From: Cyanobium sp. ATX 6A2
GTDB taxonomy: Bacteria; Cyanobacteriota; Cyanobacteriia; PCC-6307; Cyanobiaceae
DNA: 51,942 bases
Reading direction: 5' to 3'
Assembly: GCF_024346355.1 (NCBI RefSeq)
Contig: NZ_JAGQCU010000020.1
Coordinates: 1-51,942, forward strand
The translations under genes and the position numbers were made by a program. The notes beneath the pieces are model-generated. The model worked only from the letters and a program-made list of their open reading frames with translations. It did no database searches and had not been told where the DNA came from. This document shows positions 1-51,942 of this stretch, in pieces (the stretch's first letter is position 1; each line of letters starts with the position of its first letter).

Positions 1-66
1 TGCTCCGAACAGGGTCACAGACCGGCCCACCCATTGCCACAGCTGAGATCTGAGGGAGGCGAGCCG

Positions 67-363
67 TCAGCCCCGGCGTAGCCGGGGCTGATCCTCCCGA
101 GTTACACCACTCCATGGGACGCCGCTCTTGACGCGGGTTTCATCGCGCTGGCGGGCCATGAACTCCGGATCCCCGAAGCCGTCGTCCCAGGGCGGCATGA
201 AGAACACCTGGTCTTCGAAGCGCTCACCGGTGATGAACTGGTGGAGGTGGTAGTCCTGCCAGCCCATCACGATCTGCAGCACCTCGTGGAGGCGGCCGAG
301 GGTGATCGTCTCCTCCACCCAGAAGCGGCGCCAGATCGGCGGTTCGATGCCGTTGAGGCTCAC
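67..363 (-). pseudogene. pRiA4b ORF-3-like protein, truncated
   Basis: The 98-residue product starts at a GTG and opens with SLNGIEPPIWRRF, then ITLGRLHEVLQIVMGW and HLHQF. This is the N-terminal signature of the plasmid pRiA4b ORF-3-like family (PF07929), whose members are usually about 170-200 residues. The family match stops near residue 75, and the tail (TREDQPRLRRG) looks unrelated, so the C-terminal half is missing. The frame is open upstream of the GTG (QLQ before VSLNG), so the true start may be a little earlier. The function of the family is unknown and it is often found on mobile DNA. No inverted repeats or transposase are visible nearby. Confidence 0.6.
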
Positions 364-537
364 CTGCAGCTGCCGAGGCGGAATCTCTACCGGGTTTGTA
401 TGGGTACGGGGATGACATGGCGTGCATGTGCTAAGGGCATTGCCCGCGTTTTAAGTCCAGGTTTGCGTTGCTTAGAAATCTATAAGTGGCACAGATCAGC
501 CAGCCTGGGTAATGTGGTTTTTGATTGATGCGCTGCT

Positions 538-1239
538 ATGCCTGCATATCCAACAGACAGTACGGGTATGGCCCTGAACTTTGAAGGCAGGCCTCCCGGA
601 GGGCTCAGGGCTGACGCACTAAGCGCCAGAGCCAAAGTAGAGGCTCTCTACTATTCGCTTCTAAATCCTTATCTAAGTGACAGGCAGAAGGCCGTGCTGG
701 AGGTCTGGTTCCAACTGCCAGTCGTTGTTTTTACATATGGGTATCTAGCTTTCAGCATTGTCTCAGATGCATTGCCAGTCAAACCAGTATTCTGCGCTAT
801 TTATCTCTCGTTGATAGCCGGATGGCTTATGACTGCAGCTGCCAACGAGGCCACTCTTGAACCGCTTGTTCCGGTACTAGCTGTAGCAAATAACGCCATC
901 GTCAGCTTCGGGCTAATTATCTTGGTGGCTTTAACCGGGAACATAACCTGGTATTCGGCTGCTGGCCTTGGCGTAATATCTATGACGGGTCTTCCAAATG
1001 CGGGAATGCAGCTCGCGGGCACTTGGGCGACAAACAAATATCCAAGGCTGAACCCAAAGTATGGAGCAGCAAAGGAAATTTTTCGAAGAGAAGGATCACC
1101 TCTTGAATTTGCTTTTGAGAGGTATTTAGATTCGTCCGGGGAGGATGCGGGCATGGATGAAGCTTCGGCCAAAGGCAAAGCGATTTTGTGCTGGATATAT
1201 CTAGCACTTTTGACTGCTGCCACTGTTTTGTGGGGATGA
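538..1239 (+). CDS. multi-pass membrane protein, unknown function
   Basis: This is a 233-residue protein starting at an ATG; a second ATG at 568 is possible. Hydrophobic stretches near residues 57-75, 82-100, 110-131, 137-155 and 216-232 suggest four or five membrane segments, with a polar loop near residues 165-210 (PRLNPKYGAAKEIFRREG) that probably lies on one side of the membrane. There is no signal peptide and no motif I recognise. Base composition is clearly lower in GC than the DISARM and phage-like genes, which points to a separate origin. It stands alone, with no close partner on the same strand. Confidence 0.55.
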   Translation: MPAYPTDSTGMALNFEGRPPGGLRADALSARAKVEALYYSLLNPYLSDRQKAVLEVWFQLPVVVFTYGYLAFSIVSDALPVKPVFCAIYLSLIAGWLMTAAANEATLEPLVPVLAVANNAIVSFGLIILVALTGNITWYSAAGLGVISMTGLPNAGMQLAGTWATNKYPRLNPKYGAAKEIFRREGSPLEFAFERYLDSSGEDAGMDEASAKGKAILCWIYLALLTAATVLWG

Positions 1240-2384
1240 AGCCTGTACATGCCTCAGGTCATTCAGCCACTCAATCAGGAAAACCGCCGTTCTCAGTTGG
1301 TTGATCGCTTCTGATTCTTGATCGGATTACCACGGATCGGAGCAAACACGGCGCGGCGACCCACAACAGAAAGCTAGGCTCTGCTTCCCGAAAGAGTCTT
1401 GCCCGATGGCGCATTGACACCGGTATACAATTATGAAACTCCCCAAAGAAGCAGGATACCGCTAGAACTAGCAATGTGACTCTATAGCGACGCCGGAAGG
1501 AGTAGGTGTAGGCACCCAGCAAGATGCAGCGCTAATGAGACACAGTTCTACGGGAATAAGTTGAAAAGTCGAAGTTATATCCGGGCTGAGGCTAGGATCG
1601 CTGCTCGTCTTGCGTTGGAGTGCCTGGGTATAGACAGTAAAAACATAAGGCACCACACCCGAGGACCTGTGTCGCTCAGTGCTGCTAACAAGCAAGCCCA
1701 TGGAGCGCATAGGATAGCAGGAGATTGTGAATAACGAGTCCCGCCATGGCTTGAATCAACCGTGAATCATACTGATGCGGGCACTTTCCGCTGCCGTCGC
1801 TCGAGTACAAGTGCTGAGGACGAAGTCCCCAGTTGACGAAGCAAAAGATCCTGGATACAATCGAGACTTGGAATACTATGCTGCATAGAGAAGAACAATA
1901 TGCTACAAAATGTCAAAAGGAATGGCGCAGGCGTCTGATCCTCAACTCAATAGCCTGTACCAACAACTTGCTTTCCACAAAGGATGACCGCAGTTCAGCG
2001 GGAGCGCTAGTTTGTGGCCGATAGGCAAGAATACACTCTTCGTAAGCTCTTTGAACGTATAGAGTCGCAACAAGTTCGTCTTCAAGGTTCTTGATCGCTG
2101 GGGAACCAGAGACAGGAAAGACGGGATATATATCGAGGCTGCCGATACGCACTTTCACCAGGCTACCCCTTGAACGATCCACTGCTGAATAGGTGGCAAG
2201 ATTGAAGAAAGTCTAGCTAGGTCAGAGTGTAATGCAGCAATGAAGCTGGGGTTATCTTAGGCCTAGGTTAATTGCCATTGCCTTGAGGGGTCTGGAAATC
2301 AAGCCAATGCACAGCATTGTTGCCTGCTCATGGTTTGCCGGTGGCCTTTGCTACCAGCCTTGACGTAGGTGCGTATCTATAGGG
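1240..2384. other. gene-poor, lower-GC stretch with decayed coding traces
   Basis: No complete gene can be supported here. Short open frames exist on both strands but lack ribosome sites and family signals. The only coding-like text is at 1922-2182 on the + strand, listed separately. Confidence 0.5.
1922..2182 (+). pseudogene. possible decayed gene with two frame changes
   Basis: Reading from ATG 1922 gives MAQASDPQLNSLYQQLAFHK. A shift at about 1984 gives MTAVQRER, an in-frame TAG, then FVADRQEYTLRKLFERIESQ. A shift back near 2096 gives RWGTRDRKDGIYIEAADTHF. Each piece reads like natural protein and the pieces follow each other in order, so this may be a small gene broken by two frameshifts and a stop. 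I do not recognise the family, and chance cannot be excluded over pieces this short. Confidence 0.25.
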
Positions 2385-3347
2385 TCACCCCGCCAGCACT
2401 GGCTCCACCCACTCCAGTGGTGCCGCTAGTGGATCCTCCAGCGGCGACAGCGGCCGCCAGTGGCCCCGCTGCCAGCTCCCTGCCGGGAGGTCCGGCAGCT
2501 CAGCCGCCTGCCGTTGCAGCTGGTAGTCCTTCCCCAGCCACACCGGCCTGGGCACTTCGCCTCCCTTGCCGGCTGAGCTGCCTGCGGGCTTGCCGCCAAA
2601 GCCCTTGCCGCCACCTGCCGCCGGCACCTCGCCCTCGCTCACCAGCTCGGGAACGTAGAGCTGCACCAGCAGGGCATGGACGCACAGCTGCTCCATCCGG
2701 GCTGCGGTGCCCTTCACACCATCGGCATCCCACTCCCAGTGGGGGGCGCTGAAGTCGGTGTGCTCCGGCTGCTGGGCCTTGGCGGAGGGATCCAGCAGGG
2801 AACTGGCCTGCGTGGCGCCGTCCTCGCCCAGCCCCACGCAGGCCAGGCCGCCGCCGGCCAGCCGGAAGTTGTCGGGCAGCCAGCCCTCCATCGCGCGCAC
2901 GTCGGCAACCAGCACTGAGCGGATCTCCGGGCCCTCCTCGCTGTACAGCGTCGCCTTCGGGAGGAACAGCCGGAAACAGGGCAGATCCCGCGGCAGGGAA
3001 GGGGTGAGCAGGGGCCGCTCGCTCTGCAGAAACGCCTGGGCCAGGGCCGGCGCGAGAAACCGCGGCTCGGCGTCCTGCTCCCGCGCCCAGCGGCACACCA
3101 TCGCCCCCCAGATGCCCACGTGGTCGTGACGGCTTTCGGACTCCTCCAGCGACAGCTCCACCGCCACCGCCTTGCTCCAGTGCTCCGCCCAGCTGCCGAA
3201 CCCCGCCGGGGAGCGGTGGCGGTGCTCATCGGCCATCAGGTCGGGCCGCAGCTGGCGCAGCAGCTTGGCCACATCCCGCATCATCCGCTCACGCCCGCGG
3301 GCGTCACCGAGATCGAAGTGCCGGGCCATCGCCTGCTCCCGCGTCAC
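2385..3347 (-). CDS. hypothetical protein, 320 aa
   Basis: The gene is divergent from the one starting at 3377, with only 29 bases between them. The N-terminal third is helical and charged. The middle has WLPDNFRLAGGGLACVGLG, and a glycine/proline-rich linker follows near residues 235-265. The end reads RGHWRPLSPLEDP and then EWVEPVLAG. A closing pattern of HWR followed by W(V/I)xP and a final G is familiar from hypothetical proteins of plasmids and phages, but I cannot assign a function from it. The start ATG is followed by TREQAMARHFDL. The codon use matches its high-GC neighbours, so it is very likely real. Confidence 0.6.
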   Translation of the reverse strand: MTREQAMARHFDLGDARGRERMMRDVAKLLRQLRPDLMADEHRHRSPAGFGSWAEHWSKAVAVELSLEESESRHDHVGIWGAMVCRWAREQDAEPRFLAPALAQAFLQSERPLLTPSLPRDLPCFRLFLPKATLYSEEGPEIRSVLVADVRAMEGWLPDNFRLAGGGLACVGLGEDGATQASSLLDPSAKAQQPEHTDFSAPHWEWDADGVKGTAARMEQLCVHALLVQLYVPELVSEGEVPAAGGGKGFGGKPAGSSAGKGGEVPRPVWLGKDYQLQRQAAELPDLPAGSWQRGHWRPLSPLEDPLAAPLEWVEPVLAG

Positions 3348-3376
3348 AGTGGGGCTCCCCCCAGTGTCCCGCCTGG

Positions 3377-4129
3377 ATGGCTCCCTCCCCGGCCGCTGCC
3401 GCGCTGATCAATGAGGTGGAGCAGCGCAGCGGCTACCCGGTGCAGCTGCTGCAGGATCCAGAGCTGAAAGCGAAGGCCTCGATCCGGCGCGCCAGCGGCA
3501 CCGTCACCGCCCATGTCCTGCGCTACCGCGACGAGGACGCCCTCACCGACTACTTCATTGCCTACCAGTGCGGCCTGCTGCTGCGCAGCCTGGCCGAGGA
3601 TCCCGAGCCGCCCGTCAACCTCGCCAGCAAGCGCGACCGGCGCGAGCGGGTGATCAGCCAGGTGGAAAAGCTCAATCCCCACCTCAGTGCCGCCCAGAAC
3701 CGGCAGGTGGGCGGCGGCTTATACGACGCCCTGATGAGCCAGCTGCGCTCCACCGCCCCGGGCCTGCTGGTGGACCGGCAGTTGCACCGTGCCTGGCCCG
3801 AGCTGCATCCGGCCCAGCGCCAGGCGATGGAGGCCGAGATCCGCAGCACCCTCCCGGCCCTGGCACCGGGCTTCGGGAAGGGGTTACCGCAGGAGCTGAT
3901 CACCGCCAACCGGGCGATGATCAGCGCCTATGCCGTCGTGGCGGCTGATCTGTTCGCGGCGCCGGACCTGTCGGTGCCCTATCTGGCGGCGGGGCTGGAG
4001 CCCACCGCACGCCGGTTGATCGCCCTGGCGGACACAGCCGAGGCCGAAGGCCAGCGCGACTGCCAGCTGATCGATGCCTGGGCCAAGGTGATCGGCCTGG
4101 CCGGTTGGTACCGCTGGCAGCAGGCCTGA
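3377..4129 (+). CDS. hypothetical helical protein, 250 aa
   Basis: The protein is mostly alpha-helical, without membrane segments or a signal peptide. It opens with SGYPVQLLQDPELKAKASIR and continues with a segment around residues 47-75 (HVLRYRDEDALTDYFIAYQC) that resembles the fold region of small metallopeptidases, but no HExxH is present. I therefore do not assign an activity. It is followed at once by the TPR gene on the same strand, 85 bases from its stop to the preferred ATG of that gene, and the two may be one transcription unit leading towards DISARM. Confidence 0.6.
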   Translation: MAPSPAAAALINEVEQRSGYPVQLLQDPELKAKASIRRASGTVTAHVLRYRDEDALTDYFIAYQCGLLLRSLAEDPEPPVNLASKRDRRERVISQVEKLNPHLSAAQNRQVGGGLYDALMSQLRSTAPGLLVDRQLHRAWPELHPAQRQAMEAEIRSTLPALAPGFGKGLPQELITANRAMISAYAVVAADLFAAPDLSVPYLAAGLEPTARRLIALADTAEAEGQRDCQLIDAWAKVIGLAGWYRWQQA

Positions 4130-4214
4130 GCCACGACGCCAGCCCATCGCGGTGCCGGCCACATCCTGCATGCAGCTGCCTGGGGGAGACTGCCGGTGGC
4201 AGATCGCCAGAGCG

Positions 4215-5318
4215 ATGGATACCAGCGCCGAAGAGCTGAGGTTCAGCCTGCCTGAGGCGGGCTTCGATCGCAGCCAGTTGCCGGCCGGCACCGGCGAGCC
4301 CGGCACCGGCAGCTTCCGCCAGACCGTCACCGCCTTCTTCCAGAACGCCTACCGCTCCCGCGGCGGCCGCCTCGATGTGGCCTTCAGCGAGGGCCGCATC
4401 GATGTGCACTGGAGCGGAGCCCAGGAGCAACAGGATGCGCTCCAGCGGGCCCTGGCGCTGATCGAGCAGGGCCGCCGCCCGGAAGCCCGCGAGCTGCTGG
4501 AGACCCTGCTGCAGCTCGAGCCCGGCAGCTCCGAGGCGCTCTACAACCTGGGCCTGCTCTGCTCCGATGCCGGTGAACTGGAGCGCGCGGCCGAGCTGCT
4601 GGAGCGCTGCGTGGCCCTCGATCCCACCCACGCCAATGCCTGGGTGGCGCTGGGGATGGCAGGCCTGCGGGGGGACACCCCGGAGCAGGCACGGCCGGCG
4701 CTGGAGAAGGCGGTGGAGCTGGAACCCGGCAACCCCGATGCCCTGCGGGCCTACGGCACCCTGCTGCTGATGCAGCACGAGCCCAGGGAGGCCGTGGCGG
4801 TGCTGCGCCGCGCGCAGGTCGCGGCTCCGGGCGACCCGGTGGTGTTGCTGACCGTGGCCCAGGCCTTGATGGCCGCGGATCTTGATGCCCATGCGGCTGA
4901 AGCCGACCAGCTGCTGCGCCGGGTGCTGGAGCTGGTGCCGCGGGGGGAGATCGCCGAGAAGGCCCGACGGGCCTCACAGCGCATCGCCAACCACAACCTG
5001 CGCCGCAGCCAGGGCGAAGGCCTACGCCCAATGGTGGTGGACGGTCTGCGGCAGGCCCTGCAGATCTACGAGGGCCTGAAGCCCGAGCAGCGCAAAGCGG
5101 TGCTGGTGGAGGTGAGCGCGATCGGCGAGAAGGGCTTGCCAGTGAACCAGCCGCTGATCGCCTACAACCTGGAAACCCTGCCCGGCTCCTTCTCGGCGTT
5201 GCAACTGGCCTGCCTGATTGAGATCGGCGCCCGGCAGGTGCTGGGGATGGCGGATGCAGGGTTTGGGTTTGAGGGGGAGGTGCAGGAGGCGCTCGAGGAG
5301 TACAAGGCAGGTCCTTGA
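4215..5318 (+). CDS. TPR-repeat protein
   Basis: The preferred start is ATG 4215 (MDTSAEELRF); a start at 4152 in the same frame would add 21 poorly ordered residues. Residues 70-240 hold about five tetratricopeptide repeats, seen as GRRPEARELLETLLQLEPGS, SEALYNLGLLCSDAGELERA, ANAWVALGMAGLRGDTPEQA and PDALRAYGTLLLMQHEPREA. Such repeats form a right-handed solenoid for protein binding. The N-terminus and the last 130 residues are unrelated to TPR and unassigned. It precedes drmD on the same strand with a 124-base gap, so it could be part of, or simply sit beside, the DISARM locus. Confidence 0.7.
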   Translation: MDTSAEELRFSLPEAGFDRSQLPAGTGEPGTGSFRQTVTAFFQNAYRSRGGRLDVAFSEGRIDVHWSGAQEQQDALQRALALIEQGRRPEARELLETLLQLEPGSSEALYNLGLLCSDAGELERAAELLERCVALDPTHANAWVALGMAGLRGDTPEQARPALEKAVELEPGNPDALRAYGTLLLMQHEPREAVAVLRRAQVAAPGDPVVLLTVAQALMAADLDAHAAEADQLLRRVLELVPRGEIAEKARRASQRIANHNLRRSQGEGLRPMVVDGLRQALQIYEGLKPEQRKAVLVEVSAIGEKGLPVNQPLIAYNLETLPGSFSALQLACLIEIGARQVLGMADAGFGFEGEVQEALEEYKAGP

Positions 5319-5442
5319 TCTAGGTCGCGACGACGGTGTTGGTTTACAGCCAAGCCAAGCGCCCTTGCAAAGGGGCTGACAGAGGGTGACAGCCCTTGAA
5401 TCCTCAACTGACAGCTGCCCAGGCACAAACCAGGATTGGGTG

Positions 5443-8400
5443 ATGACGAGCACCGCGACCGGCCGCCGCCAGAAACTCAAGCCCGGTGCCGTGGTGCGTT
5501 GCCGCACCCGTCGCTACCTGGTGGAGGACGTCCAAGCCCCTTTGGAGCCAGGCGCCGACACGGTTGTGTCGATGGCCTGCATGGAGGACGACGCCATCGG
5601 AGCCCGGCTGACGGTGTTCCGCGAGCGAGAGATCGACTTCGAAGTTCTGGGGGAGAGCAGCTGGGAGGCGGTGGCCCAGCGGGGCTTCGACCAACCCAAG
5701 CAGTTCTCCGCTTACCTCAACACCCTGCGCTGGAACTGCGTCACCGCCACCGACGCCGAGCTATTCCAGGCCCCCTACCGGGCTGGCATCGACGTCAAGG
5801 CGTACCAGCTCGAACCACTGCGCAAGGCCCTGCAGATGCCCCGGGTGGGCTTGTTCATCGCCGACGACGTGGGCCTGGGCAAGACGATCGAAGCAGGTCT
5901 GATCCTGCGGGAGATGCTGCTGCGCCAGCGGATCAAGCGTGTGGTGATCAGCTGCCCACCGTCGGTCTTGAGGCAGTGGCAGGAGGAGATGGCGAGCCGT
6001 TTCGGCCTGGCCTTCACCGTGATGGACCGGGCCTACCTGGCCAAGGTGCGCCAGGAGCGGGGCTATGGAACCAACCCCTGGAGCACCCACAGCCGCTTCC
6101 TGATCTCCCATGCCCTGCTGCGCAATTCGGAGTACTCCGCGCCGCTGCGGGTGTGGCTGGAGCAGGGCAAGGGTGGGGAAGACCAGGCTCCTGTCCAAAG
6201 CCTCCTGATCCTTGATGAAGCCCACAACGCCGCGCCGGCCAGCAACACGCTTCGCTATGCCATCGATTCCGGGCTGACCCGCAGCCTGCGGGACCTGGCG
6301 CCCCTGTTCGAGCACCGCATTTTTCTTTCGGCCACACCCCACAACGGCCACAGCAACAGCTTCACCGCCCTGCTGGAACTGCTCGATCCGGCCCGCTTTG
6401 TGCGCGGTGTGCCCTTCGAGCCCAGTGATCTGGACACTGTGCTGGTGCGGCGCCTCAAGGACGATCTGCGCCGCATCGGTGAGGAGTTCCCCGAGCGGAT
6501 TGTTGAACCCCTCTCCGTACCCAAAGGCAGCTTGCCGGCAGATACCCCGGAGCTAGAGCTCTCCCGGTTGCTGCAGAAATACCGCAAGCAGCGGGAGCAA
6601 CGGCTGATTCAGGGGGGTGCGACGAAGCGGCAGCTCAATGCCGACCGGCTGGTGATCACCAATCTGCAGAAGCGATTGCTCAGCTCGATCGAAGCCTTCG
6701 CCCGCACCCTCAAGGTGCACCGCAGGAGCTTGGATCAAAAGCAGGAGCAGCGCCGGGAAGCTTTGGCGGCAACGGGAGCTCAACTGGATCTGCTGCTCGG
6801 CGGTGCCGATAGCAACAGCGACCTGGCCGAACTCACGGAAGACGAACTGCTCAATCTGGAGGAAGCGCAAACCCGAGCGGCCCTGCGCCAGACCTTTGAG
6901 GCGGATCAGAGCGATCTGGCCCTGCTGGAGCGGATGGGCGAGATCGCAGCAGCCAATCGATCCCTACCCGATCCCCGCATCCATCTGCTGGAGACGTTTC
7001 TGCGCACCCACCTCTGCCCCAGCCTCGGCGAGGCCAAGGCTGCATGGAACCCAACCCGGCTGCTGATCTTCACGGACTACGTCGACACCAAGCGCTACCT
7101 GGAGCGGCAACTGCGGGACCTGCTCGGGAATGACGATGCCGATCGCCGCATCGCCTCCTTCACCGGCGGCATGAGTGAAGACAACCGCGAACGACTGAAG
7201 GCCCAGTTCAATGCCGACCCCGATCAGGAACCACTGCGGATCCTGATCGCCACCGACGCCGCCCGGGAGGGGGTGAACCTGCAGAACCACTGCAAGCACC
7301 TGATTCACTTCGACATCCCCTGGAACCCCAGCAAGCTGGAACAGCGCAATGGCCGCATCGACCGCAAGCTGCAGCGCGCTCCTCAGGTTTGGTGTCACTA
7401 CTTCGTGCTGGAAGACCGGCCGGAAGACCGGGTGATGGATGTCCTGGTGAAGAAAACGGAGGTGATCCGCCAGGAGCTTGGCTCTCTTTCACCCCTGGTG
7501 CAGCGGCAGGTGGATGAAGTGCTCGAAGGCGGCATCGACACCGACGACACCGAGGCGGTGGAGCAGCAGCTGCTGGCGATGGATTCAGCCAGCACCGATC
7601 GCGGCGCGATGCTCAACCGCGCCCGCGAGGAGCTGGAAGCGACCCGGCGGGTGGAGAAGCTGCAGCAACAACAGGATGAGCTGCGCCAGCTGCTGGCCAA
7701 ATCCCACGACTGGCTGGGATTCGATGACGACCCCTTCCGCGATGCCCTCAACTGCTCACTCGATCTGCTGGGCGTGAGTGGCCTGGTGAAAGGAAACGAC
7801 GAGAAGGGGCAATCCTGCTGGCGGCTGGATCATCCCGAGGCCCTGGTGGCCGGCAGCAACGACCGCAGCTGGGAGAACACCCTCGACAGCCTGCGAGGCG
7901 TGTGGGATCGCAAGACACCCCTGTGGCAGTGGCGCCAGGAACACCCGGTGCGGCCGGTGATCTTCTCGGATCCAGGCCGGCTCAATGCCGAGGCTGTGCA
8001 CCTGCATCTGGAGCACCGCTTGGTGCAGCGGTTGTTGAGCCGCTTCCTCAGCCAGGGGTTCCTGCACCACGAATTGAGTCGGGCCTGTGTGCTGGCCAGC
8101 ACCGATCCGCAGCCGAAGGTGTTGGTGCTGGGGCGGCTGTCGCTGTTTGGCCAGGGGGCCACACGACTGCACGATCAATTGATCAGCGTGATCGCCGACT
8201 GGCATCCCGGCGACAACCGCGCTTCTGCGCTGAAGCCACTGGTGGGTGCTCAACAACAGCAGGCCTGGGCCGCCCTCACCAAGGCGATGGAGGCTGGAAA
8301 CGCGGAGGCGATCTCGGCTGCCATCCGCAGCCAGTTGCAAGCCGATGCCCCAGCCGATGTCGCGGCCCTCAAACCAGCGTTGGATGCGGCAGCCGAACAA

Positions 8401-8799
8401 GCCCAGGCCACCGCGGCTGAACTGCTCAAGCAGCGGGGTGCCACCGAGGCCGATGCACTGAAGGAGGTGCTCCGGGCCCAGCGCAAACGCATCAATGCCA
8501 CCGTGAGACAGCGCAACCGGGATCTGGCCAAGCTCGATCGCCAAGCCGCGGCAGCCGATCCCACCGCACTGATTCCAGGGCTGGAAGAGCAGCTGGAAGT
8601 GCCGGCCCTGGATCTGCAGAAGCTCTCCAGCCAGGAGCGCAAACAACTCTCGGCTGATCAGAAGCACTGGCAACGGCGGCTGGAAACGATCGAAACGGAG
8701 CTGGCCACCGAACCGAAGCGGATTCAGGAGAGCTATCGGGTGATCACCCACCGGCTGGAGCCGGCGGGGCTCGTCTACCTCTGGCCCATCAGTGGATAG
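5443..8799 (+). CDS. drmD: DISARM DrmD, SNF2-family helicase/ATPase
   Basis: ATG 5443 is preferred over an in-frame GTG at 5386 because the conserved sequence begins just after it; the product is 1118 residues. SNF2/RapA-like motifs are in order: motif I DDVGLGKTIEAGL near residue 142, motif II LILDEAHN near 256, motif III LSATPHNGHSN near 295, motifs V-VI ATDAAREGVNLQ and QRNGRIDR near 600-635. A long coiled-coil-rich C-terminal third follows. In class 1 DISARM, drmD is the class-defining large helicase, thought to act on or remodel incoming DNA together with the DrmA/DrmB core. It opens the operon, and fic starts two bases after its stop. Confidence 0.93.
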   Translation: MTSTATGRRQKLKPGAVVRCRTRRYLVEDVQAPLEPGADTVVSMACMEDDAIGARLTVFREREIDFEVLGESSWEAVAQRGFDQPKQFSAYLNTLRWNCVTATDAELFQAPYRAGIDVKAYQLEPLRKALQMPRVGLFIADDVGLGKTIEAGLILREMLLRQRIKRVVISCPPSVLRQWQEEMASRFGLAFTVMDRAYLAKVRQERGYGTNPWSTHSRFLISHALLRNSEYSAPLRVWLEQGKGGEDQAPVQSLLILDEAHNAAPASNTLRYAIDSGLTRSLRDLAPLFEHRIFLSATPHNGHSNSFTALLELLDPARFVRGVPFEPSDLDTVLVRRLKDDLRRIGEEFPERIVEPLSVPKGSLPADTPELELSRLLQKYRKQREQRLIQGGATKRQLNADRLVITNLQKRLLSSIEAFARTLKVHRRSLDQKQEQRREALAATGAQLDLLLGGADSNSDLAELTEDELLNLEEAQTRAALRQTFEADQSDLALLERMGEIAAANRSLPDPRIHLLETFLRTHLCPSLGEAKAAWNPTRLLIFTDYVDTKRYLERQLRDLLGNDDADRRIASFTGGMSEDNRERLKAQFNADPDQEPLRILIATDAAREGVNLQNHCKHLIHFDIPWNPSKLEQRNGRIDRKLQRAPQVWCHYFVLEDRPEDRVMDVLVKKTEVIRQELGSLSPLVQRQVDEVLEGGIDTDDTEAVEQQLLAMDSASTDRGAMLNRAREELEATRRVEKLQQQQDELRQLLAKSHDWLGFDDDPFRDALNCSLDLLGVSGLVKGNDEKGQSCWRLDHPEALVAGSNDRSWENTLDSLRGVWDRKTPLWQWRQEHPVRPVIFSDPGRLNAEAVHLHLEHRLVQRLLSRFLSQGFLHHELSRACVLASTDPQPKVLVLGRLSLFGQGATRLHDQLISVIADWHPGDNRASALKPLVGAQQQQAWAALTKAMEAGNAEAISAAIRSQLQADAPADVAALKPALDAAAEQAQATAAELLKQRGATEADALKEVLRAQRKRINATVRQRNRDLAKLDRQAAAADPTALIPGLEEQLEVPALDLQKLSSQERKQLSADQKHWQRRLETIETELATEPKRIQESYRVITHRLEPAGLVYLWPISG

Positions 8800-8801
8800 G
8801 C

Positions 8802-9947
8802 ATGAAGCGTTCCTCGCTCACGCCCTGGAAACCCCGCTTCTCCTACAGCGATGCGTTGGTGGCTGATCTCTGCGCCATCGCCGATGCCCGGGCCAGGGTT
8901 GCGTTGCTGCCTCTGCCAGCGGATGAAAGCCTGCGCTTGCGTCACGCGGCCTATCAGCGCAGCACCCGCAGCAGCACGCGCATCGAGGGCAACACGCTGG
9001 ACGACGCAGCCGTGCGGGTCGCGATCGCGAAGGCGGATCGTGAGCGAAGCAAGGCGGAGCATGAGGTGCGCAACTACTGGCGTGCCCTCGATCGGGTGGA
9101 GGAATGGGCCCAAGGCAGCAGCCCCCTCAGTGAGGCATGGATTCAGGAGCTGCATGCTGTGGTAATCGTGCGCGGCCGCGGCAGGCGCCGACAGCGATCG
9201 CTGTTTCGCGACGAGGAAGTGCCAGTGGTGGACACGCTGAGCCGCCGCATCGACTACGCCCCGCCCAGACCCGACGATGTGGGCCCCTTGATGGAGCAGC
9301 TGTGCGACTGGTGGCAGGCCAGTGAGCAACTGCCGCCGCTGATCAGGGCGGGGTTGCTCAGCCATCGCTTCATTTCGATTCACCCCTTTCCCGACGGCAA
9401 CGGGCGCTGTGGGCGTCTGCTGGCGACGGCCTCGCTCTGGCGCAGTGGCTACGCATTCCGGGGGTTGCTGAGCTTTGAGGAGTGGTTCGCGTCCGATCGG
9501 GAGCGCTACTACACAGCCCTGCAGCTCGGCTGTGCCGTCGACTTCTACGAAGGGCGCCATGACCCTGAGCACAGCGCCTGGCTCAGCTACTTCGTGGATG
9601 TGATCCAGCAGGCCGCTGCTGATCTGGCCCAGCGCGCCGAAGCCCTTCAGGGCCATCAGGAACCGCCCGATCCTCACCCGTGGGAGGGGCTGGATCGGCG
9701 CAGCCAGCAGCTGCTCACCCGCTTGCGGGCATGCGTCGCCGCTGGCGAGGGCCAGGCGGAACAGTTCAAGCCGTCTGATCTTGAGGAGTGGTTTGCCGTG
9801 TCGTCAACCACAGCCCAGGACTGGCTGCGTCATTGGCAGGAACAAGGATTCCTGGAGCCGGCCCGGCCGGGACAGCGCATCCGCGTCTGGCGCGTCTGCG
9901 AGCCCTGGGCGAGCTGGGTCTTAAGCCAACCGCAGCAGCGGGAATAA
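8802..9947 (+). CDS. fic: Fic-domain protein (AMPylase type), DISARM-embedded
   Basis: The catalytic Fic motif HPFPDGNGRCGRLL starts near residue 194, with all key residues present (H, D/N, G, N, G, R). An N-terminal inhibitory motif of the [S/T]xxxE[G/N] type is present as S58-TRI-E62-G63-N64, which places it among Fic proteins that carry their own inhibitory helix. The last 80 residues (FKPSDLEEWFAVSSTTAQDW) form a likely winged helix. Fic proteins usually transfer AMP to hydroxyl groups of target proteins. The gene is tightly packed behind drmD and ahead of drmMI. Fic is not part of the usual five-gene class 1 DISARM set, so it may modify or guard a DISARM protein, or be a passenger. Confidence 0.92.
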   Translation: MKRSSLTPWKPRFSYSDALVADLCAIADARARVALLPLPADESLRLRHAAYQRSTRSSTRIEGNTLDDAAVRVAIAKADRERSKAEHEVRNYWRALDRVEEWAQGSSPLSEAWIQELHAVVIVRGRGRRRQRSLFRDEEVPVVDTLSRRIDYAPPRPDDVGPLMEQLCDWWQASEQLPPLIRAGLLSHRFISIHPFPDGNGRCGRLLATASLWRSGYAFRGLLSFEEWFASDRERYYTALQLGCAVDFYEGRHDPEHSAWLSYFVDVIQQAAADLAQRAEALQGHQEPPDPHPWEGLDRRSQQLLTRLRACVAAGEGQAEQFKPSDLEEWFAVSSTTAQDWLRHWQEQGFLEPARPGQRIRVWRVCEPWASWVLSQPQQRE

Positions 9948-10066
9948 GCCAAGTGAATCCTGAGCTTTCCACCCGGTATCTACCCAGAAACCAAGCTTTT
10001 ACGGGGCTCTGAGCCACTCGATAAGACAAGTGAACCGCCGATCCCCTCACCCATTTCCCTGAGCCC

Positions 10067-13000
10067 ATGCCCCGCCGCCCCTCCACCATTGACCCCGAGC
10101 TCCTGGCCCACCAGGAGTGGCTGGGCTACCTGCAGCCGGTGGGCCTGGTGGTGGCTCCTGCGGCGATGCAGGACGCCGGCTGGGTGGTGACCCGCAGTGG
10201 CAGTGAGCTGATCGAGCGGCAGGAGCGCTACCGGGAATCACTTGAAGCCCTTGGCTCTGATGAAGAGGCGGATGCGGAAGACCGGGAGCTGGGTTTCTCC
10301 CGCATCGAGACCTTGCTGGTGGATCACCTGGGCTGGAGTGGCGATCAGGTCCAGAGCGACCCGAACCTGATCGAGGGTTACACCAGGGACCTGCCTGAAC
10401 TCGGCGAAACCTTGCAACCTTCAGCCGTGGTGCCTGCTGCGGCCGGCGATGGTGCCCAGCTGCTCGTGCAGGACTTGCCATTACTCACGCCACTGGATCA
10501 GAAGGTCAGCGGCGGCGAGCACCTCTGGCGCGCGAGCGCCCAGGAGCGCTTTGAGCGGCTGCTGCGCGAAACAGGCGTGGAGGCGGGGCTGCTGTTCAAC
10601 GGCAGCCAGCTGCGGCTGGTGGTGGCCCCGAAGGGTGAAAGCTCTGGGCACATCACCTTCTCACTCAAGGATCTCGCGGCGGTGAGCGGCCGGCTGATGT
10701 TCTCGGGCCTGGATCTGCTGCTGGGCCAGAGCCATATGTTCCTCGATCCCGATGGCTACCGGCTCGCTGATGTGCTGAGGAAAAGCCGCAGCTTCCAGGC
10801 GGTGGTGAGCAATGCCCTGGCCGATCAGGTGCTCGCCGCGCTGTGGGAGTTGCTGCGGGGCTTCCAACAGGCCGATGAACTCACCCAGCGCCAGGGCGGC
10901 CTGCTGCTGGGGCATCTGGCCGAGAACGAACCAAAGCAGCTCTATGGCGGCCTGATCACGGTGCTGATGCGGCTGGTGTTTCTGCTCTACGCGGAAGACA
11001 ACGCCTTGCTGCCAAAGGATGCGGTGTATGAGCAGAACTACAAGGTGAGCGGTGTCTTTGAGCGGCTGGAGCAGGACGCCGCCGAATTTCCCGACACCAT
11101 GGAGCAGCGCTACGGCGCCTGGGCCGGGTTGATGAGCCTCTGCCAGCTGGTGTTCGCCGGCGGTGGCGCCACGGTGGATTACCTGCCGGCGCGCAAAGGG
11201 CAGCTGTTTGATCCGGCGGTCTACCCCTGGCTGGAAACACCCTGGATCAGCGATGGGGTGGTGCACGAGGTGCTCTCCAACCTGCTGGTGGTGAAGGGCG
11301 AGCGCATCAGCTACCGGGCCCTCGATGTGGAGCAGATCGGCTCGGTGTACGAGGGGATCATGGGCTATGCGGTGCGTCGCATCCCCGGCCGCTGCATCGG
11401 CCTGAAGAGCAAGCCCCAGGGGGCCAAGAAGCAGCTCACCACGGCGGTGGACCTCGATGCCTTGCTGGCTCTTCCGGGTGCCAAGCGCAAGGCCTGGCTG
11501 GAGGAGCAGGCCGCCACCACCCTTCCAGCCAAGGCGGCCAATGCCCTGAAGGCGGCGACCAGCGAGACCGAGCTGTTGGAGGCTCTGGCGCCACGCATGA
11601 ACCGCGAGCTGTTCGACGGGCCCCAGGCTGCCGGCAGCCTGGTGTTCCAGCCCACTGAGGAACGGCGCCGCAGCGGCAGCCACTACACACCCCGGGCGCT
11701 GACGAGGCCGATCGTGGAAGAAGCCCTGCGGCCCTGGTTGGAGCGCTGTGGCGGCAAGCCAACGGTCGCCCAGATCCTGGCGTTGAAGATCTGCGATCCG
11801 GCGATGGGCTCAGGCGCCTTCCTGGTGGAGTGCTGCCGTTACCTGGCCGAGCTGCTGGAGCTGGCCTGGAGCAGGGAGGGCATGCCAGATGGCATCAAGC
11901 CCGGTGGCTCTGCCCACGGGGAAGAGCCCTTGATCTATGCCCGCCGGCTGATCGCCCAGAGCTGCCTGTACGGGGTCGACAAGAACCCGTTTGCGGTGAA
12001 CCTGGCCCGGCTGAGCCTGTGGCTGGTGAGCCTGAGCAAGGACGCGCCGTTCACCTTCGTGGATCACGCCCTCAAGTGCGGCGATTCGCTGGTGGGCATG
12101 GAGCGCACGGAGATTGAGAAGGCACTGAAAGGAGCTTCTCGGCAGGGTGAACTGCAGGAGGCCTACCTCGATCAGCTGCGGCAGCAGGAGGCCCGCAGCT
12201 TCGCGTTGTTCCATGCCGACAGCCGCAGCGATGCCGACGACGCCCAGAAGCGCGAGGCCCTGAACGATCTGAATGCCAGCACTGCCTACCTGCGCACGGT
12301 GGGCGATCTGCTGGTGGCAGCGTTTTTCAATGGCAAGAAGCCGAAGGACCGCGAGGAGCTGAAGAAGGACTACCTGGCCGAAACGGTGAAGACAAACTCA
12401 GCCACTGAGCTGAAGAGGGAGCTGGCGAACGAGCTTCAGCAGCTCTACGACGGCGAGAAGGGCATCACGCCCCTCCACTGGCAGTTGGCCTTCCCGGATG
12501 TGTTCGGCCGGCCGGAGCCAGGCTTCGACGTGTTCGTGGGCAACCCGCCCTTCGCTGGGAACAACACCCTCATCCAAGGCTACCCCGAGGGAATCCTCGA
12601 CTGGTTCAAGCAGCTACATCCTGAGAGTGGTGGGCTTTGCGATCTTGTGGCCCACTTCTTCCGCCGCTGCTTCCAGTTACTGCGGCCAAGTGGATCCCTG
12701 GGGCTGATCGCTACCAACACCATCGCGCAGGGTGACACTCGCAGTAGCGGCCTACGCTGGATCTGTCTGAACGGCGGCACGATCTACTCCGCCCGCAAGC
12801 GCTACAAGTGGCCTGGCGTGGCAGCCGTGGTGGTGAGCGTGGTGCACCTATACAAGGGAGCCTACGCCGGCGTGAAGCTTTTGGAGAAGCGGCCAGTGAA
12901 GAAGATCACGGCCTTTCTGTTTGCCAACGGTGGCCACGATGATCCAATGCAATTGCTTTCCAATGCTGGCAAGAGCTTTCTTGGATCGAAGATCTACGGC

Positions 13001-14236
13001 CAGGGCTTTACCTTCGACGATTCTGGGCCGGCTGACAACGACACTCCTGGTATCCCCTCTCCAATCGCCACGATGGAGCGGCTGATTGCCGAGAACCCGA
13101 AGAATGCAGAGGTGGTCTTTCCGTATATCGGCGGCGAGGAGGTGAACAGCAGCCCCACTCATGCCCATCATCGCTATGTGATCAACTTCGGGGAGACGAC
13201 CGAAGAAGCGTGTTGGCAGGAGTGGCCGGAACTGATGGGGATTGTGGAGCGGAAGGTGAAGCCTGAGCGTGATCAGTTGAATGACAACGCTGATGGCCGG
13301 CGACGCAAACAATTCTGGTGGCAGTTTGGTCGCGCCACACCTGCACTTGAAGCTGCAGCTGGGCACTGCGAACGCGTGCTTGCCTTGTCGAGAGTCAGAG
13401 CCACAGGCTTCGCATATTTGGCGCCAAGGGCTGTTATCTCAGAGCAAACCATTGTCTTCCCAGTCCAACAGTTTTGCTTTTTTGCCTCGCTTCAGTCTCA
13501 ACTGCATCAACCTTGGTCATATGCCTTCAGTGGATCAGCTCTTGACCTGATTCGGTATTCCCCATCCGACTGCTTCGAGACGTTCCCTTTCCCCGCAGCC
13601 CTCCTCGATTCCGCCGCCAGGGATCCTGCCCACGAAGCCACCCACCAGAGCCTCGAAACCATCGGCGAGCGCTACCACCAGTGCCGCGCCGAGCTGATGG
13701 TGGACAACAACGAAGGCCTCACCAGCACCTACAACCGCTTCCACGATCCAGCCGAAACCAGCAGCGGCCTCCTGGAGCTGCGCCGCCTCCACGGCGAGAT
13801 GGATCAGACGGTGCTGGCCGCCTACGGCTGGAGCGATGTGCCCACCGCCTGTGGCTTCGGGCTCGACTATCTCGACACCGAAGACGACGCCCAGCTCCCC
13901 GATGAGCTGCAGCAACGCATCGACAGCGGCGAGCTGTTCTTCTGGGATGCAGGCGCCGCGCTCGATTTCCAGGGCCAACTGCAGGCCTACGGCGCCATCA
14001 CAGGCCGCCGCAAACTGCCCTGGCGCTATCGCTGGCCCGATGCCGTGCGTGACGACGTGCTGGCTCGGCTGCTGGCCCTGAACGCCGAGCGCTATGCGGA
14101 GGAGGTTGCGATGGGGTTGCACAGCAAGGGGGGCAAGAAAGCTGCCGCAGCCACAGCCGCAGGTGGCAAACGACCCGGCCGGCCACCCAGGGCCACTCAG
14201 GCTGTCGATACTGAGCAGATCGGTCTGGGGATATGA
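10067..14236 (+). CDS. drmMI: DISARM DrmMI, adenine-specific DNA methyltransferase
   Basis: This 1389-residue protein has an S-adenosylmethionine-binding motif DPAMGSGAFLVECCRYLAE near residue 577 and a catalytic NPPF (GNPPFAGNNTL) near residue 826, the order of gamma-class N6-adenine methyltransferases of the Eco57I/type IIG kind. Long N- and C-terminal regions (LNGGTIYSARKRYKWPGVAA after NPPF) are likely for target recognition. No PD-(D/E)XK nuclease motif was noticed. In class 1 DISARM it marks host DNA as self. The low-complexity tail GKKAAAATAAGGKRPGRPPR ends in DTEQIGLGI; a copy of this tail is found in the scar ORF at 14925. Its stop overlaps the next start (ATGA). Confidence 0.93.
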   Translation: MPRRPSTIDPELLAHQEWLGYLQPVGLVVAPAAMQDAGWVVTRSGSELIERQERYRESLEALGSDEEADAEDRELGFSRIETLLVDHLGWSGDQVQSDPNLIEGYTRDLPELGETLQPSAVVPAAAGDGAQLLVQDLPLLTPLDQKVSGGEHLWRASAQERFERLLRETGVEAGLLFNGSQLRLVVAPKGESSGHITFSLKDLAAVSGRLMFSGLDLLLGQSHMFLDPDGYRLADVLRKSRSFQAVVSNALADQVLAALWELLRGFQQADELTQRQGGLLLGHLAENEPKQLYGGLITVLMRLVFLLYAEDNALLPKDAVYEQNYKVSGVFERLEQDAAEFPDTMEQRYGAWAGLMSLCQLVFAGGGATVDYLPARKGQLFDPAVYPWLETPWISDGVVHEVLSNLLVVKGERISYRALDVEQIGSVYEGIMGYAVRRIPGRCIGLKSKPQGAKKQLTTAVDLDALLALPGAKRKAWLEEQAATTLPAKAANALKAATSETELLEALAPRMNRELFDGPQAAGSLVFQPTEERRRSGSHYTPRALTRPIVEEALRPWLERCGGKPTVAQILALKICDPAMGSGAFLVECCRYLAELLELAWSREGMPDGIKPGGSAHGEEPLIYARRLIAQSCLYGVDKNPFAVNLARLSLWLVSLSKDAPFTFVDHALKCGDSLVGMERTEIEKALKGASRQGELQEAYLDQLRQQEARSFALFHADSRSDADDAQKREALNDLNASTAYLRTVGDLLVAAFFNGKKPKDREELKKDYLAETVKTNSATELKRELANELQQLYDGEKGITPLHWQLAFPDVFGRPEPGFDVFVGNPPFAGNNTLIQGYPEGILDWFKQLHPESGGLCDLVAHFFRRCFQLLRPSGSLGLIATNTIAQGDTRSSGLRWICLNGGTIYSARKRYKWPGVAAVVVSVVHLYKGAYAGVKLLEKRPVKKITAFLFANGGHDDPMQLLSNAGKSFLGSKIYGQGFTFDDSGPADNDTPGIPSPIATMERLIAENPKNAEVVFPYIGGEEVNSSPTHAHHRYVINFGETTEEACWQEWPELMGIVERKVKPERDQLNDNADGRRRKQFWWQFGRATPALEAAAGHCERVLALSRVRATGFAYLAPRAVISEQTIVFPVQQFCFFASLQSQLHQPWSYAFSGSALDLIRYSPSDCFETFPFPAALLDSAARDPAHEATHQSLETIGERYHQCRAELMVDNNEGLTSTYNRFHDPAETSSGLLELRRLHGEMDQTVLAAYGWSDVPTACGFGLDYLDTEDDAQLPDELQQRIDSGELFFWDAGAALDFQGQLQAYGAITGRRKLPWRYRWPDAVRDDVLARLLALNAERYAEEVAMGLHSKGGKKAAAATAAGGKRPGRPPRATQAVDTEQIGLGI

Positions 14237-14550
14237 CTAGCTCAGCCGCTCTGCCTGTTCTCAGCCCCGATCAGGTGCTGCCCCTGCTGCGAGAACGCCA
14301 GAACGAATGGCGACAGCGCTACCAGCTGCAACGCATCGGCCTGTTCGGCTCCACAGCCCGCAACGAAGCCACACCCCAGAGCGATGTTGATGTGTGGGTC
14401 GAACTCGATCCCCTCACCCCCTACGCCACCGTCCACCTGAAGCAGGAGCTGGAGGAGCTGCTGCAGCGCCCAGTCGACTTGGTGCGGCTGCGGGAGCGGA
14501 TGAATCCCGCCCTGCGCCAGGCCATCCTCCGGGAGGGGATCAGCGCATGA
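14233..14550 (+). CDS. mntA: MNT-domain antitoxin 1 (minimal nucleotidyltransferase)
   Basis: The 105-residue protein has the nucleotidyltransferase signature FGSTARNEATPQSDVDVWVE, which fits GSx10DxD, and a third acidic position near PVDLVRL. Its end, ALRQAILREGISA, is typical of MntA antitoxins. MntA proteins block partner HEPN RNases by adding AMP units to a tyrosine next to the active site. The start overlaps the drmMI stop as ATGA and the stop overlaps the HEPN start as ATGA, so all three are translationally linked. It is only distantly like the second MNT at 15053. Confidence 0.88.
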   Translation: MTSSAALPVLSPDQVLPLLRERQNEWRQRYQLQRIGLFGSTARNEATPQSDVDVWVELDPLTPYATVHLKQELEELLQRPVDLVRLRERMNPALRQAILREGISA

Positions 14551-14921
14551 GCGGTGATCGGCTTGTGCTGCTCACACCCCTCCGGCAGGCACTGGAGCGG
14601 ATCGAGCGCAAGGCTGCGCCCCTGCTCGCCGATCCGGCGCTGCTGGACGGCGAAGAAGGCCAGGACCTGCTCGATGTCATCTGCATGCAGTTCCTCGCGG
14701 CGGGCGAGGCCCTCAAGCGGCTGGAGAAGCTTGAGCCTGGCCTGCTGGTTGCCAGGTTCCCCGACATCGATTGGAAGGGAGCCATGGGTTTCCGCGATGT
14801 GATCGCCCATCAGTACTTCGATCTGGACGCTGAGCAGGTGCTGCTGATCTGTCAGGACGCTTTGCCAGGCGTGCTCAGCGCGATTCGCTCCCTCGAAGAA
14901 CAAGCCAGCAAGAGCACCTGA
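14547..14921 (+). CDS. hepT: HEPN-domain toxin 1 (HepT-like RNase)
   Basis: ATG 14547 is chosen because it overlaps the stop of the MNT gene; a longer frame runs upstream but covers that gene. The 124-residue helical protein carries RDVIAHQYF near residue 83, matching the Rx4HxY motif of HepT RNases: R and H form the active site and the Y is the AMP acceptor of the MntA partner. The upstream helix (DLLDVICMQFLAAGEALKRL) matches the four-helix HEPN fold. The ORF ends three bases before the scar ORF. Confidence 0.85.
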   Translation: MSGDRLVLLTPLRQALERIERKAAPLLADPALLDGEEGQDLLDVICMQFLAAGEALKRLEKLEPGLLVARFPDIDWKGAMGFRDVIAHQYFDLDAEQVLLICQDALPGVLSAIRSLEEQASKST

Positions 14922-14924
14922 ACC

Positions 14925-15056
14925 ATGGCCACCTCCACCGAAATCCGCCAGCAGCTGGTCGCTGCCATGAACGGCTCAGTCAGCAGCGCTCAACGCGGCA
15001 GGCCTGCGAAGGCCGCTGATCCGGCCGATACTGAGCAGATCGGACTGGCGCTATGA
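14925..15056 (+). CDS. 43-residue chimeric ORF: drmA start fused to drmMI end
   Basis: The first 14 residues, MATSTEIRQQLVAA, copy the start of DrmA (MATSAEIRSQLVAA at 15713). The last part, RGRPAKAADPADTEQIGLAL, copies the DrmMI tail (GRPPRATQAVDTEQIGLGI). The match also holds at the DNA level: the same CCATGGCCACCTCC leads both drmA-like starts, and GATACTGAGCAGATCGG is shared with the drmMI end. The short middle (MNGSVSSAQ) is neither. The ORF keeps gene-like spacing: it starts 3 bases after the HEPN 1 stop and its stop overlaps MNT 2 as ATGA, exactly as drmMI overlaps MNT 1. It is best seen as a recombination scar that is still translated to couple the second pair. Confidence 0.8.
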   Translation: MATSTEIRQQLVAAMNGSVSSAQRGRPAKAADPADTEQIGLAL

Positions 15057-15364
15057 GCCTCGCCCTCGCCCAACCCCAGCTCGACGCCATCGCTGACGCC
15101 TGCCGGCGGCATCAGGTGTTGCGCATGCACCTGTTCGGCTCGGCCCTGCGCGACGACTTCGACCCCAGCCGCAGCGACCTGGATCTGCTCGTTGAGTTCC
15201 AGCCGATCGAGCCGGGTGCCCTGGTGAAGGCCTATTTCGGCCTGGAGCGCCAACTGGCCGCGATCACCGGCAAACCAGTGGATCTGGTGATGGCCGATGC
15301 GGTACGCAATCCCTACGTGCGCCGCGATATCGAGGCCTCGAAGCAGTTGATCTATGAAGCGTGA
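15053..15364 (+). CDS. mntA: MNT-domain antitoxin 2 (minimal nucleotidyltransferase)
   Basis: The 103-residue protein has FGSALRDDFDPSRSDLDLLV, the nucleotidyltransferase signature with one extra residue compared with MNT 1 (GSx11DxD), and PVDLVMADAVRNPYVRRDIE with the expected third acidic region. This variant belongs to a different MNT subgroup (the one with YFGLERQLAAITGKPVDLV) from MNT 1. The start overlaps the stop of the scar ORF (ATGA) and the stop overlaps the HEPN 2 start by 11 bases. The likely role is to AMPylate and silence HEPN 2. Confidence 0.88.
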   Translation: MSLALAQPQLDAIADACRRHQVLRMHLFGSALRDDFDPSRSDLDLLVEFQPIEPGALVKAYFGLERQLAAITGKPVDLVMADAVRNPYVRRDIEASKQLIYEA

Positions 15365-15710
15365 TCCTCGGGCCTTCCTCAGCGATGTGATCGAAGCCGG
15401 GCAAGCCATCCACCAGGCTATTGCTGGCATCAGCCTCGACGAGTACGGCAATAGTCGTCTGATCCGCTCCTCTGTTGAGCGTGAATTCATCACCATCGGT
15501 GAAGCGCTGATGCAGCTGTCTCAACGTGATCAGGCGTTGTTCGGAGAGATCGAACAGGCACCGCAGATCATCAGCTTTCGCAACAAGCTCACCCACGAGT
15601 ACATCAACATCAACAACCAGTTGGTCTGGGGTGTCATCAAGACCAATCTGCCTGTGTTGGTCGATCAGTGCCGTCAGTTGCTCGATCGCCTCGATCGGGA
15701 GCTTCCCTGA
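15354..15710 (+). CDS. hepT: HEPN-domain toxin 2 (DUF86/HepT-like RNase)
   Basis: The 118-residue protein has the layout of the DUF86 HEPN family: SDVIEAGQAIHQAIAGISLD, then SSVEREFITIGEALMQLS, then FRNKLTHEYININNQLVWGV. RNKLTHEY matches Rx4HxY, with R and H for RNA cleavage and Y as the probable AMPylation site. It overlaps MNT 2 by 11 bases. Its stop lies two bases before the drmA ATG, the same spacing context as between HEPN 1 and the scar ORF. Confidence 0.9.
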   Translation: MKRDPRAFLSDVIEAGQAIHQAIAGISLDEYGNSRLIRSSVEREFITIGEALMQLSQRDQALFGEIEQAPQIISFRNKLTHEYININNQLVWGVIKTNLPVLVDQCRQLLDRLDRELP

Positions 15711-15712
15711 CC

Positions 15713-18700
15713 ATGGCCACCTCCGCTGAAATCCGCTCCCAGCTCGTCGCTGCCCTCCGCAGCGATCTGATCGGCCCCAGCTGGGACGATGTTGCCCGCC
15801 GCCATGAGCAACTGCCCCAGCCGCCCTCGGTCTGGTTCACCACCGGCTTCCTGGTGCCCCATGTGTTCCAGCAGGAAGCTGGCCGCACCACAACAGACGA
15901 GCAACTCTCCTTCTCTGATCTCGCCGGAGAAGAACCCAGCAGCGATGCCGCCAACCGCCTGGAGAAGCAGGAAAAGGACGACGACGCCAACGATGCCCTG
16001 GATCAGGCCAACACGCGCCGCAGCTGGTTTACCTCCTCCTGCGGCTTGAGCTTCATCCTGGAGCGCGGCTCCACCATTGAAGCCACTGTCTCCTGGGGGG
16101 ATTACACAGCCCCGGCCGATGGCGACGACGAGAAGCTCTGGCTGCGCAGCCCTCAGCGCCAAAATGCGACTCTGACGATTGCCGGCGAGGGCACCAGCCC
16201 AGACATCCCATTGGAGGCCAAACCTCAGGGCCTTTGCCTGCGCTGGATCGCCCGGCCAGCCCCCAGCAAGCTCGGCTATCCCAGTGATCAGCTGTCGGTG
16301 TCGCTCTTTCTGCTCAACAAGCGGGAGCCGCCCAAGACCAACCAGATCCGTCACCGCGATCCGGTGTCTGCTTTCCAGGTGGAGCTGAGCCTCCACTGCC
16401 CCCAGGGCTTCCCACCGCGTCGCGATGCCCTGCAGCAGGCCGCCAAGGATCCCGACGAACGCCTCGCAGCCCTTCAATACCGGCACGATACCTGCTTCGC
16501 GAGCGGCCACAACGTCGCCGTGATCGCCTCAGGCATCCCCGACGACAACCCCGCCCGCTGCCACACGCTCACCACCACCTGGCTCCCCACCGCCCGGGTG
16601 TTCCGCACCCTTCCCGAACCACCCCCCGGCACCAACGTGCCAATGGGGATGGAGGCCCTGGCGGATCTGGCCCGCAGCGAACGCATCGGCCAGCAGTTGA
16701 TGCCGATGGTGACGGCCTACCGGGGTTGGATCACCCAGCAACCGAAACACCCCATCAGCGACAACGATCAGAACGAAACCGCCAAGCAGCTCCGGGCCCA
16801 GGCGGAAGCCTGCGCCAAGCGCATCGAAAACGGCATCAAGCTGCTGGCTGATCCCCTGGTGCGCGAGGCCTTCCGCACCATGAACGTGGTGATGGCCCGC
16901 GCCAGCCGCCAGCGCAGTGCCTTCAGCGCCAAGGTGCCGCCCGATCAGATCGGCATGGCTCCGAACACCCGCAGCCCGAAGTGGCGCTTCTTTCAGCTGG
17001 CCTTTGTGCTGATGAATCTGCCGGGCCTGGCGGCTCCAGAGACCCCCGATGGCCGGCTGGATCGTGAGGCCGTAGAGCTGCTGTTCTTCCCCACCGGTGG
17101 CGGCAAGACGGAGGCCTACCTCGGCCTGGCGGCCTTCCTCCTGGTGCACCGCCGCCTGCAGAGCCCGGGGATCGAATCAGCCGGCATCACGGTGCTGATG
17201 CGCTACACCCTGCGGCTGCTCACCCTCGATCAGCTCGGCCGCGCCGCCACCTTGATCTGCGCCCTGGAGCTCGAGCGCCTGGAGCGAATCGAGAAGAGCG
17301 CCCCCTACCTGCTGGGTGAATGGCCCTTCGAGATCGGCATGTGGGTGGGCAAGGCCGCCACCCCCAACAAGCTCGGCGGACAGGGCGACAGCGACCAACA
17401 GTCCACCCACGCCGTGCTCACCAAGTGGAAGGCGGGCAAGCGCGATCGGCCGATCCCGATCGAAACCTGCCCCTGGTGCAACCGCCCCCTCCAGCCGGAA
17501 GGCTTTCACCTGTTGCCCCCGAGGAATCCCGATCGATTGGAGATCTACTGCCGCGAACCCCGCTCTCCTGAGGCCAAGCAGGATTTCGCCCACATGGGGC
17601 CATGCCCCTTCCACAAGGGCACGCCATTGCCAGTGCTGGCGGTGGACGAGCAGATCTACCGCCGCCTGCCCTGCTTCCTGATCGCCACGATCGACAAGTT
17701 TGCCGCCCTCCCCTGGGTCGGCAAAACGTCTTCGCTGTTCGGCAACGTCAGCACCTATCAGTTGCCTACGAGGAGTGGACCTGCCGGTTTCTGGGGTCCG
17801 GCCGAGAAAAGCGCCGGTGGCCTCAAGATCCCCCATGGCCGCCTACTGCCGCCGGAACTCGTCATCCAGGACGAACTGCACCTGATCAGTGGCCCCCTCG
17901 GCACGCTCGCTGGCTTGTATGAAACGGTGATCGAGGGGCTGATGCGGCCGAACGCCTCCACCCCACCACCCAAGATCATTGCCTCCACCGCCACCGTGCG
18001 CCGGGCCGAGGCCCAGATCAAGGCCCTGTTCGCCCGCAGCCAGGTGCGGATCTTCCCGCCACCGGGCCCAGAGCGCGACGACAACTTCTTCTCTCGCACC
18101 ATCCCCGATCCCGACCAGGCGCGGCTGTATGTGGGCCTCTCGGCGCCGGGCCGCAACCTCAAGGGTGTGCTGCTGCGCTCTTACCTGGGCCTGATGGCCG
18201 CAGCCCAGAAGGGCTGGAACGACAACAAGGCCATGGGCGCCAACAACTCAGCCGATCCCTACATGACCCTGCTGGGCTATTTCTCCAACCTCAAGGAGCT
18301 GGGCGTGACGCGCAGCATCCTGGAAGACGAACTCGGCGGCCAGCTGGAGCAATTTGCCAAAAACCGGTCCCTCGCCATGGAGGGTTTCGTCAATCCTTTT
18401 GCTTTCCGTAAGCGGCCCAATGAACCACAGGAACTCACGTCCCGGGTGAACACCGCCAAGATCAGCAGCACCAAAGACCGGCTCTCCAAGCCCTACATCG
18501 ATAAAGACCACCTCGATGTGGCCCTGGCCACCAACATGATTTCCGTGGGCCTCGACATCTCGCGCCTCGGCTTGATGGTGGTGCTCAACCAGCCCAAGAC
18601 CGCCGCCGAGTACATCCAGGCCACCAGCCGCGTTGGCCGGCAGCTCAGCGACAACCCGGAGCAGAACAAACCCGGCCTGGTGCTGGTGCTGCTCAATCCC

Positions 18701-19252
18701 AATCGCCCGCGGGATCGCTCCCACTTCGAGCTGTTTTCTTACTGGCACCAAACCTTTTACCGCCATGTGGAGGCCACCAGTTGCACGCCCTTCGCCAGCC
18801 GGGCTCTTGATCGCGGCCTGCCTGGGGTGGTGGTAGCGATGGCCCGCCACGGCGATCCAGCCCTGGCTGGGGCGAAGGGCGCCATGGCCGCAGATGCCCT
18901 GCAGAGCATCAAGGCTCAGATCGCCCAGGCGCTGCAGGATCGCTGCGTCGCCACCGGTGCCGCCGATGACAGCCTCGACGAACACCTACCCACAGAAGTG
19001 CGCGATCACGTGATCGATCTGCTCGAAGCCTGGTGGAAGCTCACCCAGGAGCCGGAAGCCAAACTGCAGTACTGGACCCATGAAGAAAAGGGTGCCGGTG
19101 CCGGCTTCCTGCACACCGCCCTCGACAACGATCCGATCTACCAAGCCGAGGGCTACAAGCAATTCACCACCAACTGGAGCCTGCGCGATGTGGAGCCCTC
19201 CGCACCGATTCGGATGGTGAATTTCAAGGAAGAGATCACCGCCGACGACTGA
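15713..19252 (+). CDS. drmA: DISARM DrmA, superfamily 2 helicase
   Basis: ATG 15713 is chosen because it follows the HEPN 2 stop by two bases and matches the copied start in the scar ORF; a start 15 codons upstream would lie in HEPN 2. The 1179-residue protein has Walker A FFPTGGGKTEAYLG near 460, motif II VIQDELHLISG (DELH) near 716, motif III IIASTATVRRA near 755, motif V MISVGLDISRLG near 944 and motif VI QATSRVGRQ near 969. An insert with Cys pairs (CPWCNRPL) lies near 590. DrmA is a core DISARM gene; with DrmB it forms a complex that binds single-stranded or overhang DNA. Confidence 0.95.
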   Translation: MATSAEIRSQLVAALRSDLIGPSWDDVARRHEQLPQPPSVWFTTGFLVPHVFQQEAGRTTTDEQLSFSDLAGEEPSSDAANRLEKQEKDDDANDALDQANTRRSWFTSSCGLSFILERGSTIEATVSWGDYTAPADGDDEKLWLRSPQRQNATLTIAGEGTSPDIPLEAKPQGLCLRWIARPAPSKLGYPSDQLSVSLFLLNKREPPKTNQIRHRDPVSAFQVELSLHCPQGFPPRRDALQQAAKDPDERLAALQYRHDTCFASGHNVAVIASGIPDDNPARCHTLTTTWLPTARVFRTLPEPPPGTNVPMGMEALADLARSERIGQQLMPMVTAYRGWITQQPKHPISDNDQNETAKQLRAQAEACAKRIENGIKLLADPLVREAFRTMNVVMARASRQRSAFSAKVPPDQIGMAPNTRSPKWRFFQLAFVLMNLPGLAAPETPDGRLDREAVELLFFPTGGGKTEAYLGLAAFLLVHRRLQSPGIESAGITVLMRYTLRLLTLDQLGRAATLICALELERLERIEKSAPYLLGEWPFEIGMWVGKAATPNKLGGQGDSDQQSTHAVLTKWKAGKRDRPIPIETCPWCNRPLQPEGFHLLPPRNPDRLEIYCREPRSPEAKQDFAHMGPCPFHKGTPLPVLAVDEQIYRRLPCFLIATIDKFAALPWVGKTSSLFGNVSTYQLPTRSGPAGFWGPAEKSAGGLKIPHGRLLPPELVIQDELHLISGPLGTLAGLYETVIEGLMRPNASTPPPKIIASTATVRRAEAQIKALFARSQVRIFPPPGPERDDNFFSRTIPDPDQARLYVGLSAPGRNLKGVLLRSYLGLMAAAQKGWNDNKAMGANNSADPYMTLLGYFSNLKELGVTRSILEDELGGQLEQFAKNRSLAMEGFVNPFAFRKRPNEPQELTSRVNTAKISSTKDRLSKPYIDKDHLDVALATNMISVGLDISRLGLMVVLNQPKTAAEYIQATSRVGRQLSDNPEQNKPGLVLVLLNPNRPRDRSHFELFSYWHQTFYRHVEATSCTPFASRALDRGLPGVVVAMARHGDPALAGAKGAMAADALQSIKAQIAQALQDRCVATGAADDSLDEHLPTEVRDHVIDLLEAWWKLTQEPEAKLQYWTHEEKGAGAGFLHTALDNDPIYQAEGYKQFTTNWSLRDVEPSAPIRMVNFKEEITADD

Positions 19253-19271
19253 ACCAGTCGCCCACATCCCC

Positions 19272-21170
19272 ATGCCCCCCTCCACCCGCCGCAAAGCTGC
19301 TCCCCCGCCCCTCGGTGAGGCGCGTCAGAGCCAGGTGCTCCAGCTCTACGGACCTGGGGCGATGGTTGATCTGCCCGACTACTCGCTACTTATTGGCGGT
19401 TTGGATTTCTGGAACGATCGTGGCTGCGATCTGATCCATGAGCCGCGGCTGCTGAACCTGGTGCGGCAGGCCACGGGGATAGCACGCGTCGACCTGCGCA
19501 CACCACCCAAGGAGGTGGATCCGCTCAAGAACATCAGCGGTTCGATCAAGGCGCTGCGCTTCCCCGAGTGGTCCGTCGCTCAGAAGGTCAGCGAGAGAAT
19601 CGCCTTCGGGGTTCCCTGCCGCGCCAGGCCCCTGGTGCATTTCAACGACGGCTGCATCTCGGACTGGCGCACCTATCAGGACGACGAAGGAAAATACCAG
19701 CTGGTTCCTGTTCGCTTCGTGATGGCTTGCCCCCACGGCCACCTCAGCGACATCCGCTGGCGCGACTTCTGCTTCCGCCAGTTCGGCTGCAAGAACACCG
19801 AGCGTCTCTACCTGCTGGAAGCCGGCACCGGTAACGACTTCACCCAGATCTATGTGCAGTCAGAAGGCGGCACCACCCGCAAGCTTGCCGATGCCCTGGT
19901 CACAGAAATGAGTCCTCTGGGGCTTTGTCAGGGGTACACGCCCTGGCTGGGCCGCAACACCCGTGACTCCGAAAAGTGCACAACCGATGGTGAGCCCACC
20001 AAGAACCGCCTGTTGGTGCGTTCGGCCACCAACGCCTACTTCACCGAGACGATCTCGGTGATCTCGCTGCCGGAAGAAGCCAACTCCCTGGCCAAGCGCG
20101 TCACCGAACTCAAAGACGACCTCGCCTTGATTGAAGCGGAGGCTGATGTGTCCGCAGCCATCAAGTTCAACCCACGTCTCAAGAGTGTCTTCGCCGGGGT
20201 GGATCCAGCAGTCCTCTGGCAGACGATTGAGGCCCAGCGGGGCGGAACCAGCGGCCAGCTCGCCCAACCCAAGGATGAGGAGCTGGCGCTGCTGATCGGT
20301 CCGATGGATGGGGTCTCCAGCTCAGCCGAGGGGAGCTTGTTCGAGGCGGATGTGTGGCAGCCCCCCAATGCACCAGCCTGGTTCCGCAAAGCCATCAAGC
20401 GGGTGCTGCTCGTGCACCGTCTGCGGGAAGTGCAGGCCCTGGTGGGGTTTACCCGCTTCACGGCCCGTACCAGCAGCCTGGGCGGCCTGCCGATCGACAC
20501 CACCAAGGTGAACCGCCGGGCAGCGCTGGCCAACGATCTGCGTTGGGTGCCGGCCAGTGAGAACAAGGGGGAAGGGATCTTCATCGAATTCGATCCCGCC
20601 ACAATCAAGGCCTGGGCCGCCAGTGATCCGGTGGTGATGCGCGCCAGCCAGTTCACCAAGGCCTTCGAGAACGAGTGGCTCGCGTCCCGCGGCCTCGACG
20701 AAACCCAGTTCCCCTTCCCCGGAGCCCCCTACCTCCTGCTGCACAGCCTCAGCCACCTGTTGATCACCGAGATGGCCCTGGAGTGCGGCTATGGCGCCAG
20801 CTCGATCCGCGAGCGGATCTACGCCAACAGTGAGATCGGCTACGGCATCCTGCTGTTCACCAGCAGCTCTGGATCAGAAGGCACCCTGGGTGGCCTGGTG
20901 GGTGCCGGGAAGCGGATCGTGGCCTATCTGGACAAGGCCTTCGAGCGCGGTCAGCTCTGCAGCAATGATCCCTTCTGCTCCGAGCACGACCCCAACCACC
21001 CCTTTGACATCCGCCCCACCCATGGCGCCGCTTGCCATGGCTGCGAACTGATCGCCGAAACCTCCTGCGAGATCCGCAATGAGTTCCTCGATCGAGCCCT
21101 GGTGAGCCCGACCGTTTCGGCAAACCCCGAAATCGGTGATCCATCCTTCTGGGAGTTCATCAACGCATGA
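19272..21170 (+). CDS. drmB: DISARM DrmB, DUF1998 protein
   Basis: The 632-residue protein opens with GEARQSQVLQLYGPGAMVDL, the typical DrmB start. Its C-terminal DUF1998 domain shows LLLHSLSHLLITEMALECGY near 490 and a cysteine cluster near 560-610: FCSEHDP, GAACHGCELIAETSC, then EIRNEFLDRALV. These cysteines probably bind zinc. DUF1998 proteins work as partners of large helicases, and in DISARM DrmB pairs with DrmA. It begins 19 bases after the drmA stop and overlaps drmC by 4 bases (ATGA), so the three core genes are translated together. Confidence 0.95.
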   Translation: MPPSTRRKAAPPPLGEARQSQVLQLYGPGAMVDLPDYSLLIGGLDFWNDRGCDLIHEPRLLNLVRQATGIARVDLRTPPKEVDPLKNISGSIKALRFPEWSVAQKVSERIAFGVPCRARPLVHFNDGCISDWRTYQDDEGKYQLVPVRFVMACPHGHLSDIRWRDFCFRQFGCKNTERLYLLEAGTGNDFTQIYVQSEGGTTRKLADALVTEMSPLGLCQGYTPWLGRNTRDSEKCTTDGEPTKNRLLVRSATNAYFTETISVISLPEEANSLAKRVTELKDDLALIEAEADVSAAIKFNPRLKSVFAGVDPAVLWQTIEAQRGGTSGQLAQPKDEELALLIGPMDGVSSSAEGSLFEADVWQPPNAPAWFRKAIKRVLLVHRLREVQALVGFTRFTARTSSLGGLPIDTTKVNRRAALANDLRWVPASENKGEGIFIEFDPATIKAWAASDPVVMRASQFTKAFENEWLASRGLDETQFPFPGAPYLLLHSLSHLLITEMALECGYGASSIRERIYANSEIGYGILLFTSSSGSEGTLGGLVGAGKRIVAYLDKAFERGQLCSNDPFCSEHDPNHPFDIRPTHGAACHGCELIAETSCEIRNEFLDRALVSPTVSANPEIGDPSFWEFINA

Positions 21171-21952
21171 GCCTCACGCTGCCAGCTCAGACACTGCGGG
21201 CAGTCGCTACAGATCTCCGGCGTCTGAACTACACGCCCACCAGTTGGCAGGGATTGCTCTCCACCCACAGCGAAGCGATCCGCCTTCAGCTCGAGCCACT
21301 GTTGGTGGAGATGGTGCGAGAGGGAGCCCATCCCCGCCTCATGGCGTTGCTCCTTGATCGCCTCGCCGATGCCCAAGAAGCTCTCCAGATGGAGCGGAAC
21401 GCCTGGAGCTTCGTGTGGTCTGGCCCGGATCCTCTCCATGCCAGAACTGCCGACACGTTTGCGACGGTGGATCAGCTGATCCGTAGGGCCCGCTCCAGCC
21501 TGCTGATCGCCACCTACAACATCGGCCTCTCCTCAGGGTTCCGCGAGCTGTTGGAGACCATCGCCCTGCGCCTGGAAGCGGGCCAACTGCAGCGCGTGGA
21601 GCTGTTCTTCCACCCTGTGCAGATCGCCCACCAGCTGGGCTCCGATCCCCTGGCGGCGATCAAGCAGTGGTTCCATGCCGAGGTGTGGCCCTGGCCCGCC
21701 AAACCTCGGGCCTATGTCGACCAGCGCCTGGTGTCTGGCTCTGCTGAGCGCTGCTACCAGCACGCCAAGGTGGTTGTCACAGATGCCGCAACCGACCACG
21801 CCAGCGCCCTGGTGTCCAGCGCCAACTTCAGCGAAACCGCCCAGCGCCACAACTTCGAGGCCGGCTGGCTGGTGCGAGAACCCTGGCGCGCGAACCAGGT
21901 GAATGATCACTTCATCAAGTTGGTGGCCGAGGGACTTTTTGTGCCCATCTGA
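21167..21952 (+). CDS. drmC: DISARM DrmC, phospholipase D-like protein
   Basis: The 261-residue protein has one HKD-type motif, HAKVVVTDAATDHASALVSS, near residue 199, followed by ANFSE, as in PLD-superfamily nucleases. A half-motif with Asn (LLIATYNIGLSSGFRELLET) lies near 110. PLD enzymes act as dimers or with two motifs, so a single copy implies a homodimer or a partner. It is the last gene of the operon, overlapping drmB by 4 bases. In studied DISARM systems drmC is not always required for protection. No strong terminator is seen just after its stop. Confidence 0.92.
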   Translation: MSLTLPAQTLRAVATDLRRLNYTPTSWQGLLSTHSEAIRLQLEPLLVEMVREGAHPRLMALLLDRLADAQEALQMERNAWSFVWSGPDPLHARTADTFATVDQLIRRARSSLLIATYNIGLSSGFRELLETIALRLEAGQLQRVELFFHPVQIAHQLGSDPLAAIKQWFHAEVWPWPAKPRAYVDQRLVSGSAERCYQHAKVVVTDAATDHASALVSSANFSETAQRHNFEAGWLVREPWRANQVNDHFIKLVAEGLFVPI

Positions 21953-22212
21953 AGCGAGGGTAAGCAATCAGCCACGCTTCCTGGTTCTTCAATGTCACGG
22001 ATCAGCTCGGCGTGCAGCCTCGGTGCGCCGGTAGAGCTATCGGGACGAGGCTGCATTGCCTCTCAGATCAGGCAGTGACCGGAACCTGAGATGTTCGGCG
22101 TCGGCCTGCCTCAGCGTGCGCGGCGGGGCAAGGGCTTGGCAAGCGGCCTCGCTGCGCTCTGCCGCCCTTGCCCTCCCCGCGCCTGGCTTCGGCGTCCTTC
22201 GCCAGCTTCGCC
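21953..22212. other. intergenic region after DISARM
   Basis: No gene is supported. It contains the first copy of a GC-rich hairpin repeat (22126-22173), which may serve as the end of the DISARM transcript, though no T-run follows it. Confidence 0.5.
22126..22173. repeat. GC-rich hairpin repeat, copy 1
   Basis: GGGCAAGGGC (22126-22135) is the exact reverse complement of GCCCTTGCCC (22164-22173). The loop contains CAAGCGGC and CGCTGCGC. A similar stem and loop occurs at 22889-22922, and a stem-only relative at 35330-35373. Confidence 0.65.
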
Positions 22213-22656
22213 ATGGCGTCCACACCGTTTCCGGTTGTCCTCCACGATCACACCAAGGCCGGCATCCGCTGGCGGGTCTCCATCCATCCCGAGCACTGTG
22301 CTGAAGGCACCGTGGTGGTGCGCTTCCTCAAACGCGGCAGGTCCGGCAGGCTCCTCGATCAGCTCTGCCGTTGGAGTCCCCAGGGCGGCTGGGCTCCAGG
22401 TCACGCCCCCAGCGCCCGGGTGCCGCAGCTCCTGCGGAGGCGCATCGAAGCGGAGCTGCAGCGGCGCCATCGTCGTTCCAGGCAGTCCCCAGTGGCGGCA
22501 GCCACCAAGGCGCCGGTTCATCGCAGCAGCATCCCCGGGGTCACCGAGGCGGTGGGCTGCGGCCGGATGAGCTTCCCGGCCTTCCTGGCGATGGAGCTCA
22601 TCGAGGCCTATCTGCCCCTCTGGGATCCGCGGCACACGGCATCCCAGGCCCACTGA
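22213..22656 (+). CDS. small basic hypothetical protein, 147 aa
   Basis: The start is taken as ATG 22213 (MASTPFPVVLHDHTKAGIRW) rather than an upstream ATG at 22168 lying next to the hairpin repeat. The middle is strongly basic (LLRRRIEAELQRRHRRSRQS), which suggests nucleic-acid binding. The end (MSFPAFLAMELIEAYLPLWD) is helical. I recognise no family. It is the first of three small + strand genes that lie between DISARM and the phage-like region, running opposite to the phage-like genes. Confidence 0.5.
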   Translation: MASTPFPVVLHDHTKAGIRWRVSIHPEHCAEGTVVVRFLKRGRSGRLLDQLCRWSPQGGWAPGHAPSARVPQLLRRRIEAELQRRHRRSRQSPVAAATKAPVHRSSIPGVTEAVGCGRMSFPAFLAMELIEAYLPLWDPRHTASQAH

Positions 22657-22888
22657 TCAGCCTTGCCGGGGGCGGCTGGCTTCGGCTGGCTGCCCCCTTT
22701 GAGGCGACGGTCGATCCGGCTGCGCCGGCCGGTTCGCGGGCGCACACACCAGCACGGGCGGGGTGGGCGGAGAGGCGCTCAGCAGGGCTGAGGCGGTGGT
22801 CCCTGGCGCTCGGCGCACACCTCCCCGATGGTGCAGCGGGTAGCCAGCAGCCGATCGCTGCGCTCACGGGCTGGCGGGTGCCGGGGGG

Positions 22889-22922
22889 TCAAGGGCAGGA
22901 CAAGCGGCTGCGCCGCCCTTGA
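22889..22922. repeat. GC-rich hairpin repeat, copy 2
   Basis: TCAAGGGC (22889-22896) pairs with GCCCTTGA (22915-22922). Outside it, runs of G and C extend the stem with a one-base bulge. The loop holds ACAAGCGGC, as in copy 1. Confidence 0.6.
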
Positions 22923-22971
22923 CACCCCGGCTGGCCGCTGCGGAGGGGCGGTGTTCTTCGCCTCCATCGCC

Positions 22972-23307
22972 ATGGAAGCCACCACCCTCCAGCGCAAAGC
23001 CCGCCTGGCTCTTGCCCACACCTTCGCCGCAATCTGGCTCGCGTGCGAGCTCACCCATCAGGCCGGATTCGCCTGCGGCTCTGCCGTCCATCGCCTCCAT
23101 CAGTGGATGGCAGCCAAAGCCGAGAGGCCGGCCCCCGATCCCCAGCTGCAGGGCGTGATCGATGGCTGGGAAGAAGCCTGCGCCGCCGGCCAGTGGCAGG
23201 AGCCCGAGCCCGTCGAGCCCCTCTGCCCAGGGGCCTGGTGGGATCTGATCGATCCCGGCAGCGCAGCTGAGGCCGATCCGGAGCAGCCCCTGCGCTGGGC
23301 CGTCTGA
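22972..23307 (+). CDS. hypothetical protein, 111 aa
   Basis: ATG 22972 (MEATTLQRKARLALAHTFAA) is preferred; the frame is open further upstream but passes through the hairpin repeat. The N-terminal 60 residues form a helical, mildly hydrophobic part, and the C-terminal part is acidic with tryptophans (GAWWDLIDPGSAAEADPE). No known domain is visible. It lies on the + strand between two other small genes of unknown role. Confidence 0.5.
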   Translation: MEATTLQRKARLALAHTFAAIWLACELTHQAGFACGSAVHRLHQWMAAKAERPAPDPQLQGVIDGWEEACAAGQWQEPEPVEPLCPGAWWDLIDPGSAAEADPEQPLRWAV

Positions 23308-23392
23308 GCACGGCCTTCCCCGGCGGGGGAAGCCCCGCTGCCGATGGGCTCAGCCGTGGCAATGCTGGAGCTGTTGCCTCCCGCCCGACGCC

Positions 23393-23575
23393 ATGGATGC
23401 CACCGATTCCCGCCATCAGCGGCTCGCTGAGCTGCGCCTCCAGCTGGCCGAGCTGAACGACAGGGGCCGGCAGCCAGCTCCCGGCTCACCCGAACGCGAT
23501 GCCGTGCTGCAGGAGTGGGCACCAGTCCACACCGCGGTGCTGGCGCTGGCCGATGAGCTGGAGGGCGAGGCGTGA
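23393..23575 (+). CDS. small coiled-coil-like protein, 60 aa
   Basis: The product reads as one or two amphipathic helices (HQRLAELRLQLAELNDRGRQ, then AVLALADELEGEA). Small proteins of this form are common in phage accessory regions. The stop lies 8 bases before a perfect hairpin that separates it from the convergent gene at 23636. Family unknown. Confidence 0.45.
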   Translation: MDATDSRHQRLAELRLQLAELNDRGRQPAPGSPERDAVLQEWAPVHTAVLALADELEGEA

Positions 23576-23583
23576 TCTGTGGC

Positions 23584-23613
23584 AGCACCCTGCTGATCAA
23601 GCAGCAGGGTGCT
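23584..23613. terminator. 12-bp perfect hairpin between convergent genes
   Basis: AGCACCCTGCTG (23584-23595) and CAGCAGGGTGCT (23602-23613) pair perfectly around a six-base loop. It sits between the stop of the + strand gene and the stop of the - strand gene, the expected place for a two-way terminator. No long T-run follows on either side. Confidence 0.6.
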
Positions 23614-23635
23614 TCATTCAGCACACGATCGGACC

Positions 23636-24463
23636 TCAGCGTTTGACCCTGGCCACGATGTGGAGATCCACGAGGCGACTCAGGCAACGGAAGCGGTGCC
23701 GGGAGCCATCAATCCGCCAGCGTCGATCCCGCACCCAGTGCAGCTTGCGGCGTCTGTTGCTCAGAAGCGGCAGACCCACCAACCCTGAGTCGTCCAGCTG
23801 AGGGCGGGCCGGTGTGATCCCGAGGGTGACGTTTGTGGGCCCCCTCGGGAAAGCGGCGAAGCGGCGGCGATCCAACCACTCCCTCACGATCGCCGTCACA
23901 TCCACAGAAGGGAGACCGGTCTGGATCAACTCGCCAGCCACACCCTCCGAGCTGAACCGGGGAAACCTCTGCTCCGTCTCCAGGCTCGCCTCGGTGATCG
24001 GCACGCCGATGAGCACCGCACCACCCACCTTCACCGCCGCGCAGCCGGCATCCGAGTTCGGTGTCTCATCGCCATCAGGCAGCCAGGGCTGCTCGCGGAA
24101 AAACAGTTGGGCCTCAGCAATCTGGGAAGAATCGACATCTGCAGCGGGGAAGATATCAAACCGCACCGCCGGGTAGTAGCGCACCTCGGTGTTGATGGTC
24201 AGGCTCCGCACCTTCAGAGGTCCGCACTCATCACTGGAAAACACATCCAGGCCCACCACGGCACCGAGCTGCTCTGCACGGTCGACGACAGTGCTGAGAC
24301 CAGGACCGGGCCAGGGCGCTTCACTCCCTGGCAGGTATTCAGCCCGAGCGAAGGGCCCACCCAGCCCCCCCCGATCCACGTAAAAGGGCCCTTGTGGTGC
24401 CTGCCGAAACCGGCTGCTGAAGGTGCGGGTTCCGGTGGGGCGGAACAATCGGAGATCGGCCAT
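23636..24463 (-). CDS. possible DNRLRE-like surface or structural protein
   Basis: ATG 24463 (MADLRLFRPTGTRTFSSRF) is preferred over a TTG five codons upstream. The 275-residue protein is rich in beta-strand-like segments. VDVTAIVREWLDRRRFAAFP, then a gap to TNVTLGITPARP, resembles the closing part of DNRLRE/carbohydrate-binding beta-sandwich domains, and the early part FSSRFRQAPQGPFYVDRG may be a tail or surface anchor. This is a weak pattern match. It is the last gene of the - strand phage-like late region, where a virion protein would be expected. The C-terminus is very basic (NRRRKLHWVRDRRWRIDGSR). Confidence 0.4.
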   Translation of the reverse strand: MADLRLFRPTGTRTFSSRFRQAPQGPFYVDRGGLGGPFARAEYLPGSEAPWPGPGLSTVVDRAEQLGAVVGLDVFSSDECGPLKVRSLTINTEVRYYPAVRFDIFPAADVDSSQIAEAQLFFREQPWLPDGDETPNSDAGCAAVKVGGAVLIGVPITEASLETEQRFPRFSSEGVAGELIQTGLPSVDVTAIVREWLDRRRFAAFPRGPTNVTLGITPARPQLDDSGLVGLPLLSNRRRKLHWVRDRRWRIDGSRHRFRCLSRLVDLHIVARVKR

Positions 24464-24951
24464 CAGCACAGGCGACAATCGCAGCCAACGCTAAGTGGCT
24501 CACGAGCTGATGCAATCCGCACGGCCTGCTGCGCTATGCCCTTGCGCCTGCTGCGGGCTGCGCTGGCCCGGGCGGCGCCGACGATCGCGGGAAGTTCGCA
24601 ATACCAATTTCCAGATTTTGCGACATTTCGAGAGCTGGTCCGCGCCGGAACCGAATTAGGGGGTGTAATACGGCTGCACCTTTTTAGAGGAGGTGTATTT
24701 ATTCGGTTGCCAAACAGTATTCCTGGGCTGGCGTATCTGGGGGCTGGGATTGTTTGCTTGCTGCGGGTTGGCTCAGCTGGTTCGATTGGTAGCGGTGCAG
24801 GTGATTGGTTGAGCGTGGCGGATTGGCTGTGCCTCGCTCCGCTCGGCGCCGTGTGTCTGCTCCCTCGCTGCGCTCGCTCGCTCGGCCGCTGCGCCCGCCC
24901 CGCTGGTGTGTGGCGCGGGGAGAGACGGGCGCTCGTGCGGCCGGGGAAGCG
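24464..24951. other. intergenic region, no supportable gene
   Basis: It includes an AT-richer stretch (24600-24770) followed by very GC-rich sequence with repeated CGCTC. Open frames on both strands are not convincing. This is where capsid or tail genes of a full prophage would be expected, and none is present. Confidence 0.5.
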
Positions 24952-25182
24952 CTACGGGCTGGAGCGGTAGCGGCTGCGCTGGCCGATCAGCCTGCGGTCC
25001 TGCGCGTTGGCCCGCTGCACGCTGAGCAGTCGGCCGTAGCCGGCCTTCCGTCTCGCATTGGCGCGTGTGCGTGCGGACGCGGATGTCGCAGCACGCACCA
25101 CCGTGGCAGTGCTGCGACGGCTCCAGAAGACCAGGAACCAGGCCATGGCGGTGATGGCCCGGTTGCCCCGGCCAGGAGGCAT
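24952..25182 (-). CDS. small basic phage-like protein, 76 aa
   Basis: The start ATG shares a base with the stop of the scaffold-like gene (TGATG), a strong sign of a coupled real gene. A short hydrophobic stretch (AITAMAWFLVFW, residues 9-20) could be a membrane anchor. The rest is highly basic (RTRANARRKAGYGRLLSVQR). Nothing more specific can be said. Confidence 0.55.
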   Translation of the reverse strand: MPPGRGNRAITAMAWFLVFWSRRSTATVVRAATSASARTRANARRKAGYGRLLSVQRANAQDRRLIGQRSRYRSSP

Positions 25183-26093
25183 CAGCCGCGGGAGCCGGCG
25201 GGCTTGGTGGCAAACGAGGCGCGGTAGAGCTCCGAGGGGCTCATGTCCTGCAGGTTGCTGATCTGCCCGTTGCCGTCGAATTCGGCGATCGTCGTGGCCG
25301 GGCCGAGGCCACCGCGCTGGGCGAACAGGAAGCTCAGCACCGGGTGGGTGCGCAGGCTCTCCACGTGCTCACTGGCGCTGAGCGTGCCGCCATCACCGAG
25401 GAGCACGTTGCCTTTGGAGTCGGTGGGCTCCAGCCGGTCACGGCCGTTGGCGTCCTTCACCAGGCGGAACTCGCCGCCCACCTGCTGCTTGAAGATCTCG
25501 AAGAAGCTGCCGCGGTTGTCGCCACCGGGGCGGCCTTCCGCGTCGATGAACAGGCGCTCCAGCAGGCGGTCCTTGCGCAGCTCCTCCACCTGACGCAGAG
25601 CATCGTCGCGTTCCTTGGCCACGGTGCGCACCTTGCGGTCGGCATTGGCCTGCAGCTGCCGCTCGCGGCTGGCGATCTCCCGCTCCAGCTGCACCTTCTG
25701 GCGCTCGGTCTCCTGGAGGCGCTCGTACTCATCGGGGTTGATCTTGGAGAACTGGGCCAGCTGGCGGCGCATGGTGCGCAGCTCCCGCTCCAGCTGGTTG
25801 GTGCGGCGGCGCTCGGCCTTAAGCGCCTCGTTGATGCCATCGCTCGGCGGCGGCTCATCGGCGGGCTCATCCGCCGGATCGTCGGCATCGAGGTCGTCGG
25901 GATCGCCGCCGAGATCATCGTCCTCACCGTCGAGATCGTCGTCGAGGCCGGCGGCGGCGTCGGGGTCGGTGTCGTCGCCGTCGTCAGCAGCAGGGGGCTG
26001 GTTGGGCCATTGCTGCTGCTGGCTGTAGCTCACCAGGGCCTGCGGCAGCGGGTGCTGCAGGGCCTGGAGGTCTTGGAAGAAGCGCTTACTCAT
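25182..26093 (-). CDS. phage scaffold-like protein
   Basis: ATG 26093 (MSKRFFQDLQALQHPLPQAL) is preferred; 61 upstream codons in the same frame run across basic, low-complexity sequence. The 303-residue protein has an Asp-rich segment (DGDDTDPDAAAGLDDDLDGE, about residues 38-80), a long coiled coil (ELRTMRRQLAQFSKINPDEY to about residue 180), and a compact C-terminal part with FLFAQRGG and SPSELYRASF. Acidic N-terminus, coiled coil and C-terminal capsid-binding part is the usual layout of head scaffolding proteins. It follows the LysM gene and precedes a 76-residue coupled gene. The capsid protein that should follow is missing. Confidence 0.6.
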   Translation of the reverse strand: MSKRFFQDLQALQHPLPQALVSYSQQQQWPNQPPAADDGDDTDPDAAAGLDDDLDGEDDDLGGDPDDLDADDPADEPADEPPPSDGINEALKAERRRTNQLERELRTMRRQLAQFSKINPDEYERLQETERQKVQLEREIASRERQLQANADRKVRTVAKERDDALRQVEELRKDRLLERLFIDAEGRPGGDNRGSFFEIFKQQVGGEFRLVKDANGRDRLEPTDSKGNVLLGDGGTLSASEHVESLRTHPVLSFLFAQRGGLGPATTIAEFDGNGQISNLQDMSPSELYRASFATKPAGSRG

Positions 26094-26181
26094 GGGTCCA
26101 CCCATCGCGGCTGTGGTTGGTGTGAGCACCCCGTCCGGGCTGCGCCCACGCCTTCTATTGCCACCGTCACCGGCAGCAGCC

Positions 26182-27339
26182 TCAGGGCGCCGGCTCCGGT
26201 TCAGGCTCCGGCTCTGGTTCGGGCTCCAGCTCGGGCTCCGGCTCATCCAGATACGAGCGATCGTCCGGGTCCGCAAAGGACCGCCGCCGCGGCGGCAGGT
26301 GCAGCCAGCCGTCAGGTAGCAGCGTGGAGGGCCTGAACAGCGGCACCAGCAGCTCCTGTCCCGGATCGAGCGGTGTCGAGGGCCGGGTCAGCGGCACCAC
26401 CAGCTCCGCGCCCACTGGCAAGGGCTCCGACTGGCTCCAGAAGTCGTAGGTCGGGGCGTTGTACTTCCGCAGCGACGCCGGGCTCGTCCCGTAGAGCTCA
26501 GACAGCGAACTGAGCGTGTCGCCTGCCGCCACCACATGAACGCCCCAGCGATGCACGTCGGGGTTGTTGGCCATCAGCCACTCCACCGTGGTGCCGTACT
26601 GGCCGGCGAGCGAAAGCAGGGTGTCGCCCTCTGCGGTCAGCACCGTGTCGAGGGGCAGCAGGAACGGGTTGATCCTGCGCAGGGTCTGCACCGTGGTGCC
26701 GTAGCGATCGGCCAGGCCCTGCAAGCTGTCGCCGGGCTCGGTGGCGATCACCCGCTGGGGCTTGAGCACGAAGTCGATCGCCTCCCCCAGCTGGGGCTGC
26801 ACCAGGCGGCCGATGCCGCCCTCGCCAAAGGGGAAGCCAGCGGTGAGCAGGGAGCAGCCGAGCAGCTGAGCACGGGGCTGGGGCGGCAGCACACCAGGCG
26901 ACTGGAGCGCCTCGAGATCCCCCAGCCAGGCCACACCCAGATCCACCGGGGGCTGGAGCACCCGCGGCCGTGGCGTCCAAGTGCTCTGGGGTGCCTGCGG
27001 ATCGCCCGGGCTGAGCGGCTCCGGTAGCGGCTGCGCCGCCGGCTGGTGCACGGGTCGCAGCGCATTGGTCTGCCAGGCCATGTCGGCAGCAAGCCAGGCC
27101 CAAGGGCTGGAGAGGCTCGCCGGCAGCTCCGCGCCACGGGTGATGAAGCCGCTGCAGAGCACATCACCGTTGTCCTGGCCGGGGCCGGCGTCACGGCTGG
27201 TGAGCAGCTTGCGCTGCTTGATGAAGGCCTCCAGCACATGCCAGGCGATGGTGAGCGGTGACTTGGCACGCGGGTGATCCAGCAGCGGCAGCAGCAGCCG
27301 CACCGAGGCATGGAGGTGGAGCGGCGTCGGCTCAGCCAC
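26182..27339 (-). CDS. LysM-repeat protein of the phage-like module
   Basis: The 385-residue protein holds three LysM-like repeats in its second half: EPGDSLQGLADRYGTTVQTL with RRINPF, AEGDTLLSLAGQYGTTVEWL with MANNPD, and AAGDTLSSLSELYGTSPASL with RKYNAP. LysM binds peptidoglycan or chitin. The C-terminus is a Pro-Glu repeat (EPEPELEPEPEPEPEPEPAP). No lytic domain is visible in the first half. The start overlaps the upstream connector gene by 8 bases. In this position it is probably a virion protein or an internal protein that handles the cell wall, although LysM in a portal-scaffold block is uncommon. Confidence 0.7.
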   Translation of the reverse strand: MAEPTPLHLHASVRLLLPLLDHPRAKSPLTIAWHVLEAFIKQRKLLTSRDAGPGQDNGDVLCSGFITRGAELPASLSSPWAWLAADMAWQTNALRPVHQPAAQPLPEPLSPGDPQAPQSTWTPRPRVLQPPVDLGVAWLGDLEALQSPGVLPPQPRAQLLGCSLLTAGFPFGEGGIGRLVQPQLGEAIDFVLKPQRVIATEPGDSLQGLADRYGTTVQTLRRINPFLLPLDTVLTAEGDTLLSLAGQYGTTVEWLMANNPDVHRWGVHVVAAGDTLSSLSELYGTSPASLRKYNAPTYDFWSQSEPLPVGAELVVPLTRPSTPLDPGQELLVPLFRPSTLLPDGWLHLPPRRRSFADPDDRSYLDEPEPELEPEPEPEPEPEPAP

Positions 27340-27844
27340 GGATCATCTGCCCCTCGAACAGGGAGCGCGGCCTGGGCATCCAGCCCTCGAGACGGGGCAG
27401 GATCAGCAGCAGCTGCTCCACATGCCGCTGCCGCTGGCGGGCCGGATCAGCAGCAGCGGCAGCCGCCGAGGTGGCATCGGCCGGGATGGCGTACTCGGTG
27501 GACACCTCCTCCAGCAACAGCTCGGTGGCGTACTCGATCACATCGAGCTTCTTCTGCGGCAGCTGCTCCGGCACCGGCCCGGCCGCACCCTTGCGCGTCA
27601 CCTTGCGGATCACCGGCTCCGCCGGCAGCTGCCCGCCCGGCTCACCCGGCGGTGGCGGGGTGTCGATCAGGGCGATGGCATCGAGGTGGGCCTTGGCCGC
27701 CGGGATGGCGTCGGGGTAGGTGCGCTCCAGCGCCGCCATTTCGTCATTGATCACCCGGATCGAGGCCGGTGACACCGGGATGCGCAGGGCAACCCGGATC
27801 GCCTCCAGGTCGCTGGGCCGCCAGGCGTGGGTGGGGGTGCTCAT
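27332..27844 (-). CDS. small protein after portal, possible head connector
   Basis: The 170-residue protein starts with an ATG that overlaps the portal stop (ATGA) and ends inside the start of the LysM gene, so it is part of the packaging operon. An N-terminal motif reads HAWRPSDLEAIRVALRIPVS, and the central linker is rich in proline (LIDTPPPPGEPGGQLPAEPV). The C-terminal half is helical. I do not recognise a family; position alone suggests a head-tail connector or adaptor. Confidence 0.5.
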   Translation of the reverse strand: MSTPTHAWRPSDLEAIRVALRIPVSPASIRVINDEMAALERTYPDAIPAAKAHLDAIALIDTPPPPGEPGGQLPAEPVIRKVTRKGAAGPVPEQLPQKKLDVIEYATELLLEEVSTEYAIPADATSAAAAAADPARQRQRHVEQLLLILPRLEGWMPRPRSLFEGQMIRG

Positions 27845-29424
27845 TGGCTTGCAGGGACATGGAGGGTGTCACTGCTGCCATCACCAGCGGGGTTCACCAC
27901 ACCCGGCATGGCGGCCAGATCCAGCTGGTGCCGCAGTTCGGCATCGGTGACGATTCCGCGCTCATGCAGCTGCAGCCACTCGCCGATCGACGGCAGCGGC
28001 CGCGGCGGTGGTGTCAGCGGCGAGACGGTGAGCGACACCCCCGATTCGGGGTTGTGCTTCTCGCCGGTGAGCGCGCACCAGTGCTCAAGCAGCAGGGAGA
28101 ACACCGAGGTCTTGCGGGCCGCAAGCGACTGCAGCAGCGCAAAGGCCTGGCCGGCCGTGAGGCTCACCTCTGATTCGCTGCGGCCCGGGCCGCGGTTCTC
28201 GGTCGGCACCAGCGCATCGCGGCGCATGGTGTCCTCCAGGTGCAGCAGGTGGGCGCGGTGCTCAGCGAGGCTGCGGGCGCGGATCTCCTTCCAGTTGAAG
28301 TCCGCCCCATCCGGCAGATCGAGGAAGGAGTTGGTGGAGAGCACCAGCTGCTCGGGCTGACGCGCTTCTCCCTCCTCGGACGGCACCGTGCCGTAGCGGT
28401 CCACCACGCCGGTGCGCACCCCCACCGGCAGGGCGCAACGGCTGAGCAGGTCCTCGTACTCGGTCTTGAGCCGGAAGTGAGTCAGGTACTGGTGCGCCAG
28501 CCCCAGGTGCGGCAGGTCGCCCTCACCGAACTGGGCGCCATCAGTGGCGTACCAGACCGCCGGCAGACGGCTGTGGCCCTGAAGCTCCTGGGGTTTGCCC
28601 GCCGGCCGGGCCTGATAGCCGCTCGGGTGAGCCGTGGAGCGCTCGGCCGCGACCGTGCGAACCGTGAAGCCCTCGGTGGTGAGCAGGAAGCGGGTGTAGA
28701 GCCAGTCCTCGATCCGCGGGGCCTCCAGCAGCTGCCCGTCGGGACCAACCATCAGCACCGGCGTGGCGCCGTACTGCAGGGGCCGGACCGGACGCCGCTC
28801 ATCGCGGCGGATCCAGAACTCCAGCAGTGCCCGGCTGTCAGTGGCCAGGCGCCAGTGGAGCAGATCAGCGCGGGGCACCAGCAGCAGCCGGGGCAGGGAG
28901 GCCCGATCGCCCCGGGCGATCGCTTCCAGCCGGTGTCCTTCTGACTCGTGGCTGGTGACAGGCGGCAGCACCAGCACCAGACAGCCGCCATCACGCAGCA
29001 CCAGCAGGTCAGCGATGAACAGGAACACCGCCAGGTCGGTGCCCATCCCGTCCACATCACCGATCACCCGCTTGAGCGAAGCCGGCAGCGCCCGCCAGTG
29101 CAGGAAGCTGAGCATCCCGGCGTAGGTGCGCAGGGCATCACGGAAGAAGCCGGTGGGCTGGGCGTGCTGGATCCGGGAGGCGTAGACCGGATCGGGCTCC
29201 TTGATCCCCTGCGGCAGGTAGGGCTTGCGCCGGCAGGCCCCATCCGGCGCGCGGAGCAGGTTCCAGGCATCGAGCACCAGCTGCAGCCGGTCGCTGATCG
29301 CGGTCAGGGTCGGGTGGACACGGGCCCAGGGGGCATCCTCGGCCGCATTGGTGAGCCTGGTGGCCTCCTCTTCAGCAGAGAGCTTGCGGAAGCGGTTGCG
29401 CTTCTGGTGGCTGCGGGTGGGCAA
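27841..29424 (-). CDS. phage portal-like protein (DUF4055 type)
   Basis: The 527-residue protein has the DUF4055 hallmarks: a KPYLPQGIKEPDPVYASRIQ segment near residue 67, then DALRTYAGMLS, and a C-terminal segment with SLTAGQAFALLQSLAARKTS and LLLEHWCALTG. DUF4055 proteins sit next to large terminases and are taken as portal proteins, which form the dodecameric ring through which DNA enters the head. The gene heads the right-to-left run portal, connector, LysM, scaffold. It is separated from the terminase block by the + strand ATPase cassette. Confidence 0.8.
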   Translation of the reverse strand: MPTRSHQKRNRFRKLSAEEEATRLTNAAEDAPWARVHPTLTAISDRLQLVLDAWNLLRAPDGACRRKPYLPQGIKEPDPVYASRIQHAQPTGFFRDALRTYAGMLSFLHWRALPASLKRVIGDVDGMGTDLAVFLFIADLLVLRDGGCLVLVLPPVTSHESEGHRLEAIARGDRASLPRLLLVPRADLLHWRLATDSRALLEFWIRRDERRPVRPLQYGATPVLMVGPDGQLLEAPRIEDWLYTRFLLTTEGFTVRTVAAERSTAHPSGYQARPAGKPQELQGHSRLPAVWYATDGAQFGEGDLPHLGLAHQYLTHFRLKTEYEDLLSRCALPVGVRTGVVDRYGTVPSEEGEARQPEQLVLSTNSFLDLPDGADFNWKEIRARSLAEHRAHLLHLEDTMRRDALVPTENRGPGRSESEVSLTAGQAFALLQSLAARKTSVFSLLLEHWCALTGEKHNPESGVSLTVSPLTPPPRPLPSIGEWLQLHERGIVTDAELRHQLDLAAMPGVVNPAGDGSSDTLHVPASQ

Positions 29425-29788
29425 GGGAGCAGCGCGGGGGGCTGCTGGCTATTGCCACTGAGGTTTGGCTGCCCCCCCCCCTCAAGCACGGGGGGTGTGG
29501 GACGTCGCGCAGATCCAATGGGCTCGCAGGGGGATCGATGACTGTCCGATGTGCGGGGATACCCGAGGGGGACTGTCAGTTGTTACGCAGAGAACGTGAC
29601 AGATCAAGCGATCGATGGGCCTTTGCGAAGATCTGAGAGGTCCAGCCCTGCGTCCAACTCATGAGGCATGTTGTCTGCGCCCTCGTCAAGAGCGTGAACC
29701 TCGAGGGCGTGAAGACAGAGGGACGTGCAACTGGTGGCAGAGCCGACAGGATCGGCAGCGGCGAAGGATCTGTAGCGAGACGAACTGA
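29425..29788. other. intergenic region upstream of portal gene
   Basis: No gene is supported. A C-run and G-run (about 29469-29498) can form a stem around CTCAAGCAC without a following T-run. The GC content falls in this stretch and stays low up to about 32490, marking the left edge of the ATPase cassette. Confidence 0.4.
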
Positions 29789-29842
29789 TTTCTGCAGATC
29801 TACCCAAGAAACTGGAACTCGGAAGAACCCATCGAAGATGCC

Positions 29843-29962
29843 TTGGCGCAACAAGTCTCTGCCGATTTTGTTCTGCTGGCCGAGCGCTCTTATGCTGCCA
29901 TGGGCACCGAGACAGCAGCTTTAGAGGGATCGACCCAAAGTTTGCTAGCGAGATTAAGATGA
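29843..29962 (+). CDS. possible short leader ORF, 39 aa
   Basis: The frame is open from 29789; the first usable start is TTG 29843, or ATG 29900 for a 20-codon form. It reads AQQVSADFVLLAERSYAAMG and ends TQSLLARLR. The stop overlaps the ATG of the next gene as ATGA, which suggests coupling. Upstream, neighbouring frames also show protein-like text (ELISADLPKKLEL), so this may be the tail of a frameshifted gene. Evidence is limited. Confidence 0.3.
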   Translation: MAQQVSADFVLLAERSYAAMGTETAALEGSTQSLLARLR

Positions 29963-30360
29963 TCGAACTTGCCGAACTCCATCAGGTCGTCAGTAATCGC
30001 CGCCAAGAACTGACAATGCAGTGGGATCTTCCCCGCCACCTGGGCCAGTTTTCCGATGCCCTTGTCACTCGTCCTCCTAGAAAGACAGTTAGCGCATTTG
30101 CTCTTCCGTACTCCCGGAGTGGCGCCAGGCCAGACTGGGCAAAGATTGTTGCATTTGGGCGATTTCGAATTCCTTTTTCGGTTATTGAAGAATTAGCCAA
30201 GTTGTTGGCTCCTCAGGTTGTTCAAACCGGTGTGGTGCCTGTTATTCTCCCAATTGAAGTCCAAGAGCTTCGGTCGATGACTTGGAGAACACCGATTATC
30301 AAGTCTCTCAGAAAATATGGCGTTGCACTCTTTGAAGGAGGTCTAACTAATGAGCGTTGA
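29959..30360 (+). CDS. unknown 133-aa protein of the ATPase/HEPN cassette
   Basis: The gene starts at ATG 29959 and overlaps the next gene by 11 bases. Base composition is low in GC, like the rest of the cassette. The C-terminal segment (TPIIKSLRKYGVALFEGG) resembles the ending of minimal nucleotidyltransferases, and the 11-base overlap with a HEPN-like gene copies the MNT/HEPN arrangement. However, the GSx10DxD catalytic motif is absent, so I do not call it a nucleotidyltransferase. It could be a catalytically dead relative or an unrelated partner. Confidence 0.55.
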   Translation: MIELAELHQVVSNRRQELTMQWDLPRHLGQFSDALVTRPPRKTVSAFALPYSRSGARPDWAKIVAFGRFRIPFSVIEELAKLLAPQVVQTGVVPVILPIEVQELRSMTWRTPIIKSLRKYGVALFEGGLTNER

Positions 30361-30745
30361 TGATGCCTATGTAGAGGTGGCTGAAAGGGCCCTATTGGCC
30401 GCTCAAGGGGCTCAGTCCAACTCAGTACACGAAAAAGCCGCCTTCATGGGGTATCACGCGTTTGAGTCAATTGGTGGGGCTTATTGCAGGAACCGTGGCA
30501 CGAGGTATCCCAAAAGCCATCCAGGAAAGGTCCGCGAGTTCGTGAATAAATCATCGAGAGAGCGCTTTGCCCTACAAGCTGCTGAGTTGGCAATAGCATA
30601 TGGCTCACTGAGAAATTCTGTGCTTTATCCAGCGGAAGTGAATGGGCACGTTTCGAGACCCAAAGATGCCATTTCTCCAGTACAAGCGGTTCGCTTAATT
30701 GGAAGAACAAGAACGCTAGTGGAAAAGGTTAAAAAAGTACTGTGA
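30350..30745 (+). CDS. HEPN-like protein of the ATPase cassette
   Basis: The 131-residue helical protein has AFMGYHAFESIGGAYCRNRG in the middle, SHPGKVREFVN, and then AAELAIAYGSLRNSVLYP. The helix order and the closing R-N-S-V-L-Y-P resemble the HEPN fold, with R followed four residues later by Y where HEPN RNases normally have H. The match is therefore structural rather than catalytic. It overlaps the preceding gene by 11 bases and is followed by an operator-like region and the ATPase gene. Confidence 0.5.
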   Translation: MSVDDAYVEVAERALLAAQGAQSNSVHEKAAFMGYHAFESIGGAYCRNRGTRYPKSHPGKVREFVNKSSRERFALQAAELAIAYGSLRNSVLYPAEVNGHVSRPKDAISPVQAVRLIGRTRTLVEKVKKVL

Positions 30746-30787
30746 TCAGGCATCCCACTAACAACGCTTTTGTGATCGGTACACTTT

Positions 30788-30841
30788 CGTGCGCGTGGCT
30801 CAACGTGCGCGTAAGCTTGTTACGGGTGCATGCACCCGTAA
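30788..30841 (+). promoter_or_regulatory. direct repeats and 22-bp perfect palindrome before ATPase gene
   Basis: CGTGCGCGT occurs twice (30788-30796 and 30804-30812, 16 bases apart). Just after it lies a perfect 22-bp palindrome at 30820-30841, each half being TTACGGGTGCA or its reverse complement. The ATPase start is 42 bases further on. It looks like an operator or a transcript hairpin. Confidence 0.6.
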
Positions 30842-30882
30842 GATAGTGAGAGATCCTGTTCCCCTCCTATTGGAGCTTAGCC

Positions 30883-32391
30883 TTGTTCCAAAGCGAAATT
30901 CGACCGAGCCAGGTAAATGACCTATTCGAGAAGGTTCGCAATCACAATTACGGTAAATATTTGCTAAAGATGATTATTGCCAAGGCAAGAGGAATTGAAA
31001 ACCGAACAATCGATTTCGAGTTTCCTGTCACTGCAATTGTTGGGCCCAATGGAGGTGGCAAGACCACGATTATAGGGGCAGCTGCTATTCTCTACAAAAG
31101 TGTGACTCCGGCCCTCTTTTTCGCAAAAAGTGGGAAGTATGACGCCAGCATGCTTAACTGGAAGATTGAGTATGAAGCCATAGATCAAGAAGCTCGCACG
31201 AACGATACCGTCCGACGGACTGCTAAGTATCACAATCTCAAATGGGCAAGAAATACATTGGATCGGGAGGTGCTGGTTTTTGGTGTATCGAGAACCGTTC
31301 CAGCTGCAGAAAGAAAAGAGCTGAGGCGTTGTGTATCGAATAAGTTTGAAGTTCCCGATGATCGCATTGATAATTTATCAGAGTCAGTGGCGCGATCAGT
31401 GGCAGCAGTACTCGATAAGGACGTAAGTGGCTACAGACACATTCGAGTGGATGACCGAGGTAATGTAACGCTGCTCAGCGGTATCAACGATACCGGTGAA
31501 TCCTTTTCTGAATTCCATTTTGGCGCTGGAGAGTCGAGCGTAATTCGGATGGTACTAGAGTTAGAAGCGGCGGGCAATAATGCTCTCGTGTTGATCGAGG
31601 AGATCGAAAATGGGCTGCATCCCGTTGCAACTATTCGTATGGTCGAATACTTGATCGAACTTGCTGAGCGCAAAAGACTACAAGCTATATTTACTACACA
31701 TTCGAATGACGCACTCCTCCCTTTGCCGAATAATGCAATCTGGGCATCTGTAAAGGGCGAGCTCTATAAAGGAAAGCTTGACATCCGCTCCCTACGAGCG
31801 ATCAGCGGTCAAATAAGCTCCAGGCTAGTAGCCTTTGTTGAAGATGACTTTGCAGCACTATGGGTCCAACACATTTTTTCGGCGATACCAGATGTTGCCT
31901 TGGACTCGATTTCAATTCATCCCATGAAAGGTGACGGAACCGCGCTTAAGGTACATAATCACCACAGAATCGACCCAAGCGCGCAGCAGGCATCTGTTTG
32001 CGTAATTGATGGTGATTCCAGACAACAAGACTCTGCAGCGGATTTCGTGCTTCGATTGCCAGGTCAATGTCCTGAGTCCTCAGTTTTTGATAATGTATAC
32101 GAGAATATCAAAAACGTTTCAGGGGTACTTGCCGTGTCTCTTCTGAAACCATATGAGTTTGAGTCGCGTCTGCAACAAGACATGGAGAGCGTGCGAAACA
32201 CAAACCGCGACCCACATCTACTCTTTGCACAGTTGGGAAAGAAAATTGGCTTTGTTGCTGAGGCAAGAGTCAAAGAGGCATTTCTTTCTGTTTGGGTCAG
32301 CCTTAATGAACCCTATATTAATTACTTCTCTGAAGCCCTTGGGGAGCTTATTCCTAAAGAGACTGACACTGTTAATATGGGACAAGGCTGA
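30883..32391 (+). CDS. AAA ATPase with TOPRIM-like C-terminus (OLD/AAA_21 type)
   Basis: TTG 30883 is chosen because GGAG lies seven bases before it and residues before the next ATG (30970) belong to the conserved start (SQVNDLFEKVRNHNYGKYLL). The 502-residue protein has Walker A GPNGGGKTT at residue 54, an ABC-like signature FGAGESSVIRM near 214, Walker B ALVLIEEIENGLHP near 234 and a switch His in FTTHSND near 268. The C-terminal part has FVEDDFAALW near 316 and VCVIDGDSR near 371, matching TOPRIM acidic motifs, as in OLD-family nucleases. Such proteins are common effectors of phage defence. Only the HEPN-like gene and its partner lie upstream. Confidence 0.8.
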   Translation: MFQSEIRPSQVNDLFEKVRNHNYGKYLLKMIIAKARGIENRTIDFEFPVTAIVGPNGGGKTTIIGAAAILYKSVTPALFFAKSGKYDASMLNWKIEYEAIDQEARTNDTVRRTAKYHNLKWARNTLDREVLVFGVSRTVPAAERKELRRCVSNKFEVPDDRIDNLSESVARSVAAVLDKDVSGYRHIRVDDRGNVTLLSGINDTGESFSEFHFGAGESSVIRMVLELEAAGNNALVLIEEIENGLHPVATIRMVEYLIELAERKRLQAIFTTHSNDALLPLPNNAIWASVKGELYKGKLDIRSLRAISGQISSRLVAFVEDDFAALWVQHIFSAIPDVALDSISIHPMKGDGTALKVHNHHRIDPSAQQASVCVIDGDSRQQDSAADFVLRLPGQCPESSVFDNVYENIKNVSGVLAVSLLKPYEFESRLQQDMESVRNTNRDPHLLFAQLGKKIGFVAEARVKEAFLSVWVSLNEPYINYFSEALGELIPKETDTVNMGQG

Positions 32392-32487
32392 TATCAGGTT
32401 CTAATGGCAGATGCTAATGATTCATGAGCGCTACACAAGAATACTTCCGCCGCTGATCTTGGCATTCAGGCTATCTCTGGAACAAAC

Positions 32488-33045
32488 CTAAGTTTCTGGC
32501 GGCAACGCCACAACTGTGATCGAACAAGCTTCCTGAATCTCCTGCCAGCGTTGAGGCGTGATGCCAAGCCGTTGGGGCAGCTGGCCAGGCGGTAGGCCTT
32601 GGCGCAGCAGCTTCTGCCCGCTGGCGTACTGATCCCTCCATGTGGGGGGCACCTTGATCGCAAAGCCCGAATCACGCAGGTAGTGGATCACTTCTCCATT
32701 GGCATAGGTGCGGGCATAGGGCCGGAACGGCCGGCCGCCTGAGGGATTGAACCGCTCTGCTGCCTTGAGCAGCCCGATGATCGCCACCTGGCGCAGATCC
32801 TCAATGGGATGGATGGTGCGGCGGGCGAAGTTGCCGGCGATCGCATCGGCCAGGTCCAGGTGCTGCAGCGCCAGGGCGTGAGCGGCAGCACGGGGATGGG
32901 GCCTGCGACGACGCCGGCGGCCGGCACCCGATGGGGTGGCCGGTGCCGCCGGCAGATGCCCAGTCGTGGACTGCTCTGGTGCCGTCGCATCCGGTGAGTC
33001 CTCCAACGGCGACGGAGTGTGAAAGAGCGAGAGCTGCTGGCCCAT
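32488..33045 (-). CDS. element-encoded sigma-70 family factor
   Basis: The start ATG shares a base with the large terminase stop (TGATG). The 185-residue protein has a Ser/Pro- and Arg-rich start (GRRRRRRPHPRAAAHALA), then sigma region 2 near residues 70-145: NFARRTIHPIEDLRQVAIIG, LLKAAERFNPSGGRPFRPYA and GEVIHYLRDSGFAIKVPPTW. This resembles group 3 (SigB/SigF-like) factors, with HEDLRQ-like core-binding residues and the YxRDxG segment. Region 3 may follow (LPQRLGITPQRWQEI), and region 4 is missing or very short. It may redirect host RNA polymerase to promoters of the element. Confidence 0.75.
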   Translation of the reverse strand: MGQQLSLFHTPSPLEDSPDATAPEQSTTGHLPAAPATPSGAGRRRRRRPHPRAAAHALALQHLDLADAIAGNFARRTIHPIEDLRQVAIIGLLKAAERFNPSGGRPFRPYARTYANGEVIHYLRDSGFAIKVPPTWRDQYASGQKLLRQGLPPGQLPQRLGITPQRWQEIQEACSITVVALPPET

Positions 33046-34643
33046 CAGCGCGACAGCAGCAGCGGCACCGGCGCGTCCTTGACGCCCAGGCCCTTCCAGT
33101 AGCGCTCCTCCAGCCACAGCGCCCCGTGGCAGAAGGCGTCGGTGAGGTCCTTGCTGCCCTTGGGGAACCGCGGCAGCTCCTCGCTGAGCGGCTCGGCGCG
33201 GTGGTGGAAGCCCACCTGTCCTGCCTCCAGCAGCGGGGCGACCGCATGGGCGCGCAGCTCCTTGCTCCCGCGGGCCGGCACCGGCAGCAGGCCCCGGATC
33301 TTGCGCTTGAGCGTCTGGACCACGGCCGGGCCGTTGGCCGCGTCCTCCACCAGCACCGCATGGGGCCGCAGACCCTGCTGCTGCAGCGCCGCGCTGGCGG
33401 CCAGCAGGAAGTGGATGGTGCCGGGCAGTCCCAGCCGTTTGCGCACCGCCCACAGCACCTCGATCTCCAGCTTCTGCACCTGGCCCGGGTCCGGTGCCAG
33501 CAGCCCCATCAGCACGAAGCCGCAGTAGCAGCTGTCGTCCTCGTCCTTGAAGGTCAGATCGCAGGCCAGCACCAATGGCGCAAAGCGGCGCTTCTGCTTG
33601 CGGGGGAAAGCTCCCCGCAGCCAGGCGCGCTGGAAGATCCCCCCGGTGGCCGGAGCAGGCCGCTGCTGGTAGAGCGCCGACCACCAGAAGGCCCCGGTGC
33701 GGGCCCGGATCTTGAGCAGCTCCTGCAGCGGGAAGCGCTCCGGACACAGCGCCTCGCCTGGCTGCCGCCAGTCCGGCTCCACGGTGACCGTGGGTGGGTA
33801 GGTGGGCCGGTCGGCCGGATGCTCGGCGATGGCCGGCAAGTCGAGCACATGCCAGTGCTGCGGCGCCTCCTCCAGCTCCTGAGCCAGCAGCCAGCCGACC
33901 ATGTCCTCCTCGTCCCAGCGGGTGAGCACGATCACCTGGGCCGAGAGGTTGCGCTGCAGTGCCCCCTCGCCGGCATCGACGTAGGAGGGCTCAGCCCGGA
34001 GGAACCAGACGGACTTGAGCCACTCGACAATCCGCGAACGGACGCTGGGAGAGCCAGCGTCGTGGGGACCCTTGTAGGGGTCATCAATGATCCCGAGGCT
34101 GTAGCCCTTGCCGTTGAAGGGGCCGTCGACACCGGCGGCGATGCAGCCGCCGCGCATAGGGGTGAGCCAGTTGCCCACCGCCGCTGAGTCCTTGGAGAGC
34201 GGGTTCCCGGTGGCGCGGTAGAAGTGCCGCGCCTCACGGGAGTGGGCATAGGCCAGTTCACCGCTGTAGCTGGCTATCGCCGAGAAGAGCTGCGGGTGGC
34301 GGTAGACGAAGTAGGCGAGGAACAGCTTGCTGATCAGCAGGGATTTGCCGAGCCGCGGCGGGCAGGTGACGATCAGGCGCGAGAGCTCGCCATCGGCGAT
34401 CTGCTGCAGCAGCGCGATCAGCACCAGCGCCCAGCGGTGGAAGCCGTAGGCGGGGAAGGCCCCGGCGATGAACTCCCGCAGGCTCAGGGGCGCCGCGCTG
34501 TCGGCAGCCAGCGATGGGTCGCGGAAGCCGAGCACGCCGCAGTCGTGCCAGGGGTCGCCATGGGCCGGAGAGCCCAGCACGCCACCAGCAAGGCCAGGCG
34601 CCAGTCGCGGGGCAAGAATCGCTGGAGCAGGGAGGGCCAGCAT
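33045..34643 (-). CDS. terL: large terminase subunit
   Basis: The 532-residue protein has Walker A TCPPRLGKS at 93-101, Walker B LGIIDDPYKG with D187-D188, and a C-terminal nuclease part with CDLTFKDEDD at 361-370, VEDAANG and DLTDAFCHG, the three acidic sites of the RNase H-like terminase nuclease. FWWSALYQQRP is the usual linker between the two domains. It cuts and pumps phage DNA into heads through the portal. The start shares a base with the small subunit stop, and the stop shares a base with the sigma factor start, so the three are coupled. Confidence 0.9.
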   Translation of the reverse strand: MLALPAPAILAPRLAPGLAGGVLGSPAHGDPWHDCGVLGFRDPSLAADSAAPLSLREFIAGAFPAYGFHRWALVLIALLQQIADGELSRLIVTCPPRLGKSLLISKLFLAYFVYRHPQLFSAIASYSGELAYAHSREARHFYRATGNPLSKDSAAVGNWLTPMRGGCIAAGVDGPFNGKGYSLGIIDDPYKGPHDAGSPSVRSRIVEWLKSVWFLRAEPSYVDAGEGALQRNLSAQVIVLTRWDEEDMVGWLLAQELEEAPQHWHVLDLPAIAEHPADRPTYPPTVTVEPDWRQPGEALCPERFPLQELLKIRARTGAFWWSALYQQRPAPATGGIFQRAWLRGAFPRKQKRRFAPLVLACDLTFKDEDDSCYCGFVLMGLLAPDPGQVQKLEIEVLWAVRKRLGLPGTIHFLLAASAALQQQGLRPHAVLVEDAANGPAVVQTLKRKIRGLLPVPARGSKELRAHAVAPLLEAGQVGFHHRAEPLSEELPRFPKGSKDLTDAFCHGALWLEERYWKGLGVKDAPVPLLLSR

Positions 34644-35194
34644 CAGGTCCCCGTCGGCGGCTTGACCGGAGCGCGGAGCATCCCGGTGATCTCGGCCAGC
34701 ACGCGGTGAGCACCGACGGCAGCGGAGAACTGTTCAGCGTCCGCAGCACGCCGCGCCACGTCCTGCAGCGAGAAGATCGCCTCGGCCTGGTGAACCAGCC
34801 GGTCCTCAACAAGCTCCTCGACCATGCGCGCACGGGCGACGCGCAGGTACTTCTTGAGGGTGCAGTAGGAGGTCATGCCCCAGAGCAGGGCCGCTTGGTC
34901 GCGGATGTCGCTGCTGGGGAGGCGCTGGGCGAGCCAGAACTGGAGCTGAGCGATGCGCTGCTCCACTTCCGCCCGGGTGGGCCGCTTGGAGGAGGCCTGG
35001 CCCGGGAAACGGTGACCCGCGCCTTCGGCAGCGGGGTTGCGTTTGCGGCGGCCCTTGGGGCGTTCCTCGGGGGCCGGCTCAGGCCAGCAGGGATTGCCGT
35101 CGGCGTCCTCGAGGGGAGCCGAATCGCGCAGCAGCTCCACGGCGGGATCGTCGGGCGTGATCTCGCCGAGGGCGAACATCAGCGCCACACGCAC
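34643..35194 (-). CDS. small terminase subunit-like protein
   Basis: The 183-residue protein begins at a GTG; an ATG follows five codons later. Residues 1-65 are poorly ordered and basic (PKGRRKRNPAAEGAGHRFPG). Residues 70-115 (RPTRAEVEQRIAQLQFWLAQ, then LLWGMTSYCTLKKYLRVARA) resemble the HTH of small terminases, which bind the packaging site. The end is helical. Direct coupling to terL by TGATG supports the call. Confidence 0.65.
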   Translation of the reverse strand: MRVALMFALGEITPDDPAVELLRDSAPLEDADGNPCWPEPAPEERPKGRRKRNPAAEGAGHRFPGQASSKRPTRAEVEQRIAQLQFWLAQRLPSSDIRDQAALLWGMTSYCTLKKYLRVARARMVEELVEDRLVHQAEAIFSLQDVARRAADAEQFSAAVGAHRVLAEITGMLRAPVKPPTGT

Positions 35195-35534
35195 CTGGTG
35201 GCGAGGATCAGCCGTGGTGGGTTCGGGAGCCGTAGCCGCTATGCAGTAGCGAGCCCAAGCCTACAGAGAAAGAAAGAGGGGGAGCTCAGCAGCGCGGGCC
35301 GGCCTGCGAGTCGGGCAGCGTGTCACCCGGCGCAAGGGCTGCGCGAGTTCGGCCTGCGGCCTCACCCTTGCGCTCGGGCGATTGGATCGCCTCGCCGCCA
35401 CCCGGCTGGGGCGGCTGGGTCATGGCCGCACGGGGCCTGCCGCTGCGCGGGGGCTCGGCGCCCGCAGGCCACTGCTGTCAGTACCAGGCCCTAAGCCGTG
35501 TCACTGCTAGGATAGTGTTCGCTAGGTTTCAGGT
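35195..35534. promoter_or_regulatory. divergent region between terminase operon and SLOG gene
   Basis: No gene is supported. The region holds the third GC hairpin repeat (35330-35373). Near the SLOG start it contains TAGGATAGTGTTCGCTAGG (35508-35526), a promoter-like or operator-like element 9 bases before the ATG. Confidence 0.45.
35330..35373. repeat. GC-rich hairpin repeat, copy 3
   Basis: GCGCAAGGG (35330-35338) pairs with CCCTTGCGC (35365-35373). The stem core CAAGGG/CCCTTG matches copies 1 and 2, but the loop is different. Confidence 0.5.
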
Positions 35535-36020
35535 ATGGCAGTGGATCTCAGCGGGCAGGCGCTGCTGCCCGCCGCCGCCGTGCCCCGGATCGGTGAGTTG
35601 GTGATGGTCACCACCGGCAGCCGCTCGCTGGCCTGGCCGTCAGCGCAGATCGAAGCGGCGCTGCACTCGGCCGCCGGCGGGCAGCGGGTGCTGGCGTTGT
35701 TCCACGGCGCGGCCCGCGGCGCCGATGCCCTGGTGGATCAGGCCGCCCGGCGGATCGCCTGGTCGGTGCGGCCTGTGCCCGCCGCCTGGTCGGTGTTCGG
35801 GCCGGCGGCCGGGCCAATCCGCAACCGCCAGATGCTCGAGGCCGCCGCTGCGCTTGCCCTGGGCCATGGCGCCGGGCTGCTGGTGCTCGCGTTCCCTGGC
35901 GGCAACGGCACCGCCAGCTGCCTGCGGGAGGCACAGCGCTGGCACCGCCTCGCTAAGCGGCCGGTGGCACTGGAGGTGGTCGATCTGAGTAGGCGGATCG
36001 ATTGGCTCGACCAGGGCTGA
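35535..36020 (+). CDS. SLOG-family (DUF2493/YspA-like) protein
   Basis: The 161-residue protein has the DUF2493 pattern: FHGAARGADALVDQAARR near residue 57, GPIRNRQMLEAA near 94 and LAFPGGNGTASCLREAQRW near 119. GaD, RNxxM and PGGxGT form the nucleotide-binding pocket of the SLOG superfamily, the same fold as in the LOG and DprA families. SLOG proteins bind or hydrolyse nucleotides and some sense signals in defence systems. It stands alone on the + strand, divergent from the terminase operon, in a position often used for extra (moron) genes. Confidence 0.8.
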   Translation: MAVDLSGQALLPAAAVPRIGELVMVTTGSRSLAWPSAQIEAALHSAAGGQRVLALFHGAARGADALVDQAARRIAWSVRPVPAAWSVFGPAAGPIRNRQMLEAAAALALGHGAGLLVLAFPGGNGTASCLREAQRWHRLAKRPVALEVVDLSRRIDWLDQG

Positions 36021-36539
36021 CGCAACCAGCATTCCACTTCTATGAAGGTGCTGATGGGGAGCCAGTGAATGAGCTGCGCGAAAAGGCTACGCCGCTCCAT
36101 CCTGCCCAATCCCGCAACCCTCCGGCGCTGAGAACCTTCTCATTGAAGGAGATGGTGTGGGCGATGTGGAAGTCGGCCTGCCGCACCGCGGAGTGGAGGC
36201 TGTACAGCACCAAGGTGAGGGGCTGGCCCTCGGCGAATGCTCACGCGGTGGTGATGCCATTCACGGTACGGGTGTGCGTGTCAATTGCGGGGGGCAGGAT
36301 CGCCCGGCCGCTCTGGGTGGTGGTGGATCTTGAGGTGGCCGTGGGCCAGGGTGATGTGCTTTTTGTTGAGGGAGATTGTGCGTTGCCGGCAGCGCCGTTG
36401 GGGTCGACAAACGTGCTCGGTCGGCTTGTTGTTCGCCTTGGTCTACTTGCTATCACTGGAGCTGGACTACCAAACAAACTCCTATTGGCTGGAGATCCTA
36501 ACAGCGTTGCTTTCTTGTAAGAGGGCCTCCAAGTGCACC
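36021..36539. other. region with opposed open frames, no confident gene
   Basis: A + strand frame (36002-36520) and a - strand frame (36241-36477) overlap. The - strand reads TQSGRAILPPAIDTHTRTVN and, after a frame change near 36240, EGQPLTLVLYSLHSAVRQAD. This suggests a broken gene on the - strand, but I cannot identify it. Confidence 0.3.
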
Positions 36540-37007
36540 CTATCCAAGTCCGGTTAAGAGGTCTTGGATAATTGGAATCTGCGGACCACCTGAATCATCC
36601 TTGCACCAGTGGTGGCATTGAATAGAGAGACTCTCAGAAGTCACAACAAGTGCATAGCCTCCGCAACCGCCCCTACGCGAGCATTCGGCATGGCACCTTT
36701 GGTGACAGGCTATGAATTGATCAGCTATCCAGTCGGGTTTCTTCTTTTTCCCAAATGCTGCAACCTCTGCATTGCCAGTAATCAGGGCTGGGACCTTCCC
36801 GCTTTCAGGGTCGACAACAATCAACATGTTGACGGGGGTTTGCTTGAGCCGATCTGACGCATCGCGAATCGACGCCTTTGCGGATATGGACCAAGGCGCT
36901 AACTTAAGAAGGGCTAATGCCTCAGTAGTAGAGAATGACTGTATCAGCGAATTGGCGACGAGAATGATGCCTGGCGATGATTTACTCGGCGCATCGGATT
37001 CAATCAT
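36540..37007 (-). CDS. Cys/His-rich hypothetical protein, 155 aa
   Basis: The first half contains NMLIVVDPESGKVPALITGN, a beta-rich segment. The second half has a cluster of metal-binding type residues: CHQRCHAECSRRGGCGGYAL and then CHHWC, in all eight cysteines and four histidines within about 45 residues. This is likely a zinc-binding domain. Base composition is lower in GC than the flanking phage-like genes, so it may be a separate acquisition. No family is recognised. Confidence 0.5.
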   Translation of the reverse strand: MIESDAPSKSSPGIILVANSLIQSFSTTEALALLKLAPWSISAKASIRDASDRLKQTPVNMLIVVDPESGKVPALITGNAEVAAFGKKKKPDWIADQFIACHQRCHAECSRRGGCGGYALVVTSESLSIQCHHWCKDDSGGPQIPIIQDLLTGLG

Positions 37008-37138
37008 TTTCGATCAAGGAAGATCAATTCCTGGCTCAGCGTAGACAAGATGGATTTTTCGCGCATCACACTTAATGTTCCTTAGCATCGCTGCACAGGT
37101 TGCAAAGTGGCGGTGGCAAGGGCAGTAAAAGCCGAGGG

Positions 37139-37899
37139 TTATGCAGGGGCCGAGAGGATCAAACCACCTATGCCCTCAGGAGTAAGCATGCGGGCGTCGG
37201 GGTTGTCCAGAGCCACAGCTTTAATGTCCCCAGCAGCAAGGGGTAACGGCATCTCAGCCTCTGTGGCCACCACCTCAAAGGGATGTCCGGTGCGTTTAGA
37301 GAGCATGGCGTCACGGATTCGCCTGTCCAGCAAGTCGTGGTAAGGCTCGTAGGGGTGATCGAGGGTGAGGACAAGCCGGCCCAGGTTGCGCTGCCGAAGA
37401 TCTCCATGTCGTGCAACGGCCGCATCCTCAGCAACGCCATCACATTCTTCGGGTCCTCGAGCAGCTGGGAGACGTTGGGCCGCCAGGCGATGAACAGATC
37501 CGCCTGGTCACGGCGCCGCTGGCGCTGGATCCAGAGCTCACCATCGGGTGGAGGTGATCGTGCTGCTCATCGGCGCCGGTGGTGGAGAGCAACTGCCGCA
37601 TGGTCGCCAGGATCCGGCGCGGCGGCAGGTGGAGCAGCCTGGATCAGCTCGAAGCAAAATGGGGTGGGATCAGCACCAGGGGGAATCTCGGCCCACTCCC
37701 AGATCGTGGTGCCCCAGTCGGCCAGGCCGTCCAGCTGCGGCACGCGGCGGACGACAAGGAGATACCAGGCCGGGCCCCGGTAAGGATCAGTCGCCAGGGC
37801 GAGCCTGCGGGCCCGGCGGCGCCTGCGGGCGTAGATGTAGCCGCAGTGGTGCTCGGCCCGGGCGGGCCAGACCAGCCAGGCCCGGGTGAGCTCAGCCAT
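37139..37899 (-). pseudogene. phage-like gene broken by frameshifts
   Basis: From ATG 37899 the frame reads AELTRAWLVWPARAEHHCGY to FCFELIQAAP, then the protein-like text continues in other frames: RILATMRQLLSTTGADEQHD, then WIQRQRRRDQADLFIAWRPN and VSQLLEDPKNVMALLRMRP, then RNLGRLVLTLDHPYEPYHDL to ILSAPA at 37139. Three frame changes, near 37630, 37560 and 37405, rebuild one product of about 250 residues. The family is unknown. It is the last gene of the coupled - strand chain, so the loss may have followed loss of function downstream. Confidence 0.5.
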
Positions 37900-37975
37900 C
37901 GGCCGGGAGCGGTCCGATCAGCCACCAGTGGCCACGGCCGGCCAGGTGCAGCGCCTCACTGCGCTGGTGGCTCAC
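37892..37975 (-). CDS. 27-residue coupled micro-ORF
   Basis: GTG 37975 overlaps the stop of the gene before it (GTGA), and its own stop lies inside the start of the following gene (ATGGCTGA). The product reads SHQRSEALHLAGRGHWWLIG and then PLPADG. The double overlap fits the tightly coupled chain of genes here, so it may be a real small protein or a coupling leader. Confidence 0.4.
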   Translation of the reverse strand: MSHQRSEALHLAGRGHWWLIGPLPADG

Positions 37976-38373
37976 GACACCAGCTCACGCAGCAGGCGGG
38001 GCTGGCGCACCAGGTCGAGGGCCCAGTGGACCACCGCCAGCTCCCGCTTCCAGACTTCCGGCACCGCGGTGCCGGCCTGGCCGTAGCGCTCGATGGCCGC
38101 CAGCAGCTCGGTGCGGCGGTCATGGACAGCGAACTCCAGGGGCCGCAGGCCGAGCGGTGGCTGCTGCTGCGACTGAGCAGGCGGATCCGTGTGGGAGGCA
38201 GCTGGGGCAGCGGCTGGCGCTGGCGCCGCGTGCATCGCATCGAGGAAGCGGTGAACGACCGAAGCGGAAGCACCGCCGAGCTGCCGGGCGGCAGCCTTCG
38301 CCTCCGAGAGGGAGGGCGCCGGATGAAGGTATGGAGCAGAAGGGTCGTGCGCCATCTGGATGGAGTCAGGCAT
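37972..38373 (-). CDS. hypothetical protein, 133 aa
   Basis: It starts at ATG 38373, overlapping the zinc-ribbon gene by 8 bases; an ATG six codons later is an alternative. The middle is an Ala/Pro/Gln-rich linker, and the C-terminal 65 residues are helical (RTELLAAIERYGQAGTAVPE, then VWKRELAVVHWALDLVRQPR). Unknown family, probably a phage early protein. Confidence 0.5.
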   Translation of the reverse strand: MPDSIQMAHDPSAPYLHPAPSLSEAKAAARQLGGASASVVHRFLDAMHAAPAPAAAPAASHTDPPAQSQQQPPLGLRPLEFAVHDRRTELLAAIERYGQAGTAVPEVWKRELAVVHWALDLVRQPRLLRELVS

Positions 38374-38581
38374 CCGCCCACTCCATGAGCGAAGCCGGGG
38401 GGTGCGGGGTGATGCGTTGATCGTGTCGCAGCGTGATCTGAAGCGCTGAATGACGGCCGCAGTAGCCGCACTGAAATCCGATCAGCACGGCGTCCGTACC
38501 GGCCTGTTTCTGTGTAGTGGGCGCTGCATTCGTGGGGCTCAGGGCGTCGGCGTGACAATGGGGGCACAGAAGCGCCCCCAC
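38366..38581 (-). CDS. small zinc-ribbon protein, 71 aa
   Basis: It has two Cys pairs, CPHC near residue 6 and CGYC near 38, in the spacing of a zinc ribbon, with HSALQITLRHDQRI after the second pair. Small zinc ribbons in phages often bind DNA, RNA or RNA polymerase. It overlaps the next gene by 8 bases. Confidence 0.55.
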   Translation of the reverse strand: MGALLCPHCHADALSPTNAAPTTQKQAGTDAVLIGFQCGYCGRHSALQITLRHDQRITPHPPASLMEWADA

Positions 38582-38622
38582 GTGTGGGGACTAGGTAATT
38601 GCGTGGGCGAAGTTGTCGGTGG

Positions 38623-38889
38623 TCATGGCAGTTGTGCGGGTGGATCCTGCAGCTGCTGTAGCAGGTGGCGGACGAAGGACACGCGGGCGGCAGCCACCGC
38701 CAGGCGGGAGCCGGAGGCGCGCGGCCTGTCGGCCGGAGCACGGAAGGCGATCAGGCCATCAGCCGGAAGCTCGATGGTCTTGACCTTGCGGCCGCAGGCG
38801 CTGCAGCAGCGCTGCCGCAGGCGCCAGGCGGGGCCGTGGTTGCCGGTGACCACCCGCAGATCGGGGTGGCCGCAGCTGGGGCAGCGCAT
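38623..38889 (-). CDS. small zinc-ribbon protein, 88 aa
   Basis: MRCPSCGHPDLRVV and CCSACGRKVKTIEL form two Cys pairs about 25 residues apart, close to the zinc ribbon of NrdR-like and Ogr-like regulators. The rest is basic and helical. The start shares a base with the stop of the 104-residue gene (TGATG). Late-gene activators of some phages look like this, but the function here is not known. Confidence 0.55.
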   Translation of the reverse strand: MRCPSCGHPDLRVVTGNHGPAWRLRQRCCSACGRKVKTIELPADGLIAFRAPADRPRASGSRLAVAAARVSFVRHLLQQLQDPPAQLP

Positions 38890-39203
38890 CAGTAGTTCAG
38901 GGATTGGCGAGCCTCGGCCTCACGCCGATGGCGTCGGAAGTAGACAGCCCCGATCTGCTCCTCAGCGCTGTGGAGCAGGGAGCGGAGGCGGTTGAGGGTG
39001 TCGTCGCAGTAGTCGATGTGCCGCTGCTGACCCGGATCGTTGAGGCGCTCGTAGCCGGAGCGCTGGTGCTCGAAAAAGCGGATGCGCACCGACAGGGCGT
39101 GCAGCAGGGCCCACCAGTCGTCCTCAGCAAGCTGCTCGAAGGTGACGGTCTTGGGGCCCTGGGGGTAGTCGGCGGGCGGGGTGTCCTTCTTGGTGCGGCT
39201 CAT
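38889..39203 (-). CDS. hypothetical helical protein, 104 aa
   Basis: ATG 39203 overlaps the stop of the exonuclease gene (ATGA), which sets the start; the frame is open upstream but lies within the exonuclease. It reads VTFEQLAEDDWWALLHALSV and then IDYCDDTLNRLRSLLHSAEE, two or three helices. It is a typical small phage early gene of unknown function. Confidence 0.55.
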   Translation of the reverse strand: MSRTKKDTPPADYPQGPKTVTFEQLAEDDWWALLHALSVRIRFFEHQRSGYERLNDPGQQRHIDYCDDTLNRLRSLLHSAEEQIGAVYFRRHRREAEARQSLNY

Positions 39204-39904
39204 GGGGTGTCCTCCAGGGGAATCACAGCGAAGGGCAGGGCTTCGATCTGATCGGCCGTGCAGCGGCGCTGCCACTGCTTGGCCTCGGGCACCCAGCGGA
39301 AGCCGGCCGCCTTGGCCTCGTCCTTGCGCGAGAAGGGCAGATCGGCCGCCACCAGTTGCCGGGGCTGCAGTCCCTCGGCCAGGTGCTCCTCCAGCAGCGG
39401 ATCGCGCTGCAGGATCTGGGCCAGGTAGATGCAATCGGTGAGCGCCCGGTGGGCCGCCCACACCGGGATGCCATGGGCCAGGGCCAGGGTCGCCAGCGAC
39501 GGATTGGGCCTGATCCCCTCCCAGCTGATGCCCTCGCAGGTGCAGATCCAGGGTTTGCCCTGGGCCCTGGTGTCGCCTTTGCTGGTGGTGCTCAGCCAGG
39601 CGTCAATCCAGGGCCGATCGAAGGCGGCGTTGTGGGCCACCAGGGCGTCAGCACTGGCCACCATCGCCAGGAACAGGGCGCGAGCCTCCACGGCGGGCTG
39701 CTCCTCCAGCGTCAGAGCTGGGGCAATGCCGTTGACGTCCTCGGCCGGGTTGGTCACGACCGGCAGCAGGAAAGAGAGCTGCTGCAGCACCGAGCGATGG
39801 GGCACCGAGAACAGCACGGCGCCGATCTCGCAGAGCTCAGCGGTGCCGGGCTCCAGGCCGGTGGTTTCGCAGTCGAGCAGCAGCAGGCGGGAGAGCGAGG
39901 CCAT
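39200..39904 (-). CDS. DnaQ-like DEDDh exonuclease with C-terminal add-on
   Basis: The 234-residue protein has exonuclease motifs LDCETTGL (ExoI, D and E) near residue 10, VAHNAAFDR (ExoII) near 88 and HRALTDC (ExoIII, H and D) near 152, all catalytic residues present. The last 50 residues (LPFSRKDEAKAAGFRWVPEA and KQWQRR) match the short domain with the pattern KxxGxxWdxxxkxW found in phage and plasmid proteins. It is a 3'-5' DNA or RNA exonuclease, probably acting in element replication or recombination. Confidence 0.85.
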   Translation of the reverse strand: MASLSRLLLLDCETTGLEPGTAELCEIGAVLFSVPHRSVLQQLSFLLPVVTNPAEDVNGIAPALTLEEQPAVEARALFLAMVASADALVAHNAAFDRPWIDAWLSTTSKGDTRAQGKPWICTCEGISWEGIRPNPSLATLALAHGIPVWAAHRALTDCIYLAQILQRDPLLEEHLAEGLQPRQLVAADLPFSRKDEAKAAGFRWVPEAKQWQRRCTADQIEALPFAVIPLEDTP

Positions 39905-40329
39905 CAGTGGCGCGCCTGGGGCGGGTTGCGGGGATCAGGGCCGGAGCGGATGGCAGCGGCAAGAATCCGCTCGACCAGCTCCTCGGCATCGCTATGGATG
40001 CCCCATGCAGCCGCGATCGTGGCCTGCGTCGGCCGGGTGAACACCAGCGCAGTGCCGGCCGGGTGGCGGCTACCTGCGGCGGCGGCAAAGCCATGGCGGT
40101 AGGCCGTGAAATAGAGCAGTCGGGTGGAGAGGAGGTCAACGTCACCGGGCGGCACCGGATTGCGGAGCCGCATCCACACCGCAAAGGCCCAGCGCAGCAG
40201 GTGGTTCAGCGGGATCGGCGCCACCCAGTGCTGGTGGGCGTAGAGGTCGCTGACCACCAGGCCGTAGCCGCGGGGCAGGCGCTGATTGGGGGGATGGCGG
40301 TGGAGCACCTGGGGGAGAGGGGAGGCCAT
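39904..40329 (-). CDS. hypothetical protein, 141 aa
   Basis: The start shares a base with the stop of the 76-residue gene (TGATG) and the stop with the exonuclease start, so it is in the coupled chain. It contains LPRGYGLVVSDLYAHQHWVA and LLYFTAYRHGFAAAAGSRHP. No family is recognised; the sequence is soluble in appearance. Confidence 0.5.
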   Translation of the reverse strand: MASPLPQVLHRHPPNQRLPRGYGLVVSDLYAHQHWVAPIPLNHLLRWAFAVWMRLRNPVPPGDVDLLSTRLLYFTAYRHGFAAAAGSRHPAGTALVFTRPTQATIAAAWGIHSDAEELVERILAAAIRSGPDPRNPPQARH

Positions 40330-40559
40330 CAGAAAGGGGCGGGGGCGATGAGTCGGTGGCGATCTCGAAAGCGGGGATCAGGCATGGGAAGGAGGTGGCG
40401 GAAGGATTGGCCGGAAGCAGGCCACTGCCCTCCCGCAGCCGGGGCATAGCGCGGTGAGCAGGCGGAGGGTGTCGTGCTGAACCGTGGTGAGGTGCAGCAG
40501 CACTCGCGGCATTCCCACGACAGGGCGGAGGCGGGTGGTGGGCCCGGTGCCGCCCTCAC
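40329..40559 (-). CDS. small Cys-rich protein, 76 aa
   Basis: GTG 40559 overlaps the stop of the gene before it (GTGA) and the stop shares a base with the next ATG. Overlap at both ends supports this frame. It has WECRECCC near residue 16, a possible metal site. Another frame on the same strand, 40344-40484, reads VLLHLTTVQHDTLRLLTALC with CPGCG, so the choice of frame is not certain. Confidence 0.4.
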   Translation of the reverse strand: MRAAPGPPPASALSWECRECCCTSPRFSTTPSACSPRYAPAAGGQWPASGQSFRHLLPMPDPRFRDRHRLIAPAPF

Positions 40560-40768
40560 GCGGTGGGGGTCCCCGATTCGAGGGTCTGGAGCACAGAGGC
40601 CATCAGCGGCGCGGGATCAGCGCTGGTGTCCATGGCCTGGTGCAACACCCGCAGTGGCGCGGAGAGCAGGCGAGCGCGGTCGTGGTGACCGGCCCAGAAC
40701 TCGCGCTCAAAGGCATCGAGGACGCGCCGAGCGAGCTGGTGATCCGTGGTCTGCAGGTGGGTCGGCAT
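40556..40768 (-). CDS. hypothetical helical protein, 70 aa
   Basis: The product reads HQLARRVLDAFEREFWAGHH and RVLHQAMDTSADPAPLMASV, three short helices. It begins 8 bases after the SSB-like gene stop and overlaps the following gene as GTGA. Function unknown. Confidence 0.5.
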   Translation of the reverse strand: MPTHLQTTDHQLARRVLDAFEREFWAGHHDRARLLSAPLRVLHQAMDTSADPAPLMASVLQTLESGTPTA

Positions 40769-40776
40769 AGGTCCAG

Positions 40777-41151
40777 TCAGAAGGGGATCTCCTCGTCGTC
40801 AAAACCGCCGCAGCCCTCATCGGAGCGCGGGGTCCATCCAGGAGGTGGAGAGCTGTACGAGCGATTGCCACGCCCAGCGCTCGCTGGCGCCTGGGGGCCC
40901 TCAAGGTCTGCTGGATCGCGGAGCTGAATGGTGCGGTAGGTGTTGCCACCCTTGCTGGTGTTGTTGTATTCGAAGGCCAGCAGCTTCACGACGGTCTGCT
41001 GGAGGTAGGCGTCGTGTTCGCCGTGTTGGCCAAGGAGCCACTCAGCGAAGGCGTGAACATCAGAAATGGCGATCGAGAGATTGCCGCTTGATGCGTAAGC
41101 CTTTCCCGGCTTGGGCGGAAACAGTTTGATGGTGAGTTTCGGTAGTCCCAT
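40777..41151 (-). CDS. SSB-like protein with acidic DDEEIPF tail
   Basis: The 124-residue protein begins with LPKLTIKLFPPKPGKAYASS and contains YNNTSKGGNTYRTIQLRD, a beta-rich part that could be a compact OB-like fold. A glycine/serine/proline linker (GRGNRSYSSPPPGWTPRSDE) leads to the tail FDDEEIPF, the same form as the C-terminal tip of bacterial SSB (DDDIPF) that recruits replication and repair proteins. With the ERF protein and nuclease around it, this is probably the single-strand-binding partner of the recombination module. Confidence 0.6.
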   Translation of the reverse strand: MGLPKLTIKLFPPKPGKAYASSGNLSIAISDVHAFAEWLLGQHGEHDAYLQQTVVKLLAFEYNNTSKGGNTYRTIQLRDPADLEGPQAPASAGRGNRSYSSPPPGWTPRSDEGCGGFDDEEIPF

Positions 41152-41154
41152 CGA

Positions 41155-41532
41155 TCAGCAGGCGAGCGGGATAGAGAGTTGGCCTGGCAGCTCACCGGCG
41201 AGCCTCATCGCCTCGGGATCAAAGAGGTACGGCGCTGCAGTGGCTTTGGGCGGGAGCTTGGTGAGGATCTGATCCGAGAGGATCATCTGGCCGGGGGTGT
41301 CGGGGTTGCTGGCGACGCGGATCTTGAGGGTGATCTCACCCGGCCGCTCGTTCTCAGCGCAGGCGAGCAGCACCTTGGCCAGGGCCTCGGTGAGGTCGGC
41401 CTGGAGCTGGCCCTGGCGGTGCTGAACGATCCAGCCGGCAGCGCCGGTGGGGTGGCGCAGGGCGCGGGTGAGAAGGTCGCCGTCGATCTCCAGCGGATCG
41501 AGGGCGGCGGCGGTGAGGGTTTGCTCAGCCAT
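41155..41532 (-). CDS. hypothetical protein of the recombination module, 125 aa
   Basis: ATG 41532 (MAEQTLTAAALDPLEIDGDL) is preferred over earlier starts that fall in the ERF gene. It has NERPGEITLKIRVASNPDTP, a segment seen in small phage proteins encoded near recombination functions. The stop lies 3 bases before the SSB-like start. It could be a cofactor of the ERF protein, but that is inference from position. Confidence 0.5.
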   Translation of the reverse strand: MAEQTLTAAALDPLEIDGDLLTRALRHPTGAAGWIVQHRQGQLQADLTEALAKVLLACAENERPGEITLKIRVASNPDTPGQMILSDQILTKLPPKATAAPYLFDPEAMRLAGELPGQLSIPLAC

Positions 41533-41572
41533 CGAGGGATTGGGTGCGAATGAACAGGAAAGCTGCGAGCGA

Positions 41573-42733
41573 TCAGAGCCCCGCCTGTGCAGGCTTGAGC
41601 GCGTCGACGTGCTGGCGGATGAAGAGCGCATGGGCCGCCGTCTTGATGTAATCGGAGACGAGTGCCGAGCTGGGCAACTGGAACTGCTGGCGGAAGCCGG
41701 CGACAAGGTGCGGCACCTTCTCGGTGGGCAGGGTGCGGATCAGGGCGATCAGCTGCTGCACCTCGGCAGGGGTGAGGGCGTGGTCGCCGCTGCCGTTGGC
41801 CGCGGCGGGCGGTGCGGCGGCCTTTGGATCCGCCTGCGGGGCTGGCTGGGGCGCGGGCTGGGACGTGGGCTGTGGCGCGGGCTGGGTCGCCGGAACTGGC
41901 TGCTGTTGAGCTGGTAGTTGATCTGCTTGGCTGGCTGCCGGCTGCGGCGGCGGTGTGGGTTGTGGCTTGGGAGCCGTAGTCCGGCGGCTACGCGAGCGCG
42001 GCGGCGGCGGATCCTGGGGGGCGTGCTGGCTCTGCTGGGAGCGATCCGCCTGCGCGCCGTTGCCGTTGGCGGCGGTGAAGCTCTCGCCGTCGTCGTCGCT
42101 GGCGGCCAGCGAGAGGATGGAGAGCACCTGGTAGCGGCGCAGGTAGGTGATGATCCCGCCGAAACCATGCAGCGGGTTGGTGGTGGTGCCCAGCTGGCCC
42201 AGCAGGGTGTAGAGGCCCTTGATCTGGTCCTCGATCCGCAGGCCCGGCTGCCGCGGGGGCGGGGGCGGCAGCTCGGCGCTGGGGGTTGCACCGCTGGGCG
42301 CACCTGGCGGTGCGACGTTGCGGGGCGGCAGCACCGGCGGCAGGGCGCCGATGGCGGCGAGCTGGAGATCGAGGGGGAAGCTGGAGAGCACCTCGCCGCG
42401 GAGCTGGTGCACCCGCTCCAGGAGCTGCTGGAGGGTGGGGATGGGGCAGGCGGAGGAGAGCTTGTCGCCGGTGGGCGCGTGGATCAGCTCGGTGATCAGC
42501 AGGCAGCTGCCGCCATCGGCCTCGGTGATGGTCTGGGTGAGCAGCAGGCCCTGCTCGATCAGCACCGGGGTCACGGCCTCGAGGACGGTGTGCAGATCGG
42601 CGAACTTGCCGTACTTGGCGTCCGACTGCTTGCGGATGGGGCCGATGGTGCGGTGGAAGGCCAGGAGCGCCAGCTCCAGGGATTCCGGGAAAGCACTGTG
42701 CTGCTCAGGAGCAGCTACAACTTGAGCGGTCAT
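41573..42733 (-). CDS. ERF-family single-strand annealing protein
   Basis: The N-terminal part (FHRTIGPIRKQSDAKYGKFA, DLHTVLEAVTPVLIEQGLLL) and GFGGIITYLRRYQVLSILSL followed by AASDDDGE are the core of the ERF superfamily. A long Pro/Gln/Ala linker (QPAPQPTSQPAPQPAPQADP, about residues 225-315) leads to a helical end. A proline-rich insert also splits the core near residues 130-155. ERF proteins anneal complementary single strands during phage recombination, working with an exonuclease and SSB. Both partners are candidates nearby. Confidence 0.8.
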   Translation of the reverse strand: MTAQVVAAPEQHSAFPESLELALLAFHRTIGPIRKQSDAKYGKFADLHTVLEAVTPVLIEQGLLLTQTITEADGGSCLLITELIHAPTGDKLSSACPIPTLQQLLERVHQLRGEVLSSFPLDLQLAAIGALPPVLPPRNVAPPGAPSGATPSAELPPPPPRQPGLRIEDQIKGLYTLLGQLGTTTNPLHGFGGIITYLRRYQVLSILSLAASDDDGESFTAANGNGAQADRSQQSQHAPQDPPPPRSRSRRTTAPKPQPTPPPQPAASQADQLPAQQQPVPATQPAPQPTSQPAPQPAPQADPKAAAPPAAANGSGDHALTPAEVQQLIALIRTLPTEKVPHLVAGFRQQFQLPSSALVSDYIKTAAHALFIRQHVDALKPAQAGL

Positions 42734-42776
42734 GGGGGCTGACCCTTCAGCTTCTCCCAGAATACGCTATCGAGCG

Positions 42777-43484
42777 CTAACGCGGCTGATCAGCTGCGTC
42801 TTTCCAATAGTCAAGAAGCACCAAGGGGCGGAGGTTGCCGTCCAGGTCGCGCAGCTCCCGCAGTTGCTCGGGCGTCCAGGTGTGCCAGCCGGAGAGCACC
42901 ATCCGCAGGGTCTCCAGCTCCTCGCCGCTCAGCGGCGGCAGCACCGGGCCCTGGCCCACCGCCGCCAGGGCCGCCAGCGCCTGCCAGGCCTGCGGCAGGG
43001 TCAGCTCCGCCGCCTCGGCCGTGGCCTTGAACGCCTCCATCGCCTGGCCACTGGCGGCGACCGCCTCCTCCAGGGTGGGCAGCGGTTGCTCGCCGGCCCA
43101 GCTGGGGGCCTCCAGCTCGCCGATGAAGTGCGAGAAGAAGTCGGTGGCGGTCCAGATCCGGCCGTCCTCGTGCTCGATCGGCCGCTGACGGGCGATGCGC
43201 GGCAGCAGGGGATCGCTGTCGGCCAGGCCGTAGTCATGGCGCGCCAGCCGGTCGTTGATGATCCCGAACTGGATGAACGTCACCGGGTAGGGCTGGGCGA
43301 TCTTGCCGCGCTGCAGGCGGTTGAAGGTCGAGTCCGCCACGGTCGGGAAGTCGGCCGCCTTGCCCCAGCGCAGGGGGATGTCATGGCTCCAGCCGGCACG
43401 CTCCACCCAGGCGGAGAGCGTCTGCCCGAAGCGGTCGCGTGCCTCCTGGGTGGGGAGGTTGATGTGGGCAGCGTTGGTGCTCAT
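42777..43484 (-). CDS. possible HTH phage protein, 235 aa
   Basis: The N-terminal half (WGKAADFPTVADSTFNRLQR and GKIAQPYPVTFIQFGIINDR) has helix and turn spacing like a DNA-binding HTH. The C-terminal half (EELETLRMVLSGWHTWTPEQ, LRELRDLDGNLRPL) is helical and acidic. There is no enzyme motif. It lies in the early region upstream of the ERF gene, a common place for a regulator. Confidence 0.5.
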   Translation of the reverse strand: MSTNAAHINLPTQEARDRFGQTLSAWVERAGWSHDIPLRWGKAADFPTVADSTFNRLQRGKIAQPYPVTFIQFGIINDRLARHDYGLADSDPLLPRIARQRPIEHEDGRIWTATDFFSHFIGELEAPSWAGEQPLPTLEEAVAASGQAMEAFKATAEAAELTLPQAWQALAALAAVGQGPVLPPLSGEELETLRMVLSGWHTWTPEQLRELRDLDGNLRPLVLLDYWKDAADQPR

Positions 43485-43520
43485 GGCGGCGGGCAGGGGG
43501 ACGGACAGGGTGAGAGAAAT

Positions 43521-43928
43521 TCAGGCGGCCAGCCGATCTGCCGGCTCGCTGAGATGAACCAGGGCCGCCGGAGCTGCCGGGCGCGCAGCTGCAGGGGCGC
43601 GCAGCTCGAGCACCAGCCGGGCCCACTGCTCAGGGGTGAGCGCCACGCGCCAGCAGCCGCCGCGGAATCGCACCAGGGTTGCCGCGTGCGGCGCCTGGGC
43701 ATTGAGCCGTTGCTGTTCGGCGCCTTCCGGCTTCTCACGCACCGCCCGGGCCGCGTCCTTCCAGTCCGCGACCTGGAGCACGAAATCGCTGAGGCCATCG
43801 AGGTCGCCGACGTCGTCGCTGCGGCCGGCACCGAGCTTGCGGCGGATCGGCAGGCCCAGCAGCAGGGTGAGCAGCTCGGCGGCCTCACGCTCCGCGCGAT
43901 CACCGCGTCCCTTCTGGGCGTTAGGCAT
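43521..43928 (-). CDS. PD-(D/E)XK-like nuclease, degenerate site
   Basis: The 135-residue protein opens with KGRGDRAEREAAELLTLLLG and continues RRKLGAGRSDDVGDLDGLSD and FVLQVADWKD. The order KGxxxERE, GDLDG and a beta-strand with Q/ExK is that of small Holliday-junction-resolvase-like PD-(D/E)XK nucleases. The Asp of GDLDG is present. The usual ExK or QxK reads Q-V-A here, with K three residues later, so activity is uncertain. It probably belongs to the recombination module. Confidence 0.55.
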   Translation of the reverse strand: MPNAQKGRGDRAEREAAELLTLLLGLPIRRKLGAGRSDDVGDLDGLSDFVLQVADWKDAARAVREKPEGAEQQRLNAQAPHAATLVRFRGGCWRVALTPEQWARLVLELRAPAAARPAAPAALVHLSEPADRLAA

Positions 43929-44254
43929 CAGTGCCGCAGAAAAACCGGATCCTAGCTTCCGCTAGGGAGGCTGCAATGGCGCTAAGTGCTCAGGCAGCTG
44001 GCGGCGGAGTGCTTACCGCTCGGTACTGGAGAGCATGGGGAGTGGTTCACCCGCTGCTCGCGCCAGGGGGTACCCGGAGCCCTGCCAGGAATCCGAGAGG
44101 GGGCTTGCGGCTGCTCCTGGCTCTCGCTCCGGCAGCGGAGAGTGCGGGGATCCGGGCCGCCATCGCAGCCAGAGACCGGCGACGGCAGGGCTGTGTGACG
44201 CAACAGAGCGGCGTGAACCGTCAGGCCGTCGGTGGCGGGCCAGTCCTGATGGGT
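43929..44254. other. intergenic region, no supportable gene
   Basis: Very GC-rich, with open frames on both strands but none convincing. Near the left end, TTCCGCTAGGGAGG (43957-43970) resembles the GTTCGCTAG elements at 35517 and 44959. Confidence 0.4.
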
Positions 44255-44947
44255 TCAGGCCGCCGCATCCGGAGGTGGGCCTGGGTGAACCGCCTCAGCG
44301 GCAGGCACCACCTCCAGCGGTGCTGTGCTCCGTTGAACCGCGGCCTCGGGGTCGGCACTGGCCAGGGTTTCAGCGATCACGCCGCCCAGGGGCTGAAGAC
44401 GCCTGGCTGTGGGACTGGGTTGATCCCCATCGCCGCCACCGTTGCCGTAGCGGGCCTGCTGGGCGGCGACGGCATGGCGCACCTCGGCGATGAACCAGGG
44501 CACCGCGTCGTGGTCTCCGGCAGCGCGGGCCATGCGGGCATCGCGCATCTGCCTCTCGGTCTGGCGCCAGGACTCCACCCGGCGCTCATGAAGCTCGCTC
44601 ACCTGCTCGCGCGTCAGCTCGGAGGCCAGGCCCCGGGCCACCAGGCCATCACCGCCGCGCAGCCCGCTCTGCGGTCTGGGGCCCTGCGGCTCGCCGCTCT
44701 GAGGCGTGCCTCCTTGGCCGGGGGGCGCGTAGGCGGCGGGGCAGTGGCAGATCAGCGGTAGATCCTGACCCGCGATCCGTCTGCCATCGAGGTTGCGGTC
44801 GTAGTCCGGCAGCAGCTCGTTGAGCAAGCCGTCGCCGTTGGTGATCACGCCGGTGTCGTAGCAGGCGAAGCAGGCGCAGTTGGGGCGACGGAAGGTCAGG
44901 TCGCGGTCCAGCCCCTCGCGCTTGTGGCCCACGGGTCGCCTGAACAT
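44255..44947 (-). CDS. Cys-rich hypothetical protein, 230 aa
   Basis: The N-terminal part has NCACFACYDTGVITNGDGLL and LPLICHCPAAYAPP, two Cys clusters 40 residues apart that look like a zinc-binding ribbon. The middle is helical and charged (REQVSELHERRVESWRQTER, QMRDARMARAAG) and may be a coiled coil. The end is low-complexity Ala/Pro. Zinc clusters and helices suggest nucleic acid binding in early replication. Confidence 0.5.
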   Translation of the reverse strand: MFRRPVGHKREGLDRDLTFRRPNCACFACYDTGVITNGDGLLNELLPDYDRNLDGRRIAGQDLPLICHCPAAYAPPGQGGTPQSGEPQGPRPQSGLRGGDGLVARGLASELTREQVSELHERRVESWRQTERQMRDARMARAAGDHDAVPWFIAEVRHAVAAQQARYGNGGGDGDQPSPTARRLQPLGGVIAETLASADPEAAVQRSTAPLEVVPAAEAVHPGPPPDAAA

Positions 44948-45025
44948 CTGCGTATCCCGTTCGCTAGCGCAAGCGTAGCCCTGATTAGCGGCCTATGACC
45001 CACACGAGCTTGGCGTGGTTGGTCG

Positions 45026-46090
45026 CTATAGAGCCCGGAATACCTGGTAAGCCGAGCGGTTCACCATCGCCAGTTCCTCGCGGTGCTGAGACAGCCAGGC
45101 CTGGCCGTTCAGCGTCGGCCAGCCCGCCTGCGTCGCCTGCCGCAGCAGCTGGCTCACGCCCTGGTGGCCGGCGCGGACAGCCACCGCGCTGAGCTCCTCG
45201 AGCATCGCGCTGAACGCCTGGCGGCTGCGGCTGCCGCCCTTGGCCAGCCAGTAGCCCTCGATCCGATCGGCCACGCACTGCAGCTCCACCGGCAGGGCAC
45301 CCACCGGCACCGGCAGGTGGTCCGCCTGGGCCGGGGGCGGCAGCGGCGGTGGCGGGGGTGGCCCCAGGGGCGGAACGGGGTGGGCCCGATGCCAGGCCTG
45401 CTTGTCCCAGTGGTCGTAGGCCTCCGCCTCTGCCGTCATGGCGGCCAGAGCATCGGCATCGGCATGGGCTTGGCTCTGGGTCTGGCCAGGGCCGGCGGTC
45501 GGCGGCTGTTCCCTCTGTCGCGCTTCATGCCCCCCTGTCTCTGCGGCGTCAGCCGCTCCCGTAGAGACAGACAACGGGGAAAGAGATCTGGAAGAAGAGG
45601 GGATCTTGTTCCTGGGTTCTTGTTCTGGGGATCTTGTTTGTGTCCCCTTTTGGGGGGTGGGTGCCGTCCCCTTTTGGGGGATGGGTGGTGTCCCCCTTCT
45701 GGGGGGTGCCCCCCTTTTGGGGTGTCCCCCTGTTGGGGGATGGGTGCCGTCCCCCTTTCCGGGGGTGTCCCCCTGTTGGGTGGTGTCCCCCTTCTGGGGG
45801 ACGGGTGAGCGGCAGCAGCGATACAGCGATGGCAGCCCCGGTCGTGACTCACGAGCCAGCCAGCCGTGCTCCACAAGCCAGCGCAGAGCCGCAAACACGT
45901 CGTCGCGTTTCATCGCGGCCTCCCTTGCCAGGGTGGCCGCCGATGCCCAGCAACCGTCCCGGCTGCCGTTGCCGTGGCGATGGATCAGTAGATACACCAC
46001 CAGGCGGCCCTTGCCGCCGCTCTGGCTGGCGGTGTCGAGCAGCTGGTGCGGCAGCGGCGACCAGCCGCCACCTGCGGCGGAGCCCCGCAT
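45026..46090 (-). CDS. HTH protein with repeat-rich linker, possible replication initiator
   Basis: The N-terminal domain (VVYLLIHRHGNGSRDGCWAS, AATLAREAAMKRDDVFAALR, WLVEHGWLARE) is a winged helix of the HTH_36 type used by phage and plasmid replication proteins. A linker near residues 90-150 is built from about eight units of the PQKGT/QQGDT kind, encoded by a DNA repeat at 45642-45808. The C-terminal part (RIEGYWLAKGGSRSRQAFSA) is a second helical domain. The start shares a base with the stop of the RHH-like gene (TGATG). Confidence 0.65.
   Translation of the reverse strand: MRGSAAGGGWSPLPHQLLDTASQSGGKGRLVVYLLIHRHGNGSRDGCWASAATLAREAAMKRDDVFAALRWLVEHGWLARESRPGLPSLYRCCRSPVPQKGDTTQQGDTPGKGDGTHPPTGGHPKRGAPPRRGTPPIPQKGTAPTPQKGTQTRSPEQEPRNKIPSSSRSLSPLSVSTGAADAAETGGHEARQREQPPTAGPGQTQSQAHADADALAAMTAEAEAYDHWDKQAWHRAHPVPPLGPPPPPPLPPPAQADHLPVPVGALPVELQCVADRIEGYWLAKGGSRSRQAFSAMLEELSAVAVRAGHQGVSQLLRQATQAGWPTLNGQAWLSQHREELAMVNRSAYQVFRAL
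45642..45808. repeat. degenerate tandem repeat of CCCCTTTTGGGG-like units
   Basis: About eight copies of a 12-15 base mini-palindrome (CCCC-TTTT-GGGG, CCCCC-TTCT-GGGGG, CCCCC-TGTT-GGGGG) are separated by 5-15 bases such as TGGGTGCCGT. The G-runs could also form quadruplexes on one strand. The repeat stays in frame inside the HTH gene and encodes its flexible linker. Confidence 0.7.
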
Positions 46091-46338
46091 CAGATCTGGC
46101 CTGTTGGCACCTCTGCAGGCTCCTGTTGCCGCTGGTGGCGCGCCTCCAGCAGCCGCTGCACTTCACGCCGCTCCTGCTCCATCTGCTGATCCAGCAGCTG
46201 GCGCATGAACAGCGAGGCATTGCGCCGCGCATGGGCCTTGATCCAGGCCACCTGCTCGGGGCGCAGCAGGAAGCCGACCTGCACCGTCGCCTCCGGCTCC
46301 AGCGGCCGGGGCAGGGCATGGGTCCCCGCGTGATCCAT
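46090..46338 (-). CDS. small RHH-like DNA-binding protein, 82 aa
   Basis: The segment ATVQVGFLLRPEQVAWIKAH and ARRNASLFMRQLLDQQ has one beta-strand followed by two helices, as in ribbon-helix-helix repressors; VQVGFLL would be the DNA-contacting strand. The C-terminal helix is charged. It heads the - strand early operon, opposite the + strand nuclease gene at 46417, a common place for an operon repressor. Confidence 0.55.
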   Translation of the reverse strand: MDHAGTHALPRPLEPEATVQVGFLLRPEQVAWIKAHARRNASLFMRQLLDQQMEQERREVQRLLEARHQRQQEPAEVPTGQI

Positions 46339-46388
46339 CGTCCAGTCTCCAGACTTGCTGACGCTACTTGCAGGAGGCTTGGGTTAGG

Positions 46389-46400
46389 TAGTCTGTTTGT
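46389..46400 (+). promoter_or_regulatory. promoter-like motif TAGTCTGTTTGT
   Basis: The 12-mer TAGTCTGTTTGT ends 16 bases before the nuclease GTG. Its near-identical copy, TAGACTGTTTGT, is at 47143-47154 ahead of the next + strand gene. Confidence 0.5.
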
Positions 46401-46416
46401 TGGTTGCCTGGAGGCC

Positions 46417-47115
46417 GTGCTCACGCTCACCAGCACCTCCGCCTGGCTCCAGCCACTGCCGATCGAGCGCGACGACAGCACCTGGACCTACCGCCTCACC
46501 GATCGCCACCACTGGTTCCCGGTCTCGATCACCGGCGTCATCACCAAGGTCTGCAAGAACGAGGACGCCCTGGGCTGGATCGAGGCCTGGCGCGATGTCT
46601 GGGAGCCACGCGGCAACACCTGCCACGCCGCCCTGCAGCACTTCGCCCTCCTCAACTGGCAGGCGCCAGCGCACCTCTGGCCCCAGGGCCTGGATGCCTC
46701 CCGGCCTGTCGATCCCCGCGGCGAGCTCTACGGCGCCTACGGCGACTGGATCGAGCCGCTGCTGGCCGAGCCCCTCTGGGCCTGCGTGCAGGTGGTGGCC
46801 GCCGAGCTGATGCTCTACGACCTGGAGCGCAACGTCGCCGGAACCCTCGATCTGCTGCTGCGCTTCCCCGATGGCAGCTACGGGATCGCCGACCTCAAGA
46901 GCCTCTCGGACAAGGGCAGGAAGTACGACACCAGGCCCCAGCTGGGGGCCGGCATCGTCATGGCCGAGCACCACTACCGGCTGCCCATCAGCCGCGCTCT
47001 GACGATCTGGGCCGCGCCGGGGCAGTGCGAGATCAAGACCCACACGGCCGCCGAGTGCCGGCGGCGCTGGGGGGAGGTGTTCGCCGCCTACCTGCGGGAG
47101 TGGCGTCCCTTCTGA
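46417..47115 (+). CDS. PD-(D/E)XK (Cas4/RecB-like) nuclease
   Basis: GTG 46417 is chosen as start; GGAGG lies just two bases before it, so spacing is odd and the true start is not certain. The 232-residue protein has HHWFPVSITGVITKV near residue 25, ERNVAGTLDLLLRFPDGSYG and IADLKSLSDKGRKYDT near 145-170: the D of GTLD and the D-x-K of ADLK form the PD-(D/E)XK centre of the Cas4/RecB superfamily. HYRLPISRAL follows. It is probably the exonuclease partner of the ERF protein, though it is on the opposite strand. Confidence 0.75.
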   Translation: MLTLTSTSAWLQPLPIERDDSTWTYRLTDRHHWFPVSITGVITKVCKNEDALGWIEAWRDVWEPRGNTCHAALQHFALLNWQAPAHLWPQGLDASRPVDPRGELYGAYGDWIEPLLAEPLWACVQVVAAELMLYDLERNVAGTLDLLLRFPDGSYGIADLKSLSDKGRKYDTRPQLGAGIVMAEHHYRLPISRALTIWAAPGQCEIKTHTAAECRRRWGEVFAAYLREWRPF

Positions 47116-47142
47116 TAGTGGCCATTAGGGGTCACTAGGGCT

Positions 47143-47154
47143 TAGACTGTTTGT
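47143..47154 (+). promoter_or_regulatory. promoter-like motif TAGACTGTTTGT
   Basis: It matches the motif at 46389 in 11 of 12 bases. It lies between the nuclease stop and the start of the 161-residue gene, with CCTCGCTAATGGAGG just after it. Confidence 0.5.
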
Positions 47155-47237
47155 CCTCGCTAATGGAGGTCACTCCGTCTTGACCGGTCCTCATCTGCCG
47201 GCCTTTGCCCGCTCACGCCTCACCCGCCAGCAACCCC

Positions 47238-47723
47238 ATGCCGTCCCCTTCTGCCGTCGCCGCGTTGCGCGATCTCCTCGACACCAGCGACTCCTCGCCC
47301 TCCTGTTCGCCGGCTCCAGCGGATTCCTCACCGGCGTCGGAGCCGCCACAGCCCTTTTCGCTCTCGCAGGAGGCCGCTGAGGCGCTCCACGCCGCCGCCG
47401 AGGCCAAGGCCGTCCTCGAGCACGCCAAGGCCCAGCTGGCCCAGGCCACCACTGCCCTCGATGCCCTGGTGGAGGCCGGCCTGCTGCCCGAGAAGGGCCT
47501 GCCCGTCGTCAGCGGCTACACCCTCTACCGCCAGGAGGGCCGCCCGTCGTGGACCTATCCCGCCGCCATCAAGGAGCTGGAGACGCAGCTCAAGAAGCGC
47601 AAGCAGCTGGCCGAACAGCTGGGCGAAGCCACCCAGAAGCGCGGCGATCCCTTCTGGACGATCAAGGAGGCGACGCCGCTCAAGCCCGACTCACCCCTGC
47701 TCAGGGGCCAGGAGTCGATGTGA
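47238..47723 (+). CDS. phage-like helical protein, 161 aa
   Basis: ATG 47238 (MPSPSAVAALRDLLDTSDSS) is preferred over a TTG at 47205. After a Ser/Pro-rich start come a long helix (EAAEALHAAAEAKAVLEHAK) and a conserved-looking part VSGYTLYRQEGRPSWTYPAA with IKELETQLKKRKQLAEQLGE and DPFWTIK. This form is seen in small proteins that go with phage recombination nucleases. Its stop overlaps the next GTG. Confidence 0.6.
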   Translation: MPSPSAVAALRDLLDTSDSSPSCSPAPADSSPASEPPQPFSLSQEAAEALHAAAEAKAVLEHAKAQLAQATTALDALVEAGLLPEKGLPVVSGYTLYRQEGRPSWTYPAAIKELETQLKKRKQLAEQLGEATQKRGDPFWTIKEATPLKPDSPLLRGQESM

Positions 47724-47911
47724 GCCCCGATCCCGTCACCGATGCGGCCACCCAGGTGGTGGCCCTGCACCTGCGCGAGCTGCCCAGCGATGCCCTGGAG
47801 GCCCTGATGGATCTGATCACCAGCGGCGGCCCCCAGGCGCTGGTGTTCGCCATCACCGAGGAGATCGCCTCCCGTCACCCCGCTCGCCACCCCCAGCAAT
47901 TCCGCATCTGA
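47720..47911 (+). CDS. small acidic protein, 63 aa
   Basis: GTG 47720 overlaps the stop of the gene before it (GTGA). The product reads DAATQVVALHLRELPSDALE, ALMDLITSGGPQALVFAITE and ends HPQQFRI. It is a short helical protein of unknown role in the same unit as the nuclease and its partner. Confidence 0.5.
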   Translation: MSPDPVTDAATQVVALHLRELPSDALEALMDLITSGGPQALVFAITEEIASRHPARHPQQFRI

Positions 47912-47915
47912 GCCC

Positions 47916-48176
47916 ATGCACCCCTCCCCCTGGACCACTGGCCCTTGGCCCCCCGGCCCTTGGCTGACGGCACCCCAGGCCGCCGCCGCCCTCAGCGTCT
48001 CGATCTCAACCCTCTACCGCTGGCGCACCCAGGGCCTGCTGGTGGCCGGTGAGGACTGGATGCGCAAATGGCCCAGCGGTAGGAGCCCCGTGCTCTATCA
48101 CGTCGAACGGGTGCAGCAGCGGATCGCCGCGCTCACAGCCCACAGCGCTCAGGAACTGGAGGCGGTGGCCGGCTGA
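47916..48176 (+). CDS. xis: excisionase-like HTH protein
   Basis: The 86-residue protein has WLTAPQAAAALSVSISTLYR and WRTQGLLVAGEDWMR, a helix-turn-helix followed by a wing, in the pattern of MerR-like excisionases. It lies directly beside the integrase gene and converges on it, with 28 bases of overlap at their ends. Excisionases set the direction of site-specific recombination by bending DNA at the att arms. Confidence 0.7.
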   Translation: MHPSPWTTGPWPPGPWLTAPQAAAALSVSISTLYRWRTQGLLVAGEDWMRKWPSGRSPVLYHVERVQQRIAALTAHSAQELEAVAG

Positions 48177-49408
48177 GCATTGGCGGGGCCGGCGAGGGCC
48201 CGGGCAAAGGCAGCCGCTGCGCCCTGGCCCGAAGCCCATGGATAGCTGCGCAGGTGCACCTCGAGGGAATGCCCCATGCTCAGCGCCACGCTTCCGGGAT
48301 CGATCCCCAGCTGGTGGCCGCGCAGGCTGTAGCCGTGGCGGAACGAGTACGGCACCACGCGCTCGCCCCGCGATGCCAGGCGCTCGCGCAGCTCCTGCCA
48401 GCCCCGCTGCCGCTTGAGGTAGGTGCCGATCGCATCGGCCGCTCCAGGCCCACCACCGAGGGGTGGCAGGTCGATCTCACCCGATCGCCAGCGCTCCAGC
48501 AGCCGCCACTCCATCCGCCGACCGTCCCAGTCCGTCAGGGGCAGCGGATGCACCCAACGCGGCGCCGTCATACCCCCGCCGCTGCGCTTGCGGTAGCTGC
48601 ACCACCACAGCGGCTGACCGCTGCTCGGGTCGGTGCGCACCGCCAGGTGCTGCAGCTCGATCGGCCGCAGGCCCAGTTCCGCCAGCAGGCGGAGCGCGTC
48701 GGCCCACCTCCGGCCCGCGGGGTCGTTGGGAAGCGCATCCAACAGGTGCAGCACATCCAGGTCACCGAGCGGATCGCCCTTGCGGTGACCCGGAGCGGTC
48801 TGAGCAGCCGAAACCCCAATGTGCGGCCGCAGATCAGCCGGTGGCCGCCAGCCCTCCGGGAACCGCTCTCGCTCGACGCAGTGGCGCAGGAACTGGGCCA
48901 GCGACTGGGCACGGATCTGCCGCATCCGGCTCCCGGGCGGCCAGCCCCGCAGGCAGGCGTCCAGCAGCGTGGCCGCATCCGGCGGGCGCTTCGGGCCTTC
49001 CAGCAGCTGGACCGCCAGCTCCAGCACCGGGACGTAGTACCTGTCCCAGCTGGCTGGCTTGATCGCATTGCCGTGCTCCAGCTTCTGCCGGCGGAAATGC
49101 TCCAGAGCCTCCGTCCAGCTGTCCTGCCGCTTGGGGCCCCTGCCATCGGCGATCGCCGCAGCTTCCTGGAGGGCGTGGCCCTCGAGGGTCAGCAGGTAGA
49201 TGTTGCGCACCCGGGCCAGGATCGGCCCCACCTGCTCCTGGTTCCAGCGAAAGGGCAGGGCGACGGTCTGGCGGGGGCGTTCAGCGCCTCGAAACTCAAG
49301 CCGCGCGTAACCGTCCTGCTCTCGCAAGGTCCAGCCGCGGGCCGCGGACTTACGAACGGCGACCCGCAGGGCCAGCTCCCAGCTCTCCGCACGGCGCACT
49401 CGGGGCAC
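48149..49408 (-). CDS. int: tyrosine-recombinase integrase
   Basis: The catalytic set is complete: R in LAELGLRPIELQHL, K in YRKRSGGG or nearby, HxxR as YSFRHGYSLRGHQLG, H in MGHSLEVHLRSYPW and the Y in that last segment. The N-terminal part (WTLREQDGYARLEFRGAERP, then FRWNQEQVGPILARVRNIYL) should bind the arm sites. A TTG at 49432 would add eight residues encoded by the arm-like repeats, so GTG 49408 is the safer start. The 5' end lies about 115 bases from the tRNA-Pro att site, the normal place for an integrase. Confidence 0.88.
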   Translation of the reverse strand: MPRVRRAESWELALRVAVRKSAARGWTLREQDGYARLEFRGAERPRQTVALPFRWNQEQVGPILARVRNIYLLTLEGHALQEAAAIADGRGPKRQDSWTEALEHFRRQKLEHGNAIKPASWDRYYVPVLELAVQLLEGPKRPPDAATLLDACLRGWPPGSRMRQIRAQSLAQFLRHCVERERFPEGWRPPADLRPHIGVSAAQTAPGHRKGDPLGDLDVLHLLDALPNDPAGRRWADALRLLAELGLRPIELQHLAVRTDPSSGQPLWWCSYRKRSGGGMTAPRWVHPLPLTDWDGRRMEWRLLERWRSGEIDLPPLGGGPGAADAIGTYLKRQRGWQELRERLASRGERVVPYSFRHGYSLRGHQLGIDPGSVALSMGHSLEVHLRSYPWASGQGAAAAFARALAGPANAQPATASSS

Positions 49409-49413
49409 AGAAT

Positions 49414-49434
49414 CCGCGCAAAATCCGCGCAAAA
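49414..49434. repeat. arm-like direct repeat, left of att
   Basis: CCGCGCAAAA occurs twice, at 49414-49423 and 49425-49434. Similar repeats lie on the other side of the att core at 49598-49620. Confidence 0.55.
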
Positions 49435-49523
49435 CTTACTGCAGCCGCTTGTTCAGCCTCGGTCAAGGCCAGTCAGCAAGCCAGGTCTGACGGGAGATCC
49501 CCCATCACCACTGGCTCCGTCTC

Positions 49524-49571
49524 TTGCTTTGGGAGCACTAGGTCGCAGGTTCGAATCCTGTCGCCCCGACT
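49524..49571 (+). other. attR: tRNA-Pro(UGG) 3' fragment, attachment site (attR)
   Basis: The sequence runs from the 3' side of the anticodon stem, with the loop TTTGGGA (anticodon TGG at 49530-49532), through the T arm GCAGGTTCGAATCCTGT to the acceptor strand CGCCCCGA. The 5' half of a tRNA (CGGGGCG, D arm) is absent upstream, and the 5' side of the anticodon stem does not pair properly. It is therefore a 3' fragment left by integration into a tRNA-Pro gene. On the + strand, such a fragment marks the right end of an element whose left end carries the intact tRNA. Confidence 0.8.
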
Positions 49572-49576
49572 GACTT

Positions 49577-49595
49577 CTCAGGGATTGGCCCTGAG
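49577..49595. terminator. short hairpin after tRNA fragment
   Basis: CTCAGGG (49577-49583) pairs with CCCTGAG (49589-49595) around ATTGG. It may be the former terminator of the tRNA gene. No T-run follows. Confidence 0.35.
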
Positions 49596-49597
49596 CC

Positions 49598-49620
49598 GTG
49601 CGCACAAACCGCGCACAAAA
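49598..49620. repeat. arm-like direct repeat, right of att
   Basis: GTGCGCACAAA (49598-49608) and CCGCGCACAAAA (49609-49620) repeat each other and resemble CCGCGCAAAA on the left of the att core. Confidence 0.5.
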
Positions 49621-49793
49621 CCAAGCGAAACGCTCAGGCTCAGCGGAAGCTCCAGCCGCCGGCCCGGCCTCTGCGGGCAGGGCGAGCTGGACGTGCGCGG
49701 CTGCCGAACGCGCTTCCATTTCGTCCGCCGGGACACCCCTCAGGATCGCCGCCAGGGGGCAGCGGGGTCGGGCCGTTCACCGGCGGAGGCGCC

Positions 49794-50090
49794 ATGGAGA
49801 TCACGATCGGCAAGGCACAGCGCGGCCGGCTCTCTTATGCCCTTCCCGGCCAGGCCTATGTGGGCCGGCCCAGCCCGCTCGGCAATCCCTTCCAGCTCGG
49901 CCGCGATGGCAGCCGCGCCGAGGTGATTACCCGCTACAGGCGCTGGCTCTGGGCCCGGATGCAAGCTCCGGGCTCCACAGAGCGCCGTGAGCTGGAGCGG
50001 CTGCTGGGCCGGGCCCAGGCCGGCCGGCTGGAGCTGCTGTGCTGGTGCGCCTGGCCACAGCAATTAGCCCCATGTAGAGCAGCGCTATAG
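49794..50090 (+). pseudogene. DUF4326-like protein, altered C-terminus
   Basis: The 98-residue product has YVGRPSPLGNPFQLGRDGSR, AEVITRYRRWLWAR and LLGRAQAGRLELLCWCA, the DUF4326 pattern. Members normally end CWCxPxxCHxDxI; here the match stops at CWCA and the frame continues WPQQLAPCRAAL. The C-terminal cysteine/histidine part is therefore lost, probably by a frameshift or deletion. The function of DUF4326 is unknown. Confidence 0.6.
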
Positions 50091-50236
50091 CATACACCCA
50101 CCTCAACCTGCGCGAGCAGCGCCAGCGCAGGATCCTTACCGACAGCAAAGGCGACCGGCCGCATCTTGGCCCTGCTGCGACGACGTGCGGCCTTCCGTGG
50201 CATGCCTAGAGTTGGTCACCCAGATGGTCAACGGCT

Positions 50237-50473
50237 GTGGCGCAGGTAACGGTGGCAGAGGCCAAGGCCCAGCTCTCCAGCCTTCTGGATGCGGTGGAGG
50301 CCGGCAAGGCCGTGGTGATCACCCGCCGCGGCAAGGCCATCGCCGAGCTGGTGCCACGCTGCCGCGTGCGTGATCTGCTCCCGCAGCTTGAGGCCCTGCG
50401 CGCCTCTCTGCCCGAGCAACCGACCAGCGGCGTGGAGACCATCCGGGCGTTGCGGGATGAGCCCGTCGCCTGA
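50237..50473 (+). CDS. Phd/YefM-family antitoxin
   Basis: GTG start. The 78-residue protein reads TVAEAKAQLSSLLDAVEAGK and then VVITRRGKAIAELVP, the classical Phd/YefM fold that binds the operon promoter. The C-terminal tail (LPEQPTSGVETIRALRDEPV) is the toxin-binding part. Its stop shares a base with the toxin start (TGATG). Such antitoxins repress their own operon and neutralise the partner PIN toxin. Confidence 0.85.
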   Translation: MAQVTVAEAKAQLSSLLDAVEAGKAVVITRRGKAIAELVPRCRVRDLLPQLEALRASLPEQPTSGVETIRALRDEPVA

Positions 50474-50919
50474 TGCTCTACATCGACACCTGTGTGCTGC
50501 TGGCGGTGCTGACGCCGGAGGCACACTCGGCCAACGCGGCCGCTTTTCTGGCGCAGGCCCGTGCACCGCTTGCGATCAGCAGCTGGAGTGTCACCGAGCT
50601 GCATTCCGCCCTCGGCCTCAAGGTGCGCACCAAGAACCTGAGCCAGGCCCAGGCTGAGGCGGTGCTGCAGGGCTTTGAGCGCAGCCTGGTGCCGGGCCTG
50701 CTGGTGCTGGAACTGGAGCCCCAGGACTTCCGCAATGCCAATGCCTGCCTGCGCGGCTGGACCACAACCATGCGGGCAGCCGATGCCCTGCACCTGGCCA
50801 TCGCCAGCGGACGTGGCGCCACCCTCTTCACCCTGGATGCCCCGTTCGTGGCGGCGGCCCGACAGCTGGGGCTGGACGCTCAGTTGCTTGGTGCAGGGGA
50901 AGGCCCCAGCAGCGATTAA
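50473..50919 (+). CDS. vapC: VapC-like PIN-domain toxin
   Basis: The 148-residue protein has the PIN acidic residues in order: D5 in MLYIDTCVLLAV, E in SSWSVTELHSALGLK, D in MRAADALHLAIA and D in TLFTLDAPFVAAA. These bind the metal ions of a ribonuclease that cuts tRNA or rRNA. It follows and overlaps the Phd-like antitoxin. Phd/PIN pairs are common in cyanobacteria. Confidence 0.85.
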   Translation: MLYIDTCVLLAVLTPEAHSANAAAFLAQARAPLAISSWSVTELHSALGLKVRTKNLSQAQAEAVLQGFERSLVPGLLVLELEPQDFRNANACLRGWTTTMRAADALHLAIASGRGATLFTLDAPFVAAARQLGLDAQLLGAGEGPSSD

Positions 50920-51289
50920 GCGCATCAGGATCGCGCCCCCACTGAAGCGGTGTCGAGCCCGGCGATCATGCGTTTGCGCTCTTCAGCTGGGATGCAGCAG
51001 AAGCAGAAGGCAGTGGCCCAATGCAGCCAGCGCGGGTCGTGCGAGACGGCATCGCCGATCGCGGCCCGATCCCGTCTGGATCAGCCTGCTCGACGTTGAT
51101 ACGGGAGAGCGGCGCTCGGCCCAGCTCCCGCATGTGGTGGGCAAGCTGAAGGACCATGACCCGGCGCCACAACCAGTTCCGGCTCCTTTACTTGGCCCAC
51201 CACCAGCAGATGCAGACGGCAGTGCGCAGATTCGCTCCATTGCACGGGCTCAGCTATGCGTTAAGGTCAATACATCCCTCCCGAATCCC
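50920..51289. promoter_or_regulatory. upstream region of cyAbrB gene
   Basis: No complete gene is supported. A + strand frame near 51070-51250 reads DPVWISLLDVDTGERRSAQL and PHVVGKLKDHDPAPQP, natural-looking text that may be a gene remnant. The cyAbrB promoter should lie in the AT-richer part just before 51290 (TTAAGGTCAATACATCC). Confidence 0.35.
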
Positions 51290-51673
51290 ATGCTCACCGG
51301 CCCCGAACTGCTTGCCAAGGTCAAGGAATTTGGCGATGCCAGCAAGTCTGAACTGGTGCGCGAGTGCGGCTACGTGAGCAGCAAGAAGGACGGCAGCGAG
51401 CGGCTGAACTTCACCGCCTTCTATGAAGCCCTGCTGGAAGCCAAGGGCGTGACCCTAGGCGAAACGGGCCAGGGTCGGGGCAAGGCCGGCCGCAAGCTCA
51501 GCTATGAAACCAAGGTGCAGTTCAACGGCAACCTGCTGGTGGGCAAGGCCTACACCGCCCAGCTGGGCCTCCAGCCCGGCGATGAGTTCGAGATCAAGCT
51601 CGGCCGCAAACAGATCAAGCTCATGCCCATCGGGGCTGCCGACGAGGACGAGGCCGGAGCGGCGGCGGCGTGA
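51290..51673 (+). CDS. cyAbrB-type transcriptional regulator
   Basis: The 127-residue protein reads TGPELLAKVKEFGDASKSEL, VRECGYVSSKKDGSERLNFT and AFYEALLEAKGVTLG, then a basic linker (GQGRGKAGRKLSYETKVQFN) and the AbrB-like DNA-binding fold GNLLVGKAYTAQLGLQPGDE and FEIKLGRKQIKLMPIG. Cyanobacteria have this family in almost every genome. Members control carbon and nitrogen genes and bind DNA as dimers. The C-terminus is acidic. This gene is the best organism marker in the window. Confidence 0.92.
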   Translation: MLTGPELLAKVKEFGDASKSELVRECGYVSSKKDGSERLNFTAFYEALLEAKGVTLGETGQGRGKAGRKLSYETKVQFNGNLLVGKAYTAQLGLQPGDEFEIKLGRKQIKLMPIGAADEDEAGAAAA

Positions 51674-51763
51674 TCGTTCGTGAAGGCCGGCGTCGCCCGA
51701 TCGCGACCTTCAGCACACTTGAAACCAGGCGTCCGCGTTCCCACGACGCCGACATGAGCGCCG

Positions 51764-51813
51764 CCCGTCTGGCGCGGCAGCTCCGGAGAACCCCCGCGCC
51801 AGACGGGGGTTTT
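51764..51813 (+). terminator. intrinsic terminator with competing upstream hairpin
   Basis: AACCCCCG (51789-51796) pairs with CGGGGGTT (51804-51811) around CGCCAGA, followed by TTTT. In addition, CCCGTCTGGCGCGG (51764-51777) pairs perfectly with 51794-51807, which would exclude the terminator stem. It ends the cyAbrB transcript or acts as an attenuator. Confidence 0.7.
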
Positions 51814-51942
51814 CTCAGGGCCTATTAGAAGTCTGTCCCAGTAGCGCTGGCTCGCAGGTGCCGCCTGCGGTTTTGTGCGCAGGAACAGCTCCTGACCGTT
51901 GGCATCCCCGCTCGAAACCCCATCTGCTGCAACCGATCTGAT

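Follow-up and report, generated by a model that had tools for sequence, protein, structure and literature searches.

A class 1-like DISARM operon carrying two MNT/HEPN pairs

The window analysed here, meaning the whole stretch of 51,942 nucleotides, belongs to a genome of 3.0 Mb in 46 contigs whose named near relatives are Synechococcus and Cyanobium. Its forward strand carries an operon with the order drmD, Fic, drmMI, MNT1, HEPN1, a small ORF (hereafter the scar), MNT2, HEPN2, drmA, drmB and drmC. The drmD gene (5386..8799) encodes an SNF2-type helicase (PADLOC DrmD, 1042.9 bits; Pfam Helicase_C and SNF2) and drmMI (10067..14236) an adenine-methyltransferase-type protein (PADLOC DrmMI, 1229.5 bits; Pfam Eco57I/MmeI). 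The DISARM core follows as three adjacent genes, all with PADLOC matches: the helicase gene drmA (15713..19252; 6.6e-249), the DUF1998 gene drmB (19272..21170; 1.4e-64) and the phospholipase D-like drmC (21167..21952; 7.1e-145). With drmD and drmMI upstream of drmA, an arrangement that we take to be the mark of DISARM class 1, the operon is classified from its gene matches as class 1-like DISARM. Systems of this class restrict phage through methylation-dependent self-recognition. The gap between drmD and drmMI holds a SoFic-like gene with a Fic domain (8802..9947; Pfam Fic 8.9e-19; PADLOC SoFic 1.1e-48). In the related locus L015, drmD adjoins drmMI without this gene, so the drmD-drmMI gap may be a second cargo slot.

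Pairs of the MntA-HepT type combine a nucleotidyltransferase with the motif GSx10DxD and a HepT-like protein with the motif Rx4-6H (RX4HXY), and in such pairs the cognate MNT neutralises the toxicity of the HEPN protein. Pair 1 consists of MNT1 (14233..14550; Pfam NTP_transf_2 1.9e-14; motif GSTARNEATPQSDVD) and HEPN1 (14547..14921; Pfam HepT-like 2.7e-12; RDVIAHQY), while pair 2 comprises MNT2 (15053..15364; NTP_transf_2 1.4e-11), in which the GS...DLD motif has a spacing one residue longer than usual, and HEPN2 (15354..15710; HepT-like 1.4e-15; RNKLTHEY). Both consist of an adjacent MNT and a HepT-like gene by Pfam and are predicted MNT/HEPN toxin-antitoxin pairs. MNT1 and MNT2 are only 38% identical over 76 residues, which indicates that the pairs are not a recent duplication, and HEPN1 and HEPN2 barely detect each other. 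A simple tandem duplication of one pair was thereby ruled out, in agreement with the first-pass annotation, which had placed the two MNTs in different subgroups.

DrmMI ends in DTEQIGLGI. In 31 of 33 distinct DrmMI tails a basic linker is followed by Q[I/M]GLxL or similar (window 14204-14233), the exceptions being L108 (QQDLKLF) and L008 (SLDLR); the motif is absent from the intact Nostocales plasmid tails. Bacterial proteins bind the sliding clamp through the hexapeptide QLxLxL. The DrmMI end motif resembles this hexapeptide and could tie the methyltransferase to replication.

The small ORF joins a drmA start to a drmMI end

The scar (14925..15056) is an ORF of 43 codons in which the 5′ end of drmA is fused in frame to the 3′ end of drmMI. 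Its first 42 nt (14925..14966) match the start of the resident drmA (from 15713) at 36 of 42 positions with a score of 54, compared with 27 for the best of 1000 shuffles and 30 for the best of 233 other 401-bp pieces of the window. The last 64 nt (14993..15056) are identical to the resident drmMI tail (14173..14236) at 49 of 64 positions (score 53; best of 1000 shuffles 32; best of 234 other 341-bp window pieces 28), and about 20 nt in the middle lie outside both matched halves. The likeness extends to the borders. The drmMI stop overlaps the MNT1 start in an ATGA (14233-14236) that recurs where the scar stop overlaps the ATG of MNT2 (15053-15056), and the spacing between HEPN2 and drmA, TGA-CC-ATG (15708-15715), nearly recurs between HEPN1 and the scar as TGA-ACC-ATG (14919-14927). 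The scar is thus a genuine joint of a drmA start with a drmMI end, as the first-pass annotation had proposed.

Chance or convergent composition of gene ends was considered, given the low complexity of the drmMI tail, in which K, R, G, P and A abound, and the noise of searches made with it. Against this, both halves of the scar far exceed the shuffled and window controls and the fused ORF has a full-length relative in another genome (L018, below). Furthermore, a strand control was run on 269,588 bases of drmMI-drmA intervals, or of the upstream stretch where drmMI was not found. It returned 12 near-exact drmA starts (at least 14 of 15 nt) on the coding strand and none on the opposite strand; 8 coding-strand copies remain after removal of L113, L114, L115 and L134. 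Two 15-nt matches (L115 5342 and L134 1250) were set aside for their doubtful context. Chance similarity, to which we give a negligible probability, was ruled out on these grounds.

Each pair occurs alone in relatives

Overlapping genome samples were scanned for relatives of DrmA. At the level of the phylum 35 of 386 genomes had one, at that of the family 51 of 400 and at that of the genus 5 of 13; two other genera gave 23 of 42 and 3 of 25, and a further scan gave 23 named loci. At most two drmA candidates were scored per genome in the phylum and family scans, MNT/HEPN pairs in relatives were found by tblastn, and locus coordinates are given after orienting each locus so that drmA reads forward.

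The first-pass annotation had named relatives with a single pair between the core genes as a test of its proposal, and both single-pair layouts were found. Pair 1 stands alone in L081 (genome G457, same genus), which reads drmMI (stop at 13314), MNT1, HEPN1 and drmA (14003), and pair 2 stands alone in L082 (genome G372) and L022, both of which read drmMI, MNT2, HEPN2 and drmA. The window stretch from HEPN1 through the scar start (14861-14975) aligns without gaps to the HEPN1-drmA boundary of L081, and the stretch from the scar tail into MNT2 (14994-15141) aligns without gaps to the drmMI-MNT2 boundary of L082.

We then compared each segment with its nearest relatives. L081 is nearest or among the nearest for MNT1 (93%), HEPN1 (96%) and the drmA 5′ end (94%), and the first kilobase of drmA is 93-96% identical to it in 300-bp windows. 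MNT2 and HEPN2 have their nearest loci elsewhere (L011, L102, L021, L018 and L090), and the scar tail is closer to the drmMI ends of L082 and L103 (54 of 63 positions) than to the resident one. The window therefore looks like an L081-like layout (drmMI, pair 1, drmA) with an imported block of scar, MNT2 and HEPN2. The scar head carries the drmA variant RQQLV, as in L082, L084 and L011, in place of the RSQLV of L081, and its best matches among drmA starts (L011, L085 and L086) rank above L081; it is thus not simply a head stranded from an L081-like resident. For this reason, and since L018 carries the same scar between differing flanks, we prefer the reading that the window may have imported a ready-made block rather than making the joint itself.

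Joints with different breakpoints recur in related loci

When the 43-residue ORF was searched against 399 genomes of the order, 12 genomes matched at E 0.01 or better. Residues 1-43 were covered in two of them, the window's own genome and G631, which holds L018. Most other matches were true drmMI ends; a match in G529 (residues 4-43, 53%) corresponds to a joint in L005. The match in G330 was dropped, as no DISARM gene lies in the surrounding 18 kb.

In L018 the fused ORF (1094-1225) is in frame, shares 84% amino-acid identity with the scar and lies between an internally deleted HEPN1 and MNT2. Outside the joint, the opposite strand of this locus carries a Fic-cluster fragment and an AAA-like gene whose Pfam relatives fall below the curated cut-off. 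The same joint between other flanks indicates that it was shared as a block while the flanks changed. The HEPN1 of L018 (984-1088) has lost codons 19-107 by an in-frame internal deletion, with MNT1 kept.

Four further joint types were judged independent by their differing breakpoints. L090 (4232-4399) has about 22-26 drmA codons followed by a drmMI end, an MNT/HEPN pair and a drmA of a different type. In L116 (13394-13614), a locus without an intact drmA, drmA codons 36-83 are followed by a drmMI end in another frame and then MNT2. L005 (3690-3934) has the head of the other DrmA type (LLDRPPNRCYQSGFLAPTETSL, compared with LLDRPPNRWYQSGFLIPSETSL in L099) followed by a drmMI end whose overlapping neighbour belongs to the GmrSD cluster, a cluster found immediately after drmMI in L015. 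The fourth is a joint at drmA codon 6 (MATSAE::AGETG), which precedes MNT2 in L021 and L020 and MNT1 in L019 and L018; the L018 copy lacks the ATG, and the L020 version is more diverged, although we read it as of common origin with the other three. By eye, the sequence shared at the codon-6 breakpoint amounts to only about 2 nt. In total, five types of head::tail joint were found in eight loci, and all five place the drmA head before the drmMI tail in the direction of the operon.

Incomplete remnants were also found. Head-only remnants are present in four loci: L098, where the head immediately follows the drmMI stop, L011, L014 and L085. In L131, L017 and the left joint of L090 the remnant is tail-only or rich in tail sequence. 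All drmA remnants are short (at most about 85 codons). Scanning all six frames for drmMI tails returned numerous weak matches of low complexity on either strand, so we kept only those with support from a head, the frame, the position or several queries.

To quantify the remnants, the roughly 100 bases beside each tblastn MNT start or HEPN end were scored against panels of genuine drmMI tails and drmA heads, and 600 pieces drawn at random from these stretches served as the null. True boundaries scored above all null pieces in 16 of 16 and 12 of 12 cases, as expected since most are panel members themselves. Among internal MNT starts, 12 of 26 were preceded by a drmMI-tail-like peptide scoring above the 99th percentile and 9 of 26 above all 600 pieces (11 and 8 of 25 after dropping L017 214, a true drmMI cut by the contig end). 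A drmA-like head above all 600 pieces followed 7 of 20 internal HEPN ends, or 5 of 18 once L113 and L114, which are decayed drmA genes themselves, were dropped. In these counts the one joint shared by the window and L018 enters twice. The internal boundaries without a remnant above threshold (14 of 25 MNT starts and 13 of 18 HEPN ends) had either lost it by erosion or received their cassette in another way.

The drmMI-drmA gap is a cargo slot

Among 33 distinct two-ended loci, the window included, the gap between drmMI and drmA measures at most 40 bp in three (L009, L084 and L100) and 658-10,084 bp in the other 30; L088, with a gap of about 9.7 kb, was removed as a duplicate of the L006 locus. 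In simple loci the cassette starts on the drmMI stop codon and reaches to within a few bases of drmA. Because antisense ORFs abound in the G+C-rich intervals, cargo was named only from scanned representatives and similarity clusters. In a Pfam scan of ten representative cargo genes, AbiEi, AbiEii, Fic and two GmrSD-type genes passed the curated cut-offs, as did a PrrC-like AAA_13 and an AAA_21 ATPase gene, while an AAA_22-like protein and two small proteins fell below them. PADLOC matches in the cargo comprised SoFic, PtuA (Septu), HEC-05, HEC-06 and PDC-S06. The part of the cargo that was examined contained no recombinase or integrase gene, and site-specific integration was left as unlikely. 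The drmMI-drmA gap serves as a cargo slot that takes up toxin-antitoxin pairs and defence genes of other kinds. In L004, L014, L016, L020, L085, L086 and L097 a shared CACAATGC-like stretch precedes drmA; it is perhaps a promoter region that travels with opposite-strand cassettes.

Outside the family we viewed 13 loci among the 15 matches listed of 80 plasmid records with a drmA match. A methyltransferase gene lies upstream in 12 of the 13, with genes between it and drmA in 7 of these 12 and none in 5; in L140, L141 and L150 it is broken by an insertion sequence or apparently truncated. The thirteenth record starts 2.3 kb before drmA and has no methyltransferase gene in that stretch. The plasmid cargo includes an MqsA-like gene in Thiodictyon and, in Trichormus variabilis plasmid C (NC_007412.1; L146 2889-4872), an ATPase gene and a DUF4435 gene with AriA/AriB-like (PARIS-like) PADLOC matches. 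Two Nostoc plasmids have same-sized genes at that position, a likeness by size alone. No convincing drmA-head or methyltransferase-tail remnants of their own were present in the 11 plasmid loci with an interval (a twelfth has none). Cargo without remnants in these plasmids indicates that the slot is used more widely; the scars themselves were seen only in this family, the Cyanobiaceae.

Recombination between DISARM loci as the probable source of the joint

The recurrent joints and the occupied drmMI-drmA gaps point to the window ORF being a stacking scar within the cargo slot, made by recombination between DISARM loci, a reading to which we assign a probability of roughly 85%. As to the route, a one-sided illegitimate insertion together with block transfer is somewhat favoured; of the routes considered, such an insertion makes the fewest demands. 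DNA from another DISARM locus would enter the drmMI-drmA slot, where homologous recombination at one end (within drmA, drmMI or a cassette already present) would be paired with an illegitimate join at the other, leaving the drmA start of one locus before the drmMI end and cassette of another. The joint and its neighbouring cassettes would then spread by ordinary homologous recombination. Head-only remnants, above all that of L098, would reflect an insertion at the drmA start with drmA restored by the donor. We infer the direction of growth along with this route. Joints with differing breakpoints and stranded ends of core genes fit an insertion that is homologous at one end and illegitimate at the other, the parent-recipient pairs being too distant for both ends to be mapped. 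Insertion of this kind, by homology-facilitated illegitimate recombination, has been proposed for Vibrio type VI arrays (PMC5361080), and another report describes one-sided illegitimate insertion both for naturally competent bacteria and for conjugation in E. coli (PMC3240628). Counting against illegitimate joining, drmA remnants as short as those found here are not predicted without later erosion or selection.

Three other routes were weighed. The first-pass annotation had derived the layout from tandem DISARM loci, by a deletion beginning at the start of the first drmA and stopping at the end of the second drmMI, and for two complete loci such a deletion does yield exactly the observed joint. 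Several genomes hold two types of DISARM drmA, on different contigs. Cells with two loci are hence not rare, and heads of both DrmA types are mixed in L005. However, no contig with two full-length drmA genes was present among the drmA matches listed, a negative weakened by the fragmented assemblies and by a ceiling of two scored candidates per genome in the phylum and family scans. The deletion must also be invoked anew for each of the five joint types, and the head-only remnants of L098, L011, L014 and L085 require no second complete locus; the route is not needed and we hold it to be improbable. Slightly less probable again is a tandem duplication in place, in which unequal crossover between a drmA start and a drmMI end on sister chromosomes is followed by replacement of one pair. 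This also gives the order drmMI, pair, head::tail joint, pair, drmA, and block exchange among loci, as between L018 and the window, would make a later replacement easy. It is opposed by the divergence of the two pairs in the window, by the scar tail being nearer to foreign drmMI ends than to the resident one, and by the fact that no joint was seen between two near-identical pairs. The nearest cases to a same-pair tandem are L005 and L090, each with two MNT2-type pairs (60-61% and 91-93% identical to the window MNT2).

The last route invokes circular cassettes, in which the head::tail joint closes a circle of drmMI tail, cassette and drmA head that inserts homologously in drmA or the drmMI end. 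Circles would explain why the same codon-6 joint precedes differing cassettes (MNT1 in L018 and L019, MNT2 in L020 and L021) and why the drmA head is directly repeated around the extra block of the window. Nevertheless, with breakpoints that differ between joints, no recombinase in the examined part of the cargo and no circle observed, we regard them as very unlikely.

Is the scar ORF functional?

Between the window and L018 the scar differs at 14 positions, with start, stop and frame kept and neither a frameshift nor a stop introduced. Its dN and dS are 0.077 and 0.242, compared with 0.040 and 0.461 for MNT2. If the scar were a functional small gene, under selection for its peptide or as a leader for translational coupling, this would account for the kept frame, for a dN below dS and for the conserved ATGA overlap with MNT2. 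On the other hand, the contrast between synonymous (7 of about 34 sites changed) and non-synonymous changes (7 of about 95) is borderline (Fisher p = 0.051), and among the other joints L116 has a frameshift and L090 terminates in double stops, so that a functional gene appears doubtful. The scar probably has no function, or at most that of a coupling leader, and a function of the peptide is unlikely. The overlap of its stop with the MNT2 start could pass ribosomes from HEPN1 to MNT2, which may explain the intact frame.

Relics of the pairs and comparison with known systems

Relics of these cassettes were also seen outside intact operons. L113 (12574-13656) and L114 (10-863) are decayed DISARM loci in which a near-complete MNT1-HEPN1 precedes a drmA start that is truncated in L114 and interrupted by stops in L113, as though the system had been outlived by its toxin-antitoxin pair. 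In the genome of the window itself, an orphan relic near the end of another contig (G000:C43:150772-151166, corresponding to L136 7714-8167) has a drmMI-tail-like peptide overlapping an MNT1 relative (80% amino-acid identity), followed by an internally deleted HEPN1 whose deletion is similar, not identical, to that of L018. A smaller relic of a tail and MNT2 start lies in the same genome at C20:5773-5823. The pairs retained in L113 and L114 and the orphan drmMI-tail-MNT1 relic suggest that toxin-antitoxin pairs may be selected in the slot as guards or anchors.

Integrons are ordered arrays of exchangeable cassettes at a fixed place, with an integrase gene and attC-like repeats. The DISARM slot resembles them in this respect; unlike integrons, its joints have variable breakpoints and no integrase was present among the cargo genes examined. 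The nearest parallel, according to the accessible portion of the report, is found in the immunity-gene arrays of Vibrio type VI secretion, where modules are successively inserted at one place of a conserved cluster, leave remnants and later spread as arrays by homologous recombination (PMC5361080). There, effectors are displaced and orphan immunity genes stay, whereas in DISARM whole toxin-antitoxin and defence cassettes stack; the remnants in the DISARM slot, unlike those of Vibrio, are the ends of the flanking core genes. In BREX, brxU between brxC and pglX is likewise a GmrSD-type gene amid the core genes of a methyltransferase-based operon, and the PrrC anticodon nuclease of a type IC restriction locus is likewise a toxin-like guard nested in an operon. 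Differently from the DISARM slot, the former is a single gene with no stack or scar described in the excerpt of the source (PMC8565348), and the latter is one gene with a known trigger and no stack described in the part of the paper available (PMC12707154). DISARM class 1 comprises drmD, drmMI, drmA, drmB and drmC, all of which are in the window; an excerpt on DISARM (PMC9142583) mentions auxiliary genes, without stacked cassettes marked by scars of core genes. Defence genes nested in restriction-type operons (PMC8565348, PMC12707154) and module arrays with remnants in secretion clusters (PMC5361080) were already known. A literature search conducted largely outside subscription journals, with sources available in part, turned up no account of a scar-marked slot for cassettes in DISARM.

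The growth of defence clusters is usually guessed from gene content. In the present loci the joints retain pieces of core genes, so that individual additions become readable and can perhaps be ordered. A tentative extension of the stacking reading is that DISARM in Cyanobiaceae might be an integrase-free cassette platform, in which the overlapping gene ends, the drmMI tail at the start of the cassette and the drmA head after its end, would act as portable connectors and head::tail joints as homologous sites for swapping and stacking, with translation of the operon kept continuous. The first-pass annotation had described the window ORF as a rare direct record of how cassettes stack; the record of stacking stands, but it is not unique, since relatives carry similar joints. 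With head::tail joints now known from eight loci, what began as one curiosity becomes a testable model of how a defence locus may grow from the inside.
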